NCBI GenBank assembly: GCA_903935585.1
Contig: CAIZSE010000007.1
Coordinates: 1-64,000 of the forward strand
Direction: 5' to 3'
DNA from: an uncultured Burkholderiales bacterium
GTDB taxonomy: Bacteria > Pseudomonadota > Gammaproteobacteria > Burkholderiales > Burkholderiaceae_C
DNA: 64,000 nt
Shown here: piece by piece, positions 1-64,000 of the stretch
Position numbering within the stretch: the first letter of the stretch is position 1
How the letters are laid out: every line of letters begins with the position of its first letter
Made by a program: the position numbers and the translations under genes
Notes under the pieces: generated by a model
Databases searched by the model: none
What the model was told of the DNA's origin: nothing
What the model saw: the letters and a program-made list of their open reading frames with translations, nothing else

Positions 1-343
1 AAGCCGCATCGACTTCAGCCGTGACCGCAACCAGAATGGCCTGCTCGACAACAACGAATGTTCGGGCTTTCGCTTGAAGGACGCGGAAGTTCAAGTGCGG
101 ACATCTTGCGCGCCCGAGGTCTGGACCGATCTGACCGATGCAGGCAGCCTGAAGATGGTGGATATGCAATGGCAGCTGCAATGCGAAAGGCGTGGGCGCT
201 GGGTGCACAGGTGGGTCACGGTGCAGTTGAACGCCGAGTGGCCCCACGACGCATCGCGACAGTTGAGCTTGTCGCAAACGGTGTCCCTGCGCAACGATGT
301 GCCCGCCCTGCCCTGGCCAGCGGCATGTGGTGCAGCACCATGA
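1..343 (+). CDS. Type IV minor pilin/pseudopilin, PilW-like, C-terminal fragment (5' truncated by window)
   Basis: Open frame from base 2 (SRIDFSRDRNQNGLLDNNECSGFRLKDAEVQ...); ATGA overlap with the following PilX-like gene. Confidence 0.55.
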   Translation, partial: SRIDFSRDRNQNGLLDNNECSGFRLKDAEVQVRTSCAPEVWTDLTDAGSLKMVDMQWQLQCERRGRWVHRWVTVQLNAEWPHDASRQLSLSQTVSLRNDVPALPWPAACGAAP

Positions 344-1581
344 AGCCATCTGCAAGGCTGGGTCAATGTGGTGCCATCACCTTGCTGGTGGCCATCACCC
401 TGGTCATGCTGGCGAGCCTGGCCAGCTTTTACAGTGCCCGCAGTGTGCTGCAGGACCGTCTGGCCAGCAACCAGCAAGGCCATGCCACGCAATCACGCCT
501 GTCTGCCGAAGCCGCACTGGCTTGGTCACGGGCTGAACTGGCCCGGCAATACGCGGCCAGCCAGCAGACATCCACTTTTTGGCAAAGCGCCGCCAACACG
601 CCTTGCCCTGCAAACTACACAGGGCCACGTTGGCAATGCAGCCTGCTGTCGCCGCCTGCTCATCCGGGCATGAGCCAGTCGGTCTCACAGGTCGTGGCCG
701 TGCGCGATCTGGTGACATCGCCCCATGTGACCGAGCTGCATGTCAGCGCCAGCCAAACGGGCCAAAAAAGCCGAGGGCAAGTGCGGGCCAGTATTTTCTT
801 ACCCACACTGGCACCGGCCCCCACAGGGGCCAGCACAGCGGCCTTGGTGCTCAATGGCTGCACATCGCCCGCAGCGGGTGCGGCAGGTACGGCGGTGAGG
901 GTCTGCCCTCTCAGTCAAAGCGGGCAATCCTGCAGCGGCACCCCAGTCGGCCACGCCGTGCAAAGCTTCTGGCTGGCGGACCTGGATGGCGATGGCCTGA
1001 TTTCTGCCACCGAACGAAGCCAGTGCCTGGCCTTGTTGCCCGAACACCTGCCAGGCAGTGGCAGCTTGATGGGGCCCACCACTTCTGCACCTCGTTCACC
1101 TTGTGTGTCGGCCGCCTGGAAAAGTGTGCTGGGGGACATCAGCCCCGAACAGCTCAAAGCCTGGTCAGACGCGCAAGAGCGCAATGGTCTGCATGCCCAA
1201 AGCCAGCCACCGCGAAGCATTTATTGGGTCGACAGCGCCGCCACCTGGACACAAAGCCTGGGCCTGGCCGATGCGCCCGTGCTGCTCGTGTTTTCGGCCA
1301 TGGCCTGCGGCCAGCGCTGCCCCAGCCTGGCCAGTGGCGTACAGATTTTTGGCACGGTGGTGCTGCAAACCCAATGCCAGGACGAGAAAGCGCGGGGATG
1401 GCGAGCAGGCCGCATCGAAGGCCAGCTCGTGGTCGAGTCGGGCTTGCAAGACCTGCAAAGCGGCAGCCACATTCAGGCACGCGTGTTCACAAAAACGGCT
1501 TACCAACTGGCTTGGCCAGCAGGCATGGACGCCACCCGGGTGCAAGCTGTGGCCGGCAGCTGGCGCGAGGGCGTGAGATGA
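340..1581 (+). CDS. PilX-like type IV pilus minor pilin/assembly protein
   Basis: N-terminal hydrophobic segment GAITLLVAITLVMLASLASFYSARSV; position between pilin-like genes; start chosen inside the 58..1581 ORF. Confidence 0.6.
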   Translation: MKPSARLGQCGAITLLVAITLVMLASLASFYSARSVLQDRLASNQQGHATQSRLSAEAALAWSRAELARQYAASQQTSTFWQSAANTPCPANYTGPRWQCSLLSPPAHPGMSQSVSQVVAVRDLVTSPHVTELHVSASQTGQKSRGQVRASIFLPTLAPAPTGASTAALVLNGCTSPAAGAAGTAVRVCPLSQSGQSCSGTPVGHAVQSFWLADLDGDGLISATERSQCLALLPEHLPGSGSLMGPTTSAPRSPCVSAAWKSVLGDISPEQLKAWSDAQERNGLHAQSQPPRSIYWVDSAATWTQSLGLADAPVLLVFSAMACGQRCPSLASGVQIFGTVVLQTQCQDEKARGWRAGRIEGQLVVESGLQDLQSGSHIQARVFTKTAYQLAWPAGMDATRVQAVAGSWREGVR

Positions 1582-2057
1582 AGCCGCACCTGGGCAGACC
1601 AGCCATGCGGCTGCCGCCCCAAAAACGCTTTCAGGGCATGGCCCTGATCGAGGCCCTGGTGGCCTCAGCGGTGATGGGCATCGGTCTGGCGGGCGCCACA
1701 CGGCTGACTTTGTACACCTTGCAAACTGCAGGTGACACAAGGCAGCAAGGGGTAGCCCACGCACTGGGGGTCGACGCGATGGCGTGCCATCAATCGGACC
1801 GTGCCTTGTGCGTGATGAACCAGGCGGTGACGGTCCAGGGCACGACCTACACCCTTCAAAGCCAGTTGAGCCCACGCGCTGAACTGGCGCTGGTCGACAT
1901 CGAAGTCCGGGTGCAATGGCCCGCTCTGGGTCGGGCACAGTCTGACCCAAACGGCGGCGCTGCACTGAGCGCGGGCACTGGGCAAGGCCTGGGTCAACTC
2001 ATTTTGTACAGCAGCCGTGACCAGGTGCCCACCTGGCTTGGCGTATCCTTGCCCTGA
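1578..2057 (+). CDS. PilV-like type IV prepilin with N-methylation motif
   Basis: Prepilin motif GMALIEALVASAVMGIGLAGATRLTLYTLQ; ATGA overlap with the upstream gene. Confidence 0.65.
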   Translation: MKPHLGRPAMRLPPQKRFQGMALIEALVASAVMGIGLAGATRLTLYTLQTAGDTRQQGVAHALGVDAMACHQSDRALCVMNQAVTVQGTTYTLQSQLSPRAELALVDIEVRVQWPALGRAQSDPNGGAALSAGTGQGLGQLILYSSRDQVPTWLGVSLP

Positions 2058-2082
2058 TCTGTTGCCGACTATTCCTGCCGTG

Positions 2083-3234
2083 ATGTCTACTGCCTTGCCA
2101 ACCGCTTTGACCTTTGCCCCGGACCACCCCATGCACCGCGCACTGGCGCTGGCCAAGGAGGGCTTGTGGCTGACCTCGCCCAACCCCCGCGTGGGCTGCG
2201 TCATCACCGCCCCCGATGGCCAGGTGCTGGGCCAAGGCCACACCCAACGCGCCGGCGGGCCCCATGCTGAAATCATGGCGCTGCACGATGCCCAAGCTCG
2301 CGGACACGATGTGAAAGGGGCCACCGCCTGGGTCACGCTGGAGCCCTGCGCCCACCACGGCCGAACCGGGCCATGCTGCGATGCGCTGGCCGCAGCAGGC
2401 ATTGGCCGAGTGGTTTGCGCCCTGACCGACCCCAACCCGAAAGTGTCGGGCCAAGGCCTGGTTCGCTTGCAAGCGTTGGGGGTGCACACCGAAACGCTAG
2501 CCCCGCAACTCGACATCGCCAATCAGGCCCGAGAACTCAACATCGGTTTTTTCAGCCGCATGGAACGCAGCCGACCTTGGGTCCGCATGAAAATCGCTGC
2601 TTCGCTGGATGGGCAAACCGCCCTGCAAAACGGGCAAAGCCAATGGATCACCAGCGAACCGGCCCGCAGCGACGGCCACGCCTGGCGCGCCCGTGCCTGC
2701 GCCGTGTTGACAGGCATAGGCACCGTGCTGGAAGACAACCCGCGCCTGGATGTGCGTGGCCATGATGTGCCGCGCCAACCCCATCTGGTCATCGTGGACA
2801 GCCGGCTGGAAACCCCACTGGATGCCCGCCTGTTTGAAACGCTGGGCACAGGCGATCTGGCCCGCAAGATCTGGATTTACACCGCCGCCAAAGGCGCTGA
2901 CAGCAAGCGCCAAGCCCTTGAAAAAAAAGGCGCCACCGTGATCGACATGGCTGGCCCCCATGGCAAGGTCGATCTGGCAGCCATGCTGCTTGATCTGGCC
3001 CGCCGTGAAATCAACGAACTGCATCTGGAGGCAGGGCACAAGCTCAACGGCTCGTTCATCCGGGAAGGCCTGGTTGACGAGTTGTTGCTGTACTTGTCCC
3101 CCCAACTGCTTGGCCCTGGCCAAGGCATGGCCAACTTGCCCGCGCTGACCGATTTGAGCGGCTCGGTGAAACTGGCCTTTCATGCGGTGGACCGGATCGG
3201 CCCAGATTTGCGCTTGCTGCTGCGCCGACAGTAA
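2083..3234 (+). CDS. ribD: Bifunctional diaminohydroxyphosphoribosylaminopyrimidine deaminase / 5-amino-6-(5-phosphoribosylamino)uracil reductase
   Basis: Deaminase motifs HAEIMAL and TLEPCAHHGRTGPC, plus reductase domain. Confidence 0.93.
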   Translation: MSTALPTALTFAPDHPMHRALALAKEGLWLTSPNPRVGCVITAPDGQVLGQGHTQRAGGPHAEIMALHDAQARGHDVKGATAWVTLEPCAHHGRTGPCCDALAAAGIGRVVCALTDPNPKVSGQGLVRLQALGVHTETLAPQLDIANQARELNIGFFSRMERSRPWVRMKIAASLDGQTALQNGQSQWITSEPARSDGHAWRARACAVLTGIGTVLEDNPRLDVRGHDVPRQPHLVIVDSRLETPLDARLFETLGTGDLARKIWIYTAAKGADSKRQALEKKGATVIDMAGPHGKVDLAAMLLDLARREINELHLEAGHKLNGSFIREGLVDELLLYLSPQLLGPGQGMANLPALTDLSGSVKLAFHAVDRIGPDLRLLLRRQ

Positions 3235-3330
3235 GTCGCTGTCAGTAAGTCACCGTCTATCAGGCGCAGCCAACAAGACCTGGGCGAGACAGCCTGAGCA
3301 GCCGCTTCAAGCCCACAATGCTCAACCCCA

Positions 3331-4893
3331 TTGCAGGAACCCCCATTGAACCTCGCCCATTTGTTGCAAAGACAAGCCAGCATCGCCCCGGAGCGTCCCG
3401 CCATCCTGAACGGCACGCAGGTGGTGGCCACGCATGGCCAGTGGGCACAGCGCTGCCAGCACCTGGCCCGCCAGTTTCAGGCTGCGGGACTGCAGCCGGG
3501 CGACCGGGTGGCACTGTTCATGCGCAACCACGTACGCACTCTGGAAGTGGTGTTTGCCGCCTGGTGGGCCGGGCTGGCGGTGGTGCCCATCAACGCCAAA
3601 CTGCACCTGCGTGAAGCCCAATGGATCGTGGACAACGCCCAGGCCCGCTGGGCCTTCGTGACCGCCGACATCACCAGCAACACCGATGACAAGCTCACCG
3701 GGCTGGCGCGGGTCGTCGACCTGGACAGCGCCGAAGCCGATGCCTTGTGGTCACTGCCGCCAAAGGGTTCTGAAGCAGGGGTTGAAACCCCCATCGCAGA
3801 ACGCCATGCCGACGACCTGGCCTGGCTGTTTTACACCAGTGGCACCACCGGCCGGCCCAAGGGCGTGATGATCACCCACCGCAACCTCATGACCATGGGG
3901 CTGGCCTATTTCTGCGATGTGGACGCCATCAGCCCACAAGACACCATCGCCTACGCTGCCCCCATGTCACACGGGGCAGGCATTTACGCCATTCCCCACC
4001 TCATGGCGGGGGCCCGGCACATGGTGCCACCTTCGGGTGGCTTCGATGCGGCAGAGCTGTTTGCGCTCGGTGAACAAGTCGGGCCGCTGTCGATGTTTGC
4101 AGCACCCACCATCGTCAAGCGGCTGGTAGACCATGCCGAGGCCACTGGTCTTTCCATGCAGGCGTGCACCCAGGCGTTCAAGACCGTGGTCTATGGCGGT
4201 GCACCCATGTATGCCGCCGACATTCAGCGGGCACTGCGCGTGATGGGGCCGTGCTTTGTACAGATTTACGGCCAAGGCGAAAGCCCCATGGTGGGTACGG
4301 CCCTGTCCCGGCACCACCTGCAAGACACAACCCACCCGCGCCACCTGGAGCGGCTGGCCTCGGTCGGCGTGGCCCAAACCCCCGTGCGCATTCGGGTGAC
4401 CGACGCTCAAGGACAAGACTTGCCAACGGGCGAAGTGGGTGAAGTGCTGATCCAGGGTGACAGCGTCATGGCCGGGTATTGGCGCAACCCCGAAGCCACG
4501 GCCAACGCCATTCAGAACGGCTGGCTTTTCACAGGGGACATGGGCTGCCTGGATGCCGACGGCTTTTTGACCCTGAAAGACCGCAGCAAAGACATGATCA
4601 TCAGCGGTGGCTCCAACATCTACCCCCGTGAGATCGAGGAAGTGCTGCTGCACGCACCGGGCGTGGCCGAAGTGGCCGTGGTGGGAGCGCCAGATCCGGA
4701 ATGGGGCGAAGTGGTGGTGGCCTTTGTGGTGCCGAAGTCAGGCCATGCGCTCGACACCGCCTCGCTCGACGCCCTTTGCCTGCAAGAGATTGCCCGATTC
4801 AAGCGCCCCAAACGGTATGAGATCGTGCCCAGCCTGCCCAAGAACAACTACGGCAAAGTGCTCAAGACCGAGTTGCGCAAGCGGCTTGGCTGA
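3331..4893 (+). CDS. AMP-binding acyl-CoA synthetase/ligase
   Basis: YTSGTTGRPKGVMITHRN, GDMG, KDRSKDMIISGGSNIYPREIEE. Confidence 0.9.
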   Translation: MQEPPLNLAHLLQRQASIAPERPAILNGTQVVATHGQWAQRCQHLARQFQAAGLQPGDRVALFMRNHVRTLEVVFAAWWAGLAVVPINAKLHLREAQWIVDNAQARWAFVTADITSNTDDKLTGLARVVDLDSAEADALWSLPPKGSEAGVETPIAERHADDLAWLFYTSGTTGRPKGVMITHRNLMTMGLAYFCDVDAISPQDTIAYAAPMSHGAGIYAIPHLMAGARHMVPPSGGFDAAELFALGEQVGPLSMFAAPTIVKRLVDHAEATGLSMQACTQAFKTVVYGGAPMYAADIQRALRVMGPCFVQIYGQGESPMVGTALSRHHLQDTTHPRHLERLASVGVAQTPVRIRVTDAQGQDLPTGEVGEVLIQGDSVMAGYWRNPEATANAIQNGWLFTGDMGCLDADGFLTLKDRSKDMIISGGSNIYPREIEEVLLHAPGVAEVAVVGAPDPEWGEVVVAFVVPKSGHALDTASLDALCLQEIARFKRPKRYEIVPSLPKNNYGKVLKTELRKRLG

Positions 4894-4895
4894 CG

Positions 4896-5567
4896 TTAAA
4901 AAGTCAAGGTCTTCACCCCTTGGGAGGTGCCCAGCAAACAGACTTGCGCCTTCTGGTGGGCAAAAACCCCCACAGTCACCACGCCGGGCCACTGGCTGAC
5001 TTCGGTTTCAAAGGCCACCGGGTCGGTGATCTTCAGGCCCTTCACATCCACGATGTATTGGCCGTTGTCGGTCACCAAAGGCTGGCCGTCTTTGAGTCGC
5101 ACTGCAGCGGTGCCGCCCATGGCCGCAAACAGGCGCATCACGCGGGCTGTCGCCATGGGAATCACCTCCACCGGCAAGGGAAAGGCCCCCAGCGCATCGA
5201 CCAGCTTGCTTTCGTCGGCAATGCAGACAAACTGCCTGGATTGGGCCGCCACGATTTTTTCGCGGGTGAGCGCTGCGCCACCGCCCTTGACCATGTGGCC
5301 CTGGTGGTCGATCTCGTCGGCGCCGTCGATGTAGACCGACAGGCTGTCGACTTCGTTGCTGTCAAACACCGCAATGCCCAGGGCCTTCAGCCGTGCTGTC
5401 GAGGCCTCGGAGCTGGACACCGCGCCCTTGATCTGGTCTTTCATGGTGGCCAATGCATCGATGAATTTGTTGACCGTGGAGCCGGTCCCCACGCCAACGA
5501 TTTCGCCGGGAACAACGTATTTCAGGGCGGCTTGGCCTACCAGGGCTTTGAGTTCGTCTTGTGTCAT
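4896..5567 (-). CDS. rpiA: Ribose-5-phosphate isomerase A
   Basis: [37 protein letters not shown]. Confidence 0.95.
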
Positions 5568-5672
5568 GTGGGCGTACGGGGGTGAAGAAATGAAAGGGCT
5601 TTGGGGTTTGAGACAATCAGGGCCAACGTTTTCAAAGCCCCCTCGACATCTCTTACAGACCGGAATTATGCA

Positions 5673-6716
5673 ATGTCCCTGATCCCTTACGCCCTAGCCC
5701 GCTCGTTTTTGTTCAAGATGGACCCCGAAGCGGCCCATGACCTGACGATTGAAGGCCTCGCCCGGACCCAAAACACCCCACTGGACCGCGTCTACCGCCA
5801 GCCCTTCGTGGCCCAACCCCTCACGCTGGCAGGCCTGCAATTCCCCAACCGTGTCGGCCTGGCGGCGGGTCTGGACAAAAACGCCCGCTGCATCGACGGC
5901 CTGGGCGCCATGGGCTTTGGTTTTGTCGAAGTGGGCACCGTGACCCCCAAAGCGCAGCCGGGCAACCCCAAGCCGCGCATGTTCCGCTTGCCCGAGGCGC
6001 AAGCCCTCATCAACCGCCTGGGCTTCAACAACGACGGGCTCGATGCCTTCATTGCCAACGTCAAGCGCTCGAAGTTTCGCCAAAACGGTCGCTTGCTGGG
6101 CCTGAACATCGGCAAGAACGCCGCCACCCCGATTGAAAACGCCACCGACGATTATTTGATCGCGCTGGCAGGCGTGTACCCTCATGCCGACTACGTGACG
6201 GTGAACATCTCCAGCCCCAACACCAAGAACCTGCGCGCCCTGCAAAGTGACGAAGCGCTCGATGGCCTGCTGGGTGCTCTGGTGGCACGGCGCGCGGCGC
6301 TGGCGACCGAGCATGGCCGCCATGTGCCGATGTTCCTGAAAATCGCACCCGATCTGGACGAAACCCAGGTGGGCGTGATCGCTGCAACGCTGCAAAAACA
6401 CGGCATGGACGGCGTGATCGCCACCAACACCACGCTGGCCCGCGATGCCGTCAGCGGCCTTTTGCACGCCGAAGAAATGGGCGGCCTGTCCGGCGCGCCA
6501 GTGCTGGAAGGCAGCAACCGTGTGATCCGATTGCTGCGTGCCGCCTTGGGCAAAGACTTTCCCATCATCGGTGTGGGCGGCATCCTGAGCGGCCACGACG
6601 CCATTGCCAAAATCGAAGCGGGCGCCGACGTGGTGCAGATTTACACGGGCCTCATTTACAAAGGCCCGGCATTGGTGACCGAAGTGGCGAGCGCGCTGCA
6701 GCAGATGAAGCGCTGA
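5673..6716 (+). CDS. pyrD: Dihydroorotate dehydrogenase (quinone)
   Basis: [39 protein letters not shown]. Confidence 0.95.
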
Positions 6717-6721
6717 GTCGC

Positions 6722-7531
6722 TCACTCCTTGTAATAAACCACCTGATGGGCGCTGGCCAGCAACTGGCCCTCGGCGCTACAGAATTCACCGCTTTGGTCA
6801 AAGTAGCCGTTGCGGTAGTTGAGTGCGCGGGCCGTGGCCATCACATGGGCAGTGCCGACGCCTGACAGCATGGCCTGGTCTGCGTGGAAATAGGTGGTCA
6901 TCGAAACGGTGCCAATCAAGGCGCGACGGCGGCGGCGGATGTAAATGCGCGGGAAAAAGCTGTCGCTGATGGCGGCCAGTGAAGCGAAATCCAGCGGTCG
7001 CACGGGCTCGTCGCGCACCCACAAATTTGAACGTGAATGCGGTTGTTCCTGCTCGTCGAACTTGTCGGGGAATTCGCCTTGCGCAAAGCGCATGTCATAG
7101 CGGTGCGGCCATGCGGGCATGTCAGGGCCGGGCAACATCCGCTGCAAAGCTTCGGCGGGTGGCATGTCTGGCGGGGGCACGGCCTCGGTGTCCGACCAGG
7201 TGCTGCGCCTTTCAGCAAAGACGGCCGTGGCCATCGCCACCACCGAGTCACCCTGGCTGGCTTCGATCGCCCAGTGCTGGGTGGACCGGTTGGTGCGCAC
7301 GGCACGCGCCATGAACGCAATGGGGCCGTCTTGCACGGGCGCTGCAAAGTTCACCGTCAAGGCAATCGGCTGTCCCAGTTTGTCCGGGTGCTGCAGCGCC
7401 GCATTGAGCAACTGCGCTGCCGTTGTGCCGCCAAAAGGCCCCACCATGTTGGCGTAGGCGGGGTGGGTGGCGCCGGCGTAATGGCCGGGGGCTGTGGCCT
7501 GCAAGGCCGTGGCTTCATCAAAGGGGTGCAT
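6722..7531 (-). CDS. Acyl-CoA thioesterase family protein (TesB-like, double hotdog)
   Basis: GPFGGTTAAQLLNAAL and hotdog-like layout. Confidence 0.75.
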   Translation of the reverse strand: MHPFDEATALQATAPGHYAGATHPAYANMVGPFGGTTAAQLLNAALQHPDKLGQPIALTVNFAAPVQDGPIAFMARAVRTNRSTQHWAIEASQGDSVVAMATAVFAERRSTWSDTEAVPPPDMPPAEALQRMLPGPDMPAWPHRYDMRFAQGEFPDKFDEQEQPHSRSNLWVRDEPVRPLDFASLAAISDSFFPRIYIRRRRRALIGTVSMTTYFHADQAMLSGVGTAHVMATARALNYRNGYFDQSGEFCSAEGQLLASAHQVVYYKE

Positions 7532-8655
7532 CAGACAGTCTCTTGGAGCAGGTGGTTGACATGGGCCGCAATGGCCAGTGAACTGGTCAGCCCCGGCGAT
7601 TCGATGCCCAGCAAATTGACCAGACCAGGCACGCCGTGGTCTGCGGGGCCTTGGATCATGAAGTCGGCTGCGGCTTCATCCGGCCCGCTGATTTTGGGGC
7701 GCATGCCCGCGTAGCCAGGTTGCAGCGCCCCATCCGGCAAGCCGGGCCAATAACGGCGCACCTCGGCATAAAAGGCGTCACCCCGGCGCGGGTCCACCTG
7801 CAAATCAGCCGGATCGCTGACCCACTGCACATCCGGGCCGAACTTGGCTTGGCCGCCCAGGTCGAGCGTGAGGTGCACACCCAGCCCGGCTTTTTCGGGC
7901 ACGGGGTAAATGAGGCGCGAAAACGGGGCCTTGACCGCCAGCGTGAAGTAATTGCCTTTGGCGCAATGCGCTTGGGGCAGAAGGCTTTTGTTGAGCCCGT
8001 CCATGCGCTGCGCCAACGCCACGGCACTCAAACCTGCGGCGTTGACCAGCACGCGGCAGGCCAGCTCAGTGCCGTCTTGCGTGCTCACACGGATCGGGTG
8101 GGTGGCGGTGCCTTGCTTCAGGCCGATGTGCTGCACCGGCGAGACCAGCGCCAGCAAACCGCCAGCGTTTTCCAGATCCCCTTGCAGGCTCAGCATCAGG
8201 CCGTGGCTGTCCACCACGCCCGTGCTGGGCGACAGCAGCGCGGCCTCGCAAACCAGTGCGGGCTCCAGGGCGCGCGCCTGTTCGCTGGTCAGTTTTTGCA
8301 GGTCTTGCACGCCGTTGGCAGCCGCCTTGGCGATGATGCCGTCCAAGGCTTTGACTTGATCCGGGCTGGTGGCCACGATCAGCTTGCCCAGACGCTGGTG
8401 CCCCACTGCGCGCTCGGCGCAATAGGCGTAAAGCATGGCTTTGCCTTGCACGCACAAACGCGCCTTGAGCGAGCCTGCAGGGTAATAAATGCCCGCGTGA
8501 ATCACCTCGCTGTTGCGTGAACTGGTGCCAGTGCCGATGGCGTTTTCCGACTCAAGCACCATCACCTCGCGGCCCGCCAGCGCCAGCGCGCGCCCTACGG
8601 CCAGACCGATCACACCGGCCCCGATCACCACTGCATCCACTTGTTCCACACACAC
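7531..8655 (-). CDS. FAD-dependent oxidoreductase, L-2-hydroxyglutarate oxidase-like
   Basis: [29 protein letters not shown] motif; [35 protein letters not shown]. Confidence 0.8.
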
Positions 8656-8789
8656 CTCACGGGTTCATTCGTTCGGGACGATTGTGACCCATCCCCTCCC
8701 CGCAATGCCGCCTGCCTGACGCCCGCAAGACAGGTGCCAGCATCGGCCTCGGGCAGACTGCCATGCACATTCAATCAGGAGGCTTCACC

Positions 8790-9551
8790 ATGTCCTTGTT
8801 CAATCTGAAAGGCCAAGTGGCCATCGTGACCGGCTCCAGCCGGGGCATTGGCCGCTCCATCGCGCACCAGCTGGGCAAAGCAGGTGCGAAGGTGGTGGTG
8901 TCCAGCCGCAAACTCGATGCTTGCGAGGCGGTGGTCAAGGAGATCCAGGCCGAAGGTGGCGAGGCGATGGCCATAGCCGCCAGCATCTCCAACAAGGCGC
9001 AGCTTGAAGCCCTGATTGCCCAGACCCATGCGGCCTGGGGTGGCATCGACATCTTGGTCTGCAATGCAGCGACCAATCCCTACTACGGCCCGACCACGGG
9101 CATGAGCGACGAGGTGTTCGACAAGGTCATGCGCAACAACGTGCTTTCAAACACCTGGCTGTGCAACATGGTCTACCCGGACATGAAAGCCAAAAAGAAC
9201 GGGGCGATTGTGTTGGTGTCGTCGATCGGCGGGTTGCACGGCTCGGCGGTGATTGGGGCCTACAACCTGTCCAAAGCGGCCGACATGCAGCTGGCGCGCA
9301 ACCTGGCGGTGGAATGGGGCCCGGACAATATTCGGGTGAACTGCATCGCCCCGGGTCTCATCAAAACCGACTTTGCCAAGGCGCTGCACGAAGACCCGGT
9401 ATTGAGCGCCAAGTACAACAGCCAAGCCCCGTTGCGCCGCATGGGCGAGCCGGACGACATTGGCGGCATCGCGGTGTTTTTGGCCAGCCCGGCAGGCCAG
9501 TATGTGACGGGCCAGACCATCGTGGCGGATGGCGGGATGATGATTCGCTGA
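8790..9551 (+). CDS. SDR family oxidoreductase
   Basis: VTGSSRGIGRSIA, NAATNPYYGP, YNLSKAA. Confidence 0.9.
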   Translation: MSLFNLKGQVAIVTGSSRGIGRSIAHQLGKAGAKVVVSSRKLDACEAVVKEIQAEGGEAMAIAASISNKAQLEALIAQTHAAWGGIDILVCNAATNPYYGPTTGMSDEVFDKVMRNNVLSNTWLCNMVYPDMKAKKNGAIVLVSSIGGLHGSAVIGAYNLSKAADMQLARNLAVEWGPDNIRVNCIAPGLIKTDFAKALHEDPVLSAKYNSQAPLRRMGEPDDIGGIAVFLASPAGQYVTGQTIVADGGMMIR

Positions 9552-9566
9552 TTCGCTGATTCGCTG
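9543..9566 (+). repeat. 8-bp direct repeat (ATTCGCTG)x3 spanning the SDR stop codon
   Basis: Read directly: attcgctg attcgctg attcgctg. Confidence 0.95.
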
Positions 9567-9596
9567 TGGATGCTTGGTGCTGCTGGCACCGCTGAG

Positions 9597-9660
9597 CATG
9601 GGCTGGGGCCGGGCACCTCATGAGGGCGTGCCCAAAATCGGTACCCGGCCCCAGCCCATG
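9597..9660. repeat. Palindromic repeat element copy 1 (REP/BIME-like hairpin)
   Basis: Terminal inverted repeats CATGGGCTGGGGCCGGG(C/T)ACC; inverted homologue at 10521-10586. Confidence 0.9.
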
Positions 9661-9765
9661 CGCAGCTTTTGGGGCGAGCGAACGAACGCCCATTCGGATC
9701 ATGAAAGAACTGTACGAAGACGCTCATTGATCCGCACCCTCGGCACTCATTTGTGCGACTGCCAT

Positions 9766-9793
9766 AAAAAAAGCCCGCATCAGCGGGCTTTTT
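9766..9793 (-). terminator. Rho-independent terminator (bidirectional form) 3' of sodB
   Basis: aaaaaAAGCCCGCatcaGCGGGCTTtttt. Confidence 0.85.
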
Positions 9794-9812
9794 GACTTGG
9801 GAAAAGCTTCGA

Positions 9813-10394
9813 TCAGGCGAAGTTTTTCTCGGCGAATGACCAGTTCACCAACTTGTCGAGGAAGGTCTCGACGAACTTGGGACGCATGTTGCGGTAGTCG
9901 ATGTAGTAGGCGTGTTCCCACACGTCCACCGTCAGCAAGGCTTTGTCGCCTGTGGTCAGGGGGGTGCCAGCGGCGCCCATGTTGACGATGTCAACCGAAC
10001 CGTCGGCTTTCTTGACCAACCATGTCCAGCCGGAACCGAAGTTGCCCACAGCGCTCTTGACGAAGGCTTCCTTAAAAGCGGCATAGCTGCCGAACTTGGC
10101 GTTGATGGCTGTGGCCAAAGCGCCAGTGGGCTCGCCACCGCCATTGGGCTTCATGCAGTTCCAGAAAAAGGTGTGGTTCCAGATCTGGGCGGAGTTGTTG
10201 TAAACACCACCGCTGGACTTTTTGATGATCTCTTCGAGAGACATGCCCTCAAATTCCGTGCCTTTTTGCAGGTTGTTCAGGTTCACCACATACGCGTTGT
10301 GGTGCTTGCCGTGGTGAAACTCGAGGGTTTCCTGGCTGTAGTGAGGGGCCAAAGCGTCGATCGCGTATGGCAGTGCGGGCAAGGTGTGTTCCAT
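9813..10394 (-). CDS. sodB: Superoxide dismutase (Fe type)
   Basis: [49 protein letters not shown]. Confidence 0.95.
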
Positions 10395-10520
10395 GAGGGT
10401 GTCCTTTTGTTGTTGCGGGTTGGAGGTTCAACGCAACATTTTAGGGGTTGAGCGATCGCCCTTTGGCGCAGCAGGTCACTGAAAAAACACAAGCACCAGA
10501 TCCAAGCCACCCACCGCCGT

Positions 10521-10586
10521 CATGGGCTGGGGCCTGGGCACCGATTTTGGGTACGCCCTCATGAGGTGCCCAGGCCCCAGCCCGTG
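10521..10586. repeat. Palindromic repeat element copy 2 (inverted relative to copy 1)
   Basis: CATGGGCTGGGGCCTGGGCACC...GGTGCCCAGGCCCCAGCCCGTG; loop is the reverse complement of the copy-1 loop with one difference. Confidence 0.9.
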
Positions 10587-10637
10587 ACGGCTTGCCCGCA
10601 TTCGGCCGCATGGGCGAACTCCTTCAAGAAGGGACGC

Positions 10638-11927
10638 TCAGCCCTTCACCGTCATCGGCACATCCCCGTCGGCCAAGGTCGCCCGAACCGATTGGCCTGG
10701 CTGAAACTGGGCTGCGTGGGTCAGCGCCTGGCCACTTTCGTCGCTGAGCCAGGCATAACCTCGCTCCAGCACGCGGTGCGGGTCGACCGACGACAAACGC
10801 AAAGCGGCCCGCTCCAGACGCTGAGCGCGTTGCTGCACCTGCTGACCCTGGTTGAAGCTCAGGCGGTCACTCAAACGCTCCAGCCTGTGCCCCGCCTCGG
10901 TCAGCCTGGTTTGAACACCCGCTTGCAGACCGTTCGCCAGCCGGTCCAGCCACTGGCTGTGCTGACCCAACAGGGCTTGTGGCCGGCTCAGCCGCGCGGC
11001 AATACTGTCCAGGCGCTGTGCTTGCCGGTCTTGCTGGCGTTGCAAAGCCCGGGTCAGCCGGTCTTCCAGCACGGACAGGGCTTCGAGGCCGACGCCCCGG
11101 TCGGTCGCCGCCATCTCAGCGGCGGCGGTGGGCGTGGGGGCGCGCACATCGGCCACGAAATCGGCGATGGTGAAGTCGGTCTCGTGACCCAAACCACAAA
11201 TGAGCGGCACGGGGCTTTGAGCGATGCAACGGGCGAGGGTTTCGTCGTTGAAAGACCACAAGTCTTCCATCGACCCGCCACCTCGAACCAGCAAGATCAC
11301 ATCCACGGGCAGGCTGAGCGGGTTGTCTTCTGCCGTGAGGGCGTACATGTTTTGCAAGGCCTGAACCAGCGTGGCAGCAGCCCCGGCGCCTTGCACCAGG
11401 GCGGGCACCATGAGCACAGGAATGTGGGGCACGCGCCGCTGCAAGGCCGTGACCACATCGTGCCAGGCGGCTGCGCCCAGCGAAGTGACCACGCCGATGG
11501 CTCTGGGCTGGGCAGGCAAGGCACGTTTGTGGGCGGGGTCAAAAAGGCCCTCGGCTTCGAGCTTGGCCTTGAGGCGTAAAAACTGCTCAAACAGCGCGCC
11601 CTGCCCTGCACGCGCCATCGACTCAACCACCATTTGCAAGTCACCCCGGGCTTCGTACACGCCCAAGCGCCCCCGCACTTCAACCAATTCGCCATCGCGG
11701 GGGGCAAAGTCCATCAAACTGGCCGCACGCCTAAACATGACACAGCGTATTTGCCCGGTGTCGTCCTTGATGGAAAAATAACAATGGCCGCTGGCTGCGC
11801 GCGAAAAGCCCGAAATTTCCCCACGAACGGTGACCGGGTTGAATTGGGCGTCCAACGTGTCAGCCACGGCGCGGCACAGGGCAGAGACTGTCCAGGCGCG
11901 GGGCTTCAAATCGTCATTGGCTTGCAT
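10638..11927 (-). CDS. xseA: Exodeoxyribonuclease VII large subunit
   Basis: WTVSALCRAVADTLDAQFNPVTVRGEISGF; VILLVRGGGSMEDLWSFNDE; GLGHETDFTIADFVADVRAPTPTAAAE. Confidence 0.95.
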   Translation of the reverse strand: MQANDDLKPRAWTVSALCRAVADTLDAQFNPVTVRGEISGFSRAASGHCYFSIKDDTGQIRCVMFRRAASLMDFAPRDGELVEVRGRLGVYEARGDLQMVVESMARAGQGALFEQFLRLKAKLEAEGLFDPAHKRALPAQPRAIGVVTSLGAAAWHDVVTALQRRVPHIPVLMVPALVQGAGAAATLVQALQNMYALTAEDNPLSLPVDVILLVRGGGSMEDLWSFNDETLARCIAQSPVPLICGLGHETDFTIADFVADVRAPTPTAAAEMAATDRGVGLEALSVLEDRLTRALQRQQDRQAQRLDSIAARLSRPQALLGQHSQWLDRLANGLQAGVQTRLTEAGHRLERLSDRLSFNQGQQVQQRAQRLERAALRLSSVDPHRVLERGYAWLSDESGQALTHAAQFQPGQSVRATLADGDVPMTVKG

Positions 11928-12169
11928 CGGAGGGAGGTTTTATCAGCGTTTCGAGAGGTTTTCAGGCGTCAAACCCAAACCAGGGGCGGGTGAGTACTCC
12001 ACAAGCCAAGCCCAAGGCGGTTTATGGCTGATGTTCGGCACCAAACCATGAAGGAAATTTTCAAGTCATTGATTTTATTCATGATTTTAAAAATGACCGG
12101 TGGAATTTTGAGAAAATTTTAAATACTTGAGTATGCGAAACAAAGAAGAGACTTAAGTTCTTCACAAAG

Positions 12170-12178
12170 TTATCCACA
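12170..12178 (+). promoter_or_regulatory. Consensus DnaA box TTATCCACA in an AT-rich intergenic region
   Basis: Exact 9-mer in the sequence. Confidence 0.5.
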
Positions 12179-12282
12179 GAAATCCATGGCGTTTTCTTGC
12201 CTCAGGTCCATGCACTTCGTTGGGTCTGGGCATTCACCGATAATCAGCCACGTTCAAGACCGAAAAACTGGAAGGTGTTTCC

Positions 12283-12909
12283 TTGCTGTCCATCATACAA
12301 GCCGCAGGTTGGCCCATCTGGCCTTTGATCCTGTGTTCCATTCTGGCTTTGGCTTTGATCCTGGAGCGCTGGGTTCAGTTGCAAGACGCCAGGGTCATGC
12401 CCGCCAACATCCTCAAGCAAACCATCGAGGCCACTCAGCGCGGCTTGCCCGCCCAAGAGATGATCCTGACGCTGGAACAGGCGGGGGCCATGGGCCCGGT
12501 TCTGGCCAGCGGACTGCGCTGTTTGCAAGACAACCCCCAAGCCTCCAGCGAAGATATCCAGTCCAGCATGCAGATGGCAGGTCGCCTGTCCGCTCAGCAA
12601 CTGGAGCGCTACTTGCCAACCTTGGCGACCATCGCATCCGCCGCCCCTTTGCTGGGTTTGCTGGGGACCGTGGTCGGCATGATCGACATTTTCGGGGCCC
12701 ATACGGCAGCCAATAACCAGCCGGCTTTGCTGGCGCAAGGCATATCCGTGGCGCTGTACAACACGGCATTCGGCTTGATCGTGGCCATCCCTTCACTGAT
12801 GTTTTGGCGCTACTTTCGCGCCGTGGTGGACCGCCATGTACTGGCCATGGAAGTCGCTGCCGAGGCCTTTGCCCGGCATCTGCTTCGCATGCGAACTCAG
12901 CACGTTTGA
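12283..12909 (+). CDS. exbB: MotA/TolQ/ExbB proton channel family protein
   Basis: LSIIQAAGWPIWPLILCSILALALILER; PLLGLLGTVVGMIDIF. Confidence 0.9.
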   Translation: MLSIIQAAGWPIWPLILCSILALALILERWVQLQDARVMPANILKQTIEATQRGLPAQEMILTLEQAGAMGPVLASGLRCLQDNPQASSEDIQSSMQMAGRLSAQQLERYLPTLATIASAAPLLGLLGTVVGMIDIFGAHTAANNQPALLAQGISVALYNTAFGLIVAIPSLMFWRYFRAVVDRHVLAMEVAAEAFARHLLRMRTQHV

Positions 12910-12918
12910 AAGCTTGCC

Positions 12919-13341
12919 ATGAACTTCAGGCCCAGAACCCCGTCCCCTGAACCCGAGATCAATCTGGTCCCGTTCATCGATGTGTTGTTGGTCGTGCTGA
13001 TTTTTTTGATGCTGACCACCACCTGGTCACGCCTGACTGAGATCCATCTGAATCTGCCTGTGGCCGATGCCGCGGCCTCCAACCAGCGTCCACTTCAAAT
13101 CGTCCTGACGATCACGTCACGCGGTGAATATGCCGTCAACAAATCTCCGATCGGCGGCAGTTCGGTCGCTGCGCTGGTGGCAGTGCTGACCCCACTGGCC
13201 CATCAAGACACGATGCTGGTCATCAGCGCGGACGCCTCGGCCGCGCACCAAAGCGTGGTCAATGCCATGGAGGCGGCACGCCGCAGCGGCTTGTCCAAAA
13301 TCACCTTTGCTGCTCAGGCGGCCCAAGCCCCTGGCTTTTGA
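12919..13341 (+). CDS. exbD: ExbD/TolR biopolymer transport protein
   Basis: EINLVPFIDVLLVVLIFLMLTTTW. Confidence 0.9.
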   Translation: MNFRPRTPSPEPEINLVPFIDVLLVVLIFLMLTTTWSRLTEIHLNLPVADAAASNQRPLQIVLTITSRGEYAVNKSPIGGSSVAALVAVLTPLAHQDTMLVISADASAAHQSVVNAMEAARRSGLSKITFAAQAAQAPGF

Positions 13342-13346
13342 TCCGC

Positions 13347-14375
13347 ATGCGGTTGACCTTCTGGCTTCACCAACACCTGCCCCAGGTCTGGCTGCAGCGC
13401 GGCCCGCTCGCCTGGGCTTTGCGCCCGCTGGCAGTTGTCTATGGCGCCCTCATGGTCGTGCGGCGCATGGCCTATGCCAAAGGCCTCTTCAAAACCCGAC
13501 GCGTTTCGGCCCTGGTGATCGTGGTGGGCAACGTGGTAGCGGGCGGCGCTGGCAAGACACCGGTCACCATCGCCTTGGCCAAACACTTGCTGGCCAAGGG
13601 GTTTCGTGTGGGTGTGATCTCACGCGGCCACGGGCGCCAGACCCGGGACGTCCGCGCCGTGGCGCATGGCAGCCACGCCCTGGATGTGGGTGACGAGCCC
13701 TTGCTGATTCACCAAGCCACCGGCGTGCCGGTTTGGGTGGCCCGGGCCAGAGCCGATGCAGCGCTGGGCTTGCTGCAGGCGCATCCCGATGTGCAAATCC
13801 TGATTTGTGACGATGGCTTGCAGCACCTGGCATTGGCGCGTGACATTGAAATTTGTGTGATGGACGAACGCGGCATAGGCAATGGCTGGTTGTTGCCCGC
13901 CGGACCTTTGCGCGAGCCTTGGCCACGCCCGGTCGACTGGGTGCTGATCACAAGCCCAACCGGTTCAGGCGCAGGCCCTGTCGAGGGGTATCGCGCCACG
14001 CGTCAACTGGCCGACTACGCCCTGAGCGCGGAGGGCCGACATGTGCCGCTGAGTTCACTGAAAAATCAGCCTTTGCACGCGGTTGCAGGGCTGGCGCGTC
14101 CTGAATCATTTTTCGAGATGCTGCGCCAATCGGGCCTGACTTTGGTCAGCACCACCGCCCTGCCAGACCACCACGATTACCAGGATTGGCCAGCAGCAAC
14201 ATCCGAGGAAAAAACCAATCCAGGAACCGGTGGCACCTGGCTGTGCACCGAAAAAGACGCGGTCAAACTCTGGCCCCACGAACAAGGCGCCTTGGCTGTT
14301 CCCTTGGTCATCACGCCGGAAGCCGGTTTCTGGACCGCACTGGACACCCGGATCAGACAGCTTCTGACTCCCTGA
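13347..14375 (+). CDS. lpxK: Tetraacyldisaccharide 4'-kinase
   Basis: VVGNVVAGGAGKTPVTIALAKHL; CDDGLQHLALARDIEI. Confidence 0.93.
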   Translation: MRLTFWLHQHLPQVWLQRGPLAWALRPLAVVYGALMVVRRMAYAKGLFKTRRVSALVIVVGNVVAGGAGKTPVTIALAKHLLAKGFRVGVISRGHGRQTRDVRAVAHGSHALDVGDEPLLIHQATGVPVWVARARADAALGLLQAHPDVQILICDDGLQHLALARDIEICVMDERGIGNGWLLPAGPLREPWPRPVDWVLITSPTGSGAGPVEGYRATRQLADYALSAEGRHVPLSSLKNQPLHAVAGLARPESFFEMLRQSGLTLVSTTALPDHHDYQDWPAATSEEKTNPGTGGTWLCTEKDAVKLWPHEQGALAVPLVITPEAGFWTALDTRIRQLLTP

Positions 14376-14435
14376 CCCCGAAAGACGGCCGGTCAGCAAA
14401 CCCACAGGTTTTTTTGGCCCGGTATCATGGGCGGC

Positions 14436-14642
14436 ATGGACACCAAATTGCTTGAATTGCTGGTTTGCCCAGTCACCAAAGGCCCGCTCGACTTCGACCG
14501 GGAACACCAAGAACTGCTGTCGCGCAGCGCACGCCTGGCTTACCCGGTGCGCAACGGCATTCCCATCCTGCTGGAAAACGAAGCCCGTACCCTGAGCGAC
14601 GAAGAAATTGACAAACTCGCGGCCCTGCGACCCGCCCTCTGA
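14436..14642 (+). CDS. Trm112 family protein
   Basis: [21 protein letters not shown]...[18 protein letters not shown]. Confidence 0.9.
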
Positions 14643-14652
14643 GGCCAACCCC

Positions 14653-15429
14653 ATGACCCTGTCCACAAAGCCGCAGGGCTTCACCGTGGTGATTCCAGCG
14701 CGCATGGCCTCGAGCCGCCTGCCCAACAAACCCCTGGCCGACATCGCCGGACTGCCCATGGTGGTGCGCGTGGCGCAACGCGCCATGCAGTCCCTTGCCA
14801 GCCAGGTGGTGGTGGCCGCCGATGACGCGCGCATTGTGCAAGCCTGCAAGGACCACGGCATTCAAGCCCTATTGACCCGGCAAGACCATGTCAGCGGCAG
14901 CGACCGTCTGGCCGAAGCCTGCCATTTGCTGGGCTTGGCCGACGACGCGGTGGTGGTCAATGTGCAAGGGGACGAGCCCTTGATGCCGCCAGCGCTCATC
15001 AATGAGGTGGCGCGTTTGCTGACCGAGCGTCCCGAAGCCAGCATGAGCACGGCGGCCCATGCCATCACCTCGGTGGCCGAGTTTTGCAACCCCAATGTGG
15101 TCAAGGTGGTGACGGACGCTCGCCAAATGGCGCTTTATTTCAGCCGGGCACCCATTCCATGTTGGCGCGATGGCCAGACGGCCTCGGGCTTGACAGCCTT
15201 GCCCACGCCCGCCCCGCTGCGCCACATCGGCATTTATGGCTACCGGGTCGGTTTTTTGGCATTGTTCCCCGGCTTGCCGCCAGCGCCCATCGAAACGATG
15301 GAATCCCTGGAACAGTTGCGCGCCTTGTGGCATGGCCACCGCATTGCCGTTCATGTGAGCACCGAGGTGCCCGGACCAGGTGTGGACACGCCAGAAGACC
15401 TGGAACGCGTGCGTCAACTGCTGCGCTGA
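14653..15429 (+). CDS. kdsB: 3-deoxy-manno-octulosonate cytidylyltransferase
   Basis: [31 protein letters not shown]. Confidence 0.95.
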
Positions 15430-15507
15430 GAACCGGGGTTTACACCGTAAGCCAACTTTGAGGCTGGCGTGATAATCTCAAACTAATCGTCAGGCCTGTC
15501 TGACTGA

Positions 15508-16191
<684 letters not shown>

Positions 16192-16214
16192 TCAGCCCCT
16201 GCAGCCCACATCCA

Positions 16215-17192
16215 TCACCCCGGATTCAGCCGCCCGTCCCGAGCGCTCATCAAGCTGAGCATCAGGCTGACGCGGGCCTTGACCGGGCTGAGCCCGCCAA
16301 CACCCTGCCAACGGCTGGAAGAGCCCACGATCTGACCCATCGTGCAGCGCGTGCTCAGGCGCACCTGAACACCCTGCTTTTCAGCGTCCTGCAATCCAGA
16401 TTCCAGCGCCGCATGTACCGTGCCATTCCCCGTGCCCGCGACCACCAAACCCCGCACGCCGGATTGCACCAGCGCATCCACCATACGGCGGTTGGCGCAC
16501 GCATGGCTCAGCACCACCTCGACCCAGGGCCATTGCTCACTCGGTGTTTGAAGGACCAGGTCAAGACATGAGGTCCCCAGCCTCGGCGCTTCAGTCCATT
16601 CAGACCAGCGCACCCGCCCGTCTTCAACCCAACCCACAGGACCGGCGTCACCGGAACTGAAAGCATCCAAGCGGTAAGGGTGCACCTTTTGCACCTGCCT
16701 GGCACTGTGGATACTTCCTGCACACACCACCCAGGTCCCTGCGCGGGGGGCACCACCCGCCACGGCCAAGGCGTCCATCAAATTCTGTGGCCCATCGGCG
16801 ACGAGGGCCGTGGCCGGGCGCATGGCGCAGGTCAGAACCAAGGATTTGGCAGGCTGCAAAACCGCTTGCAAAAACCAGGCGGTTTCCTCAAGGGTGTCAG
16901 TGCCATGGGTCACCACCACACTGTGCACATCCGGCTGCGACAGCCAATGCGAACACCGATCAGCCAGCTTCTGCCAGGTGGCCAAGTCCATGTCCTTGCT
17001 GTCCATTTGGGCCACCTGTTCGACCACCAGGCTTCGGCCGGACAACACCTGAGGCAAGCTGGGCAGCACCGCCAGCAACTGCTCTACGCCCAACTGTGCA
17101 GAGGTGTAGCCCACATGGTCTGAAGCCTGAGCAGCCGTCCCGGCAATCGTGCCACCTGTGCCCAAAACCACTATTTTTTCAACTTCTTTCAT
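16215..17192 (-). CDS. Asparaginase family protein
   Basis: VVLGTGGTIAGTA; VVTHGTDTLEETAWFL. Confidence 0.88.
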   Translation of the reverse strand: MKEVEKIVVLGTGGTIAGTAAQASDHVGYTSAQLGVEQLLAVLPSLPQVLSGRSLVVEQVAQMDSKDMDLATWQKLADRCSHWLSQPDVHSVVVTHGTDTLEETAWFLQAVLQPAKSLVLTCAMRPATALVADGPQNLMDALAVAGGAPRAGTWVVCAGSIHSARQVQKVHPYRLDAFSSGDAGPVGWVEDGRVRWSEWTEAPRLGTSCLDLVLQTPSEQWPWVEVVLSHACANRRMVDALVQSGVRGLVVAGTGNGTVHAALESGLQDAEKQGVQVRLSTRCTMGQIVGSSSRWQGVGGLSPVKARVSLMLSLMSARDGRLNPG

Positions 17193-17218
17193 CTCAAACC
17201 CTTGCGCAACCCAAAAAA

Positions 17219-17253
17219 CTGGTTAAAAATACAGTCACTGGATGAAAAAACAG
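17219..17253 (+). promoter_or_regulatory. Two tandem LexA (SOS) boxes, CTGG-N8-ACAG
   Basis: CTGGTTAAAAATACAG (17219-17234) and CTGGATGAAAAAACAG (17238-17253), directly upstream of lexA. Confidence 0.8.
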
Positions 17254-17281
17254 TTCACCCATCCTTTTCAAGGAAGCCCTC

Positions 17282-17953
17282 ATGACCGACAGCCCCAAAC
17301 TCACCGCCCGGCAGCAAGAAATTCTGGTACTGATCCAGAACACCATCGCCAACACCGGCGCGCCACCCACACGTGCCGAAATTGCCAACGTGCTGGGGTT
17401 CAAGTCAGCCAACGCCGCCGAAGAGCACCTCAAAGCCCTGGCACGCAAAGGCGCGATCGAACTGGTCAGCGGCACCTCCCGTGGCATCCGGCTCAAAGGC
17501 AGCCACCGCAGCAGTCTGCGTGCCCCGTCTGACTTGTTCAGCCTCACCCTTCCAGGCTTGGGCCAATTGAGTCTGCCCTTGATTGGTCGCGTTGCCGCAG
17601 GCTCGCCTATTTTGGCGCAGGAACACGTGGATCGGACCTACCAGGTCGAAAGCACCTTGTTCACCGAGCAACCCGACTATCTGCTGCGCGTTCGTGGCAT
17701 GTCCATGCGCGATGCGGGCATCATGGATGGCGACCTGCTGGCCGTGAAATCCACCAAAGAAGTTCGCAATGGTCAAATCGTTGTGGCCCGACTCGGGGAT
17801 GAAGTCACGGTCAAACGCCTTCGCAAAACAGCCACCGGCATCGAATTGCTGCCCGAAAACCCCGATTACCAGACCATTGTGGTCAACCCTGACGAGCCTT
17901 TTGACATTGAAGGCCTGGCCGTGGGACTGATCCGCAACACGCTCTTGATGTAA
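17282..17953 (+). CDS. lexA: LexA repressor
   Basis: [72 protein letters not shown]. Confidence 0.97.
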
Positions 17954-18074
17954 GGCACCTGCTTGTTGCACCAGGTGGCGGGCGCTGACGGAGTCATTTT
18001 TGTCAGCCCTGATGCAACAAGCCTTTTCAGCAATCCTGTCTGTGTCCAACCTCCATGCTTTTGAAAGGTTTCAC

Positions 18075-18416
18075 ATGGGAATCGCTCTGCTTGCTCTTTC
18101 AGGTCTTTTTCAAGGCTTCACCCGTGCCACTCGCACATTGACTCCGGTCCCCAAACCGCAACGATCTAACGCCTATTTGCGCCCAGTCTGGGCCACGCGC
18201 AGGCCTGTTTGCGCAGCCTTGGGTCAAAAAACCATCACCCCGCCGCATCGTTTCCAGTCTGCTTCTGCCAAGCCCGCCCTGCGTGTCTTGCGTGTCAGCG
18301 AAAACGGTCAACGCACCCAAGGGGCCGGGCGCATGGTCATTTCAGGCCGCATGGCCGATGTCTGCGCCGAACTGGACCGTCTGGCGGCACTTGAGGCCGC
18401 CCAAGTCCGAATTTGA
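18075..18416 (+). CDS. Hypothetical protein downstream of lexA
   Basis: Open frame with basic/proline-rich N-terminus; no recognised domain. Confidence 0.4.
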   Translation: MGIALLALSGLFQGFTRATRTLTPVPKPQRSNAYLRPVWATRRPVCAALGQKTITPPHRFQSASAKPALRVLRVSENGQRTQGAGRMVISGRMADVCAELDRLAALEAAQVRI

Positions 18417-18473
18417 TCTGAAATGCAGCCCCGGCGACCCAGCTTGGTCGCCGCGCCAAGGCACAATGGAGGG

Positions 18474-19481
18474 ATGAACATTGTGATCCTTGACGACTAC
18501 CAAGACGCCGTGCGTAAACTTGATTGCGCTGCCAAACTCGAAAATTTTCCGGCCAAGGTTTATACCAACACAGTAAAAGGCATTGGCCAGTTGTCCGTTC
18601 GTCTGAAGGACGCCGACATCATCGTTTTGATACGGGAGCGCACCCATCTGACGCGTGCTGTGATCGAAAAACTCCCTCGCTTGAAACTGATTGCCCAAAC
18701 GGGCCGAATTGGCAGTCACATCGACTTAGCGGCCTGCACAGAACGTGGTGTGGCTGTTGCAGAGGGCGTTGGCTCGCCCATAGCGCCTGCTGAACTGACC
18801 TGGGCCTTGATCATGGCTTCTGTTAGGCGACTGCCGCAGTACATTGGCAACCTCAAGCACGGTGCTTGGCAGCAGTCAGGACTCAAGGCGGGCTCCATGC
18901 CCACCAACTTTGGCTTGGGCACGGTCCTCCATGGCAAAACTCTGGGCATCTGGGGGTTCGGAAAAATTGGGCAACTGGTGGCGGGGTACGGCAAGGCCTT
19001 TGGCATGGATGTCGTGGTTTGGGGCAGCGACGAATCCCGCACCAAAGCCAGCCAGAGCGGCTACCGATCAGCGACCAGCCGGGCCTCATTTTTTGAGCAA
19101 TCCGACGTGTTGTCGATTCATTTGCGCTTCAGCGACACCACCCGGGGCATCGTCACCGGCGAAGACTTGGGCCGCATGAAGCCTTCTGCGCTTTTCGTGA
19201 ACACGTCCCGCGCTGAATTGATCGAGCCCAATGCCTTGATTGGCGCCCTGAACCGGGGCCGGCCCGGTTTGGCCGCCATTGACGTGTTCGAATCCGAACC
19301 CATTTTGCAAGGCTCTGCGCTGCTGCGTCTGGAAAACTGCATCTGCACGCCCCACATCGGCTACGTCGAAAAGAACAGCTACGAACTTTATTTTGGCGCC
19401 GCTTTTGACAACGTGGTGAACTTCATCAAGGGAACTCCCACCAACATCGTCAACCCGGGCGCCCTGCAGGTTCGGCGCTAA
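18474..19481 (+). CDS. D-2-hydroxyacid dehydrogenase family protein
   Basis: LGIWGFGKIGQLVAGYGKAFGMDV Rossmann; NTSRAELIEPNAL; CTPHIGY. Confidence 0.88.
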   Translation: MNIVILDDYQDAVRKLDCAAKLENFPAKVYTNTVKGIGQLSVRLKDADIIVLIRERTHLTRAVIEKLPRLKLIAQTGRIGSHIDLAACTERGVAVAEGVGSPIAPAELTWALIMASVRRLPQYIGNLKHGAWQQSGLKAGSMPTNFGLGTVLHGKTLGIWGFGKIGQLVAGYGKAFGMDVVVWGSDESRTKASQSGYRSATSRASFFEQSDVLSIHLRFSDTTRGIVTGEDLGRMKPSALFVNTSRAELIEPNALIGALNRGRPGLAAIDVFESEPILQGSALLRLENCICTPHIGYVEKNSYELYFGAAFDNVVNFIKGTPTNIVNPGALQVRR

Positions 19482-19521
19482 GCACCCCTGTTATTTCAAT
19501 CTTCGATTAACTTTTAAAAAA

Positions 19522-21042
19522 ATGACTCTCGCATTCTCCAAAGTGGCCATCATTGGCGCCGGCGCCATGGGCCGGGGCATCGCCCAAATTGCAGCCCAGG
19601 CGGGCAGCCAGGTCTGGCTGTATGACACACAGGCTGAAGCCATCCAGAAAGCGCGTGATGCCGTGTTCCAGCAATGGGACAAGTTGCAGGAAAAAGGCCG
19701 ATTGACAGCCGAGGCTGTGGCCGGACACAAAAGCCGTTTGCTGGGCGCCTCCAGCATGCAAGACTTGGCTGACTGTGAATTGGTGGTCGAAGCCATTGTG
19801 GAAAAGCTCGACATCAAGAAAAGCCTGTTCACAGACCTGGAAAAAATCCTGGCCCCTACAGCGGTGCTGGTCACCAACACATCCTCCCTGTCGGTGACCG
19901 CTATTGCAGCGGCACTGAAGCGCCCGGGACAATTTGCGGGTTACCACTTCTTCAACCCTGTGCCCTTGATGAAAGTGGTCGAGGTCATCGCCGGACTCAA
20001 AACCGATGCCGCTGTTTGCCAGCGCTTGTCGGAATTTGCCCGCCAGATGGGCCACACGGCTGTGCAGGCGCAAGACACGCCAGGCTTCATCGTCAACCAC
20101 GCCGGTCGCGGTTATGGCACAGAAGCCCTGCGCATCGTGAGCGAAGGCATCGCCGATTTCGCCACCATCGACCGCATCCTGCGCGACCAGGTCGGCTTCA
20201 AGCTCGGCCCCTTCGAGCTGTTTGACCTGACGGCACTGGATGTTTCGCACCACGTGATCGAAGCCATTTACCACCAGTATTACGAAGAGCCGCGCTACCG
20301 CCCCAACGTGATCACCGCGCAGCGCCTGGCAGGCGGTGTCGTGGGCAAAAAAGTCGGCGAAGGCTTTTACAAATACACCGATGGCGTGGCCCAGTGGCCT
20401 GCCGAGCCGCCAGTGCCCGTGGTGGACAACATGCCGCCTGTGTGGGTCTCACCGCGCGCTGCACGCCGCATGGAACTGTTGCAACTGCTCAAGGACCTGG
20501 GTGCCAACGTCGAAAGCGGCGCATCGCCCTCCCCCCATGCGCTCACCATCGTCGCCCCCTTGGGCTTTGACATCACCACCGTGGCCGTGGTCGAGCGCCT
20601 GGACCCGGCTCGCACCGTGGGCATCGACATGCTGTTCGAGGACGCGTCCACCAAGCGCCGCGTGCTGGCCACCAACCCTGCCACCCGAACCGACATGCGA
20701 GATGCCGCCCACGCCCTGTTTGCACGCGACGGCAAAGCCGTGTCGGTGATCCGCGACAGCGGTGGCTTTGTCACCCAGCGCGTGGTGGCCACCATTGTCA
20801 ACATCGCCTCGGACATTTGCCAGCAACGCATCTGCAGCCCCCAAGACCTGGAAACTGCGGTCACGCTGGGACTGGCCTACCCGATGGGCCCGCTGGCCAT
20901 GGGCAACCGCCTGGGGCCGGACAGCATCCTCGAAGTGCTGTTCAACTTGCAAACCGTCTACGGCGACATGCGTTACCGCCCCAGCCCCTGGTTGCGTCGC
21001 CGAGGTGCCATCGGCTTGTCCTTGATGCACACCGAAGAATGA
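19522..21042 (+). CDS. 3-hydroxyacyl-CoA dehydrogenase (two C-terminal domains; PaaH-like)
   Basis: VAIIGAGAMGRGIAQIAAQAG; GYHFFNPVPLMKVVEVI; second 3HCDH C-terminal domain. Confidence 0.9.
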   Translation: MTLAFSKVAIIGAGAMGRGIAQIAAQAGSQVWLYDTQAEAIQKARDAVFQQWDKLQEKGRLTAEAVAGHKSRLLGASSMQDLADCELVVEAIVEKLDIKKSLFTDLEKILAPTAVLVTNTSSLSVTAIAAALKRPGQFAGYHFFNPVPLMKVVEVIAGLKTDAAVCQRLSEFARQMGHTAVQAQDTPGFIVNHAGRGYGTEALRIVSEGIADFATIDRILRDQVGFKLGPFELFDLTALDVSHHVIEAIYHQYYEEPRYRPNVITAQRLAGGVVGKKVGEGFYKYTDGVAQWPAEPPVPVVDNMPPVWVSPRAARRMELLQLLKDLGANVESGASPSPHALTIVAPLGFDITTVAVVERLDPARTVGIDMLFEDASTKRRVLATNPATRTDMRDAAHALFARDGKAVSVIRDSGGFVTQRVVATIVNIASDICQQRICSPQDLETAVTLGLAYPMGPLAMGNRLGPDSILEVLFNLQTVYGDMRYRPSPWLRRRGAIGLSLMHTEE

Positions 21043-21236
21043 TGACTGTGCGAGACAGATCTTCAGTTCTGTCCCGATTTGATGACTTTGTGGGACAGAT
21101 CTTCAGCTCTGTCCCGATTTGATGACTTTGTGGGACAGATCTTCAGCTCTGTCCCGATTTGATGACTTTGCGGGACAGATCTTCAGCTCTGTCCCGATTT
21201 GATGACTTTGCGGGACAGATCTTCAGCTCTGTCCCC
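21041..21236 (+). repeat. Five tandem 40-bp repeats, each with an 8-bp-stem hairpin GGGACAGA-N8-TCTGTCCC
   Basis: Units at 21041, 21081, 21121, 21161 and 21201; units 2/3 identical; unit 4 and the intact part of unit 5 identical; unit 1 diverged. Confidence 0.97.
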
Positions 21237-21250
21237 AACTGATTAAATAA

Positions 21251-22030
21251 ATGACTGCACAACTGCTCAGCACCAGCGAAGGCCAGACCCTGATCCTGAC
21301 CCTCAGCAACCCCGAATTTCGCAACGCCCTCGGGCCCGAGATGTATGCCGCCGGGGTTGAAGCCCTGAGCGTGGCCGAGTCCAGTCCGGATGTTCGCAGC
21401 GTGGTCATCACCGGGGCGAACAGCATTTTCAGCGCAGGTGGCAACTTGCAGCGCTTGCAAAACAACCGTCAACTGCCCCCTGATCACCAGGCGCAAAGTA
21501 TTGAAGGCCTGCACAACTGGATCGAAGCGATACGCACCTTTCCCAAGCCGGTGATCGCCGCCGTGGAAGGGCCTGCGGCCGGTGCCGGCTTTTCACTGGC
21601 CCTGGCCTGCGACATGATCGTGGCTGCGCGCAACAGCGTGTTCGTCATGGCCTACAGCAGCATCGCCCTAACACCCGACGGTGGCGGCAGCTGGAGCTTG
21701 TCGCGGGCCTTACCTCGCCAGTTGGCGACCGAACTGCTGATGTGCGGTGAGCGCATCGGCGCAGAGCGTTTGCAGCAGCTGGGCGTGGTCAACCGCCTGG
21801 CCGATGCAGGACAGGCTCTGCAGCAAGCATTGCAGTTGTGTGAGCAATTGAACGCCCGGGCCCCCAACGCACTGGCCAGCATCAAGGAATTGTTGTCGGA
21901 CGCCGATGGCAGCACCCTGAATGCCCAGCTGGCCCGTGAGCGCGATCAATTTGTCAAAAACCTGCACCACAACAACGCTGGCATTGGCATTGCCGCGTTT
22001 TTGAACAAGCAAAAACCCGAATACGAATAA
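21251..22030 (+). CDS. Enoyl-CoA hydratase/isomerase family protein
   Basis: ITGANSIFSAGGNLQRL; AAVEGPAAGAGFSLALACDMIVAA; TPDGGGSWSLSR. Confidence 0.9.
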   Translation: MTAQLLSTSEGQTLILTLSNPEFRNALGPEMYAAGVEALSVAESSPDVRSVVITGANSIFSAGGNLQRLQNNRQLPPDHQAQSIEGLHNWIEAIRTFPKPVIAAVEGPAAGAGFSLALACDMIVAARNSVFVMAYSSIALTPDGGGSWSLSRALPRQLATELLMCGERIGAERLQQLGVVNRLADAGQALQQALQLCEQLNARAPNALASIKELLSDADGSTLNAQLARERDQFVKNLHHNNAGIGIAAFLNKQKPEYE

Positions 22031-22087
22031 GTCAACTGGTCCCCCAGGCGACAAAAATCCGATCACCAGTCACTCAAAGGACAGAGC

Positions 22088-22807
22088 ATGGACGAACCGA
22101 TTCTGACAATGGAGGAAAGAGAGGCGATCAATGGTGGTCGCTGGTTCTCAACCCTCTCACCTTCACTTCGTCACGACATACTTCGATGCGCTTACGTCAA
22201 ACGTCACAAGGACGGCGATATGCTCGCTGCTCGAGGCGATCCGCCCGAGCAGTGGATCGCCTGTGCCAAGGGCGCAGTGCGCGTGAGCTCGACCTCGGTG
22301 TCGGGCAAACAGATCACGCTGACTTACGTGGAGCCAGGCATCTGGTTTGGCGATGTCTCGATCTTCGACGGAGACAGGCGCACGCACGATTGCTATGCAC
22401 ACGGCGACACCACCACCTTGAACGTGGCCAAGGCCGACTTCAAGAAAATCCTGTCCCAGCATGTCGAGTTTTACGAAGCCATGCTGCGCCTTCAATCTCG
22501 GCGGATTCGACAGCTTTACGGCTTGGTGGAAGACCTCAACACACTGCCCTTGCGTGCGCGACTGGCCAAACAGCTCAACCACTTGTTGCGCAGTTATGGT
22601 GTACCGAGTTTGTCGGACGCCAAAGCGATTCGCATCAGCTTGCAGCTGGCGCAAGAAGAGTTGGCGCAACTGCTGGGGGCTTCGCGCCAGCGGGTCAACC
22701 AGGAACTCAAGCAAATGGAACGCGAACAAATCATCCGCATCGAGCCCGGTGGCCTGGTGGTGCTGGACCGCGATTCGCTGCTGCTCATCGTGAACGCAGA
22801 CCACTGA
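22088..22807 (+). CDS. Crp/Fnr family transcriptional regulator
   Basis: Cyclic-nucleotide-like domain plus HTH LAQEELAQLLGASRQRVNQELKQME. Confidence 0.9.
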   Translation: MDEPILTMEEREAINGGRWFSTLSPSLRHDILRCAYVKRHKDGDMLAARGDPPEQWIACAKGAVRVSSTSVSGKQITLTYVEPGIWFGDVSIFDGDRRTHDCYAHGDTTTLNVAKADFKKILSQHVEFYEAMLRLQSRRIRQLYGLVEDLNTLPLRARLAKQLNHLLRSYGVPSLSDAKAIRISLQLAQEELAQLLGASRQRVNQELKQMEREQIIRIEPGGLVVLDRDSLLLIVNADH

Positions 22808-22871
22808 AGCATTTCCCCTCACATCCATCTCCGCTGACGACAGCGGCCACAGAAATCCTTCGGGTGACCCC

Positions 22872-23957
22872 ATGAGTGCTTTTGACCATTTTGTGGGAAC
22901 CCGGCCTGTCACCGGCACCCACGCCTTCGACATTTCCGCCCTGGAAAACTGGCTCAACACCAGACTGCCTGGATTTTCTGGTCCCTTGAGCGTGGAAATG
23001 TTCAAGGGAGGGCAATCCAACCCGACCTACAAACTCATCACCCCATCACGGCAATACGTGATGCGGGCCAAGCCCGGCCCGGTGGCCAAACTGCTGCCTT
23101 CTGCCCACGCCATCGAGCGCGAATTTGCCGTCATGAAGGGCCTGCACGGCACGCGTGTGCCTGTGGCCGAGATGTATGTCTTGTGCGAAGACGAGTCCAT
23201 CATTGGCCGAGCTTTTTACGTCATGGAGTTTGTGCAAGGCCGCGTACTTTGGGACCAATCCTTGCCCGGCATGCGTCAGGCAGAGCGCGATATCATCTAC
23301 GACGAGATGAACCGGGTGCTGGCCGAATTGCACAAAGTCAATTTTGCAGAATGCGGCCTGGCCAGCTTCGGCAAACCCGGCAATTACATCGAACGCCAGA
23401 TCGGCCGCTGGAGCAAGCAATATATCGCCTCCATGACACAGCCGATCCCGGAGATGGACCAGCTGATCTCGTGGCTGCCGCAAAACATTCCGGACAGCGC
23501 CAAAGACGATTCTTTGGTGAGCATCGTCCATGGCGACTACCGCTTGGACAACCTCATATTCCACCCGACTGAAGCACGCGTGCTGGCCGTGCTCGACTGG
23601 GAGTTGTCCACCTTGGGCCACCCGCTCGCCGACTTCAGCTACCACTGCATGGCCTGGCACATCAGTCCGGGAACCTTCCGGGGCATTGGCGGACTGAACC
23701 TGATTTCATTGGGCATTCCATCCGAGGCGCAATACATCGCCCGCTATTGCCAACGCACAGGCTTCACCACACCCGAGGCATTGGCCAAAGACTGGAACTT
23801 TTACCTCGCCTACAACATGTTCCGCATTGCGGCCATTTTGCAAGGCATCGCCAAACGTGTCGAAGACGGCACGGCATCCAGTGAGCAGGCGAAAACATCG
23901 GGCGCTGGGGCCAGGCCCATGGCCGAACTGGCCTGGAGCTTTGCCTGCAAAGCCTGA
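22872..23957 (+). CDS. Phosphotransferase family protein (APH fold, ACAD10/11 kinase-like)
   Basis: FKGGQSNPTYKLITPSRQYVMRAKP; IVHGDYRLDNLIFHP; VLAVLDWELSTLGHPLADFSY. Confidence 0.88.
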   Translation: MSAFDHFVGTRPVTGTHAFDISALENWLNTRLPGFSGPLSVEMFKGGQSNPTYKLITPSRQYVMRAKPGPVAKLLPSAHAIEREFAVMKGLHGTRVPVAEMYVLCEDESIIGRAFYVMEFVQGRVLWDQSLPGMRQAERDIIYDEMNRVLAELHKVNFAECGLASFGKPGNYIERQIGRWSKQYIASMTQPIPEMDQLISWLPQNIPDSAKDDSLVSIVHGDYRLDNLIFHPTEARVLAVLDWELSTLGHPLADFSYHCMAWHISPGTFRGIGGLNLISLGIPSEAQYIARYCQRTGFTTPEALAKDWNFYLAYNMFRIAAILQGIAKRVEDGTASSEQAKTSGAGARPMAELAWSFACKA

Positions 23958-24005
23958 CCCCTTTTCCCAACAACGAATTTCACCCTCAACTCAAGGAGAC
24001 AGACC

Positions 24006-25265
24006 ATGGATTTTGAATACACCCCCAAGGTCAAAGACATGCAGGCCCGCTTGCTGGCATTCATGGAAGAACACATTTATCCCAACGAAGCCAGGTTTTT
24101 CGAGGAAATTGCCGAAAACCGTGCCAAGGGCAACGCCTGGGTCCCGACCAAAATTGTCGAAGAGCTCAAACCCAAGGCCAGAGCCGCCGGACTTTGGAAC
24201 CTGTTTTTGCCCAAGTCCACGCGTGCGCCACAGGGATTGTCCAACCTCGAATACGCACCCCTTTGCGAAATCATGGGCCGTGTCCCCTTTGCAGCAGAAA
24301 TTTTCAACTGCTCTGCGCCCGACACCGGCAACATGGAAACCCTCGAGCGTTATGCCAGCGAATCCTTGAAAGACGAGTGGCTGGAGCCGCTTCTTCGTGG
24401 CGAAATCCGTTCGGCCTTCCTGATGACCGAACCCGATGTGGCCTCGTCAGATGCCACCAACATCGAGTGCGAGATCCGGCGCGACGGCAATGACTACGTG
24501 ATCAACGGCCGCAAGTGGTGGTCGTCCGGCGCGGGTGACCCACGCTGTGCCGTGTACATCGTGATGGGCAAAACCAACCCCGATGCCGGTCGCCACGAGC
24601 AGCAATCCATGATCGTGGTGCCCGCCAATGCGCCTGGCATGACCGTGGTTCGGGCTCTGTCCGTGTTCGGCTACGACGATGCCCCGCACGGCCACATGGA
24701 AGTTCTGCTCAAGAACGTGCGCGTTCCAGCCGAAAACATTTTGCTCGGCGAAGGCCGCGGCTTTGAAATTGCACAAGGTCGCCTTGGCCCTGGCCGCATT
24801 CACCACTGCATGCGCACCATCGGCATCGCCGAGCGCGCGCTGGAGCTGATGTGCCATCGCCTGAACACCCGTGTGGCTTTTGGCCGTGAAGTGGCCCGCC
24901 AAACAGTCTGGCAAGAGCGCATCGCCGAGTCGCGCTGCATGATCGAGCAAGCCCGTTTGCTGACCCTCAAAGCAGCCTACATGATGGACACCGTGGGCAA
25001 CAAAGTGGCCAAGGCCGAGATCGCCATGATCAAGATCGTGGCCCCCAACATGGCCTGCCAGATCATCGACTGGGCCATTCAGGCGCATGGCGGTGGCGGC
25101 GTATCGCAAGACTTCCCGTTGGCCTATGCTTACGCCCACCAGCGCACCTTGCGTCTGGCAGATGGCCCGGACGAAGTGCACCGCAACTCGCTGGCCAAAC
25201 TGGAGCTGGCCAAGCAACTGGCCTTGCCGGGTGAGGTCAACATGCCCATCACACGCGGCAGCTAA
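24006..25265 (+). CDS. Acyl-CoA dehydrogenase family protein (ACAD10/11-like)
   Basis: [50 protein letters not shown]. Confidence 0.9.
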
Positions 25266-25280
25266 AGCCCCTTCCCCCCC

Positions 25281-25312
25281 ACAACGGCCTGCACAACGCA
25301 GGCCGTTTTGTT
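25281..25312 (+). terminator. Rho-independent terminator
   Basis: ACGGCCTGCacaacGCAGGCCGTtttgtt. Confidence 0.8.
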
Positions 25313-25353
25313 AGATGATCTGCCACACAGCCCCACCCCTAGAGACGCACGCC

Positions 25354-26046
25354 ATGATCGATCTGTACACCTGGCCCACCCCCAACGGTCACAAAATCCA
25401 TATCCTGCTTGAGGAATGCGGCCTGCCGTACAAGGTGCATGCCGTCAACATCGGACAAGGTGATCAATTCAAGCCGAAGTTTCTCAAAATAAGCCCCAAC
25501 AACAAGATTCCGGCACTGGTCGATTCAGAAGGCCCGGACGGCCAACCGATTTCACTCTTCGAGTCGGGGGCGATCATGCTGTACCTGGCTGCGAAAACCG
25601 GTCGTTTTCTGCCTGACTCCGACCGCGCCAAATACGAGGTGCTGCAATGGCTCATGTTCCAGATGGGCGGACTCGGCCCCATGCTGGGCCAAGCCCATCA
25701 TTTCCGCATTTACGCCCCCGAAAAAATCGACTATGCCGTCAACCGGTACACCAACGAGGCCAAGCGGCTTTACGGCGTGCTGGACCAACAGCTCAAGGGG
25801 AAAAAATGGATCGCAGGGGGAGACTACTCGGTTGCCGACATGGCCATCTTCCCTTGGCTGCGCAGTTGGCAAAACCAGGGCATCGACTGGGCGGACTACC
25901 CCAACCTGAAAGTCTGGTTCGACCGCATGGCCGAACGCCCTGCCGTTCAAAAAGCCTTGCTGGTACTGGCAGATGCCCGAAAGCCTTTGACCGACGACAA
26001 AGCCCGACAAGCCCTGTTTGGTGCTGGTCAGTACAAAAAACGCTGA
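25354..26046 (+). CDS. Glutathione S-transferase family protein (YfcG-like)
   Basis: MIDLYTWPTPNGHKIHILLEECGLPYKVHAVNIGQGDQFKPKFLKISPNNKIPAL. Confidence 0.88.
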   Translation: MIDLYTWPTPNGHKIHILLEECGLPYKVHAVNIGQGDQFKPKFLKISPNNKIPALVDSEGPDGQPISLFESGAIMLYLAAKTGRFLPDSDRAKYEVLQWLMFQMGGLGPMLGQAHHFRIYAPEKIDYAVNRYTNEAKRLYGVLDQQLKGKKWIAGGDYSVADMAIFPWLRSWQNQGIDWADYPNLKVWFDRMAERPAVQKALLVLADARKPLTDDKARQALFGAGQYKKR

Positions 26047-26114
26047 AAAGTGGTGCCAGACTTTTTTCCACTCAGCCATAAAACCATCGGTTTGACGGTT
26101 AGAATATTGTTTGT

Positions 26115-26191
26115 CGGAGCGTAGCGCAGCCTGGTAGCGCATCTGCTTTGGGAGCAGAGGGTCGCGAGTTCGAATCCCGCCGCTCCGACCA
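26115..26191 (+). tRNA. tRNA-Pro (anticodon TGG)
   Basis: CGGAGCG...CGCTCCG acceptor, anticodon loop TTTGGGA, GTTCGAATC T-loop, encoded CCA. Confidence 0.95.
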
Positions 26192-26251
26192 TTACCCTCA
26201 AGGTTTGCATCAGGGTTTCCAAGCAAAAAAGTTCTCTGGAACGCACCCATG

Positions 26252-26278
26252 AAAAAGGCCCCTCAGGGCCTTTTTTGT
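26252..26278. terminator. Putative Rho-independent terminator between tRNA genes
   Basis: aaaaAGGCCCctcaGGGCCTtttttg. Confidence 0.7.
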
Positions 26279-26287
26279 TTCTCGCAT

Positions 26288-26364
26288 CTGCCCGTAGCTC
26301 AGTTGGATAGAGCAACAGCCTTCTAAGCTGTGGGTCACAGGTTCGATCCCTGTCGGGCAGACCA
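26288..26364 (+). tRNA. tRNA-Arg (anticodon TCT)
   Basis: CTGCCCG/CGGGCAG acceptor, anticodon loop CTTCTAA, GTTCGATCC T-loop, encoded CCA. Confidence 0.95.
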
Positions 26365-26382
26365 CATGGCCCCACCTGGCTT

Positions 26383-26805
26383 TTAGTTGGCGTATTGCAA
26401 TCTGCGGCTGGTATCAGACAGCAAACCGGGCAGGGTTTGCCAAGCCTGCGAAATGTCCTTGATCAGGGTTTTGACTTCTTCAAGCGCGGTCAAATCATTG
26501 TGGGCATTGATGTGGAAAAGCCTGCGGGTGATGTACGAATAAAGCTCATTGAGGTTTTGCGCCAATTCGCCGCCACGCTCAAAATCGAGCGCACCCTGCA
26601 AACCGACCACAATTCGGCCCGCACGCACCAAAGCGTTGGACTTGTCTTCAATGGCTTTGTTCTGGATGTGGCCCGAAGCCGATGCGAGGCTCTCAAGCAA
26701 GCCATCAAACAGCATCTGGATCAGTTGAATATTGTCTGCCGTAGCAACGCCAGTCATGACCTGGACAGAACCATAGCTCTCAGCAAACTTTGAATATGCA
26801 CGCAT
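26383..26805 (-). CDS. fliS: Flagellar export chaperone FliS
   Basis: YGSVQVMTGVATADNIQLIQMLFDGLLESLASA; LYSYITRRLFHINAHND. Confidence 0.92.
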   Translation of the reverse strand: MRAYSKFAESYGSVQVMTGVATADNIQLIQMLFDGLLESLASASGHIQNKAIEDKSNALVRAGRIVVGLQGALDFERGGELAQNLNELYSYITRRLFHINAHNDLTALEEVKTLIKDISQAWQTLPGLLSDTSRRLQYAN

Positions 26806-26837
26806 CAGAAAACCCCTTTACAACTTCAGTATCAAGG

Positions 26838-26864
26838 GAATCGGCGTCGCTGCGGAAAACTTGA
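26838..26864 (-). promoter_or_regulatory. sigma28 (FliA) promoter candidate for fliS
   Basis: Minus strand TCAAGTTT-N11-GCCGATTC. Confidence 0.75.
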
Positions 26865-26895
26865 GCCCGCAACAGCTATTCAACGCACATTCAAT

Positions 26896-27567
26896 TCAGG
26901 GGCCCGTAGAACCCGGCACTGCGGCAGCGGCAGCGACATCACCCAATGGTGCTTGACCCAGAGCTGGCGCTGGCGCAGGCACAGCCGCTGGCGCAACATT
27001 GGCATTCACGACGGACAAAGGCATCAACCAATCCGACAAGGGACTGCTGGCGTCTTGTTGGGTTTTGGTCAATAGAAATTGACCTGCCTCGTCCAGGGAG
27101 GCGCGAATGGGGCCCCAGTCGGCTTCAGGCGTTTGCGAAGCGTTCAGACCACATTGGTACAAGGCATTGGCTTGAGCCGAAGGTATCCAGGACTCCACCG
27201 CGCCTTTCGAGGTGGACACCTGCTTGGTATTTTTGGGCTCGCCCGACATGCCGCGTTGCCCATCCTTGAAGCCCTCCTGGTAAAGCGCCTCCATGTGCTT
27301 GGACAAGACCAACGGGTATTGGGCGCGCAACTCGGTCATGGCCCCGGCATCCAAACCCTCCGCAGCCCTGCCCGTCATGGTGTCCCAGAGTTTTTTGGAG
27401 GATAGGCCCATGAAAGGGGCCACAGAGCGCTCCGATTTCTGAGCGATGGAAGCAAATACCTTGCGCGTCTCTTTTTCGATCGAGTTGACCCGGTCAATCA
27501 GATAGATGACCAAGATCAGGATCAACAACATGCCGATCGCGATCAGGGCATTGACCAAGGCATCCAT
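26896..27567 (-). CDS. Uncharacterised membrane-anchored protein (one N-terminal TM), flagellar-cluster associated
   Basis: MDALVNALIAIGMLLILILVIYLIDRVNSIEKETRKVFASIAQKSE; start chosen within the longer ORF; lies after fliA on the same strand. Confidence 0.6.
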   Translation of the reverse strand: MDALVNALIAIGMLLILILVIYLIDRVNSIEKETRKVFASIAQKSERSVAPFMGLSSKKLWDTMTGRAAEGLDAGAMTELRAQYPLVLSKHMEALYQEGFKDGQRGMSGEPKNTKQVSTSKGAVESWIPSAQANALYQCGLNASQTPEADWGPIRASLDEAGQFLLTKTQQDASSPLSDWLMPLSVVNANVAPAAVPAPAPALGQAPLGDVAAAAAVPGSTGP

Positions 27568-27571
27568 GGCA

Positions 27572-28126
27572 TCAACCAGTGGCCTTTCCGTCAGAGGCGC
27601 TTGCATTTTCCTGCGCATCATTCGCCGACTCTTGCAAAGCGGCTTCTGCTGCCAACTCTTCCCGCAAAAAACTCAAGACCTGAAACGGCTCTTGCAGTCG
27701 CAAATCGTAGTAACAAATTTGGTTGGCCAAGGCCTGCATGGCCTCAATCACTTTCGGGGCGGGGAGTTCCATTTTTTGGTACCGTGCCCCAAGTGCAAAG
27801 GCCTCGGTCACGTACTCTTCAGGCAAGTAGGCATAAATGTCGGTTTCACCCGCACGTATTTTTTGAAATTTGGACGGCACAGGTGCATCGGGTGCGGGCT
27901 TGCCAGAACCAATGTGCAGGCCGGCCAACTCCTGCCAAGCGGCCGTTTGCTCTGCCCCGGCAATGAAGGTCTTGTCCAGATGGGCTCGGCAAAGCATGCC
28001 CATGCGCATGCGCAAACTGCGGGCGTCCCGGGAGTCGGAAGACAGCGACAACACTTTTTCAAATGCGGCCACGGCACGTTTCATCTCATCGGCGGGACTG
28101 TTGCGGTTAAAAATACTGAGCATCAA
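27572..28126 (-). CDS. Uncharacterised cytoplasmic protein, flagellar-cluster associated
   Basis: ORF immediately downstream of fliA on the same strand; no recognised domain. Confidence 0.6.
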   Translation of the reverse strand: MMLSIFNRNSPADEMKRAVAAFEKVLSLSSDSRDARSLRMRMGMLCRAHLDKTFIAGAEQTAAWQELAGLHIGSGKPAPDAPVPSKFQKIRAGETDIYAYLPEEYVTEAFALGARYQKMELPAPKVIEAMQALANQICYYDLRLQEPFQVLSFLREELAAEAALQESANDAQENASASDGKATG

Positions 28127-28140
28127 AGAGTTTGGTGAAT

Positions 28141-28851
28141 TTATGATATTTGCAGATTTTGCCGCAATTTCTTCACCACTGCCGAAAGAATTTGACTGAC
28201 CCTGGACTCACTGACCCCAAGTACCTCGCCAATTTCCTTCAGGTTCAGCTCTTCAACGTAATAAAGAGACATCACCATTTTTTCGCGTTCAGGCAATTGG
28301 TCGATGGCCTCCACCACGGCCTCCATGAATTCGGCCTCCTCCACCATGACCTCGGGTTGCATGGAACTGTCGCCAGGCATGCTCATGACTTCATCGTTCA
28401 CAACCTCCATCGAGAAGGTTTCGAAGCGTTTGGCTTGTCCGCGTTCTTTGTGAAATTCCTCAATGTCCTTGCCCATGTATTGGGCCAATTCAACCTGGTT
28501 GGGCGCACGGCCCAGCTCTGCGGCCAACACATGGACCGCCTGATTCTCACTTTTGTTGAAAGCCACGGCTGAGCGGGGCAAGAAAGATTGCCGCCGGACT
28601 TCGTCCAGGATGGCTCCCCGGACACGGCTGAGCGCAAAGTGCTCAAACTCAAAGCCCTTGGTCGGATCAAACGAGCGGGCGGCCTCAATCAAGCCCACCA
28701 TACCCACCTGAACCAACTCGTCGAGTTCCATGAAAGGCGGAAGACGTGCCTTCAGGTGAACGGCCACGCGCTTGACCATGGGCATGTGGGCCAGTATCAG
28801 CGACTCATGCCGGTTCCCGACCTCTTCGTACATGGATACGTTGGTGTTCAT
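28141..28851 (-). CDS. fliA: RNA polymerase sigma factor FliA (sigma28)
   Basis: MELDELVQVGMVGLIEAARSFDPTKGFEFEHFALSRVRGAILDEVR; ELNLKEIGEVLGVSESRVSQI. Confidence 0.95.
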   Translation of the reverse strand: MNTNVSMYEEVGNRHESLILAHMPMVKRVAVHLKARLPPFMELDELVQVGMVGLIEAARSFDPTKGFEFEHFALSRVRGAILDEVRRQSFLPRSAVAFNKSENQAVHVLAAELGRAPNQVELAQYMGKDIEEFHKERGQAKRFETFSMEVVNDEVMSMPGDSSMQPEVMVEEAEFMEAVVEAIDQLPEREKMVMSLYYVEELNLKEIGEVLGVSESRVSQILSAVVKKLRQNLQIS

Positions 28852-28856
28852 GCGTC

Positions 28857-29681
28857 TCACCTGCTTGAAGAAACATGGAGCATGCGCTCCATGAAAAATT
28901 GCATGCGGCCCGAAGCAGACTGTATCGGGGGCAATTGGTCCACCGCTTCAGCCAAGCCCCTGAAGTCACGCGAGGCGGCACTGCCAGGCGCGTAATCCAG
29001 CACAGACTGGTATTTGCGCAAAGCCTGCAACACCAGCTCATCGCCCTCAATGGCGTGCAAGTAACGAATGGAAATCCCCAGAAAACGGGTGCAGACATCG
29101 TTCAGTCGGCGGTAAAGCTGCCGGCCTTCCTGGGCGCTGCCGACCATATTGGGAATCAGGTAAATCTCGTCCAGCGACTGCTCGGTTGACATGACTTTGA
29201 TCAGGCCATAAGCATCGGCGATCGAAGACGGCTGATCACACACCACCACAAACCGGCGCTGGCAAGCGGCCATGAACTCCAGCACGGCAGGTGCGATACC
29301 TGCGGCCACATCGACCACCAGGTAATCGACCGGCTCGTCCAGGCTGTCAAAGGCATGGATTATGGTGGAGATTTGCCCTGAATCCAGCGCGGCAATGTCA
29401 CGTAAACCGGATGCACCTGGCACCAAACGAACGCCCTGGGACGTGGTGATCAAGACCTCTTGCAGCGTTTTGCTGCCATTGAGAACATGGCTGATGTTGA
29501 AAGGCGCATGGGCACCCAGCGCGATTTGGGCATTTGCCATGCCCAAATCAGCGTCAAGCAGCATCACCTTGTGGCCCCGCATGCCCAAGGCGACGGCCAA
29601 ATTGATGGACACCGTCGTCTTGCCGGCGCCCCCTTTGCCACTGGCGACACCGATGACCTGAGGAAAACTTTTTTTATCCAT
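28857..29681 (-). CDS. flhG: MinD/ParA-like ATPase FlhG (FleN)
   Basis: [25 protein letters not shown]; next to flhF. Confidence 0.92.
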
Positions 29682-31164
29682 GAGCAGCCTTGGCAGACGA
29701 CTTGACCGTCACAGCCCGTGACTTCACGGCGCGGGCCTTGGTTGGAACTTCAGGGACCAAAGCCAACTGTTTTTTGGCGCGGGGGCTGCGAACCGCCTTG
29801 ACAGGCTGGGTCGCGCCCGACCGATGGCTGATTTCGGGCAACAAGGCCTGCAAAGGCTGGATGGCCATGGCCACCAAGCGCTCAGCGCCAAAGGCAAAGG
29901 CCGGCACATTGATTTTGCTGTCTTCGGCCATGCAGGAAACAGCCAAAGACTGCTCGCACAAACCTTTGATCAAGGGCCAAGGATAGGCGGCTTCGTCCAC
30001 TTTGGTCAGCATCAGGGATGACCAGCGGATGTCGGGGTTTTGGAGGATTTTTTGCACACTGGTCACTGTAGCATCAACGGGCAGCACAGCATGGAGATTC
30101 ACCCCGGAATGGGCTTGCAAAATTTGCTGCGCATGGGCCGCAAAATCGGTGCCAGGCGTATCAATCCAGACCGTTTTGCCTTGTAAATCGTCCAGCAATG
30201 TTTGCAGCATGGCCACATCAGCAGCCCGATAGCAGGATGCGCCCGCTTGTGAAGCCAGCAGCTGGATTTGCGACCAAGCGCCAGGACGCTGGTCGCCAAA
30301 ACTGATCATGACTTGCTGATCGGCACCATGTGCCAGCGCTGCAGCGTAAGCCAAACGCCCCAGCATCGAGGTTTTGCCAGCACCGGAGGGGCCGCACAAA
30401 ACATGCACGCCCGTATCGGGCACCTTCGTGGCGGGCCGACCGATGGCATCCACCAACAAACGCTCAATCACAGGCCAGGCCTCCTCCAGCGTCTCCATCT
30501 GTTGAATGCTGTCTGTCAGCAAGGAGCGCAACGCCACGGGCATGCCAACTTCCTGCATCGCCATCGTCAGCTTCTGAATATCTTCCGAAAGACCCAGGGT
30601 TTGCTGCCAGGGCTGCATTTGACGAGACAAGGCGAACTCTTTTCGCAAAGCCGCCATTTCCTGACGCAACATGTCGACAATTTCGTGATTTCGTTGCTGC
30701 TCATAGTTCGCAGGCAATGCATCGTGCCCCCCGGCCGAACCGGCTGTGTGCGGCGACACCATGACAGAACCCGTTGAACCGCCCTCTTTTGGCGAAACCA
30801 TCACGCGCGACATCAAACCGGCTTGAGCTGTTTGGAAATCCCCCTCGTTCAATGCTTCGCTCTCGCGAAGCGGCAGAGTTTGGGCGTTGGCATTTTGGAA
30901 AACCTCAGCGAAGGGCACAGACGGGTCGCTGTCCGCCTTGAAATGATTCACCGCAGCATGGCTCATGGCCTGCGCTGCTGTCTTTTGCCCTGAATCTGCT
31001 GCGCCAGCGTCAACAGACGTGCTGGCCACATCCACCGCCACGATCAATTCGGTCTGCTGATCGACCCTTTGGCTCGAAATGATCAGGATATCCGAGCCAT
31101 ACAACTGAATGGCTTTTTCATTGGCTGAGCGGCTGTCGCGGGCAATGATGCGTTTGAGTTCCAT
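29674..31164 (-). CDS. flhF: Flagellar biosynthesis GTPase FlhF
   Basis: [22 protein letters not shown]-type GTPase layout; N-terminal [13 protein letters not shown]. Confidence 0.92.
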
Positions 31165-31170
31165 GATTTA

Positions 31171-33288
31171 TCAGGCCTTGGTAACGGAAGGGTTGTTGCG
31201 TGGATCGGCTTGTACGGTGTTGATCACCTTGACGGCCTGGTCATCCGGAATTTCACTGTAAGACAGCACCGTGAGGTCATTCACGCGGTAGCGAACGGCA
31301 CGGGACATCCAGGGCCGGATCGCGGGTGAAACCACCAACACAGCAGGAAGACCCTGCTCTTCTGTGGCCCGTGCGCTTTCGCGAAGGGCCGCAAACAGAC
31401 TTTCTGCCAAACCAGGCTCCAGCACCATTCCGGCGGAGTTGGTGTTTTGCTGCAGCACGTTGTGCAACAACTGCTCAAGCTGCGGGTCCAGTGTCAAAAC
31501 AGACAAGGTGTCACGGTTTTCAGTCAGGCTTTGCACAATCATGCGGCCGAGTTTCGGACGGACCAGCTGGGTCAATTGGTCCGGGTCTTGTGTACGGCCA
31601 CAAACTTCGGTCAAAGCTTCAACCACGGTGCGCATGTCACGGATCGGCACCGACTCCAGCAACAGGTTTTGCAGGGTGCGGGTCACCACACCCAATGACA
31701 GCTTGCCAGGCACCAGCTCTTCAACCAATTTGGGGGATTTAGCGGCCAGTTTGTCCAGCAGTTTCTGGGCCTCGTCGTGGCTCATCAGCTCGGAGGCGTT
31801 GTCGCGCAACACCTTGTTCATGTGGGTGGCAATGGCTGTGCTCGGATCCACCACCGTGTAGCCCAAAGCCCTGGCCTGGTCGCGCAAGGCCGGCTCTATC
31901 CAGACGGCTTCCAAACCAAAAGCAGGCTCTTTTGTGGTCAAGCCTTCGATCTTGCCGTAGACCTTGCCAGGGTTGATCGCCAATTCGCGGCCCACCTTGA
32001 CTTCGCCCCGACCGCGCACCACACCATTCAGAACGATGTGGTAAGTGTCAGGCTCCAGGTTGAGCGCATCGCGGATGCGCACAGGCTGAACCAAAAAGCC
32101 CAGTTCAGCTGACAATTTTTTGCGGACACCTTTGACCCGGGTCATCAGCTGACCGCCCGACTCGACGTTGACCAGGGGGATCAGGCCGTAGCCGATTTCA
32201 AGGCCGATCAGGTCCACCTGCTCCACATCGTCCCAATCCAGCTCTTTGGGCGCTTCGTTCGCAGGCAAAGCAGGCGCTGCCAAGCTTTGCTCCAGCACCA
32301 TCTGTTTGCGCATCACCATGAAGGCCACGCCCGCCGTGGCGGCTGCCAAGGTCAGAAAGACCAGATGCGGCATGCCGGGCACCAAGCCCAAAATGGTCAA
32401 AATACCTGCGGCAATGAACAAAGCCGGGACATTCGACAACTGCGAAGTGGCCTGCTCGGTCATCGACTCGGATGTGGTCACCCGGGTCACGATGATGGCG
32501 GTGGCCAGCGACAAGAACAAGGATGGAATCTGGGCAACCAGGCCGTCACCAATGGTCAACAGCACATAGATACGGGTTGCATCGCCCACGGGCAAATTGT
32601 GCTGCCCGATGCCAATCGCCAGACCACCCACGATGTTGATGATCAAAATCAGCAAGCCCGCCATGGCGTCACCGCTGACGAATTTGGAAGCACCGTCCAT
32701 GGAGCCGAAGAAATCAGACTCCTGGGCCAGCTCTTCCCGGCGTTTTTTGGCGGTTTCCTGATCGATCACACCCGCGTTCAAATCGGCATCGATCGACATT
32801 TGCTTGCCAGGCATGGCGTCCAGTGTGAAGCGCGCATTGACCTCGGACACACGACCCGCACCCTTGGTCACCACAAAGAAGTTCACGATCATCAAAATCA
32901 CAAAGATGATGAAACCAACAACGTAATTTCCACCGATCACGAACTCGCCAAACGCGGCAATCACCTTGCCCGCCGCCTCGGGGCCTTCATGGCCATTGAC
33001 CAGGACGACCCGGGTAGAGGCCACGTTCAAGGCCAGGCGCAACATTGTGGCGAACAACAAAACCGAAGGAAACGAAGAAAATTCCAGCGGCTTGCGCGTG
33101 CCGATGGCGATCATGATGACCACCAGGCCGATCATGATGTTGAAGGTGAACAGGATGTCCAGCAACAAAGGGGGCAGCGGAACCACCAACATCGCCATGA
33201 TCAACAAGACCAAGGCGGGCAAACCCAAACCCGCCAAATCGAAGCGCGCAAAGTTCTGTCGGATCGCGGACAGGGTCAAAGTGTTCAT
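31171..33288 (-). CDS. flhA: Flagellar biosynthesis protein FlhA
   Basis: FHIPEP family: NIMIGLVVIMIAIGTRKPLEFSSFPSVLLFATMLRLALNVASTRVVL; FTLDAMPGKQMSIDADLNAGVI. Confidence 0.97.
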   Translation of the reverse strand: MNTLTLSAIRQNFARFDLAGLGLPALVLLIMAMLVVPLPPLLLDILFTFNIMIGLVVIMIAIGTRKPLEFSSFPSVLLFATMLRLALNVASTRVVLVNGHEGPEAAGKVIAAFGEFVIGGNYVVGFIIFVILMIVNFFVVTKGAGRVSEVNARFTLDAMPGKQMSIDADLNAGVIDQETAKKRREELAQESDFFGSMDGASKFVSGDAMAGLLILIINIVGGLAIGIGQHNLPVGDATRIYVLLTIGDGLVAQIPSLFLSLATAIIVTRVTTSESMTEQATSQLSNVPALFIAAGILTILGLVPGMPHLVFLTLAAATAGVAFMVMRKQMVLEQSLAAPALPANEAPKELDWDDVEQVDLIGLEIGYGLIPLVNVESGGQLMTRVKGVRKKLSAELGFLVQPVRIRDALNLEPDTYHIVLNGVVRGRGEVKVGRELAINPGKVYGKIEGLTTKEPAFGLEAVWIEPALRDQARALGYTVVDPSTAIATHMNKVLRDNASELMSHDEAQKLLDKLAAKSPKLVEELVPGKLSLGVVTRTLQNLLLESVPIRDMRTVVEALTEVCGRTQDPDQLTQLVRPKLGRMIVQSLTENRDTLSVLTLDPQLEQLLHNVLQQNTNSAGMVLEPGLAESLFAALRESARATEEQGLPAVLVVSPAIRPWMSRAVRYRVNDLTVLSYSEIPDDQAVKVINTVQADPRNNPSVTKA

Positions 33289-33350
33289 GGTGAGGTGGGG
33301 GCTGGCAGAGTGAACAGAGGGCTGGGGTGTAAAAGTTTCAACACCGATGA

Positions 33351-33366
33351 AGCAAGGTGCATGCCA
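33351..33366 (-). promoter_or_regulatory. sigma54 promoter candidate for flhA
   Basis: Minus strand TGGCAT-GCACC-TTGCT. Confidence 0.6.
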
Positions 33367-33415
33367 AACGATTTGACACCCCCCAGTTGGGCCAACCGGT
33401 CAACGCCCTGAAAGC

Positions 33416-33431
33416 TGGTGCGCAAATTGCT
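33416..33431 (+). promoter_or_regulatory. sigma54 promoter candidate for fliK operon
   Basis: TGGTGC-GCAAA-TTGCT. Confidence 0.45.
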
Positions 33432-33522
33432 CAATCTGGTCATTCCACGATGGAGCGGCAACAAATAACCGCTTTTTCTGGACCGTTTGACCTGTCAGAA
33501 CCACACAGAAGATGCCAAGCCC

Positions 33523-35253
33523 ATGACCATTGCATTGATTGACAACCCCAGTCGCGCAGGCAACAGCCTTAAAACCGATTCTTTGGACCTCAAAAATGAC
33601 AAAGACTCGCGTTCGCCAAGCTCAGAATTTGGCCAAGTGATGTCTGTTGTGATGGCCCCCGACGGCGCACCAGCCGCATCGGGCACATCCAATGAAGCCA
33701 GCCTTGCCGCCGGACAGCAAGCCATTGATGGGCAAGCGCTTGCCGAAGCCACACCGGGCATGCCCGGGCTTTATGGCCCATTGGGTGGCGATTTCTTGAA
33801 AGCCTTTCATCTCGGCCCCCACCTCAATGTCATCACGCCAGAGACAGCCGTGCCGGACGAACAAAGCCTTGAAGCCTTTGCAAGGTCACAAGGCCTGGAC
33901 GAAACAGCCGTTCAGTGGCTGATGGGCACGCCACCCGGTGCGACAAACAAGCCCCTGGGACTTCTGACCGAAGCTTCGGCCCTTTTGGCAAACACGCCCC
34001 CCTTGGGCATCGCTGCCCATGGGGTCAGCAGCATTGACTCCAAGAGCGCCGACAAAGCGCAGGCAAGCATTGGCGCCCCCGGCACCGTCGGGACGGTTGG
34101 CACTGTTGGCACTGTTGGCACTGTTGGCACTGTTGGCACTGTTGGCGCTGTTGCCACTGTTGGCGCTGTTGGGACCATCAGCATCTCAGGCGCCACGGTA
34201 GCCATTGACACCTCGGGCGCCTTACGAAGCAATGTCAGCTCCGGCACCCCAGGAAGCGTTGGCACTGAGGGCATTGCGGGCACCACGCCCATCACCACAG
34301 ACACCAGCAGTTCGCCAGCATCCTCCGCAGCCACATCGGGTGATCTCGTCAAAGGTGCTGCCGCGGTCAAGCCCGACCTGCCCATCACCAACAGCGTGTT
34401 GAACAGTGCCGCACTGTGGGCCATGGCCCAACAGACAGAAAAGGCCCGCACGGCCAGTCCTGCCCCGGACGCCCTGACAGAGGCAGCGCAAGTGCAGGTC
34501 ACCCTGATGCCCCCGCCATCACCCGCCGCCATCTGGATGCAGCGCAATGCCTTGGTCATCACGTCAGCCAAAGAACCGGTGGCCACCAAGGCCGGCGTGT
34601 CTTTGAGCGAGCTGGACTTGACGCAAGCCGCCTCCCCGGAACTTCTGGAAAGCTTGGGCCAGGAACTGACTGAGGGCGGCGCCGCGGCATCATCGGGCAC
34701 CCATCACGCACCTGTGTCAGGCCATGCGGGCCATAAACCCGACATGCTGGCAGCAGCTCGCCTGGATGTCCAAAATTCAGACGCCAACCCTTCAGCACCT
34801 GATGCAGCCACCGCGCAACGCAGTGAAAACATCCAGAATCTGGCCGAAAAGATGGGCCAGGCGGTCGGGCAGCGCATACTGTCCGAAATCGAAAAAGGCC
34901 AGTGGCACCTTAAAATCTCGCTGCGACCCGCCACCCTGGGCCACATCGAAGTAGAAATGAGAATGCGCAGTGGCGAAATGGATGCGGTCTTCACGGCACA
35001 AAACGCCGTCACCCGGGAACTGCTGCAAGACGGCATGTCCAAGCTCAAAGACACCTTGAGTCAAATGGGCATGGATGTTGCTTCAGTCCTGGTAGGCGAT
35101 GGTCAAACCCAAAAACGTGGCGGAGAGTCGACACCTGGTCAAACAGGAAAATCGACCAATGCCGATGCTGACGATTCAAAAGCCACTGCGTCACAATCCG
35201 TCAGCGCACCACGCATGAAAATGGGAGAAGACGGCTGGGATGTACTGGTTTGA
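33523..35253 (+). CDS. fliK: Flagellar hook-length control protein FliK
   Basis: C-terminal Flg_hook-like LKISLRPATLGHIEVEMRMRSGEMDAVFTAQNAVTRELLQDGMSKLKDTLSQMGMDVASVLV; precedes fliL. Confidence 0.9.
   Translation: MTIALIDNPSRAGNSLKTDSLDLKNDKDSRSPSSEFGQVMSVVMAPDGAPAASGTSNEASLAAGQQAIDGQALAEATPGMPGLYGPLGGDFLKAFHLGPHLNVITPETAVPDEQSLEAFARSQGLDETAVQWLMGTPPGATNKPLGLLTEASALLANTPPLGIAAHGVSSIDSKSADKAQASIGAPGTVGTVGTVGTVGTVGTVGTVGAVATVGAVGTISISGATVAIDTSGALRSNVSSGTPGSVGTEGIAGTTPITTDTSSSPASSAATSGDLVKGAAAVKPDLPITNSVLNSAALWAMAQQTEKARTASPAPDALTEAAQVQVTLMPPPSPAAIWMQRNALVITSAKEPVATKAGVSLSELDLTQAASPELLESLGQELTEGGAAASSGTHHAPVSGHAGHKPDMLAAARLDVQNSDANPSAPDAATAQRSENIQNLAEKMGQAVGQRILSEIEKGQWHLKISLRPATLGHIEVEMRMRSGEMDAVFTAQNAVTRELLQDGMSKLKDTLSQMGMDVASVLVGDGQTQKRGGESTPGQTGKSTNADADDSKATASQSVSAPRMKMGEDGWDVLV
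34081..34179 (+). repeat. In-frame 9-bp tandem repeat (GGCACTGTT) in fliK, encoding (GTV)n
   Basis: About 11 units; five perfect consecutive copies at 34099-34143. Confidence 0.95.
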
Positions 35254-35277
35254 CACGCAAACTACCAAGGAACGAAC

Positions 35278-35856
35278 ATGGCAGACGAAGAAATTGAAGT
35301 TGAAGGCAAGAAAAAGTCACCCCTGATCAAAATTGTGGTGATCGCTTTGGTGGCCATCTTGCTGTTGGCCGGAACCGCTGTGGGCACGATGTTTGTCACG
35401 GGCTTCTTCGACAAAAAAGACACCCACGCAGCGGAGCAGGCTCTGAAAACCATGGAAGAAGGCGCTGCCGACAGCAAAGCAGCTGCCAGTGACGCCTCCC
35501 CTCAAAAGAAGGCCAAAGAATCACCCGAGCTGCAGCGCTTTGAAAACAGCTACATGGAGCTGGAAAAACCTCTGGTCTCCAACCTGACCAACACACGCAA
35601 GGTCATCCAGCTCAACCTGGCCATCATGACGCACTACGATGAGCGCGTCTTCAAGAACGCCAAGAAGCACGAGTTCGCACTGCGCTCCGTGGCCCTCGAT
35701 GTGATGCGCCAAATGACCGAGGCCGATCTGGGAAAACCTGAATTTCGAAAAGAGCTGGCCTCCAAAATTCGGGAAGAAATGAACAGCGTCTTGCAAAAAT
35801 ACGAAGATTTCGGTGGCATCGAAGAGGTGTACTTCACCAGTTTTGTGGTGCAGTGA
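35278..35856 (+). CDS. fliL: Flagellar basal body-associated protein FliL
   Basis: Single TM; YMELEKPLVSNLTNTRKVIQLNLAIMTHYDERV; position. Confidence 0.9.
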   Translation: MADEEIEVEGKKKSPLIKIVVIALVAILLLAGTAVGTMFVTGFFDKKDTHAAEQALKTMEEGAADSKAAASDASPQKKAKESPELQRFENSYMELEKPLVSNLTNTRKVIQLNLAIMTHYDERVFKNAKKHEFALRSVALDVMRQMTEADLGKPEFRKELASKIREEMNSVLQKYEDFGGIEEVYFTSFVVQ

Positions 35857-35887
35857 GCCCGCACACCCTTGAAGAAAACCCTTGACC

Positions 35888-36886
35888 ATGGCTGAAAACC
35901 AACCCTTGTTGTCCCAGGATGAACTGGCCGCCCTGTCGGCCAGCATCAGCGATGGCAGTCTTGACGTCGACACGGGCTACAACCTCGACGCCCAGATTCG
36001 CAAGCACGACCTGGCGGCAGAAGACAGCAGCCTGGGCGTGAACGTTTCTTCGCTGGACATGATCAACGAACGCTTCATTCGCATGTTCAGGCTGGGCATG
36101 CTTGAAGTTCTGCGCACCAGCCCCAGGATCAACCCCAGCCGAGCCCAGATTGTCCGTTTCAGTGACTACGTCAAAGACCTGAAAGCACCTCTCTCGGTCA
36201 ACATCATTCGCATGGCACCTTTGCGTGGCTACGCCATGGTGGTGATTGAACCCACCGTGGTGTTCAGCTCGCTCGACAGCTTTTTTGGTGGCTTTGGCCG
36301 AGGTGTGGGCCAACTCCCTCCTGGCCGTCTGTTCACACCGACCGAAACTCGCATCATCAAGATCATTTTGCAGGTCTTCTTCAGGTCATTCAAGGAAGCC
36401 TGGTCTCCAGTTACAGCCATTGATTTCGAGCATGTGAGCTCCGAGATCAACCCCCAATTTGCCCAAATTGCAGACGAAAACGACCTCGTCGTACTGAGTC
36501 GTTTTGAGTCCGACGCCGCCACACAAGGCGGGGGGTTCATCGACATGGTGATACCTTATGTGGCCCTCAAACCGGTCCGGGATTTGCTGCGCAGCCGTGT
36601 TCAAACCGGTGACGGCAACGAAGAGTCCGACAAGGTTTGGCACGGCCAATTGGCCGATGCTGTGCGCGACGCAGAACTCGAAATCCAGATCCTTCTGGGC
36701 AAGCTCAATTTGTCACTTCAGCAGCTCCAAACCATGCAGCCCGGTGACGTTTTGCCATTCAAAAAATCCGAATCGGCCAGAGCCCTTATCGAGGACATGC
36801 CCGTTTACGATGTCGAGATAGGCGCCTTGGGTAGCCAAGTGGCGGTGAAAATCGTCCAGGCCATCAGCCCAACCGTGCAAGCTTGA
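35888..36886 (+). CDS. fliM: Flagellar motor switch protein FliM
   Basis: LLSQDELAALSASISDG; MINERFIRMFRLGMLEVLRTSPRI. Confidence 0.95.
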   Translation: MAENQPLLSQDELAALSASISDGSLDVDTGYNLDAQIRKHDLAAEDSSLGVNVSSLDMINERFIRMFRLGMLEVLRTSPRINPSRAQIVRFSDYVKDLKAPLSVNIIRMAPLRGYAMVVIEPTVVFSSLDSFFGGFGRGVGQLPPGRLFTPTETRIIKIILQVFFRSFKEAWSPVTAIDFEHVSSEINPQFAQIADENDLVVLSRFESDAATQGGGFIDMVIPYVALKPVRDLLRSRVQTGDGNEESDKVWHGQLADAVRDAELEIQILLGKLNLSLQQLQTMQPGDVLPFKKSESARALIEDMPVYDVEIGALGSQVAVKIVQAISPTVQA

Positions 36887-36895
36887 CCCCCCCCC
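36887..36895 (+). repeat. C9 homopolymer in fliM-fliN intergenic spacer
   Basis: Read directly after the fliM stop codon. Confidence 0.9.
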
Positions 36896-36911
36896 ACACA
36901 GAGGAACGCTT

Positions 36912-37223
36912 ATGAGCGATACGACCACCACCGCCGAACCCACCCCCGAAACCGGGGAAAAAGGCCAAATCCATTCGGATGTTTTACAAAACATCCCCGT
37001 CACCTTGTCGATTGAGGTTGGCCGCGCCGTGATCAAGATCCGTGACCTGATGCGCCTGACCCAAGGCAGCGTGGTCGAGTTGGACCGCATTGCCGGAGAG
37101 CCTCTGAATTTGCTGGTCAACAACACCGTGGTGGCACAAGGCGAAGTGGTCTTGGTCAACGACCGTTACGGCATTCGGCTGACCCGCGTAGTGCCCGCCT
37201 CGGAACGGCTTGACAACCTTTAA
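36912..37223 (+). CDS. fliN: Flagellar motor switch protein FliN
   Basis: NIPVTLSIEVGRAVIKIRDLMRLTQGSVVELDRIAGEPLNLLVNNTVVAQGEVVLVNDRYGIRLT. Confidence 0.96.
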   Translation: MSDTTTTAEPTPETGEKGQIHSDVLQNIPVTLSIEVGRAVIKIRDLMRLTQGSVVELDRIAGEPLNLLVNNTVVAQGEVVLVNDRYGIRLTRVVPASERLDNL

Positions 37224-37240
37224 TCCAGAATGGCCAGGCT

Positions 37241-37537
37241 ATGAACTCGGTATGGACTTTGGGAGACTGGCTGCAATACCTGTTCAGTTTCATTTTTGTG
37301 ATCGGTTTGTTGCTGGCTCTTTTGTGGACCCTGCGCAAATTGCAGGGCGGCTCTTCGCTGCTGGGCAAAAATACCCACCGCATGCAAACACTTGAAACAC
37401 TGTCGGTCGGTGCCCGCCAAAAGATCATGCTGATCCGGGTCGATGACCGGGAAATCCTGATTGGTGTCTCCGCCCAACAGATGAGCGTGCTGGCCCCCTG
37501 GCCTGACGCTGCATCACCAGAAAAAACAACACCATGA
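37241..37537 (+). CDS. fliO: Flagellar biosynthetic protein FliO
   Basis: TM plus ETLSVGARQKIMLIRVDDREILIGVSAQQMSVLA; position. Confidence 0.9.
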   Translation: MNSVWTLGDWLQYLFSFIFVIGLLLALLWTLRKLQGGSSLLGKNTHRMQTLETLSVGARQKIMLIRVDDREILIGVSAQQMSVLAPWPDAASPEKTTP

Positions 37538-38286
37538 AGCGCTCCGTCACCATTGGCCTGATCCTCACCCTGCTGATCGGGCTGCTGCCCGTTTTGGCGC
37601 AGGCCGCCCCGGACATGCCGGCCATCACCAGCAGCAACACCGGCAAAGGCACGCAATACAGCATCACGCTGCAATTGCTGGCCCTGATGACGACCCTGTC
37701 GGTGCTGCCATCCCTGCTGCTCATGATGACTGCTTTTGTGCGCATCGTGATCGTCATGTCGATCTTGCGGCAAGCTTTGGGCACGGGTCAGACCCCCCCC
37801 AACATGGTGATCGTCGGGCTGTCGCTGTTCCTCACGCTTTTTGTGATGTCACCCGTCCTGAACGACGTTTACCAAAACGCCCTGCTGCCCTACATGAACC
37901 AGGGCATGGCGTTTGACAAAGCACTGGCGGCCGCAGAAAAGCCGATCCGGGCTTTCATGCTGCTGCAAACCCGTGAAGACGACATCGCCATGTTCATGGA
38001 AATCGCCCGCAACAAAGCTGTGACCAGCTCTCAAGATGTGCCGTTCATGACCCTGGTGCCCGCGTTTTTGACTTCTGAATTGAAAAGCGCTTTCACGATC
38101 GGCTTTTTGATTTACATCCCCTTTGTCGTGATCGACCTGATCGTGGCCAGCGTCTTGATGTCCATGGGCATGATGATGTTGTCACCCATGATGATTTCGA
38201 TGCCTTTCAAGCTGATGCTTTTTGTGCTGGTTGACGGCTGGAGCCTGATCATGGGTTCTTTGGCCGGCAGCTTTGCCATGCCTTAA
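37534..38286 (+). CDS. fliP: Flagellar biosynthetic protein FliP
   Basis: FVRIVIVMSILRQALGTGQTPPNMVIVGLSLFLTLFVMSPV. Confidence 0.97.
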   Translation: MKRSVTIGLILTLLIGLLPVLAQAAPDMPAITSSNTGKGTQYSITLQLLALMTTLSVLPSLLLMMTAFVRIVIVMSILRQALGTGQTPPNMVIVGLSLFLTLFVMSPVLNDVYQNALLPYMNQGMAFDKALAAAEKPIRAFMLLQTREDDIAMFMEIARNKAVTSSQDVPFMTLVPAFLTSELKSAFTIGFLIYIPFVVIDLIVASVLMSMGMMMLSPMMISMPFKLMLFVLVDGWSLIMGSLAGSFAMP

Positions 38287-38297
38287 AGGAGTACATC

Positions 38298-38567
38298 ATG
38301 GACACCGCCATGGTCATTGATTTAAGCCGTCAGGCTTTGTGGACCGCCATGCTGGTCTGCGCGCCTTTGCTGCTGGTGGCCTTGGCTGTGGGCCTGTTCA
38401 TCGGCATCATTCAGGCCGCCACCTCGATCAACGAATCGACGCTCAGCTTCATTCCAAAGTTGATCGTGATGGGGCTGGCCTTGTTGGCTTTTGGCAGCTG
38501 GCAACTGGTCACCCTGATCGACTTCACGCGCAGCATTTTTCAACGCATCCCGACCTTGTTCACCTGA
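38298..38567 (+). CDS. fliQ: Flagellar biosynthetic protein FliQ
   Basis: VGLFIGIIQAATSINESTLSFIPKLIVMGLALL. Confidence 0.95.
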   Translation: MDTAMVIDLSRQALWTAMLVCAPLLLVALAVGLFIGIIQAATSINESTLSFIPKLIVMGLALLAFGSWQLVTLIDFTRSIFQRIPTLFT

Positions 38568-38585
38568 ACACGGCCCCTGCCCGCC

Positions 38586-39362
38586 ATGAACTTCCTCGCA
38601 GCCGACATCATCGAAAGGTTTTATACCTTTTTGTGGCCCATGCTGCGCATTTCGGCACTGATGGTCGCAGCCCCCATTTTTTCGCTCAGCGCCTTCAACT
38701 TGCGCCTGCGGATTTTGATGGCCCTTGTCCTGGCATGGCTGGTTTACCCCTTGCACCAGTGGCCTGTGCTCGACCCCTCTACCGCACCTGGTCTGGTCGA
38801 GGTCTTCAACCAGATCATGATCGGGGCCGTCATGGGCCTGATCCTTCAAGTCGTAGTCGCGGCCGTCGTCGTCGGAGGGCAAAGCATTGCCGCAGCCATG
38901 GGCTTGTCCATGGCCAACATGCTGGATCCCAACATGGGCAGCGTGCCGGTCATTTCGCAATTGCTGATCATCATGTCGACCCTGATTTTTGTCGGCTTTG
39001 GGGGGCATGCCATCTTGCTGGGCTTGATCTCTGAATCCTTCAACTCACTGCCGATCGGCACCTCCATCCTCAACCAAAACGTTTATGGGCGCGTTCTGCA
39101 GTGGAGCTCCATGGTGTTTTTGGGAGCGGTTTTGATGGCCTTGCCTGTCATGGTGTCGCTGCTTTTCATCAACGTCGGCCTGGGCATCGTCACACGGGCT
39201 GCGCCCAGCCTGAACATTTTTGCAGTCGGATTTCCCGCCATGATCATCGCGGGCTTCCTGATTTTGATCATCTCGATGGGCAGCATCGGGACCCGCATTG
39301 AATGGCTCTGGGTTCAGGGCTTCACCGTGGTGCGCGACGTGCTGGGGGTGCCCAATGTCTGA
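38586..39362 (+). CDS. fliR: Flagellar biosynthetic protein FliR
   Basis: Multi-TM; ESFNSLPIG; GIVTRAAPSLNIFAVGFPAMI. Confidence 0.95.
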   Translation: MNFLAADIIERFYTFLWPMLRISALMVAAPIFSLSAFNLRLRILMALVLAWLVYPLHQWPVLDPSTAPGLVEVFNQIMIGAVMGLILQVVVAAVVVGGQSIAAAMGLSMANMLDPNMGSVPVISQLLIIMSTLIFVGFGGHAILLGLISESFNSLPIGTSILNQNVYGRVLQWSSMVFLGAVLMALPVMVSLLFINVGLGIVTRAAPSLNIFAVGFPAMIIAGFLILIISMGSIGTRIEWLWVQGFTVVRDVLGVPNV

Positions 39363-40518
39363 AGCCTCAGGTCAGGACAAAACCGAAGAGCCAACGGCCC
39401 GAAAACTGGGCAAGGCGCGCGAAGACGGGCAAGTGGCACGGTCGTCAGAATTGCCCGCTGCCGTCGTTGTCATTGGCGCGCTCTTGATGCTGTTGATGAC
39501 GGGCGGATGGCTGATCACACGCATGGCCAACGTGTTTGCCAATGGCTTTGTCTTTGACCGCACCACCATCAACAAGCCCCTGCTGCTGCCCGCGCTCTTT
39601 GGCGACCAGTTGATGGCGTCTTTCATCACGGTGATGCCCATCATGGTCTTTACCGTGGTTGCGGCCATCGTGGCCTCAGGCATGACCGGGGGTTATCTTT
39701 TCTCAATGCAGGCCGTTGCCCCCAAAGGCTCCAAACTCAGCTTGATCAATGGCCTGGGCCGCATATTTGGAACCCATGCGCTCGTTGAACTGGGCAAAGC
39801 CCTGCTCAAATTCAGCCTGGTCGCGCTCGTCTTGTGGTGGTCGCTGATGTCCAACATGGACGGGCTGATCCGCATCGGTCAGATGGGGCTGGAGCCCGCC
39901 CTCGCCGCTGCCGGCGTCATGATCATGCAATCGGCTTTGTGGGTGGCACTGAGTCTGGCGGTCATTGCGATGATCGATGTGCCTTACCAAAAATACTCGT
40001 TCAACAAGCGCATGCGCATGACCAAACAAGAGGTCAAAGACGAGTACAAACAAATGGAAGGCAGTCCGGAGGTCAAAGCCCAGATCCGCAGGCGCCAGCG
40101 CGAAATGGCCAACTCGCGCATGATGCAACGGGTCAAGGATGCCGACGTGGTGATCACCAACCCCGAGCACTTTGCCGTGGCACTTGAATACGACCCCACC
40201 GGAGACGGCGCCCCCATCATGGTCGCCAAAGGCTCGGACCACATGGCGGCACTCATTCGAGAAGAAGCCAAGGCCCATGGCGTTCATTTGTTTGAAGCCG
40301 CACCGCTGGCCCGCGCCATTTACTTCACCACTGAAGTCGAGCAACAAGTGCCGGAAGACCTCTACCATGCCGTTGCCCAGGTCATTGCCTACGTCTTTAG
40401 CCTGGAGGCGGCATCCCCCATGAATCCGCCCCAAGCCAAACCCAAAGTCAAAGTGCCTTCAAGCATGCTTTTCAATCCCGACGGCAGTCGGCTTGAGAAA
40501 GCTGGAGCCAGCGCATGA
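39355..40518 (+). CDS. flhB: Flagellar biosynthetic protein FlhB (cleavage motif NPEH)
   Basis: DKTEEPTARKLGKAREDGQVARSSEL; MTKQEVKDEYKQMEGSPEVKAQIRRRQREMA; VVITNPEHFAVAL. Confidence 0.95.
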   Translation: MSEASGQDKTEEPTARKLGKAREDGQVARSSELPAAVVVIGALLMLLMTGGWLITRMANVFANGFVFDRTTINKPLLLPALFGDQLMASFITVMPIMVFTVVAAIVASGMTGGYLFSMQAVAPKGSKLSLINGLGRIFGTHALVELGKALLKFSLVALVLWWSLMSNMDGLIRIGQMGLEPALAAAGVMIMQSALWVALSLAVIAMIDVPYQKYSFNKRMRMTKQEVKDEYKQMEGSPEVKAQIRRRQREMANSRMMQRVKDADVVITNPEHFAVALEYDPTGDGAPIMVAKGSDHMAALIREEAKAHGVHLFEAAPLARAIYFTTEVEQQVPEDLYHAVAQVIAYVFSLEAASPMNPPQAKPKVKVPSSMLFNPDGSRLEKAGASA

Positions 40519-41855
40519 ACACCCAGATCCACCCCGAGACCACCGCCTTGAACAATTTTGTCTTTCGAGCCGCTGATCGCATGCGGATTGACGGCTGCGC
40601 CAATGCCGTGGCGCGTGAGGGCCTGAGTCTGGCGCTTTACTGCCCCTTTGAGGCCTTGCTGGACCACTATGTCAACTTGCTCCTGGCCAGCTTGCGCCAG
40701 CAAGCGCCTGAACACCGAATCGAGGTGTACTTTCCAGCCAGCACCGAATCCTTGCTGGACCGTTTCAACGAAGTGCTGGCCACCCAGTCGCTCCACCAGG
40801 CCGTCAAAACAGCATCGAGTGTCAACCAGGCCCAAATCTGGGTCGTGCACGATGCCCAAATGCTGCCCGAGACAGAAATCCAGTTGTTGGCACGCTTGAT
40901 CCAAAATTTTCCGGGCGCCAATATCCGGGCCATTTTGTTGATGTCTGGCAGCGCCAACGCCAACAAGTCGCCCTTGTCGGCTTTCGGCCGAAAAATTTTG
41001 CGCTGGGACATTGAAGCACCCACCGAAGAACAAGCGCAAGCTGCGCTCGACGTCGCCCGCCATGAAGGCCGCTTCAATGCGGTGCAGCAATTGGTCCAGC
41101 GCATCCAGCGCAAACAGTTTCCCGAGCTGGACATGCCCTTCAGCCCGGCCATTGCGTCTGTTGCTTTGACCAGTCTCGAACCGGCCCAAACACCAAGGTC
41201 CAAACTCAAAAGCAAACTGCAGGCATTTCAGCAGCACGGCGTGTCGGCCTTGCAGGCATTTCGGCAAACGGGCCAGAGCGCCAACAAAACCGCCTTCTGG
41301 ATTCGGCAAAACACCAAGTTGGCTTTGGGCATTGCCTTGGCCTTGTTCGTGTCCACGCTGACGATGCTCTGGATTCAGCCCGAAGCGTTTGGCATCAAGC
41401 CTGCCAAACCCATTGCGGCCGCACCCCTCAAGAGTCCGCAACTGGCCTCTCAAACGCCGGCAACGGCACCTGTTGTGATCGCAGACGAGCCCCCTCGTCC
41501 TGTGGTGGCGCCCATGGCCAAGACGCCAACAGAGTCAGCCATCGAGGCGCCTGAAGCCACGCTGGATGCACAGGCCTGGATCAAAAAACTCGATGCTGGC
41601 AGCTTCTTGCTCCAGCACGGCACCTCCAGCAGCTACGAAAAAGTACTGGACATTCAGCGCAAATTCCCTGGATTGAAACAAGCCCAAATTGTTGCGGCCT
41701 ACCGCCCCGGCGAAAAGCTGGCGCATTTCGTGATCGTGTCTGGCCCCTTCGGTGAAGTCGGCCAGGGTTACGAAGCCTCCAAACGTCCCGGTATTCCGAA
41801 AAGCTGGGTTCGTCCAACCCGAAGCTTGCAAGATCAACTCAAGAGCCCGACCTGA
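40515..41855 (+). CDS. DamX/GspA-like protein: degenerate AAA-like N-domain, TM, C-terminal SPOR-like domain
   Basis: TM TKLALGIALALFVSTLTMLWI; C-terminus SFLLQHGTSSSYEKVLDIQRKF...HFVIVSGPFGEVGQGYEASKRPGIPKSWVRPTRSLQDQL; no GxxxxGK[ST]; ATGA overlap with flhB. Confidence 0.65.
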   Translation: MNTQIHPETTALNNFVFRAADRMRIDGCANAVAREGLSLALYCPFEALLDHYVNLLLASLRQQAPEHRIEVYFPASTESLLDRFNEVLATQSLHQAVKTASSVNQAQIWVVHDAQMLPETEIQLLARLIQNFPGANIRAILLMSGSANANKSPLSAFGRKILRWDIEAPTEEQAQAALDVARHEGRFNAVQQLVQRIQRKQFPELDMPFSPAIASVALTSLEPAQTPRSKLKSKLQAFQQHGVSALQAFRQTGQSANKTAFWIRQNTKLALGIALALFVSTLTMLWIQPEAFGIKPAKPIAAAPLKSPQLASQTPATAPVVIADEPPRPVVAPMAKTPTESAIEAPEATLDAQAWIKKLDAGSFLLQHGTSSSYEKVLDIQRKFPGLKQAQIVAAYRPGEKLAHFVIVSGPFGEVGQGYEASKRPGIPKSWVRPTRSLQDQLKSPT

Positions 41856-41872
41856 GCGATGGAAGCCATCTG

Positions 41873-42319
41873 ATGAAAAAGAACACCCTTATTCGCAACG
41901 ACTCACCCCACGCCGTCAAGATGAACGAAGGCTCCAATGTGGCCGAGCGAAGAGTCAAAAAAGTCGCTGCCGTTAAAGAAGACGAGCCCAAACCCAGCGT
42001 CAGTCTGCTGGTCAAGCCGACACCAGAGATCACACCGGTCCCCGTCAAAGCGCCCAAACGTTCGGCCGTCAAACCTCGCCCGAGTGTGCGACTGAAGACA
42101 GCACCACCAGCACCGCCTGCACCGGCCCCCCTGCCCATCCAGGCCGTCAAACCCCTGGCAGCAATCACCGCAGCGCCCATCTTGGACGAAGCAGCCCTGT
42201 GGGAACAAGACAACCCTGTGAAAAGCCGTTTGGCACAGCTCAGGACACGCAACGCACTTTTGGATGAACAACTCCAAAGACTGAAGACCCCCTTCCATGC
42301 CCGAGGAAAAAAATCATGA
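41873..42319 (+). CDS. Uncharacterised Lys/Pro-rich basic protein
   Basis: ORF in the flhB operon; ATGA overlap with the next gene. Confidence 0.55.
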   Translation: MKKNTLIRNDSPHAVKMNEGSNVAERRVKKVAAVKEDEPKPSVSLLVKPTPEITPVPVKAPKRSAVKPRPSVRLKTAPPAPPAPAPLPIQAVKPLAAITAAPILDEAALWEQDNPVKSRLAQLRTRNALLDEQLQRLKTPFHARGKKS

Positions 42320-43332
42320 GCGAGAAAACTTTCACGCCCGCCGCCGAGCCCCAGGACCCTGCGCACACCGAGGACAGCCAGACGCCGTCGTCGATACCCG
42401 CACCTGCTCCGGAGAACCTGGCGCCACACCACGACGCGCACCAGGCACCAACCCCAGCTCCAGCCCCTGCCGCTGCCCCAGCCCCCGAAAAGCCCCTGCA
42501 CATGGGCATGTCGGTTGACCAACGTGCGTACCAGCAATACCAATCGCTGGCCCAAGTGGTCCTGGACTCGGCTGACCTGGCCACCAAATCGGCAGAAGCC
42601 GCAGCCAACGCCAGCAGCACGCTCAGGCAAACCACCGCTGATTTCAAGGACCTCACGGAATCAGGCCATAAAAAAGCCCGCCTTTTGTTGGTCATCACGG
42701 GGGGCGTGCTGGTCATCAGCCTGATCTTTTTCCTCATCATGGGTGTTCGCCTGGTCAGCCGCATCAACCAGTTGGATGCCATGCTGATGGCGGTTGGCAA
42801 ACGCGTGGTAGAGCTCAACTCGGGCATGGAATCCCTTGAAGGCGTCAACCAAAGTGTGAAAGAGCTGGCCTCGCAGCAAGTGGCCTTGACCAAATCGCAG
42901 GGCCAGATTGAGGGCCGGATCGATGCCTCTCTCAAACAGTCTGAAAGCCTGGTTCAAAAAGTGCCGAGCGAGACCGCCAAACAAGTGGCCGCCAGCAGCG
43001 ACTCGGTGATCCGGCAAGTTCAGGGCATCAACGCCAAATTGCAAACGCAGGCCAATGCCGTTCAAGCCATGGGCAACGAGGTGAAATCCCTGAAAACAGC
43101 TGTCGGCAATGTCGACGGTCTCAAGCGCGATGTCGAAGCCTTGGTCACGCTGCAAAAAGAACGCTATCTGGAAACAGTGCAAAAGAACACCGCCACCGCA
43201 TCACGCGAGCGGGCGGTGCAGTTTCCACGCTATGCAGCCCCTAAACCCGGCGAGACCAGTAGCGCTTCACCTGCCCCCGCAACATCGGCCACAAACCCTG
43301 CCAGCGCGGCTTTGCCGCCGACCAAACCCTGA
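42316..43332 (+). CDS. Uncharacterised single-TM coiled-coil protein
   Basis: TM LLLVITGGVLVISLIFFLIMGV; predicted coiled coil; Pro/Ala-rich N- and C-termini. Confidence 0.65.
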   Translation: MSEKTFTPAAEPQDPAHTEDSQTPSSIPAPAPENLAPHHDAHQAPTPAPAPAAAPAPEKPLHMGMSVDQRAYQQYQSLAQVVLDSADLATKSAEAAANASSTLRQTTADFKDLTESGHKKARLLLVITGGVLVISLIFFLIMGVRLVSRINQLDAMLMAVGKRVVELNSGMESLEGVNQSVKELASQQVALTKSQGQIEGRIDASLKQSESLVQKVPSETAKQVAASSDSVIRQVQGINAKLQTQANAVQAMGNEVKSLKTAVGNVDGLKRDVEALVTLQKERYLETVQKNTATASRERAVQFPRYAAPKPGETSSASPAPATSATNPASAALPPTKP

Positions 43333-43457
43333 GCGCTTTACACACGCATTCGGCGCGCATTTGACTCACATCTGACGCGCAGGGGGATTTTCAAGGGGCT
43401 GGAACAGTCTTGCCTTGATGAACTTCAGATACGGGCCGAGTCAGGTCGGCCTGTGGT

Positions 43458-43868
43458 TCACTCAATGCAAACGGCGATGTAGGTGAGAACAAAAACACCA
43501 TTCGGCGGGATCTTTCGCCAATACCCCATCTCGTTGACGGTGAAGATTTTTTGACCCGTCATTTTGGCGCCTGAGAAACTGGTCAACTGCCCCATGCGGT
43601 GCATCTTGTAATTGCAGTCGTACTCGTTCAGGTAACGCCTGGACAAGACCCCATCGGCGTCAGCGACCTTCAGGTCTTGCATTTCCCAAACCCTGCGTAC
43701 GGTTTCTTCTTTTTCAATCGAGTTTCGATTGACGTAAAGCGTCACTTCAGCCGTTTCACCGATACGGGTCCAGGCCCACGCAGAGACTGGCGAGAGGCCG
43801 CCAAGCAGCAGCAAAAAGCCCAGGCTTCCCAGCAAAAATGGTCGCATTGAAAACACCCGAAAAGTCAT
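43458..43868 (-). CDS. Secreted/periplasmic protein resembling surface-adhesin E family
   Basis: Signal peptide MRPFLLGSLGFLLLLGGLSPVSAWA; WTRIGETAEVTLYVNRNSI...VWEMQDLK...EYDCNYKMHR. Confidence 0.55.
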   Translation of the reverse strand: MTFRVFSMRPFLLGSLGFLLLLGGLSPVSAWAWTRIGETAEVTLYVNRNSIEKEETVRRVWEMQDLKVADADGVLSRRYLNEYDCNYKMHRMGQLTSFSGAKMTGQKIFTVNEMGYWRKIPPNGVFVLTYIAVCIE

Positions 43869-43876
43869 TTTTTCTC

Positions 43877-44803
43877 TCAAAAATATGTGCCGGCCAGAGT
43901 CACCGCCCGACCTCCCGTGCCCAATTTGAAGCGGGAAATACCTGGCAAATCGTGGGTATTGATACCGCCCAAATCGAGAACCTCCACGCCGAGCTCTTGC
44001 AGATACACCATCGCTTTCCACATCAACGCATTGTGTGCATTGAGCTGGCGGCCCTCGTCGTCAGCCCAGCCCATATGGTAACTGGCGACACGCCCATGAA
44101 TCAAGAACAGCATCGCTGCCACCGTGTTCTTGCCCAGCTCGGCATACGCCACGGCAAAAGACTGGCGAGGATCCGTGTTGGCGTCGATGTAAGCCTGCAC
44201 AAAATCGGTGGGCAAGCCATGGAATTTTTTGGCTTCACGCTGGTCCATTTCCTTGCCCAGCAACCACTGACAACGCTTCAAGCTGGGTTGCACCTGAACC
44301 CTCAGTTTTTCGTTCAACAAGACCTTGTTCAAGCGGTTGCGCCATTTGCCCTCCAGCCCCTCCTTCAGGCTCGTCAAGGGGCTGGTCAAATCCAGCAGCA
44401 CGGTGGAATAACCGGTCATCACCCGAGACATGCCCTTGATTTCGACAGCGTCCACCTCAGGCAGCGCCCGGTCAGGAGAAAACAGCAACACCTTCAGGCG
44501 AGGCAAAGGGATGGACTGACGCAACAGCCGGTAAACCAGGGCGCGTTGAGCGGCGGTTGTATCGGGGTGCCAAACAGGCCCCCGCGTGCAAGAGGCCAGC
44601 GAAACATAGCCCACAATGCGCCTGCACATGAACTGTGCCAGCGCCACAAGTCGGCCGCCATCCCAGACCATGGCACGGTGCATGACCACATCCAATGAGG
44701 TCAAGGCATCGCCATATGTCCAGGCCTGCTGCAATGCGCCGTGTTGCAAGGCATGGAATTCCTCCCACTGCGCCTGCGGTAAATGGTCCCAACTGACTTT
44801 CAT
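43877..44803 (-). CDS. FemAB/GNAT-fold acyl- or aminoacyltransferase-like protein
   Basis: QQAWTYGDALTSLDV; EGKWRNRLNKVLLNEKLRVQ; SYHMGWADDEGRQLNAHNALMWKAMVYLQELGVEVLDLGGIN. Confidence 0.65.
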   Translation of the reverse strand: MKVSWDHLPQAQWEEFHALQHGALQQAWTYGDALTSLDVVMHRAMVWDGGRLVALAQFMCRRIVGYVSLASCTRGPVWHPDTTAAQRALVYRLLRQSIPLPRLKVLLFSPDRALPEVDAVEIKGMSRVMTGYSTVLLDLTSPLTSLKEGLEGKWRNRLNKVLLNEKLRVQVQPSLKRCQWLLGKEMDQREAKKFHGLPTDFVQAYIDANTDPRQSFAVAYAELGKNTVAAMLFLIHGRVASYHMGWADDEGRQLNAHNALMWKAMVYLQELGVEVLDLGGINTHDLPGISRFKLGTGGRAVTLAGTYF

Positions 44804-44836
44804 ATTGTCATAATAGGTAAATTTTTTGATTTCAAC

Positions 44837-44863
44837 TCAAGATCCACCATTTGAAACCGATGA
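44837..44863 (+). promoter_or_regulatory. sigma28 (FliA) promoter candidate for motAB
   Basis: TCAAGATC-N11-ACCGATGA. Confidence 0.6.
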
Positions 44864-44889
44864 ATACAGGCGCAATTGGAAAAAAGACC

Positions 44890-45072
44890 ATGTCTTCGCC
44901 CAAACATCCGTCCATCCTCGGTCATGACATTCCGAAAGCCCGTTTGACGCTTTCTGGCTGGGCATGGGCCGGGCTTTATTTGGGATTGCCCGTCATCTTG
45001 CTGGGCAATTTGATCGACTTCATTTTCCAATGGACACTGGGTTGGTGCATCGGCATCTGGTGCATTGTCTAG
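44890..45072 (+). CDS. Small (60 aa) hydrophobic protein upstream of motA
   Basis: MSSPKHPSILGHDIPKARLTLSGWAWAGLYLGLPVILLGNLIDFIFQWTLGWCIGIWCIV; start placed after the sigma28 candidate. Confidence 0.45.
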   Translation: MSSPKHPSILGHDIPKARLTLSGWAWAGLYLGLPVILLGNLIDFIFQWTLGWCIGIWCIV

Positions 45073-45087
45073 CTTTAAAGGGCCAAC

Positions 45088-45951
45088 ATGTTTTTCTTTA
45101 TCGGTTTAGCGGTTGTTTTTGGCGCTGTGTTCGGCGGCTACATTTTGGCTGGCGGAAAGATGGCGCCCATCATCAAGGCCGCGCCTTTCGAGTTCATCAT
45201 CATTGGTGGCTCGGCCATTGGCGCGTCTTTGGTGGCCAACAGCTTTCCGGTGTTCAAGGCGGCCATGGCCGGTATCGGCCAATGCATCAAAGGCCCCAAG
45301 TGGCACCAGGCCGACTACCTGGCCCTGATGCTTTTGGTGGGCAAACTGCAAACCGTGATGAAGAAAGAAGGCGTCGTAGCCCTGGAATCTCACGTGGAAA
45401 ACCCCGATTCGAGCCCCATTTTTGGCGAGTTCCCCAAACTGGCCAAAGACCATTCCATCGTTCAGATGATTTGCGATCCCTTGCGCCTCATGGTCATCTC
45501 TCAAGGCAACCTGGACGCGGATGCGCTGGATGACCTGATGAAAAAAGCCATCAAGGTTCACCACCACGAAGCCCTGCTGGCCCCTGCCGCTTTGGCGGGC
45601 ATTGCTGGCGGTTTGCCGGCACTGGGCATTGTGGCCTGCGTGCTGGGTGTGGTGAAAACCATGGGGGCCATTGACCAACCCCCGCCCGTGCTGGGCGCGC
45701 TGATTGGCGCTGCTCTGGTGGGGACGCTGATGGGCGTGTTTTTGGCCTACGGCATGTTTGAGCCCTTTGCCGGGCGCCTCACCCAAATCATCAACGAAGA
45801 TGCCCAGGCCTTCGACGTGATCCGCGAAATGATCGTCTGCAACCTCAAGGGTCACGCCCAGCCATTGATCATTGAGTCGGCCCGGGCGTGCATTGCACAC
45901 CACAGCCAACCGAGCTTTTCTGAAGTCTTTGACGGCATGCGAGGCTCCTGA
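45088..45951 (+). CDS. motA: Flagellar motor stator protein MotA
   Basis: FFIGLAVVFGAVFGGYILAGGKM; ALPALGIVACVLGVVKTMGAI-type segment. Confidence 0.95.
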   Translation: MFFFIGLAVVFGAVFGGYILAGGKMAPIIKAAPFEFIIIGGSAIGASLVANSFPVFKAAMAGIGQCIKGPKWHQADYLALMLLVGKLQTVMKKEGVVALESHVENPDSSPIFGEFPKLAKDHSIVQMICDPLRLMVISQGNLDADALDDLMKKAIKVHHHEALLAPAALAGIAGGLPALGIVACVLGVVKTMGAIDQPPPVLGALIGAALVGTLMGVFLAYGMFEPFAGRLTQIINEDAQAFDVIREMIVCNLKGHAQPLIIESARACIAHHSQPSFSEVFDGMRGS

Positions 45952-46943
45952 TGGCCGAGGCAGAAAAACCCGCCGAAGCGGTGCCGGACGAAGCGGCAGC
46001 TTTGGCAGCTGCAGCGGCGGCTGCGGCCGCAACGGAGGCCATGCGGCCCATCATTCGCAAGATCATTGTCGAAGATGGCCATGCAGGTGCCCACGGCGGC
46101 GCCTGGAAAATCGCGCTGGCCGACATGATGACGGCCATGATGGCTTTCTTTTTGCTGATGTGGCTGTTGGGTGCCAGCACCGATGACAAGAGAAAAAGCG
46201 TCGCAGATTATTTTCGGCCCACTTCACACAGCCAGATCGTTTTTGGCGAATTGGCAGGCTCCAATGGTTTGTTTGGCGGCAAGTCCATCATCGACCCCGA
46301 CGGGTTTCCCTTCACGGCTAAACAAACCGCCATGCTGGAGCGATTGACGCCGCAGGCCCAGGGTGGGCCGGCTGAAAGCTTTGGCTCCTCCAAAGAAGAG
46401 AACAACAAAGACGGCCCCTCTGAGCAAGACCCTGGCAAAGAAAGCGGCTCAGGCACCCCCGCCCAAAAACAGGACAAGGAAAACTTCGACAAGCTTGAAA
46501 AAGAGATCAAGCAAAAACTGTCGGAGAGCAAACAGTTCGAAAAAATCAAGGACCAGGTCAGCATCACCCGCGACAAAGAGGGTTTGCGGATCGAGGTCAT
46601 CGACAAGGCCGATTTCGCCATGTACGGCTCGGGTGGTGCAGAAATGGGATCCAAGGCCGCTGCCTTGATGTCCGAGGTGACCAAAACCCTCAAGCCCTTG
46701 CCCAACAAACTGGCCATTCGCGGGCACACCGACAGCACGGGTTTCCCACCCGAAAGCATGCGCAACAACTGGTCCTTGTCGACTGAGCGCGCGGACGCCA
46801 CGCGCCAGTTCATGCAAAGCCAGGGCATCAATGCCAACCGGTTTTCACGCATCGAGGGCGTGGCGGACACCAACCCCAATGTGCCCAACAACCCTGCAGA
46901 CCCCCGCAACCGCCGGGTCAGCATCACCGTGCTCAACCAGTGA
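45951..46943 (+). CDS. motB: Flagellar motor protein MotB
   Basis: HGGAWKIALADMMTAMMAFFLLMWLLGAS; OmpA-like LAIRGHTDSTGF. Confidence 0.95.
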   Translation: MAEAEKPAEAVPDEAAALAAAAAAAAATEAMRPIIRKIIVEDGHAGAHGGAWKIALADMMTAMMAFFLLMWLLGASTDDKRKSVADYFRPTSHSQIVFGELAGSNGLFGGKSIIDPDGFPFTAKQTAMLERLTPQAQGGPAESFGSSKEENNKDGPSEQDPGKESGSGTPAQKQDKENFDKLEKEIKQKLSESKQFEKIKDQVSITRDKEGLRIEVIDKADFAMYGSGGAEMGSKAAALMSEVTKTLKPLPNKLAIRGHTDSTGFPPESMRNNWSLSTERADATRQFMQSQGINANRFSRIEGVADTNPNVPNNPADPRNRRVSITVLNQ

Positions 46944-47028
46944 TCGGGGCTGACGGCGACCACAGATGCGTTAACCTATGGTTCAAGGCGACATACAGCC
47001 ACCCAGTCCCCAAGCGAAAGGTTCATCC

Positions 47029-47532
47029 ATGTTGAAAAATATAGCCATTGGTGTAGCGATAGGGATTTTGGTCATGGGCGGCATCTGGGGCCTGGTGCAC
47101 GTCATGGGCGATTCAGGCAGCGCATCCGCCGAACTCAGCATCGGTGACGCCATGCCTGGTGGCAACAAAGGCGTGATCAACCTGATTTGTGAACTCGATC
47201 TGGACCTGGACGGTCAGTTGGCCTTGGGCATCAAGGAAAACGAGCCCACCCGAATCACCATGGCCCAGATCGATTTTGAAAAAAATTCGGGATGGTACCA
47301 AGGCAAAATCGCCATCTCCGAAAGCCGCGCAGGCACCCTCACCCTCATGGGCACTCGGCTCAAAGTCAACCGTCCGGCCATGTTTCAGCGTTTTGGCGTG
47401 ATGATCACCGGTGAAGAATTCGTGGTCGACCGCAAGACAGGCAGCTTTGTGCAATCACTCAGCCTGCAGGACGGCCGGACCGTCAAACTGATCAAAGGCA
47501 CTTGCGCCAAGATCATCAAACCGCCGTTCTAA
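47029..47532 (+). CDS. Uncharacterised membrane-anchored protein downstream of motAB
   Basis: TM IAIGVAIGILVMGGIWGLVHVMG; conserved-looking soluble domain. Confidence 0.5.
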   Translation: MLKNIAIGVAIGILVMGGIWGLVHVMGDSGSASAELSIGDAMPGGNKGVINLICELDLDLDGQLALGIKENEPTRITMAQIDFEKNSGWYQGKIAISESRAGTLTLMGTRLKVNRPAMFQRFGVMITGEEFVVDRKTGSFVQSLSLQDGRTVKLIKGTCAKIIKPPF

Positions 47533-47581
47533 AAGGCGACCAGCAGCCCCAGGGCCTGGCCTGACAAGGGCCAGCTCCCAG

Positions 47582-49042
47582 TTAACCCACCCCGCGCAAA
47601 TCGTATTTGTTGATCTTTTCGATCAAGGTGGTTCTTTGCAGCTGCAGCAGCTTGGCTGTTTGAGAAACATTGCCCTGCGTCCGGGCCAGCGCCTGTTCGA
47701 TCAGGCTGCGCTCGACTTCCACCAAGTGCTGCTTGAGCGACATCCCCTCCGGCGGCAAAGTCTGAATACCCTGGGCCAGCAAGATCGCTTGCTCCACCTC
47801 GTTGATCTCATCGTTGGAGGCAGACAAAGGTGCGGGGTTGAATGACTTTACGGGGAAGCTGAAAGAGCCCCCTGCCCCTCCCAACAAATGCGCCATCGGG
47901 TCATCATCGCCCACAAAAGGTGAACCGCCCTCCCGGTCCAAGCCACCCAAGGGGCTCGTCAAACCGGTGTCGGGGCTGGGCAGGACCACTTGCGACACCG
48001 CCACAGTAGAAGCACTCAAGGCAGGCGGGAAAGTCACCGTGGTGGACATGCCGCGCTGCCCCATCCATTCGGCCTGCAAGGCGGCCAAACCGAGCGGCAT
48101 CATGCAGGCAGGTATGGTTTGAACCTGCAGCAATTGCGAGGGGTACAGGGTGGAAAATCGGTCCACCAGGTTGGACAACTCGCGCACATTGCCAGGCCAG
48201 GCGTAGGCCTGCATGAGCTGCAGCATGTCGTCCGAAAAAACGATGGCCTTGGTCTTGGGCAAGGCGTGTTTGCCCGCGTAAAAATTCAGCAAAGGGGCGA
48301 TGTCTGCGGAGCGCTCGCGCAAAGGCGTGGTGACCACCGGCAAAACATTGATGCGGTAATACAAGTCTTCCCGAAAGCGGCCAGCCTCGACCTCGGCCTC
48401 GAGCTTTTTGTGGGTGGCAGCCACCACACGCACATCGATGGGCACCTCCCTGGAGGCGCCCACCGGCAAAATGCAGCGCTCTTGCAACACACGCAACAAC
48501 TTGACCTGCATGTCCATCGGCAAGTCGCCAATTTCATCCAGAAACAATGTGCCGCTGTGGGCCAACTCAAAGCGGCCCAAGCGATCGGCCACCGCTCCGG
48601 TAAAACTGCCCTTTCGGTGCCCGAAAAGCTCGCTTTCAATCAGATCGCGGGGGATGGCCCCGCAGTTGATCGGCACAAAAGGCCCCGATGCACGCGGCCC
48701 TTGCATGTGCAGGGCTTGCGCGACCAACTCCTTGCCGGTTCCGCTTTCTCCGGAGATGAGCGCGGTCGAAGACGATGCCGACAAGGTTTTGATCAACTCG
48801 CGCAGAAACAAAGTCGCTTGACTCTCGCCAATGATGTGGGGGTGGGAGTTGGATTTCATCCGCAAAAGACCCAGGGTTTGTCGATCACCGGCACGCTCAA
48901 AATCAACATGTGCTGACAAGACGCTCAGTTCGAAGTTGCTATTAATATGACTTCTGATGGTTATAAATGATTTTCTGCCCTCTTGGCAAGGAAAAATGAT
49001 AACTTTAGGGAGCAAATTGACAAAATTCTCAATACTGTTCAT
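47582..49042 (-). CDS. sigma54-interacting activator, FleQ/FlrA-like, without a recognisable N-terminal receiver domain
   Basis: AAA+ ISGESGTGKE, GSFTGA, FLDEIGDLP; Fis-type HTH NVSQTAKLLQLQRTTLIEKINKYDL; start could instead be 48859. Confidence 0.88.
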   Translation of the reverse strand: MNSIENFVNLLPKVIIFPCQEGRKSFITIRSHINSNFELSVLSAHVDFERAGDRQTLGLLRMKSNSHPHIIGESQATLFLRELIKTLSASSSTALISGESGTGKELVAQALHMQGPRASGPFVPINCGAIPRDLIESELFGHRKGSFTGAVADRLGRFELAHSGTLFLDEIGDLPMDMQVKLLRVLQERCILPVGASREVPIDVRVVAATHKKLEAEVEAGRFREDLYYRINVLPVVTTPLRERSADIAPLLNFYAGKHALPKTKAIVFSDDMLQLMQAYAWPGNVRELSNLVDRFSTLYPSQLLQVQTIPACMMPLGLAALQAEWMGQRGMSTTVTFPPALSASTVAVSQVVLPSPDTGLTSPLGGLDREGGSPFVGDDDPMAHLLGGAGGSFSFPVKSFNPAPLSASNDEINEVEQAILLAQGIQTLPPEGMSLKQHLVEVERSLIEQALARTQGNVSQTAKLLQLQRTTLIEKINKYDLRGVG

Positions 49043-49101
49043 TTTTGGCGTCTATCCACCGCCCGCACCCCCGGTTCTCATGCGTTACGCGGCCAGTTCG
49101 C

Positions 49102-49128
49102 TCAAGACTTTCAAGCTCCTGCCGATAC
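49102..49128 (+). promoter_or_regulatory. sigma28 (FliA) promoter candidate for flgP-like operon
   Basis: TCAAGACT-N11-GCCGATAC. Confidence 0.65.
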
Positions 49129-49197
49129 ACCATTCAAGACAAATCAAGTTGGCCAGCCCATTTCAGGGCTGGGCAGGCTTACCTCTGGAGTTTAAAG

Positions 49198-49692
49198 ATG
49201 ACCTTCAACCGATCATTGGCCGCAAGCTTGCTCGCCCTGACAGCCCTGGCTGGGTGCGAAAGCATTCCCTTGAATGGGCAGTCCCATGGCAGCCAAACCG
49301 GGCCTGCAGCGCCCGTGTCCATGATCACGCCCATGGTCGAAAAGCGCGAAACACTGGTGGCCACGGGTTACGCCGTCATCAGTGTCCAAAACCACAAAAA
49401 TTCAGCACAGCAACGCCTGCTCGCCATCCGGGCCTCCAAACTCGATGCCTACCGCTCACTCACCGAACAAGTTTATGGCCAGCAACTGGACGCCACCACC
49501 ACCGTGGCCGACATGACCGTCATGAGCGACACCTTCAGGGCCAAGGTCGAGGGTGTGATTTATGGCGCCGTGCTGGTCAGCATTGCCCCTGTGGGTGAAG
49601 ACACCTACGAAACAACCCTGTCGCTGGACCAGCATGTGGTCAGGGACCTGCGCAGCTTGTACCTGAGCCAATTGACCGCGCGTCGGCGCTGA
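49198..49692 (+). CDS. FlgP-like flagellar lipoprotein (LPP20 family-like)
   Basis: Lipobox LTALAGC; ATGYAVISVQNHKNSAQQRLLAIRASKLDAYRSLTEQVYGQQLDATTTVADM. Confidence 0.75.
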   Translation: MTFNRSLAASLLALTALAGCESIPLNGQSHGSQTGPAAPVSMITPMVEKRETLVATGYAVISVQNHKNSAQQRLLAIRASKLDAYRSLTEQVYGQQLDATTTVADMTVMSDTFRAKVEGVIYGAVLVSIAPVGEDTYETTLSLDQHVVRDLRSLYLSQLTARRR

Positions 49693-49696
49693 GACC

Positions 49697-50974
49697 ATGT
49701 TCAAGCAAACGGCATCACGGGTCTGCGGACCGAAAAGCCCGGTCGCTGAATTCAAGCGCTTGGGCCAAGCTGCGGCCTTGGCGCTTGTAGCGATGGCCTG
49801 TGCAGGCGTGCAGTCACAAACCGCCCGCCCGGCCAACCTGGGTGATGCCGTTGTGGCAACGGCCAGCGCTTCGTCCAATGCCAAAGCTGCGCGCACACAA
49901 ACGCAAACGCAAACGCAAATGCAAACGCAAAAACAGCATGAAGCTCAGCTGAGTGCGATCCGACAAGCCATTTTGCAAGCCACCATCGACCGCCCGACCC
50001 GGGTGCTCAGCAGCGCCTGGATTGACGACAAAGGCGCACTGCACGAAAGCGCCCATTTCCAGTCCGAGGCGCAGGTTCGCGGTGTCCGCATCCTGTCTTA
50101 CCTCGAAGACGAAAAAGATGCCGTACCCCAGGTCAGCGCCGAAGTCTTGCCCTGGGGCTGGCGCGCCGCACAGTCCAAGGCCGCCTGCACGGCACCGCCT
50201 CGCCCCTGGCGCTTGCCCCTGGTGCTGCAGACCCGCATAGAAAATGGCTTCACAGGCACACAAAATTTTGCCAGCCAATCCTTGCTGAACATTGCCAGCC
50301 AGGCGTGGACTGAAAAAATGCAAGCCTCCCAACGCTGGCGCGCCCAGTTGAAAGAGTCACCCCCTGAAAATGCTTACATGCGGGCCTTGACCGGTCCCAG
50401 CGAAAGCCCGACAGGCTGGACTGCCGAACTGGTGCTCAAGCCACACGCCCCGGCTGTGGCCATGGGCTTTCAAAAAGCTTGGCACGCCCTGAGCAAAGAC
50501 GAAGCCGACTGGCGCTGGACATTGAGCTTCACACTGGGCGAACGCCACTCGCCCACAGGCCCGATCGAGCCCCATTGGCAAATGGAGCACGTCATATCGA
50601 TTGATCCCCAGGCTTTGGGCCAACACCCCAGCGCCTGGATCCACCCCTTGAAAGAACAACTGCAAAGTCAAATTCAAGTGTGGGTCAAACAACTGGACAA
50701 GCGCTCCGAATGCGCGCCCATCCAGTTTCATGTGCGTCGCAATGGCCCGGACGGCCTGCAACTGCAAGCGGGCTTTGAAAGCGGCTTGCGCGCGGGTGAC
50801 CGTGTCTTGCTGATAAACCCCAGCCACGTGCCCAGCCAAATGCTGGAGCCAGGGGCCACCCAGCACCTGGCCTTGGCCCAAGTGGTTAAAGTGGGAACGA
50901 ACCGCACCGAACTCCAACAACTGGCCGGTCCGGCATTGGCCGCCCAGGGGCACTGGATGGCTTTGCCACTTTGA
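49697..50974 (+). CDS. FlgT-like flagellar assembly protein
   Basis: Directly after flgP-like; layout of N-domain, Cys-containing middle domain and C-terminal SH3-like segment (GLRAGDRVLLINPSHVPSQ...ALAQVVKVGTNRTELQQL). Confidence 0.55.
   Translation: MFKQTASRVCGPKSPVAEFKRLGQAAALALVAMACAGVQSQTARPANLGDAVVATASASSNAKAARTQTQTQTQMQTQKQHEAQLSAIRQAILQATIDRPTRVLSSAWIDDKGALHESAHFQSEAQVRGVRILSYLEDEKDAVPQVSAEVLPWGWRAAQSKAACTAPPRPWRLPLVLQTRIENGFTGTQNFASQSLLNIASQAWTEKMQASQRWRAQLKESPPENAYMRALTGPSESPTGWTAELVLKPHAPAVAMGFQKAWHALSKDEADWRWTLSFTLGERHSPTGPIEPHWQMEHVISIDPQALGQHPSAWIHPLKEQLQSQIQVWVKQLDKRSECAPIQFHVRRNGPDGLQLQAGFESGLRAGDRVLLINPSHVPSQMLEPGATQHLALAQVVKVGTNRTELQQLAGPALAAQGHWMALPL
49895..49935 (+). repeat. 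6-bp simple repeat (CAAACG)n in flgT-like gene encoding QTQTQ tract
   Basis: cacaaacgcaaacgcaaacgcaaatgcaaacgcaa. Confidence 0.85.
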
Positions 50975-51007
50975 CCCAGCGTGATGAGCACACTTATGCA
51001 AAAACGA

Positions 51008-51565
51008 CACATGACCGCCCTGCTTGATGCTGCACACAGCGGCGCTTTTTCTATTCGCCATCGCCTGTTGCTCGGCTCAGGGCTCGTTTTTCTGGCGATT
51101 GCCGTGTTGAATGTTTCGCCAGCCAAAGCGGCAGAAACCTCGGCAGCCGCGGCATCAGCGCTCAAAGTATTGGCGATGCCACTGAGTGCAACCAACAACC
51201 CGAACCCTGCAGCGGCCGCATCCCATGCCCAAAGCGGGTCGACAGCCAACGCACACAGCATCACGGTTCAAAAAGGCGAAAGCATCGATGCCGTGATCCG
51301 GCGTGGTTTGCCTGGCTTGGCTTTGAGGGATGACTTCATGCGCCAGGCTTTGGCCAGGGCCAACCCCAGGATTTTCCCCAAAGGCCAGACCTATCCCGTC
51401 AAGCCCGGCACAGTCCTGACGCTGCCTTCACACGAAGATTTGCGGCAACACATCTTGTCCCAATACCCCGCCACAGTCGCCTTGTTTCAAGCATCGCCCG
51501 CAGAAAATGTGGGCAAAGACCAGGCATCGGGCCCGGACAAACGCCGCTGGGTGCGTTTTCCTTAA
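51008..51565 (+). CDS. Secreted protein with LysM/FimV-N-terminal-like segment
   Basis: Signal-like N-terminus; HSITVQKGESIDAVIRRGLPGLALRDDFMRQALARANPRIFPKGQTYPVKPGTVLTLPS; start approximate. Confidence 0.55.
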   Translation, partial: HMTALLDAAHSGAFSIRHRLLLGSGLVFLAIAVLNVSPAKAAETSAAAASALKVLAMPLSATNNPNPAAAASHAQSGSTANAHSITVQKGESIDAVIRRGLPGLALRDDFMRQALARANPRIFPKGQTYPVKPGTVLTLPSHEDLRQHILSQYPATVALFQASPAENVGKDQASGPDKRRWVRFP

Positions 51566-51586
51566 GACACAAGCAGGCAGGTCCAT

Positions 51587-52696
51587 ATGATCACGGGGGC
51601 TGAAACAGCCCACCTGACACCCAAAACGCCCACCATTTACCTGGAGGGCAAATTGCCGCTGGTCATCACCAAGACCGCAGCGGATCTGGGCTTGCGTGAT
51701 GGTCAAGTGATTCAATCCACCGTCGAGTACAAGCTCGATGCGCTGCGTTTGAACCTGCAAGGCTCTCAGCAAGGGCAGTTCATTGACCTGCCCAAAGACC
51801 TACCCGCGGGTCTGCGACTGGCCTCAGGCGACACCGCCCTGTTCAGGGTTCAAGTGATGGCCAATGGCAGCATCGTGCTGCGCCCATTGCAAGCCGCACC
51901 GGCACCAGCCAGTCCAACGCCAGCTGAGGCTGCGGCACTGCCGGGGCGAACAGCGCAACTGGGCTTTCGGCCCCCGGACATGCAGGCCTTGGCACAATTG
52001 CTCAGGCCCGGTGTTCTGGACAGCATGCTGCAAGGCCTGCCCGCATCTGCACCCGAATTGGGGGCCCTTCAGCAATGGCTTCGGCTGCGGCCCGGCATGG
52101 CCCAACTCACCCCCGAAAAGCTGCAGCAAGCCATTCACAACAGCGGGTTCATGACCGAAAGCCTGCTGTCGCAGGGACTGGGGGCCGGCCTGGTGGACCT
52201 GAAAAGCATCCTGCGCCAACTGCTGCGCAGCGGTTCCGCCACCGACAAAGACAGCCTGATCGGCGACAGCCTGGACGACATCGAGTCGCACCAAATGACG
52301 GCGCAAGAAACCATCAACGGACGCGAATGGGTGTTTTCAATGATGCTGCCTTTTGCCGATGCCGAGCCGGTGAACCTGCGCTTTTCTCGCAGCAGGCGTC
52401 AACCCGGACAAGAAAAACCGCCTTTTGTCATCCACCTGCACACCCGCAACCGTGAACTGGGCGAAGTCTGGCTGCAAACCCGCATCAGCGACCAGACCGA
52501 CGTCGACATGGTGATGTGGGCACTGCGCGAAGACGTTGTGTTGCGGGCCAAAGCCCTGGCCAACAATCTCGAACAAGAGCTCGACAGCGCAGGGCTGAAC
52601 ATGACCCGGTTGCAGATCATCCACGGAGCGGGCCCGCAAGAGCCCATGCCCTATGCGCCCCCAGAGATGGGCAGTTTGCTGGACGTGCAGACGTGA
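51587..52696 (+). CDS. Second FliK-like (hook-length control family) protein
   Basis: C-terminus RNRELGEVWLQTRISDQTDVDMVMWALREDVVLRAKALANNLEQELDSAGLNMTRLQIIHG resembles Flg_hook; coupled to flhX. Confidence 0.6.
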   Translation: MITGAETAHLTPKTPTIYLEGKLPLVITKTAADLGLRDGQVIQSTVEYKLDALRLNLQGSQQGQFIDLPKDLPAGLRLASGDTALFRVQVMANGSIVLRPLQAAPAPASPTPAEAAALPGRTAQLGFRPPDMQALAQLLRPGVLDSMLQGLPASAPELGALQQWLRLRPGMAQLTPEKLQQAIHNSGFMTESLLSQGLGAGLVDLKSILRQLLRSGSATDKDSLIGDSLDDIESHQMTAQETINGREWVFSMMLPFADAEPVNLRFSRSRRQPGQEKPPFVIHLHTRNRELGEVWLQTRISDQTDVDMVMWALREDVVLRAKALANNLEQELDSAGLNMTRLQIIHGAGPQEPMPYAPPEMGSLLDVQT

Positions 52697-52974
52697 AAGC
52701 CCCTCTCAAAGAAGCCATCGCGCTGGAATACGGCGCCCGCAAAACACCCGTCATCAGTGCCAAGGGGCAGGACGATCTGGCTCAAAAAATCATTGAAGAA
52801 GCCCAGCGCCATGGCGTTTATGTGGCCCAAGACCCGCAATTGCTGGCCTTGCTCAGCCGGGTAGACCTGGACGCTGAAATTCCGGCCGAGATGTACACGG
52901 CGGTGGCGGTCATTTTGTCGTGGGTTTACTGGCTCAAGGGCATGCGCCCTGGCGATGAGAAAAATCCCGGGTAA
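52693..52974 (+). CDS. FlhB C-terminal-domain homologue (FlhX/YlqH-like)
   Basis: EAIALEYGARKTPVISAKGQDDLAQKIIEEAQRHGVYVAQDPQLLALLSRVDLDAEIPAEMYTAVAVILSWVYWLKG; GTGA overlap. Confidence 0.85.
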   Translation: MKAPLKEAIALEYGARKTPVISAKGQDDLAQKIIEEAQRHGVYVAQDPQLLALLSRVDLDAEIPAEMYTAVAVILSWVYWLKGMRPGDEKNPG

Positions 52975-53031
52975 GACGGGTGGCGGCTTCGGTCAATGCA
53001 GCCCTTGAGGTCGCCCCTCAAGAAAGTGGCG

Positions 53032-53460
53032 TCAGGCCAGTTGGTAGCCCCAGGCACCTTGGCGCTTGGCAAGCTGGCCCATGCGGTTGTACAAATCGAC
53101 GGTGGGGGCCGAATCGCCCTGCAAAGCCTGCAAAGCCCCTTTGACAGCCTGCAACTGACGCTGCAACAACTGAATGTTGCGCAAGTGGTCTTGCTTGCTT
53201 TGCTGCAAGCTGTCTTGCATCTGCTGCCACAAAACCGGCACGGGGCTTTGAGATGAAGCCCATTGGGCTGTCTCAGCCAAGGCTTCCAACAACAAGGTTT
53301 TTTCTGCCTGCATCGCCTCAAAAGCCGCCAAATCGCGTGTCTTGAGTGCTTCAAACTCCAAGCTCAATATCTCCGCCAAGCGCAACGCAGACTCAGGCGC
53401 AGCCAACAAAGCAGCCTCCGGGTCCGGGGCTTCGGTGTTGAATGTTGTGAGCTCGTTCAT
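53032..53460 (-). CDS. flgN: Flagellar export chaperone FlgN
   Basis: Helical protein next to flgM: LEFEALKTRDLAAFEAMQAEKTLLLEAL. Confidence 0.82.
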   Translation of the reverse strand: MNELTTFNTEAPDPEAALLAAPESALRLAEILSLEFEALKTRDLAAFEAMQAEKTLLLEALAETAQWASSQSPVPVLWQQMQDSLQQSKQDHLRNIQLLQRQLQAVKGALQALQGDSAPTVDLYNRMGQLAKRQGAWGYQLA

Positions 53461-53467
53461 GCCTTGG

Positions 53468-53770
53468 TCAGCCTTTGATCATTTTTTCGATCGCCACAAA
53501 GCTCTCGGCGATGCGTCGGGGATCCATGGAGTATTGACCCTGCTGAATGGCCGTCTTGATGGCGTCTACCTTGGCACGGTCAAACTCAGGCTCTTGCATG
53601 GCCTGCCGGGCCACACTGCTCAAGCGCAGTTCGTCCGTGGGAGGCGCAGCAACTTGCCCTGCCGCCTCGGAGGGTGGGGCAGAAACGCGCGGTTCACCCT
53701 TGGCCACCGTCTGCCGGTTGCCGGATTCTATTTGGGCCTTGCGGCCAAAATGAGAGATGGGATCTGTCAT
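53468..53770 (-). CDS. flgM: Anti-sigma28 factor FlgM
   Basis: DELRLSSVARQAMQEPEFDRAKVDAIKTAIQQGQYSMDPRRIAESFVAIEK. Confidence 0.92.
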   Translation of the reverse strand: MTDPISHFGRKAQIESGNRQTVAKGEPRVSAPPSEAAGQVAAPPTDELRLSSVARQAMQEPEFDRAKVDAIKTAIQQGQYSMDPRRIAESFVAIEKMIKG

Positions 53771-53824
53771 GTTGGTTCTCTTTTCTGGTCTCTGGACATG
53801 GAGCTAAGACCTCGCTCGAAGAAT

Positions 53825-53851
53825 GAATCGACACGAGATTCTAGAACTTGA
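53825..53851 (-). promoter_or_regulatory. sigma28 (FliA) promoter candidate for flgMN
   Basis: Minus strand TCAAGTTC-N11-GTCGATTC. Confidence 0.6.
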
Positions 53852-53918
53852 GCCGAAGATTGTCATTTTTCCATTTTCCACCATGCAAAAAAATCAGGGA
53901 AAAGGCCGCTGCAAGCCG

Positions 53919-54716
53919 TCACAAACCGACCACCTGATTGGGCCCTTGCACTCGGCCACTCAGCTCACGGCCGGAATCGCGGTTTTTGAGCTTGATATGC
54001 TCACCAAAACGCCCATCCTGCATGGCCTCCACCCGGGCGGAGATCTGAAAACCCTGGGTCTGCCCCACTGACAAAAGAACCACCTGGCCCCTTTTGACCA
54101 GCACGGCGGGTCGAATGTCATGACTGCGCAAAGGCACACCGGGCCGCACATCGCGAACCACTTCGGCGTAAATCACTTCTGAAGCCAGTTCCAGCACATT
54201 CACCGGCATACCCAGAGTATCGACCTGAACACGCTCAACATGAGTCTCATTGAGTGTCATGCCCCGCTGCAAAGGCATGCTGGCCACCAATACCCACCGT
54301 TTTGGCGGCTCTTGGGGCTTGTCCAATTTGGGTTGTGCATGGCTTACAGGGGCTTTGCTGGGCAAATTCACACGAACATATTGCTGCCAAACAGGCTGGC
54401 TGCAACGCACCCGAACCGTTTCGGGGCTGGGAAAAGGCTGGTCCATGACCAAGGCTTTTTCGCAGCTGCGCACCTTCACACGGGCGTCCAGGGGGGCCAG
54501 CGTGACCTGATCGGCAGGCACTTTGGCGGATTGGGCAACCCAGTTCTTCACGGCAGCCTGAAGCACATCTCCTGGCAAAGCAGCCGTGGTGCCGGGTTTG
54601 GCATTGCCTGCGGCAAAAGATGCAGCACTGCACAGCCACAGCGCCAACCCGAGCATGAGCCCACGGGCGATCAGTTGATCCAAAAATCGGCACAGCATTT
54701 GCGGGGCATGTTTCAT
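53919..54716 (-). CDS. flgA: Flagella basal body P-ring formation protein FlgA
   Basis: SAF-like VASMPLQRGMTLNETHVERVQVDT; VRDVRPGVPLRSHDIRPAVLVKRGQVVLL. Confidence 0.92.
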   Translation of the reverse strand: MKHAPQMLCRFLDQLIARGLMLGLALWLCSAASFAAGNAKPGTTAALPGDVLQAAVKNWVAQSAKVPADQVTLAPLDARVKVRSCEKALVMDQPFPSPETVRVRCSQPVWQQYVRVNLPSKAPVSHAQPKLDKPQEPPKRWVLVASMPLQRGMTLNETHVERVQVDTLGMPVNVLELASEVIYAEVVRDVRPGVPLRSHDIRPAVLVKRGQVVLLSVGQTQGFQISARVEAMQDGRFGEHIKLKNRDSGRELSGRVQGPNQVVGL

Positions 54717-54759
54717 AGGTGTAGAAGTTTTGACAGTCGGGGTGACTTTCAAGGTGTTA

Positions 54760-54775
54760 AGCAATAACAGGACCA
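54760..54775 (-). promoter_or_regulatory. sigma54 promoter candidate for flgA
   Basis: Minus strand TGGTCC-TGTTA-TTGCT; GG/GC cores present. Confidence 0.45.
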
Positions 54776-54984
54776 ACCCCGACAAGCCCTCTGTGGCCAG
54801 GCTTTGGGCTTGAACATCCGCAAACAGACCCGCCGGGTCAGGCAACTTCACCACAGGCCCTTTAGCCTAGAAAAACAAGCCTGACCGGCAAACCCTTGCC
54901 GCCTACGACGGGAAATTGCCGCTTGGCTGCTGGCAGGCAGGCCATTGCCGCTTCACAGACCCCACAAAAGGTGACAGAAAAAGT

Positions 54985-55000
54985 TGGCACAGCTTTTGCT
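54985..55000 (+). promoter_or_regulatory. sigma54 promoter for flgBCDEFGHIJ operon
   Basis: TGGCAC-AGCTT-TTGCT, consensus -24/-12 spacing, ~95 bp upstream of flgB. Confidence 0.85.
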
Positions 55001-55093
55001 GCACTCGACACGAGGCCTCTCAACTTGAGTGGCCAACGTCAAAAGACCGACGAACCTTGAACATCGAACCCACACAGTAGCCCAGGAGTCCAG

Positions 55094-55483
55094 ATGAATT
55101 TGTTAACCCAAGCACTTGGCGTGCACGAACAAGCTTTGCAAGTCAAAAGCCGACGCCTGGAAGTGTTGGCGCAAAACATCGCCAACGCCGACACCCCTAA
55201 CTACAAAGCACGCGATATCGATTTCAAGGCCGTCTTGGGCGCCGCACAACAGCAAGAAACCGCCATGACCAGCACCAGCGCCGGGCACTTTGCAGCCGGC
55301 CAGGAACTCAGCCCGGACGGCATGCGCTACCGCACCCCTTTCAACACCTCGTTCGACGGCAACACCGTAGAGATGAGCGTCGAACAAGCCAACTACGGTA
55401 AAGCTGCAGCAGATTACCAAGCCACCTTGAACTTTTTAGAAAACCGGGTCAGCAGCGTGCGCAAAGCCCTGCGAGGAGATTGA
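55094..55483 (+). CDS. flgB: Flagellar basal body rod protein FlgB
   Basis: RRLEVLAQNIANADTPNYKARDIDF. Confidence 0.95.
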   Translation: MNLLTQALGVHEQALQVKSRRLEVLAQNIANADTPNYKARDIDFKAVLGAAQQQETAMTSTSAGHFAAGQELSPDGMRYRTPFNTSFDGNTVEMSVEQANYGKAAADYQATLNFLENRVSSVRKALRGD

Positions 55484-55485
55484 AC

Positions 55486-55911
55486 ATGAGCATGGACAAT
55501 ATTTTCGGCATTGCCGGCAGCGCGCTGAATGCGCAACTGACCCGCATGAACGCCACCGCCTCCAACCTGGCCAACGCCGGCACGGTAGCCAAAACAGAAA
55601 CTGAGGCATTCCGCGCCAAACGTCCCATCTTCAAGGCCCTGATCGATGAGCAAATGACCAACGCCGGTTCACCTTATGTGGGCGGCGTGAAGATCGACCG
55701 CATGTCGGACGACGGAGCCACACCTGTTCGCGTGTCAGACCCCAACAACCCGCTGGCAGACGAGCAAGGCTACGTCTACAAGGCCAACATCAGTGAAGTC
55801 ACCGAAATGGTGGAAATGATGGCGGCGGCACGCTCTTACCAAAACAACGTGGAAGTGATCAACACGGCGCGTCAACTGATGATGCGCACGTTGGACATCA
55901 CCAAGGCCTGA
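55486..55911 (+). CDS. flgC: Flagellar basal body rod protein FlgC
   Basis: IFGIAGSALNAQLTRMNATASNLANAGT; C-terminal rod motif. Confidence 0.95.
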   Translation: MSMDNIFGIAGSALNAQLTRMNATASNLANAGTVAKTETEAFRAKRPIFKALIDEQMTNAGSPYVGGVKIDRMSDDGATPVRVSDPNNPLADEQGYVYKANISEVTEMVEMMAAARSYQNNVEVINTARQLMMRTLDITKA

Positions 55912-55925
55912 TCCGAAAGCACCCT

Positions 55926-56618
55926 ATGGCAACCGACACCATCAGCTCCTCCAGCCTGCTCAAAAACGTCACACGCTACGAAGACGTGAAAGACCAGGCC
56001 AAATCAAAAATCAGCGAAGAAATGGGCAAGCAGGACTTCCTGACCCTGTTTACCGCCCAACTGCAAAACCAGAACCCGCTGGAGCCCGTCAAGAACGAAG
56101 CCTTTGTGGCCCAACTGGCGCAGTTCTCGCAACTCGAAGCGCTGACCAACATGCAAACATCGTTGGACACTTTTGTGACCTCCATGTCGGGTGAGCGCAT
56201 GCTCAACAGTGCTTCACTGATCGGCAAAAAAGTGGCTGTCAGCGACTCACTGACACAGTTGACCAAGGGCGGCACCATCGACGCCAGCATCGACCTGCCC
56301 GAGGGTGCTGCAGGCATCAAGATCAGTGTCACCGATGCCCGGGGCAACCTGGTTCAGGAACTGATCGCCGGCCCTCAAGTGCCTGGCAACACCCCCATCC
56401 AATGGGACGGTAAAGACGCCATGGGCAACCCTGCCCCAACCGGTTTGTACCGCCTGACCGCCGATGCCGTCATCAACGGCGGCACCGCCAAAGTCGCGGT
56501 CAATGCCCTTTCCACGGTTCGGTCCATCGTGACCAATCCGTCTGACGGCAGTGTCAGCGTTGAAGTCGATGGCGGCAAGGTCGTCTTGCTCACCGATGTC
56601 AAGCGCGTGGGCCTGTAA
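55926..56618 (+). CDS. flgD: Flagellar hook assembly protein FlgD
   Basis: MGKQDFLTLFTAQLQNQNPLEPVKNEAFVAQLAQFSQLEAL. Confidence 0.95.
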   Translation: MATDTISSSSLLKNVTRYEDVKDQAKSKISEEMGKQDFLTLFTAQLQNQNPLEPVKNEAFVAQLAQFSQLEALTNMQTSLDTFVTSMSGERMLNSASLIGKKVAVSDSLTQLTKGGTIDASIDLPEGAAGIKISVTDARGNLVQELIAGPQVPGNTPIQWDGKDAMGNPAPTGLYRLTADAVINGGTAKVAVNALSTVRSIVTNPSDGSVSVEVDGGKVVLLTDVKRVGL

Positions 56619-56684
56619 GCCAACGCCAATCTCCCATTCCCTGATTAGACCCAACACCCTTACGCATCACAGGAGCCCTCCAGC

Positions 56685-59294
56685 ATGTCGTTCTATACCT
56701 CGCTCACCGGACTGAACTCTGCCACCGCACAGTTGGCCGTCACATCCAACAACATCGCCAACGTGGGTACATCGGGCTTCAAGCGCTCGCGTGCCGACTT
56801 TGGTGACATCTTCTCGACATCACCCTTGCAAAAATCTTCCAGCAACATCGGTCAGGGCGTCTCGCTCAAACAGGTGAGCCAGGAATTCAGCCAGGGCAAC
56901 ATCTCCACATCGGGCAACTCGCTCGACCTGGCGATCACCGGCGACGGCTTTTTCCCGCTGAAATCAGCCGATGGCCTGCAAGAGGTTTACACCCGCAACG
57001 GCTCCTTCACGCTGAACGACCAGAACAACGTGGTCAACTCCACAGGGCAACGACTGCAAGCCGCCTCGGTCGACTCGTCCGGCAAGGCCGACTTGACCAA
57101 CCTCGCCGCCTTGACGATTCCACCCAAGACCTCGGGCGAAGCGGTTGAGACCACCCAAATCCAGCTGGGCCTGAACTTGCCCGCCGACTCCTCGGTGATC
57201 ACAGCCGACTTTGACCGGACCAACGCCAGCACCTACAACAAAAGCACCGCACTGACGGTGTATGACAGTGGTGGTAACGGCTACCTGGCCACGGTCTATT
57301 ACGTCAAGACACAAAACGCCAGCCAGGACAGCCCTTACTCCAAATGGCAAACTTACTTTTTTGTGGGCGACAGCCAGGTCAAACCGGCCTTGCAACAAGC
57401 CACCGACAACTTGAGCAGCGCGCTTTACGTCAACAAATACGGTGACGTTTTGCCCAAAAGTGACACAAGCGTTGTGCCCAGTTCGGGCACGACCGAGATG
57501 TACACACTGGACCAACTGACCGACACACGTTTTTCCACACCGTCGGCAGCCGTGGGCGCTTCGCTCTTGGGCACTTATTACGTCAACCCTTCGCTCAGGG
57601 GCTTTACACCCAACACGACCGAGTTGAAGTTCAGCATCAAGGTCGACGGCTCCACCATGCCGCAAAACGTCTCCTACACCATGACCGCCGCGGATGCCGA
57701 CCCGGAAGTCCTGTCACGCAACCTGGAGGTCAAGATCAACAACCAGTTGGGCGTGCAGAGCTCCGACCCACGCTACGGCATCTCGGTCAGCTTCGACCCG
57801 GACACCGTGCAATTCTCATTGGCTTCGGGCACAACGGGTGACCAGTCGAGCATCGAAGTCAGCGCATTTCAGCGTCAGACCTCCGCCACCACTTTGGGCG
57901 GCACCTTCGCTACCGGCGAGGTCGTTTCGGCCAGCATTGGCGGGGCGACTTACAGCTACACCGTCAAGGCCGGCAACACCCCTGCCAACGTTGCAGCAGG
58001 TCTGGCTTTGGCATTCAACACCGGCAACAATGGTGTCACGGCAGCCGCAGACAGTACTGGCGTCTTGACACTGACAGGCGCCGCCGACGGCAGCCCCTTC
58101 ACACCCACCATCACAATTGCACCCACCACAGGCGCAGGCACCGCACCGGCTTTCAGCACCGTCGCAGGCAACGCCACAGCCAATGCCGAAGCCGTCAACC
58201 TTCTGGGTTTCACCAGCGGATTGGCCTCCCTGAAAGTGGACGCATCAGCGACCGAAGCCGTGCGCGGCAAGAAAAGTGATGCCGCCACATTGCGCGGTGA
58301 GACCATGACCATCAACACCACCAAGAGTGTGGCGGTGTCATCGGGCAACCAGGACTTTTTTGCCACGGTCGATGGCATTGCCAGCACCTTCAAAGTGCCA
58401 GCGGGTTCGTACACCATGGAAAAGTTGGCTGAAACCATCCAAGGGAAAATCAACGAGATCATAGACACGGAATCCGGCCGAAAAGTGACGGGCGTCACCG
58501 TGGGCTTTGACACCAAAACCAAACAACTGACCTTCACGACAGGCACCAACGGCGACAACGCGTCCATCCAGGTTTCTGGCTCGGCGGACTGGGGACTGTC
58601 CAACACCGAAATGCAATTTGGCGCCACCACCGACTGGGTCAAGCTGTCGCATTACACCGAAAACGGCGCATTGCAATACGTCAAAAACGGTGGCCAAACA
58701 GAAGATGCTTCAGAACTGTCGACCAAAACAGAATGGTGGCCCGTTTATCTGGACCGCGGCGAGCTGAGCTTCGACCTGACCGGCAAACCCGTTTCTCCAC
58801 TGACCGCCATGCCCTTTGAGACCGCCTTCCTGGAAGGCGGCAAAGGGGCCTTGACCATGAAGATCGACTTTACCCAATCAACCCAGTATTCCAGCGCATT
58901 TGCCGTGTTGTCGCAGTCGCAAGACGGCGCACCCGAAGGTGAATTGATGGGCCTGAACATTGGTGTGGACGGTCTGGTCAATGCCACTTACTCCAACGGT
59001 TCGCAAAACTCGTTGGGCAAGATTGTTTTGGCCAACTTCTCCAGCCCGTCCGGTTTGCGCCAAGTGGGTGACGCCAGTTACCTGGCATCGGCCACTTCGG
59101 GCACAGCCAAGATCGGTGAAGCCGGTTCTGCCGGATTCGGCTCGATCCGCGCCGGCGCCACAGAGCGTGCCAACGTGGACTTGACACAAGAATTAGTCGA
59201 CCTGATCACCGCTCAACGGAACTTCCAGGCCAACGCCAAAGCCATTGAGACCAGCAGCACGATGACCTCCGCGATCATCAACATCCGTGCTTGA
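56685..59294 (+). CDS. flgE: Flagellar hook protein FlgE (enlarged, 869 aa)
   Basis: SNNIANVGTSGFKRSRADFGDIF; C-terminal DLITAQRNFQANAKAIETSSTM. Confidence 0.94.
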   Translation: MSFYTSLTGLNSATAQLAVTSNNIANVGTSGFKRSRADFGDIFSTSPLQKSSSNIGQGVSLKQVSQEFSQGNISTSGNSLDLAITGDGFFPLKSADGLQEVYTRNGSFTLNDQNNVVNSTGQRLQAASVDSSGKADLTNLAALTIPPKTSGEAVETTQIQLGLNLPADSSVITADFDRTNASTYNKSTALTVYDSGGNGYLATVYYVKTQNASQDSPYSKWQTYFFVGDSQVKPALQQATDNLSSALYVNKYGDVLPKSDTSVVPSSGTTEMYTLDQLTDTRFSTPSAAVGASLLGTYYVNPSLRGFTPNTTELKFSIKVDGSTMPQNVSYTMTAADADPEVLSRNLEVKINNQLGVQSSDPRYGISVSFDPDTVQFSLASGTTGDQSSIEVSAFQRQTSATTLGGTFATGEVVSASIGGATYSYTVKAGNTPANVAAGLALAFNTGNNGVTAAADSTGVLTLTGAADGSPFTPTITIAPTTGAGTAPAFSTVAGNATANAEAVNLLGFTSGLASLKVDASATEAVRGKKSDAATLRGETMTINTTKSVAVSSGNQDFFATVDGIASTFKVPAGSYTMEKLAETIQGKINEIIDTESGRKVTGVTVGFDTKTKQLTFTTGTNGDNASIQVSGSADWGLSNTEMQFGATTDWVKLSHYTENGALQYVKNGGQTEDASELSTKTEWWPVYLDRGELSFDLTGKPVSPLTAMPFETAFLEGGKGALTMKIDFTQSTQYSSAFAVLSQSQDGAPEGELMGLNIGVDGLVNATYSNGSQNSLGKIVLANFSSPSGLRQVGDASYLASATSGTAKIGEAGSAGFGSIRAGATERANVDLTQELVDLITAQRNFQANAKAIETSSTMTSAIINIRA

Positions 59295-59329
59295 TGGCTT
59301 GAACTGCTGAACCGACTGAAAGCCTCGCC

Positions 59330-60091
59330 ATGGACCGCCTCATCTTCACCTCCAACGCCACCATCAAGGAAATGGCCACAGCACGCCAGGTGCTGGTCAA
59401 TGATCTGGCCAACCTGTCGACGGTGGGTTTCAAAAGCAGCTACGACGTGGCCCTCAAATCGGTCAAAGTGGAGGGTGCAGGCTTTGACTCACGCTTTCAG
59501 GCGCAGGCCATATCCCGCGATTCGATCCGCATGACGCCAGCCTCCATCATGGCCACGGGTCGTCCCATGGACGTTGCCCTGGCCGACAAAGCGGTGCTGG
59601 CGGTACAGGCCTCCAACGGCGACATGGCGTTCACTCGCCGTGGCGACCTGAAAGTCAACCCGCAAGGACAACTCGAAAATGGCTCGGGCCATCTGGTGCT
59701 GGGCGGTGGCGGCCCCATCACCATCCCCCCAGGCATGATGGTCAGCATCAACCCCGATGGCACGATTTACGCCAGAGACCCGGCCCAAACCGGCCCTGAA
59801 CCATCGGTACTGATCGACCAATTGCGCCTGCGTGACAGCACAGATGTCCCACTTGGACGACGCATGGATGGCTTGTACCAGGTCGAGGGCAAGGCCCCCG
59901 GCACCGACATTGCCGTCGGCACCACGCCCCTCAAATTGATCCCCCAGGCGCTAGAGGGCAGCAACGTCAACGCCATCGAAGCCATGACCCGACTGATTGA
60001 CCATTCGCGCAGCTTCGAAACCCAAATTCGCATCATCAAGGAAACCAAAGGGCTGGACGAATCCGGCGCTTCCATGATGAAGGTCGCTTGA
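59330..60091 (+). CDS. flgF: Flagellar basal body rod protein FlgF
   Basis: MDRLIFTSNATIKEMATARQVLVNDLANLSTVGFKSSYDVAL. Confidence 0.93.
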   Translation: MDRLIFTSNATIKEMATARQVLVNDLANLSTVGFKSSYDVALKSVKVEGAGFDSRFQAQAISRDSIRMTPASIMATGRPMDVALADKAVLAVQASNGDMAFTRRGDLKVNPQGQLENGSGHLVLGGGGPITIPPGMMVSINPDGTIYARDPAQTGPEPSVLIDQLRLRDSTDVPLGRRMDGLYQVEGKAPGTDIAVGTTPLKLIPQALEGSNVNAIEAMTRLIDHSRSFETQIRIIKETKGLDESGASMMKVA

Positions 60092-60111
60092 AGAAATAAC
60101 TGGAGAACACC

Positions 60112-60897
60112 ATGGATGCATCAATGTGGATTGCCAAAACCGGCCTGGACGCGCAGCAAACGCGCATGTCGGTTATTTCCAACAACTTGGCCAACGTCAA
60201 CACCACTGCCTTCAAACGTGACCGTGCTTCGTTTGAGGACATGCTCTACCAAAACCTGCGCCAACCTGGCGCACAAGTGGGTGCCAATGCACAAGCCCCC
60301 ACCGGCCTGATGCTGGGCACCGGTGTGCGCATCGTGTCCACTGAAAAAACACACACCCAGGGCAGCTTGGTCAGTACCAAAAACGCCCTGGACCTGGCGA
60401 TTCAAGGCGAAGGCTTCTTCCAGATCACCCAGGCAGACGGCACCACGGCCTACACCCGTGATGGTGGTTTTAAATTGTCTTCTACGGGCCAATTGGTCAC
60501 GACCAACGGCGCAGCACTGCAACCCGCGATCACCATTCCCCCCAACGTGGCCAGCATCACCGTGGGCCAGGATGGCACGGTATCGGTAGAGACCGCTGCA
60601 GGCGGTGGCAGCCAGGTACTGGGGCAGATCCAGACTGCCCGTTTTTTGAACCCTGCCGGCCTGCAATCCCTGGGTCAAAACCTGATGAAAGAAACCACGG
60701 CCAGTGGTGCACCCCAAGTCGGCCAGGCCGGTGTGGCAGGCGCAGGCCAACTCATGCAAGGGGCACTGGAAGCCTCCAACGTGAACGTGGTGGAAGAAAT
60801 GGTCAACATGATCGAAACCCAACGTGCTTACGAAATCAACTCCAAAGCCATCTCGGCCGTGGACGGCATGCTGCGCTTCCTGAACAACAACATGTAA
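60112..60897 (+). CDS. flgG: Flagellar basal body rod protein FlgG
   Basis: MDASMWIAKTGLDAQQTRMSVISNNLANVNTTAFKRDRASFEDMLYQNLRQPG. Confidence 0.96.
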   Translation: MDASMWIAKTGLDAQQTRMSVISNNLANVNTTAFKRDRASFEDMLYQNLRQPGAQVGANAQAPTGLMLGTGVRIVSTEKTHTQGSLVSTKNALDLAIQGEGFFQITQADGTTAYTRDGGFKLSSTGQLVTTNGAALQPAITIPPNVASITVGQDGTVSVETAAGGGSQVLGQIQTARFLNPAGLQSLGQNLMKETTASGAPQVGQAGVAGAGQLMQGALEASNVNVVEEMVNMIETQRAYEINSKAISAVDGMLRFLNNNM

Positions 60898-60904
60898 GCG
60901 CCTG

Positions 60905-61621
60905 ATGAAAAAAACAACACCTTCTTTCTGCGCTTTGGGGCTTGTCATGACTTTGGGTCTGGCCGGCTGCGCTGCGCCCAATGCGCCCATGGCGCACTCC
61001 CCTCAATTTGCCCCGATTTTGCCGGTCGCCCTGGAAAAACCCCGCATGGCCACAGGCGCCATTTACAACGGGCGTCAAAGCGACAACTGGTTTGGCCGAG
61101 TCCGCACTTACACCCCTGGCGATGTCATCACTGTGCTGCTCAATGAATCGACCCAAGCAGGTCGTCAGCAAAGCAACAACCTCAAACGCGAATCCACCAA
61201 CGATGTGGTGCCCCAAGGTCTCACCAGCAAGGCATTGCGCATACCGGCCAAAATTTTTGGCAGCAAAGGCGAAGGCGCTTTTGACGGTCTGAATCTGAAC
61301 AGCGCCACGATAGAGAGCACAGGCACCGGCCAGGCCGACCAGCGTGCCACCCTCAGTGGTGCCGTGTCTGTCACCGTGGTCGAAGTTCTGAGCAACGGCA
61401 ACCTCATGGTGCGCGGCGAAAAGCAACTGGCACTGACCGAAGGGTCCGAGATCATCCAGGTCAGCGGCATCATCCGTCCTGAAGACATTTCGCCCAACAA
61501 CACCGTGCAATCACGGCGTTTGGCGAATGCACAAATCGCCTACCGCGGCACAGGCGACATGGCCAACGCCACCAAAGCCGGTTGGGGCACCAGTGCCTTG
61601 ATGAAGTTCTGGCCCTTCTGA
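60905..61621 (+). CDS. flgH: Flagellar L-ring protein FlgH
   Basis: Lipobox LAGCAAP; RVRTYTPGDVITVLLNESTQAGRQQSN; NGNLMVRGEKQLAL. Confidence 0.95.
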   Translation: MKKTTPSFCALGLVMTLGLAGCAAPNAPMAHSPQFAPILPVALEKPRMATGAIYNGRQSDNWFGRVRTYTPGDVITVLLNESTQAGRQQSNNLKRESTNDVVPQGLTSKALRIPAKIFGSKGEGAFDGLNLNSATIESTGTGQADQRATLSGAVSVTVVEVLSNGNLMVRGEKQLALTEGSEIIQVSGIIRPEDISPNNTVQSRRLANAQIAYRGTGDMANATKAGWGTSALMKFWPF

Positions 61622-61645
61622 CACAACCCCATGCTGGTGAACCCC

Positions 61646-62770
61646 ATGAAATCTGCCCTCTTCTCACTTGTTTTGCTGCTCGGCTTGTCAGGCGCAGCCT
61701 GGGCCGATCGCGTCAAGGATTTGGCGTCTGTGGCTGCAGGCCGAAGCAACCAACTCATCGGTTACGGCCTGGTGGTCGGTTTGCAAGGCACGGGAGATGG
61801 CGCCGATGTGTCGTTCACGGCCCAAAGCATGAAATCCATGCTGGCGCGACTGGGTGTGGGCATTGATGGCCCGCTGTCTGACTTTGAACAAAACGCCACC
61901 AGCGGCAAGATCGACATCAAGAACGTGGCCGCCGTGATGATCACCGCAGAATTGCCTGGTTTTGCCAAACCTGGCCAAAAAATCGACATCAATGTCTCGG
62001 CCATCGGCAAGGCCACCAGCCTGCGTGGCGGCAGCTTGCTGTTGACCAGCCTGCGCGGTGTCGACGGCGAAATTTACAGCCTGGCCCAAGGCGCACTGAC
62101 AGCCACAGGCGTTGAGACCAGTGCTGCGGGCTCCAAAGTCAGCATCGGTGTGCCGACTTCTGCCCGCATTCCGGGTGGTGCCACCGTAGAGCGCATGGTC
62201 GAAACCCCGTTTGAAAAGTCTGACCACGTGGTCATGAACGTGCGTGAATCGGATTTCACCACCACCACAGCCATCGTCAATTCGATCAACAAGAATTTTG
62301 GCCAAGGCACCGCGCAAGCCCTCGACGGCATGTCGTTTTCGATCAAAGCGCCCACCGACATGTCGCAGCGCGTGGCCTTCATGAGCATGGTTGAAAACCT
62401 CGATGTGGTGCCTGGCGAGCCGCCAGCACGCGTGGTGGTCAACTCGCGCACCGGCACCGTGGTCATCAGCCGCAATGTGCGTGTCACGGCAGCTGCTGTG
62501 GCGCACGGCACCATCTCGGTAGCGATCGCAGCGACCAACGAAGTGTCACAGCCCAATGCTTTGTCACGCGGCCAAACCGCCGGTGTGCAAAACGCCGACA
62601 TTTCGGTGTCCGAGCCCAAAAACCCGATGTTCCTTTTCCAGCCAGGTGTTGACCTGCGCCAAGTGGTGGACGCCGTCAACCAGGTGGGCGCCACGCCTTC
62701 GGCACTGATCGCGATTCTGGAAGCCCTCAAAAGCTCAGGCAGCTTGCGTGCCGAGCTGATCGTGATCTAA
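61646..62770 (+). CDS. flgI: Flagellar P-ring protein FlgI
   Basis: DRVKDLASVAAGRSNQLIGYGLVVGLQGTGDG. Confidence 0.96.
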   Translation: MKSALFSLVLLLGLSGAAWADRVKDLASVAAGRSNQLIGYGLVVGLQGTGDGADVSFTAQSMKSMLARLGVGIDGPLSDFEQNATSGKIDIKNVAAVMITAELPGFAKPGQKIDINVSAIGKATSLRGGSLLLTSLRGVDGEIYSLAQGALTATGVETSAAGSKVSIGVPTSARIPGGATVERMVETPFEKSDHVVMNVRESDFTTTTAIVNSINKNFGQGTAQALDGMSFSIKAPTDMSQRVAFMSMVENLDVVPGEPPARVVVNSRTGTVVISRNVRVTAAAVAHGTISVAIAATNEVSQPNALSRGQTAGVQNADISVSEPKNPMFLFQPGVDLRQVVDAVNQVGATPSALIAILEALKSSGSLRAELIVI

Positions 62771-62784
62771 AGCAAAGCAAAACC

Positions 62785-63261
62785 ATGAGCGACGTGTCCA
62801 ACACCACCCCCAGCAGCTATCTGGACTTCAACGCCCTGAAGCGCCTGAAGGGTGAGGCCGCGCGCGACCCATCGAAGGCCATTCGCCAGACCTCTGAACA
62901 ATTCGAGGCTTACTTCATTCAGCAGATGATGAAAACCATGCGCGACTCGATCGAAAAAAGCGATCTGGTCGAAGGCGGCAACATGGACATGTACCAGGAC
63001 ATGATGGACAAGGAAGTTTCCTTGCAAATGGCCAAGCGCGGCGGCATGGGCCTGGCCGACATGATGGAGCGCCAGATGGTCCGGGCGCAAGAAATGAGCA
63101 CACAGGATGCGCTGCAACTGCGCCAACCCGAAGCGAAGCCCATGCCACTCCATGCCCCACGTGTGGCCATGTCCCTCAAACCAGAGGCCATCAAAGCCTA
63201 TGAACTCGAACGCAGCACCAGCTTCAAGCTGAACGGCGCCACACCGGGGGCTAAACCATGA
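62785..63261 (+). CDS. flgJ: FlgJ rod-binding domain protein (no C-terminal muramidase domain)
   Basis: SEQFEAYFIQQMMKTMRDSIEKSDLVEGGNMDMYQDMMDKEVSLQMAKRGGMGLADMMERQM; 158 aa. Confidence 0.92.
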   Translation: MSDVSNTTPSSYLDFNALKRLKGEAARDPSKAIRQTSEQFEAYFIQQMMKTMRDSIEKSDLVEGGNMDMYQDMMDKEVSLQMAKRGGMGLADMMERQMVRAQEMSTQDALQLRQPEAKPMPLHAPRVAMSLKPEAIKAYELERSTSFKLNGATPGAKP

Positions 63262-64000
63262 GTGACTTGCTCAGCATTGGCAGCTCAGGCGTCACGGCTT
63301 ACCAGCGTGCCCTCGCCACTGTATCCAACAACATTGCCAACGTCAGCACAGATGGCTACACACGGCAAGATGTATCGCTGAGCTCCAACCAGCCTCGACA
63401 AATTGGCAACAGCTATTTGGGCACCGGGGCCCGCTTTGATTCGGTGCAAAGGCAATACGATGCTTTTGTTGAATCGAACCTGCGCAACAGCAACAGCGAT
63501 CTGGAAAGCCAAAAACCCCTGCTGTCCTATGTCAACCGCCTGATCGATGTGATGGGCGATGAAAGCATTGGGCTGACCACGGCGGTCAACCGGTTTTTTG
63601 AATCCTCCAGAGACCTGGCCACCGACCCCGCCTCTGTCGTCTCGCGCAGCATATTTTTGCGCGATGCCGATGGCTTGGCGGCACGGTTTCAACAATTGGC
63701 GAGCCAGTTTGATTTGCTCGACAACGAAACCCGCCAATCGGTTGAAACCGATGTGGGCCAGATCAACTCATTGACCCAGCAGCTGGGCTTGCTCAACAAG
63801 CAAATGGTCAAAAACAGCACTGCGGCCAGCCAGCCCTCAGAGCTGCTGGACCAGCGTGACCGCTTGTTGCGAGAATTGTCGGGTTTGATTTCGGTCAAAA
63901 CCAAATTCGAGACCAACGGTGCGGTGTTGATCAGCGTGGGTGACACACTGGACCAAGGCATTCTGGTCCACAACGCAACCACTCGGGCCATCACTGTGTC
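63258..64000 (+). CDS. flgK: Flagellar hook-associated protein FlgK (3' truncated by window)
   Basis: MSDLLSIGSSGVTAYQRALATVSNNIANVSTDGYTRQDV; ATGA overlap with flgJ. Confidence 0.94.
   Translation, partial: MSDLLSIGSSGVTAYQRALATVSNNIANVSTDGYTRQDVSLSSNQPRQIGNSYLGTGARFDSVQRQYDAFVESNLRNSNSDLESQKPLLSYVNRLIDVMGDESIGLTTAVNRFFESSRDLATDPASVVSRSIFLRDADGLAARFQQLASQFDLLDNETRQSVETDVGQINSLTQQLGLLNKQMVKNSTAASQPSELLDQRDRLLRELSGLISVKTKFETNGAVLISVGDTLDQGILVHNATTRAITV

Follow-up and report, generated by a model that had tools for sequence, protein, structure and literature searches.

A three-gene set after flhB as a candidate link between the flagellar export gate and the cell wall in one Burkholderiales flagellar lineage

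The gene run that continues beyond flhB

The window, by which we mean the whole stretch of 64,000 nucleotides analysed here, carries a flagellar cluster in which an unbroken series of forward-strand genes extends past the export genes into three undescribed genes. The upstream part of this series in the open reading frame map is presumably fliK-fliL-fliM-fliN-fliO-fliP-fliQ-fliR (33487-39362), labels that rest on gene order and established knowledge without a family scan, and the same fliK-fliR order is found in those loci of relatives that bear the three genes. It is followed by flhB, encoding the export-gate switch protein (39355-40518, with the likely ATG at 39355), which matches TIGR00328 at 375.7 bits against a cut-off of 349. 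Directly after flhB and on the same strand lie gene A (40515-41855, 446 aa), which overlaps the end of flhB through an ATGA, gene B (41873-42319, 148 aa), which starts 17 bp after the stop of gene A, and gene C (42316-43332, 338 aa), which overlaps gene B through a second ATGA at 42316-42319. The first-pass annotation had placed the set and its overlaps correctly and had given the one gap as 18 bp, which measures 17 bp. The co-directional genes flhB-A-B-C form an operon-like structure. Comparison with three relatives places all three genes under purifying selection, with dN/dS of 0.08-0.17 for gene A, 0.26-0.31 for gene B and 0.09-0.17 for gene C beside a comparison value of 0.06-0.08 for flhB, so that by this measure A, B and C behave as real genes. 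The window is Limnohabitans-like (Burkholderiales) and stems from a freshwater bacterium; its gene A shares 95% identity with that of Limnohabitans sp. 2KL-17. A sigma-54-like -24/-12 site at 33416-33430 on the forward strand (two mismatches, GG and GC kept) is a candidate promoter of the run from fliK through A-B-C, and a divergent site on the reverse strand (33352-33366, one mismatch) faces flhA; sites of this kind are no more frequent across the window than chance predicts, and both stay candidates only.

The surrounding cluster, which also keeps flhF and a fleN-like gene, shows several further features. Adhesin_E-domain and FemAB/GNAT-type genes lie between gene C and motA (43458-44803, reverse strand) and are present in part of the genus only. 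At 47582-51565, a sigma-54 activator of the Fis type diverges from an LPP20-type (FlgP-like) lipoprotein gene and two unnamed genes, the last of which has a weak FimV/LysM-like match; this arrangement points to a motor under sigma-54 control that has additional periplasmic parts. Next to it, 51587-52953 holds a second gene with a FliK-type hook-length domain and then a short open reading frame resembling the FlhB C-domain (34% over FlhB 268-356).

Architecture of the three predicted proteins

Scans of A, B and C against Pfam and NCBIfam returned nothing informative, in line with the first-pass view that no named family covers the trio, and their description draws on structure prediction, topology and profiles of relatives. 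Structure prediction, which that annotation had proposed as a check, gave an AAA+ fold in gene A and a membrane coiled coil in gene C. The product of gene A is laid out as a pseudo-AAA+ domain (about residues 15-200), a linker, a transmembrane helix (about 268-288), a second linker and a DamX-type SPOR domain (about 346-441). Its AlphaFold2 model, built from 35 natural relatives, has a mean pLDDT of 80.6, with residues 11-200 mostly in blocks of 79-96, and in a Foldseek search of the PDB about 180 residues of the N-domain resemble AAA+ clamp loaders, DnaA and ORC (E 4e-6, probability 1.00), which identifies the fold as AAA+. The Walker A P-loop GxxxxGK[ST] is absent from all 35 of the 35 family members, and the window's protein carries ALYCPFEALLDHY at that position; the degenerate, P-loop-less AAA-like domain that had been read from the letters is therefore confirmed at the level of the family. 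Charges flanking the transmembrane helix (K+R 3.3 versus 1.2) follow the positive-inside rule and would place the N-domain inside and the SPOR domain outside. The C-terminal elements of the model run E364-371, H374-383, E391-395, E404-412, H415-422 and E431-434 in pLDDT blocks of 92-97, which is the RNP-like beta-alpha-beta-beta-alpha-beta order of the SPOR fold. The gene A family profile matches the DamX SPOR structure 2LFV (E 2.1e-5), which is also the best PDB match of a profile restricted to flhB-linked members (E 6.3e-5). Matches to PF05036 occur in 11 of 35 relatives at E up to 10, the best of them (3.6e-6, over the cut-off) in the paralogue L102, while the window's own protein has no Pfam match to PF05036 even at E 10; its SPOR assignment is thus one made by sequence at the level of the family profile, resting on its relatives. 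The single transmembrane helix and the DamX-like C-terminus had both been anticipated.

Gene B encodes a protein of unfolded composition (P/K/A/E/S/T 55%, net charge +15, no transmembrane helix) which, when compared with its homologues, consists of two conserved ends around a variable middle. The N-terminal end bears the motif PHxVxMxEGSxxA, found in family f18 too, and the C-terminal end a conserved short helix, WEQDxPVxxRLxxLRxRNxLLxEQLQRL. Homologues range from 128 to 389 aa and from +22 to -51 in net charge. The earlier description of a basic Pro/Lys-rich protein consequently holds for the window's protein and its subclade, to which the basic character is limited, and fails for the family, whose conserved parts are the two ends.

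Gene C encodes, as proposed from the letters, a single-TM coiled-coil protein. The AlphaFold2 model and topology prediction give a disordered N-terminal tail, a helix at 67-118, a transmembrane segment at about 121-143 and a coiled coil to about residue 300, after which (from 301) only a helix and a disordered tail are modelled. Its charge flanks (K+R 3.1 versus 1.8) make the topology less clear than that of gene A. The most conserved stretch by region is VQ[FY]PR at 301-305, which alignments of other families still show as [VI]x[FY]P and which is followed by a variable tail. Weak matches of gene C in Pfam, NCBIfam and the PDB were dismissed as coiled-coil noise.

Distribution of the set and the FlhB lineage

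The coupling to flhB, which the first-pass annotation had made dependent on conserved linkage, is borne out by a synteny survey. Loci across the genus repeat the order flhB-A-B-C, the genes overlapping or lying a short gap apart, and A-type matches were found in 65 and C matches in 53 of its 72 genomes; single-sequence queries for A and C found no matches in 48 other genera. Profile searches reached further, locating full-length A adjoining flhB in families f18 and f19, where the order is flhB-A-B-C with a more divergent B, and strong C matches in f18, f19 and one genome of f13, in which C follows flhB. Within the genus, C and flhB of this type occur together in 50 genomes and are both missing from 17, with C alone in three and flhB alone in two (p=1.3e-11); the five mismatches are draft genomes, in most of which the contig that holds C or flhB is short or broken. 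The linkage is kept far beyond chance. Gene C was not found in flagella-less genomes of the genus, and wherever surroundings are readable B and C stand in flagellar loci only. Five loci read flhB-B-C without an adjoining A, and those genomes carry a copy termed A2 elsewhere.

The set is also no standard flagellar gene set, as had been suspected, being absent from canonical flhB-flhA-flhF clusters of other Burkholderiales, sister genera included; most of the other Burkholderiales loci inspected show flhB and then flhA-flhF-fleN-fliA, with no trio. We rejected the view that it is a common Burkholderiales trait, since strong C scores across the order are limited to the genus, f13, f18 and f19. 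A class-wide sample for C gave coiled-coil noise only, and phylum-wide A matches outside the genus covered only the linker and SPOR part. FlhB itself follows the same division. Outside the genus, FlhB proteins of module-bearing loci (loci with the three-gene set) are 51-60% identical to the window's, as against at most 43% for other FlhB proteins in 150 Burkholderiales genomes and 35-37% for those of sister genera in the same family. In a tree of 38 FlhB sequences all 21 module-bearing rows fall on one side of a branch with 100/100 support and the association needs a single label change; the non-module rows were hand-picked, so the tree shows separation, not absence of exceptions. Of the two flhB genes in one genome (G175), it is the one in the module-bearing clade that C adjoins. 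A-B-C accordingly belongs to one distinct flagellar-cluster lineage, whose spread over families f1, f13, f18 and f19 fits either a transfer of the cluster as a whole or an ancient presence followed by numerous losses.

The history of gene A is less tightly bound to the flagellum. That it is a flagella-only gene was rejected, because paralogues A2 and A3 lie outside flagellar loci and occur even where a genome has no flhB (A2 in G020, for example). On the A tree, which has a midpoint root only, A2 and A3 branch next to the flhB-linked copies L088 and L098, which fits a possible origin of the family at the flagellar locus and a later escape to other loci. The family has non-flagellar members, so A alone is no proof of a flagellar role. 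At two loci of the same genus (L070 and L073, in G001 and G031), A2 neighbours motA/motB and flgH-flgI-flgJ that belong to a divergent second flagellar set. The A3 copies (L078-L085 and L102-L104) stand at loci that are not flagellar, one example being downstream of a DAO-domain gene, and occur also where flhB is missing; they may be a separate envelope SPOR protein.

Proposed role and comparison with known systems

How the flagellar rod passes wall meshes far narrower than itself, and how the export gate gets placed at open wall, are only partly understood. With B and C at its side, a flagellum-linked protein that combines SPOR with a dead AAA+ domain offers a concrete candidate for such a link from gate to wall. 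Because one member joins a dead ATPase-like domain to a wall-binding domain, it is probable that the trio couples the apparatus that builds the flagellum to the cell wall. That A, B and C are a flagellum-dedicated inner-membrane accessory complex, with denuded peptidoglycan as the docking site for the export apparatus or basal body, we put at even chances: beside the observed architecture, selection, lineage association and operon-like structure, we infer the physical complex, the wall binding and the step served. Since the architecture of gene A is that of GspA minus the nucleotide loop, we read A as an anchor or adaptor, C as a strut and B as a two-ended tether. Gene A would be the wall anchor, its AAA+-fold domain without the ATP-binding loop serving as a cytosolic docking surface and its periplasmic SPOR domain, a predicted binder, gripping glycan strands that have lost their stem peptides at places of ongoing wall cleavage, be it the division site, the new pole or the crossing of the flagellar rod. 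Gene C would act as an inner-membrane coiled-coil strut reaching into the periplasm with a short putative binding motif, and gene B as an unfolded cytosolic tether whose two ends each offer a putative binding site. As a unit, the three would keep the export gate or early basal body close to peptidoglycan that has been opened locally, and it is at such spots that flagella would be built or retained. The FlgJ of the window (62785-63261, 158 aa) matches only the N-terminal, rod-binding half of the model and misses the wall hydrolase domain, so that the wall would have to be cut by a different enzyme, an arrangement into which a SPOR protein with affinity for cut wall would fit well.

Proteins with a SPOR domain are known to gather at denuded septal wall, and DamX is itself septal. 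From SPOR binding to denuded peptidoglycan the first-pass annotation derived a possible link between the septal or polar wall and the export apparatus or flagellar position. In this reading, which the presence of flhF and a fleN-like gene in the cluster favours, the trio would be a polar or septal landmark that recruits FlhF and FlhB to the new pole through SPOR; we regard this as unlikely, as canonical FlhF-bearing clusters of other Burkholderiales work without the trio. Equally improbable in our estimate is that C, with A, forms a periplasmic scaffold of the running motor, a coiled-coil ring or set of spokes that holds the stators while SPOR fixes the ring to the wall, doing the job that FlgY/FlbB/MotE or PflA/B do elsewhere. 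Like E-ring proteins such as FlbB, C has a transmembrane helix and a long coiled coil (PMC13023049), FlgY is said to be missing from beta- and gamma-proteobacteria, and the LPP20-type lipoprotein gene near motA/motB makes extra periplasmic parts plausible; yet C is without the MgtE_N/ARM domain that defines the E-ring family, the trio adjoins flhB and not motAB, and such a scaffold offers no obvious place for B. The non-flagellar paralogues of gene A might finally point to passengers, a general envelope-maintenance SPOR protein and two partners riding the flagellar operon, but this is very unlikely given that B and C are confined to flagellar loci where surroundings can be read, that one change on the FlhB tree explains the association, and that flagella-less genomes of the genus are devoid of C.

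The docking complex that we favor is assembled from known parts, a DamX-type SPOR domain, an AAA+ fold and a coiled coil, in a flagellar-lineage-specific trio that is not named in Pfam or NCBIfam. In an open-access literature search the SPOR domain and flhB were never joined and wider queries turned up nothing of relevance, though literature beyond it may differ. DamX, the E. coli cell-division protein, resembles the product of gene A in having a single transmembrane helix and a SPOR domain at the C-terminus, whereas gene A lies behind flhB among flagellar genes, its N-domain is clearly of AAA+ fold, and B and C partner it. To our knowledge, neither E. coli nor Salmonella has A-B-C. The hat-shaped structure linked to the flagellar type III secretion system (fT3SS) by Kaplan (PMC9380563) is present in both and was for this reason rejected as the product of the trio. 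FipA, a DUF2802 pole determinant, is a small coiled protein with a single TM whose gene accompanies flhF/flhG in clusters for polar flagella (PMC11620751); we rejected identity with it, as DUF2802 is found neither in A, B and C nor in the product of 26896-27621. This latter reverse-strand gene, for a one-TM protein of 241 aa, stands directly after flhA-flhF-fleN-fliA, the position of FipA, and in family f19 (L135) a gene whose product is 28% identical to it directly follows gene C. FlgY, FlbB and MotE resemble C as flagellum-associated proteins that combine a coiled coil with a membrane helix or signal peptide, and C was rejected as a member of this E-ring group, having no MgtE_N (PF03448) match at E up to 0.1.

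The closest parallel lies in secretion. In the GspA/GspB system, a protein with AAA+, transmembrane and peptidoglycan-binding parts and its one-TM partner fix the secretion channel in the wall and help the secretin through it (PMC9239104). GspA/ExeA, like gene A, combines a cytosolic AAA+ domain, a transmembrane helix and a periplasmic wall-binding domain, has a one-TM partner in GspB and adjoins a secretion machine (PMC9239104). Gene A is not a member of that family: the P-loop is lost, SPOR replaces PF01471, Pfam finds neither PF01471 nor a peptidase-like domain, and the context is flagellar; the trio differs further in that the partner C is a coiled coil and the link is to the flagellar export gate, not a secretin. 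By analogy, gene A may work like GspA all the same. The fullest form of our proposal, advanced tentatively and at somewhat less than even chances, is that the trio is an undescribed flagellar subcomplex in which a pseudo-AAA+/SPOR anchor, a disordered tether and a coiled-coil strut connect the export gate to denuded peptidoglycan, a counterpart of GspA/GspB marking a flagellar lineage over several Burkholderiales families and unlike the usual one of that order. If true, flagella would be a further case in which wall-docking adaptors of the GspA/GspB type have arisen.
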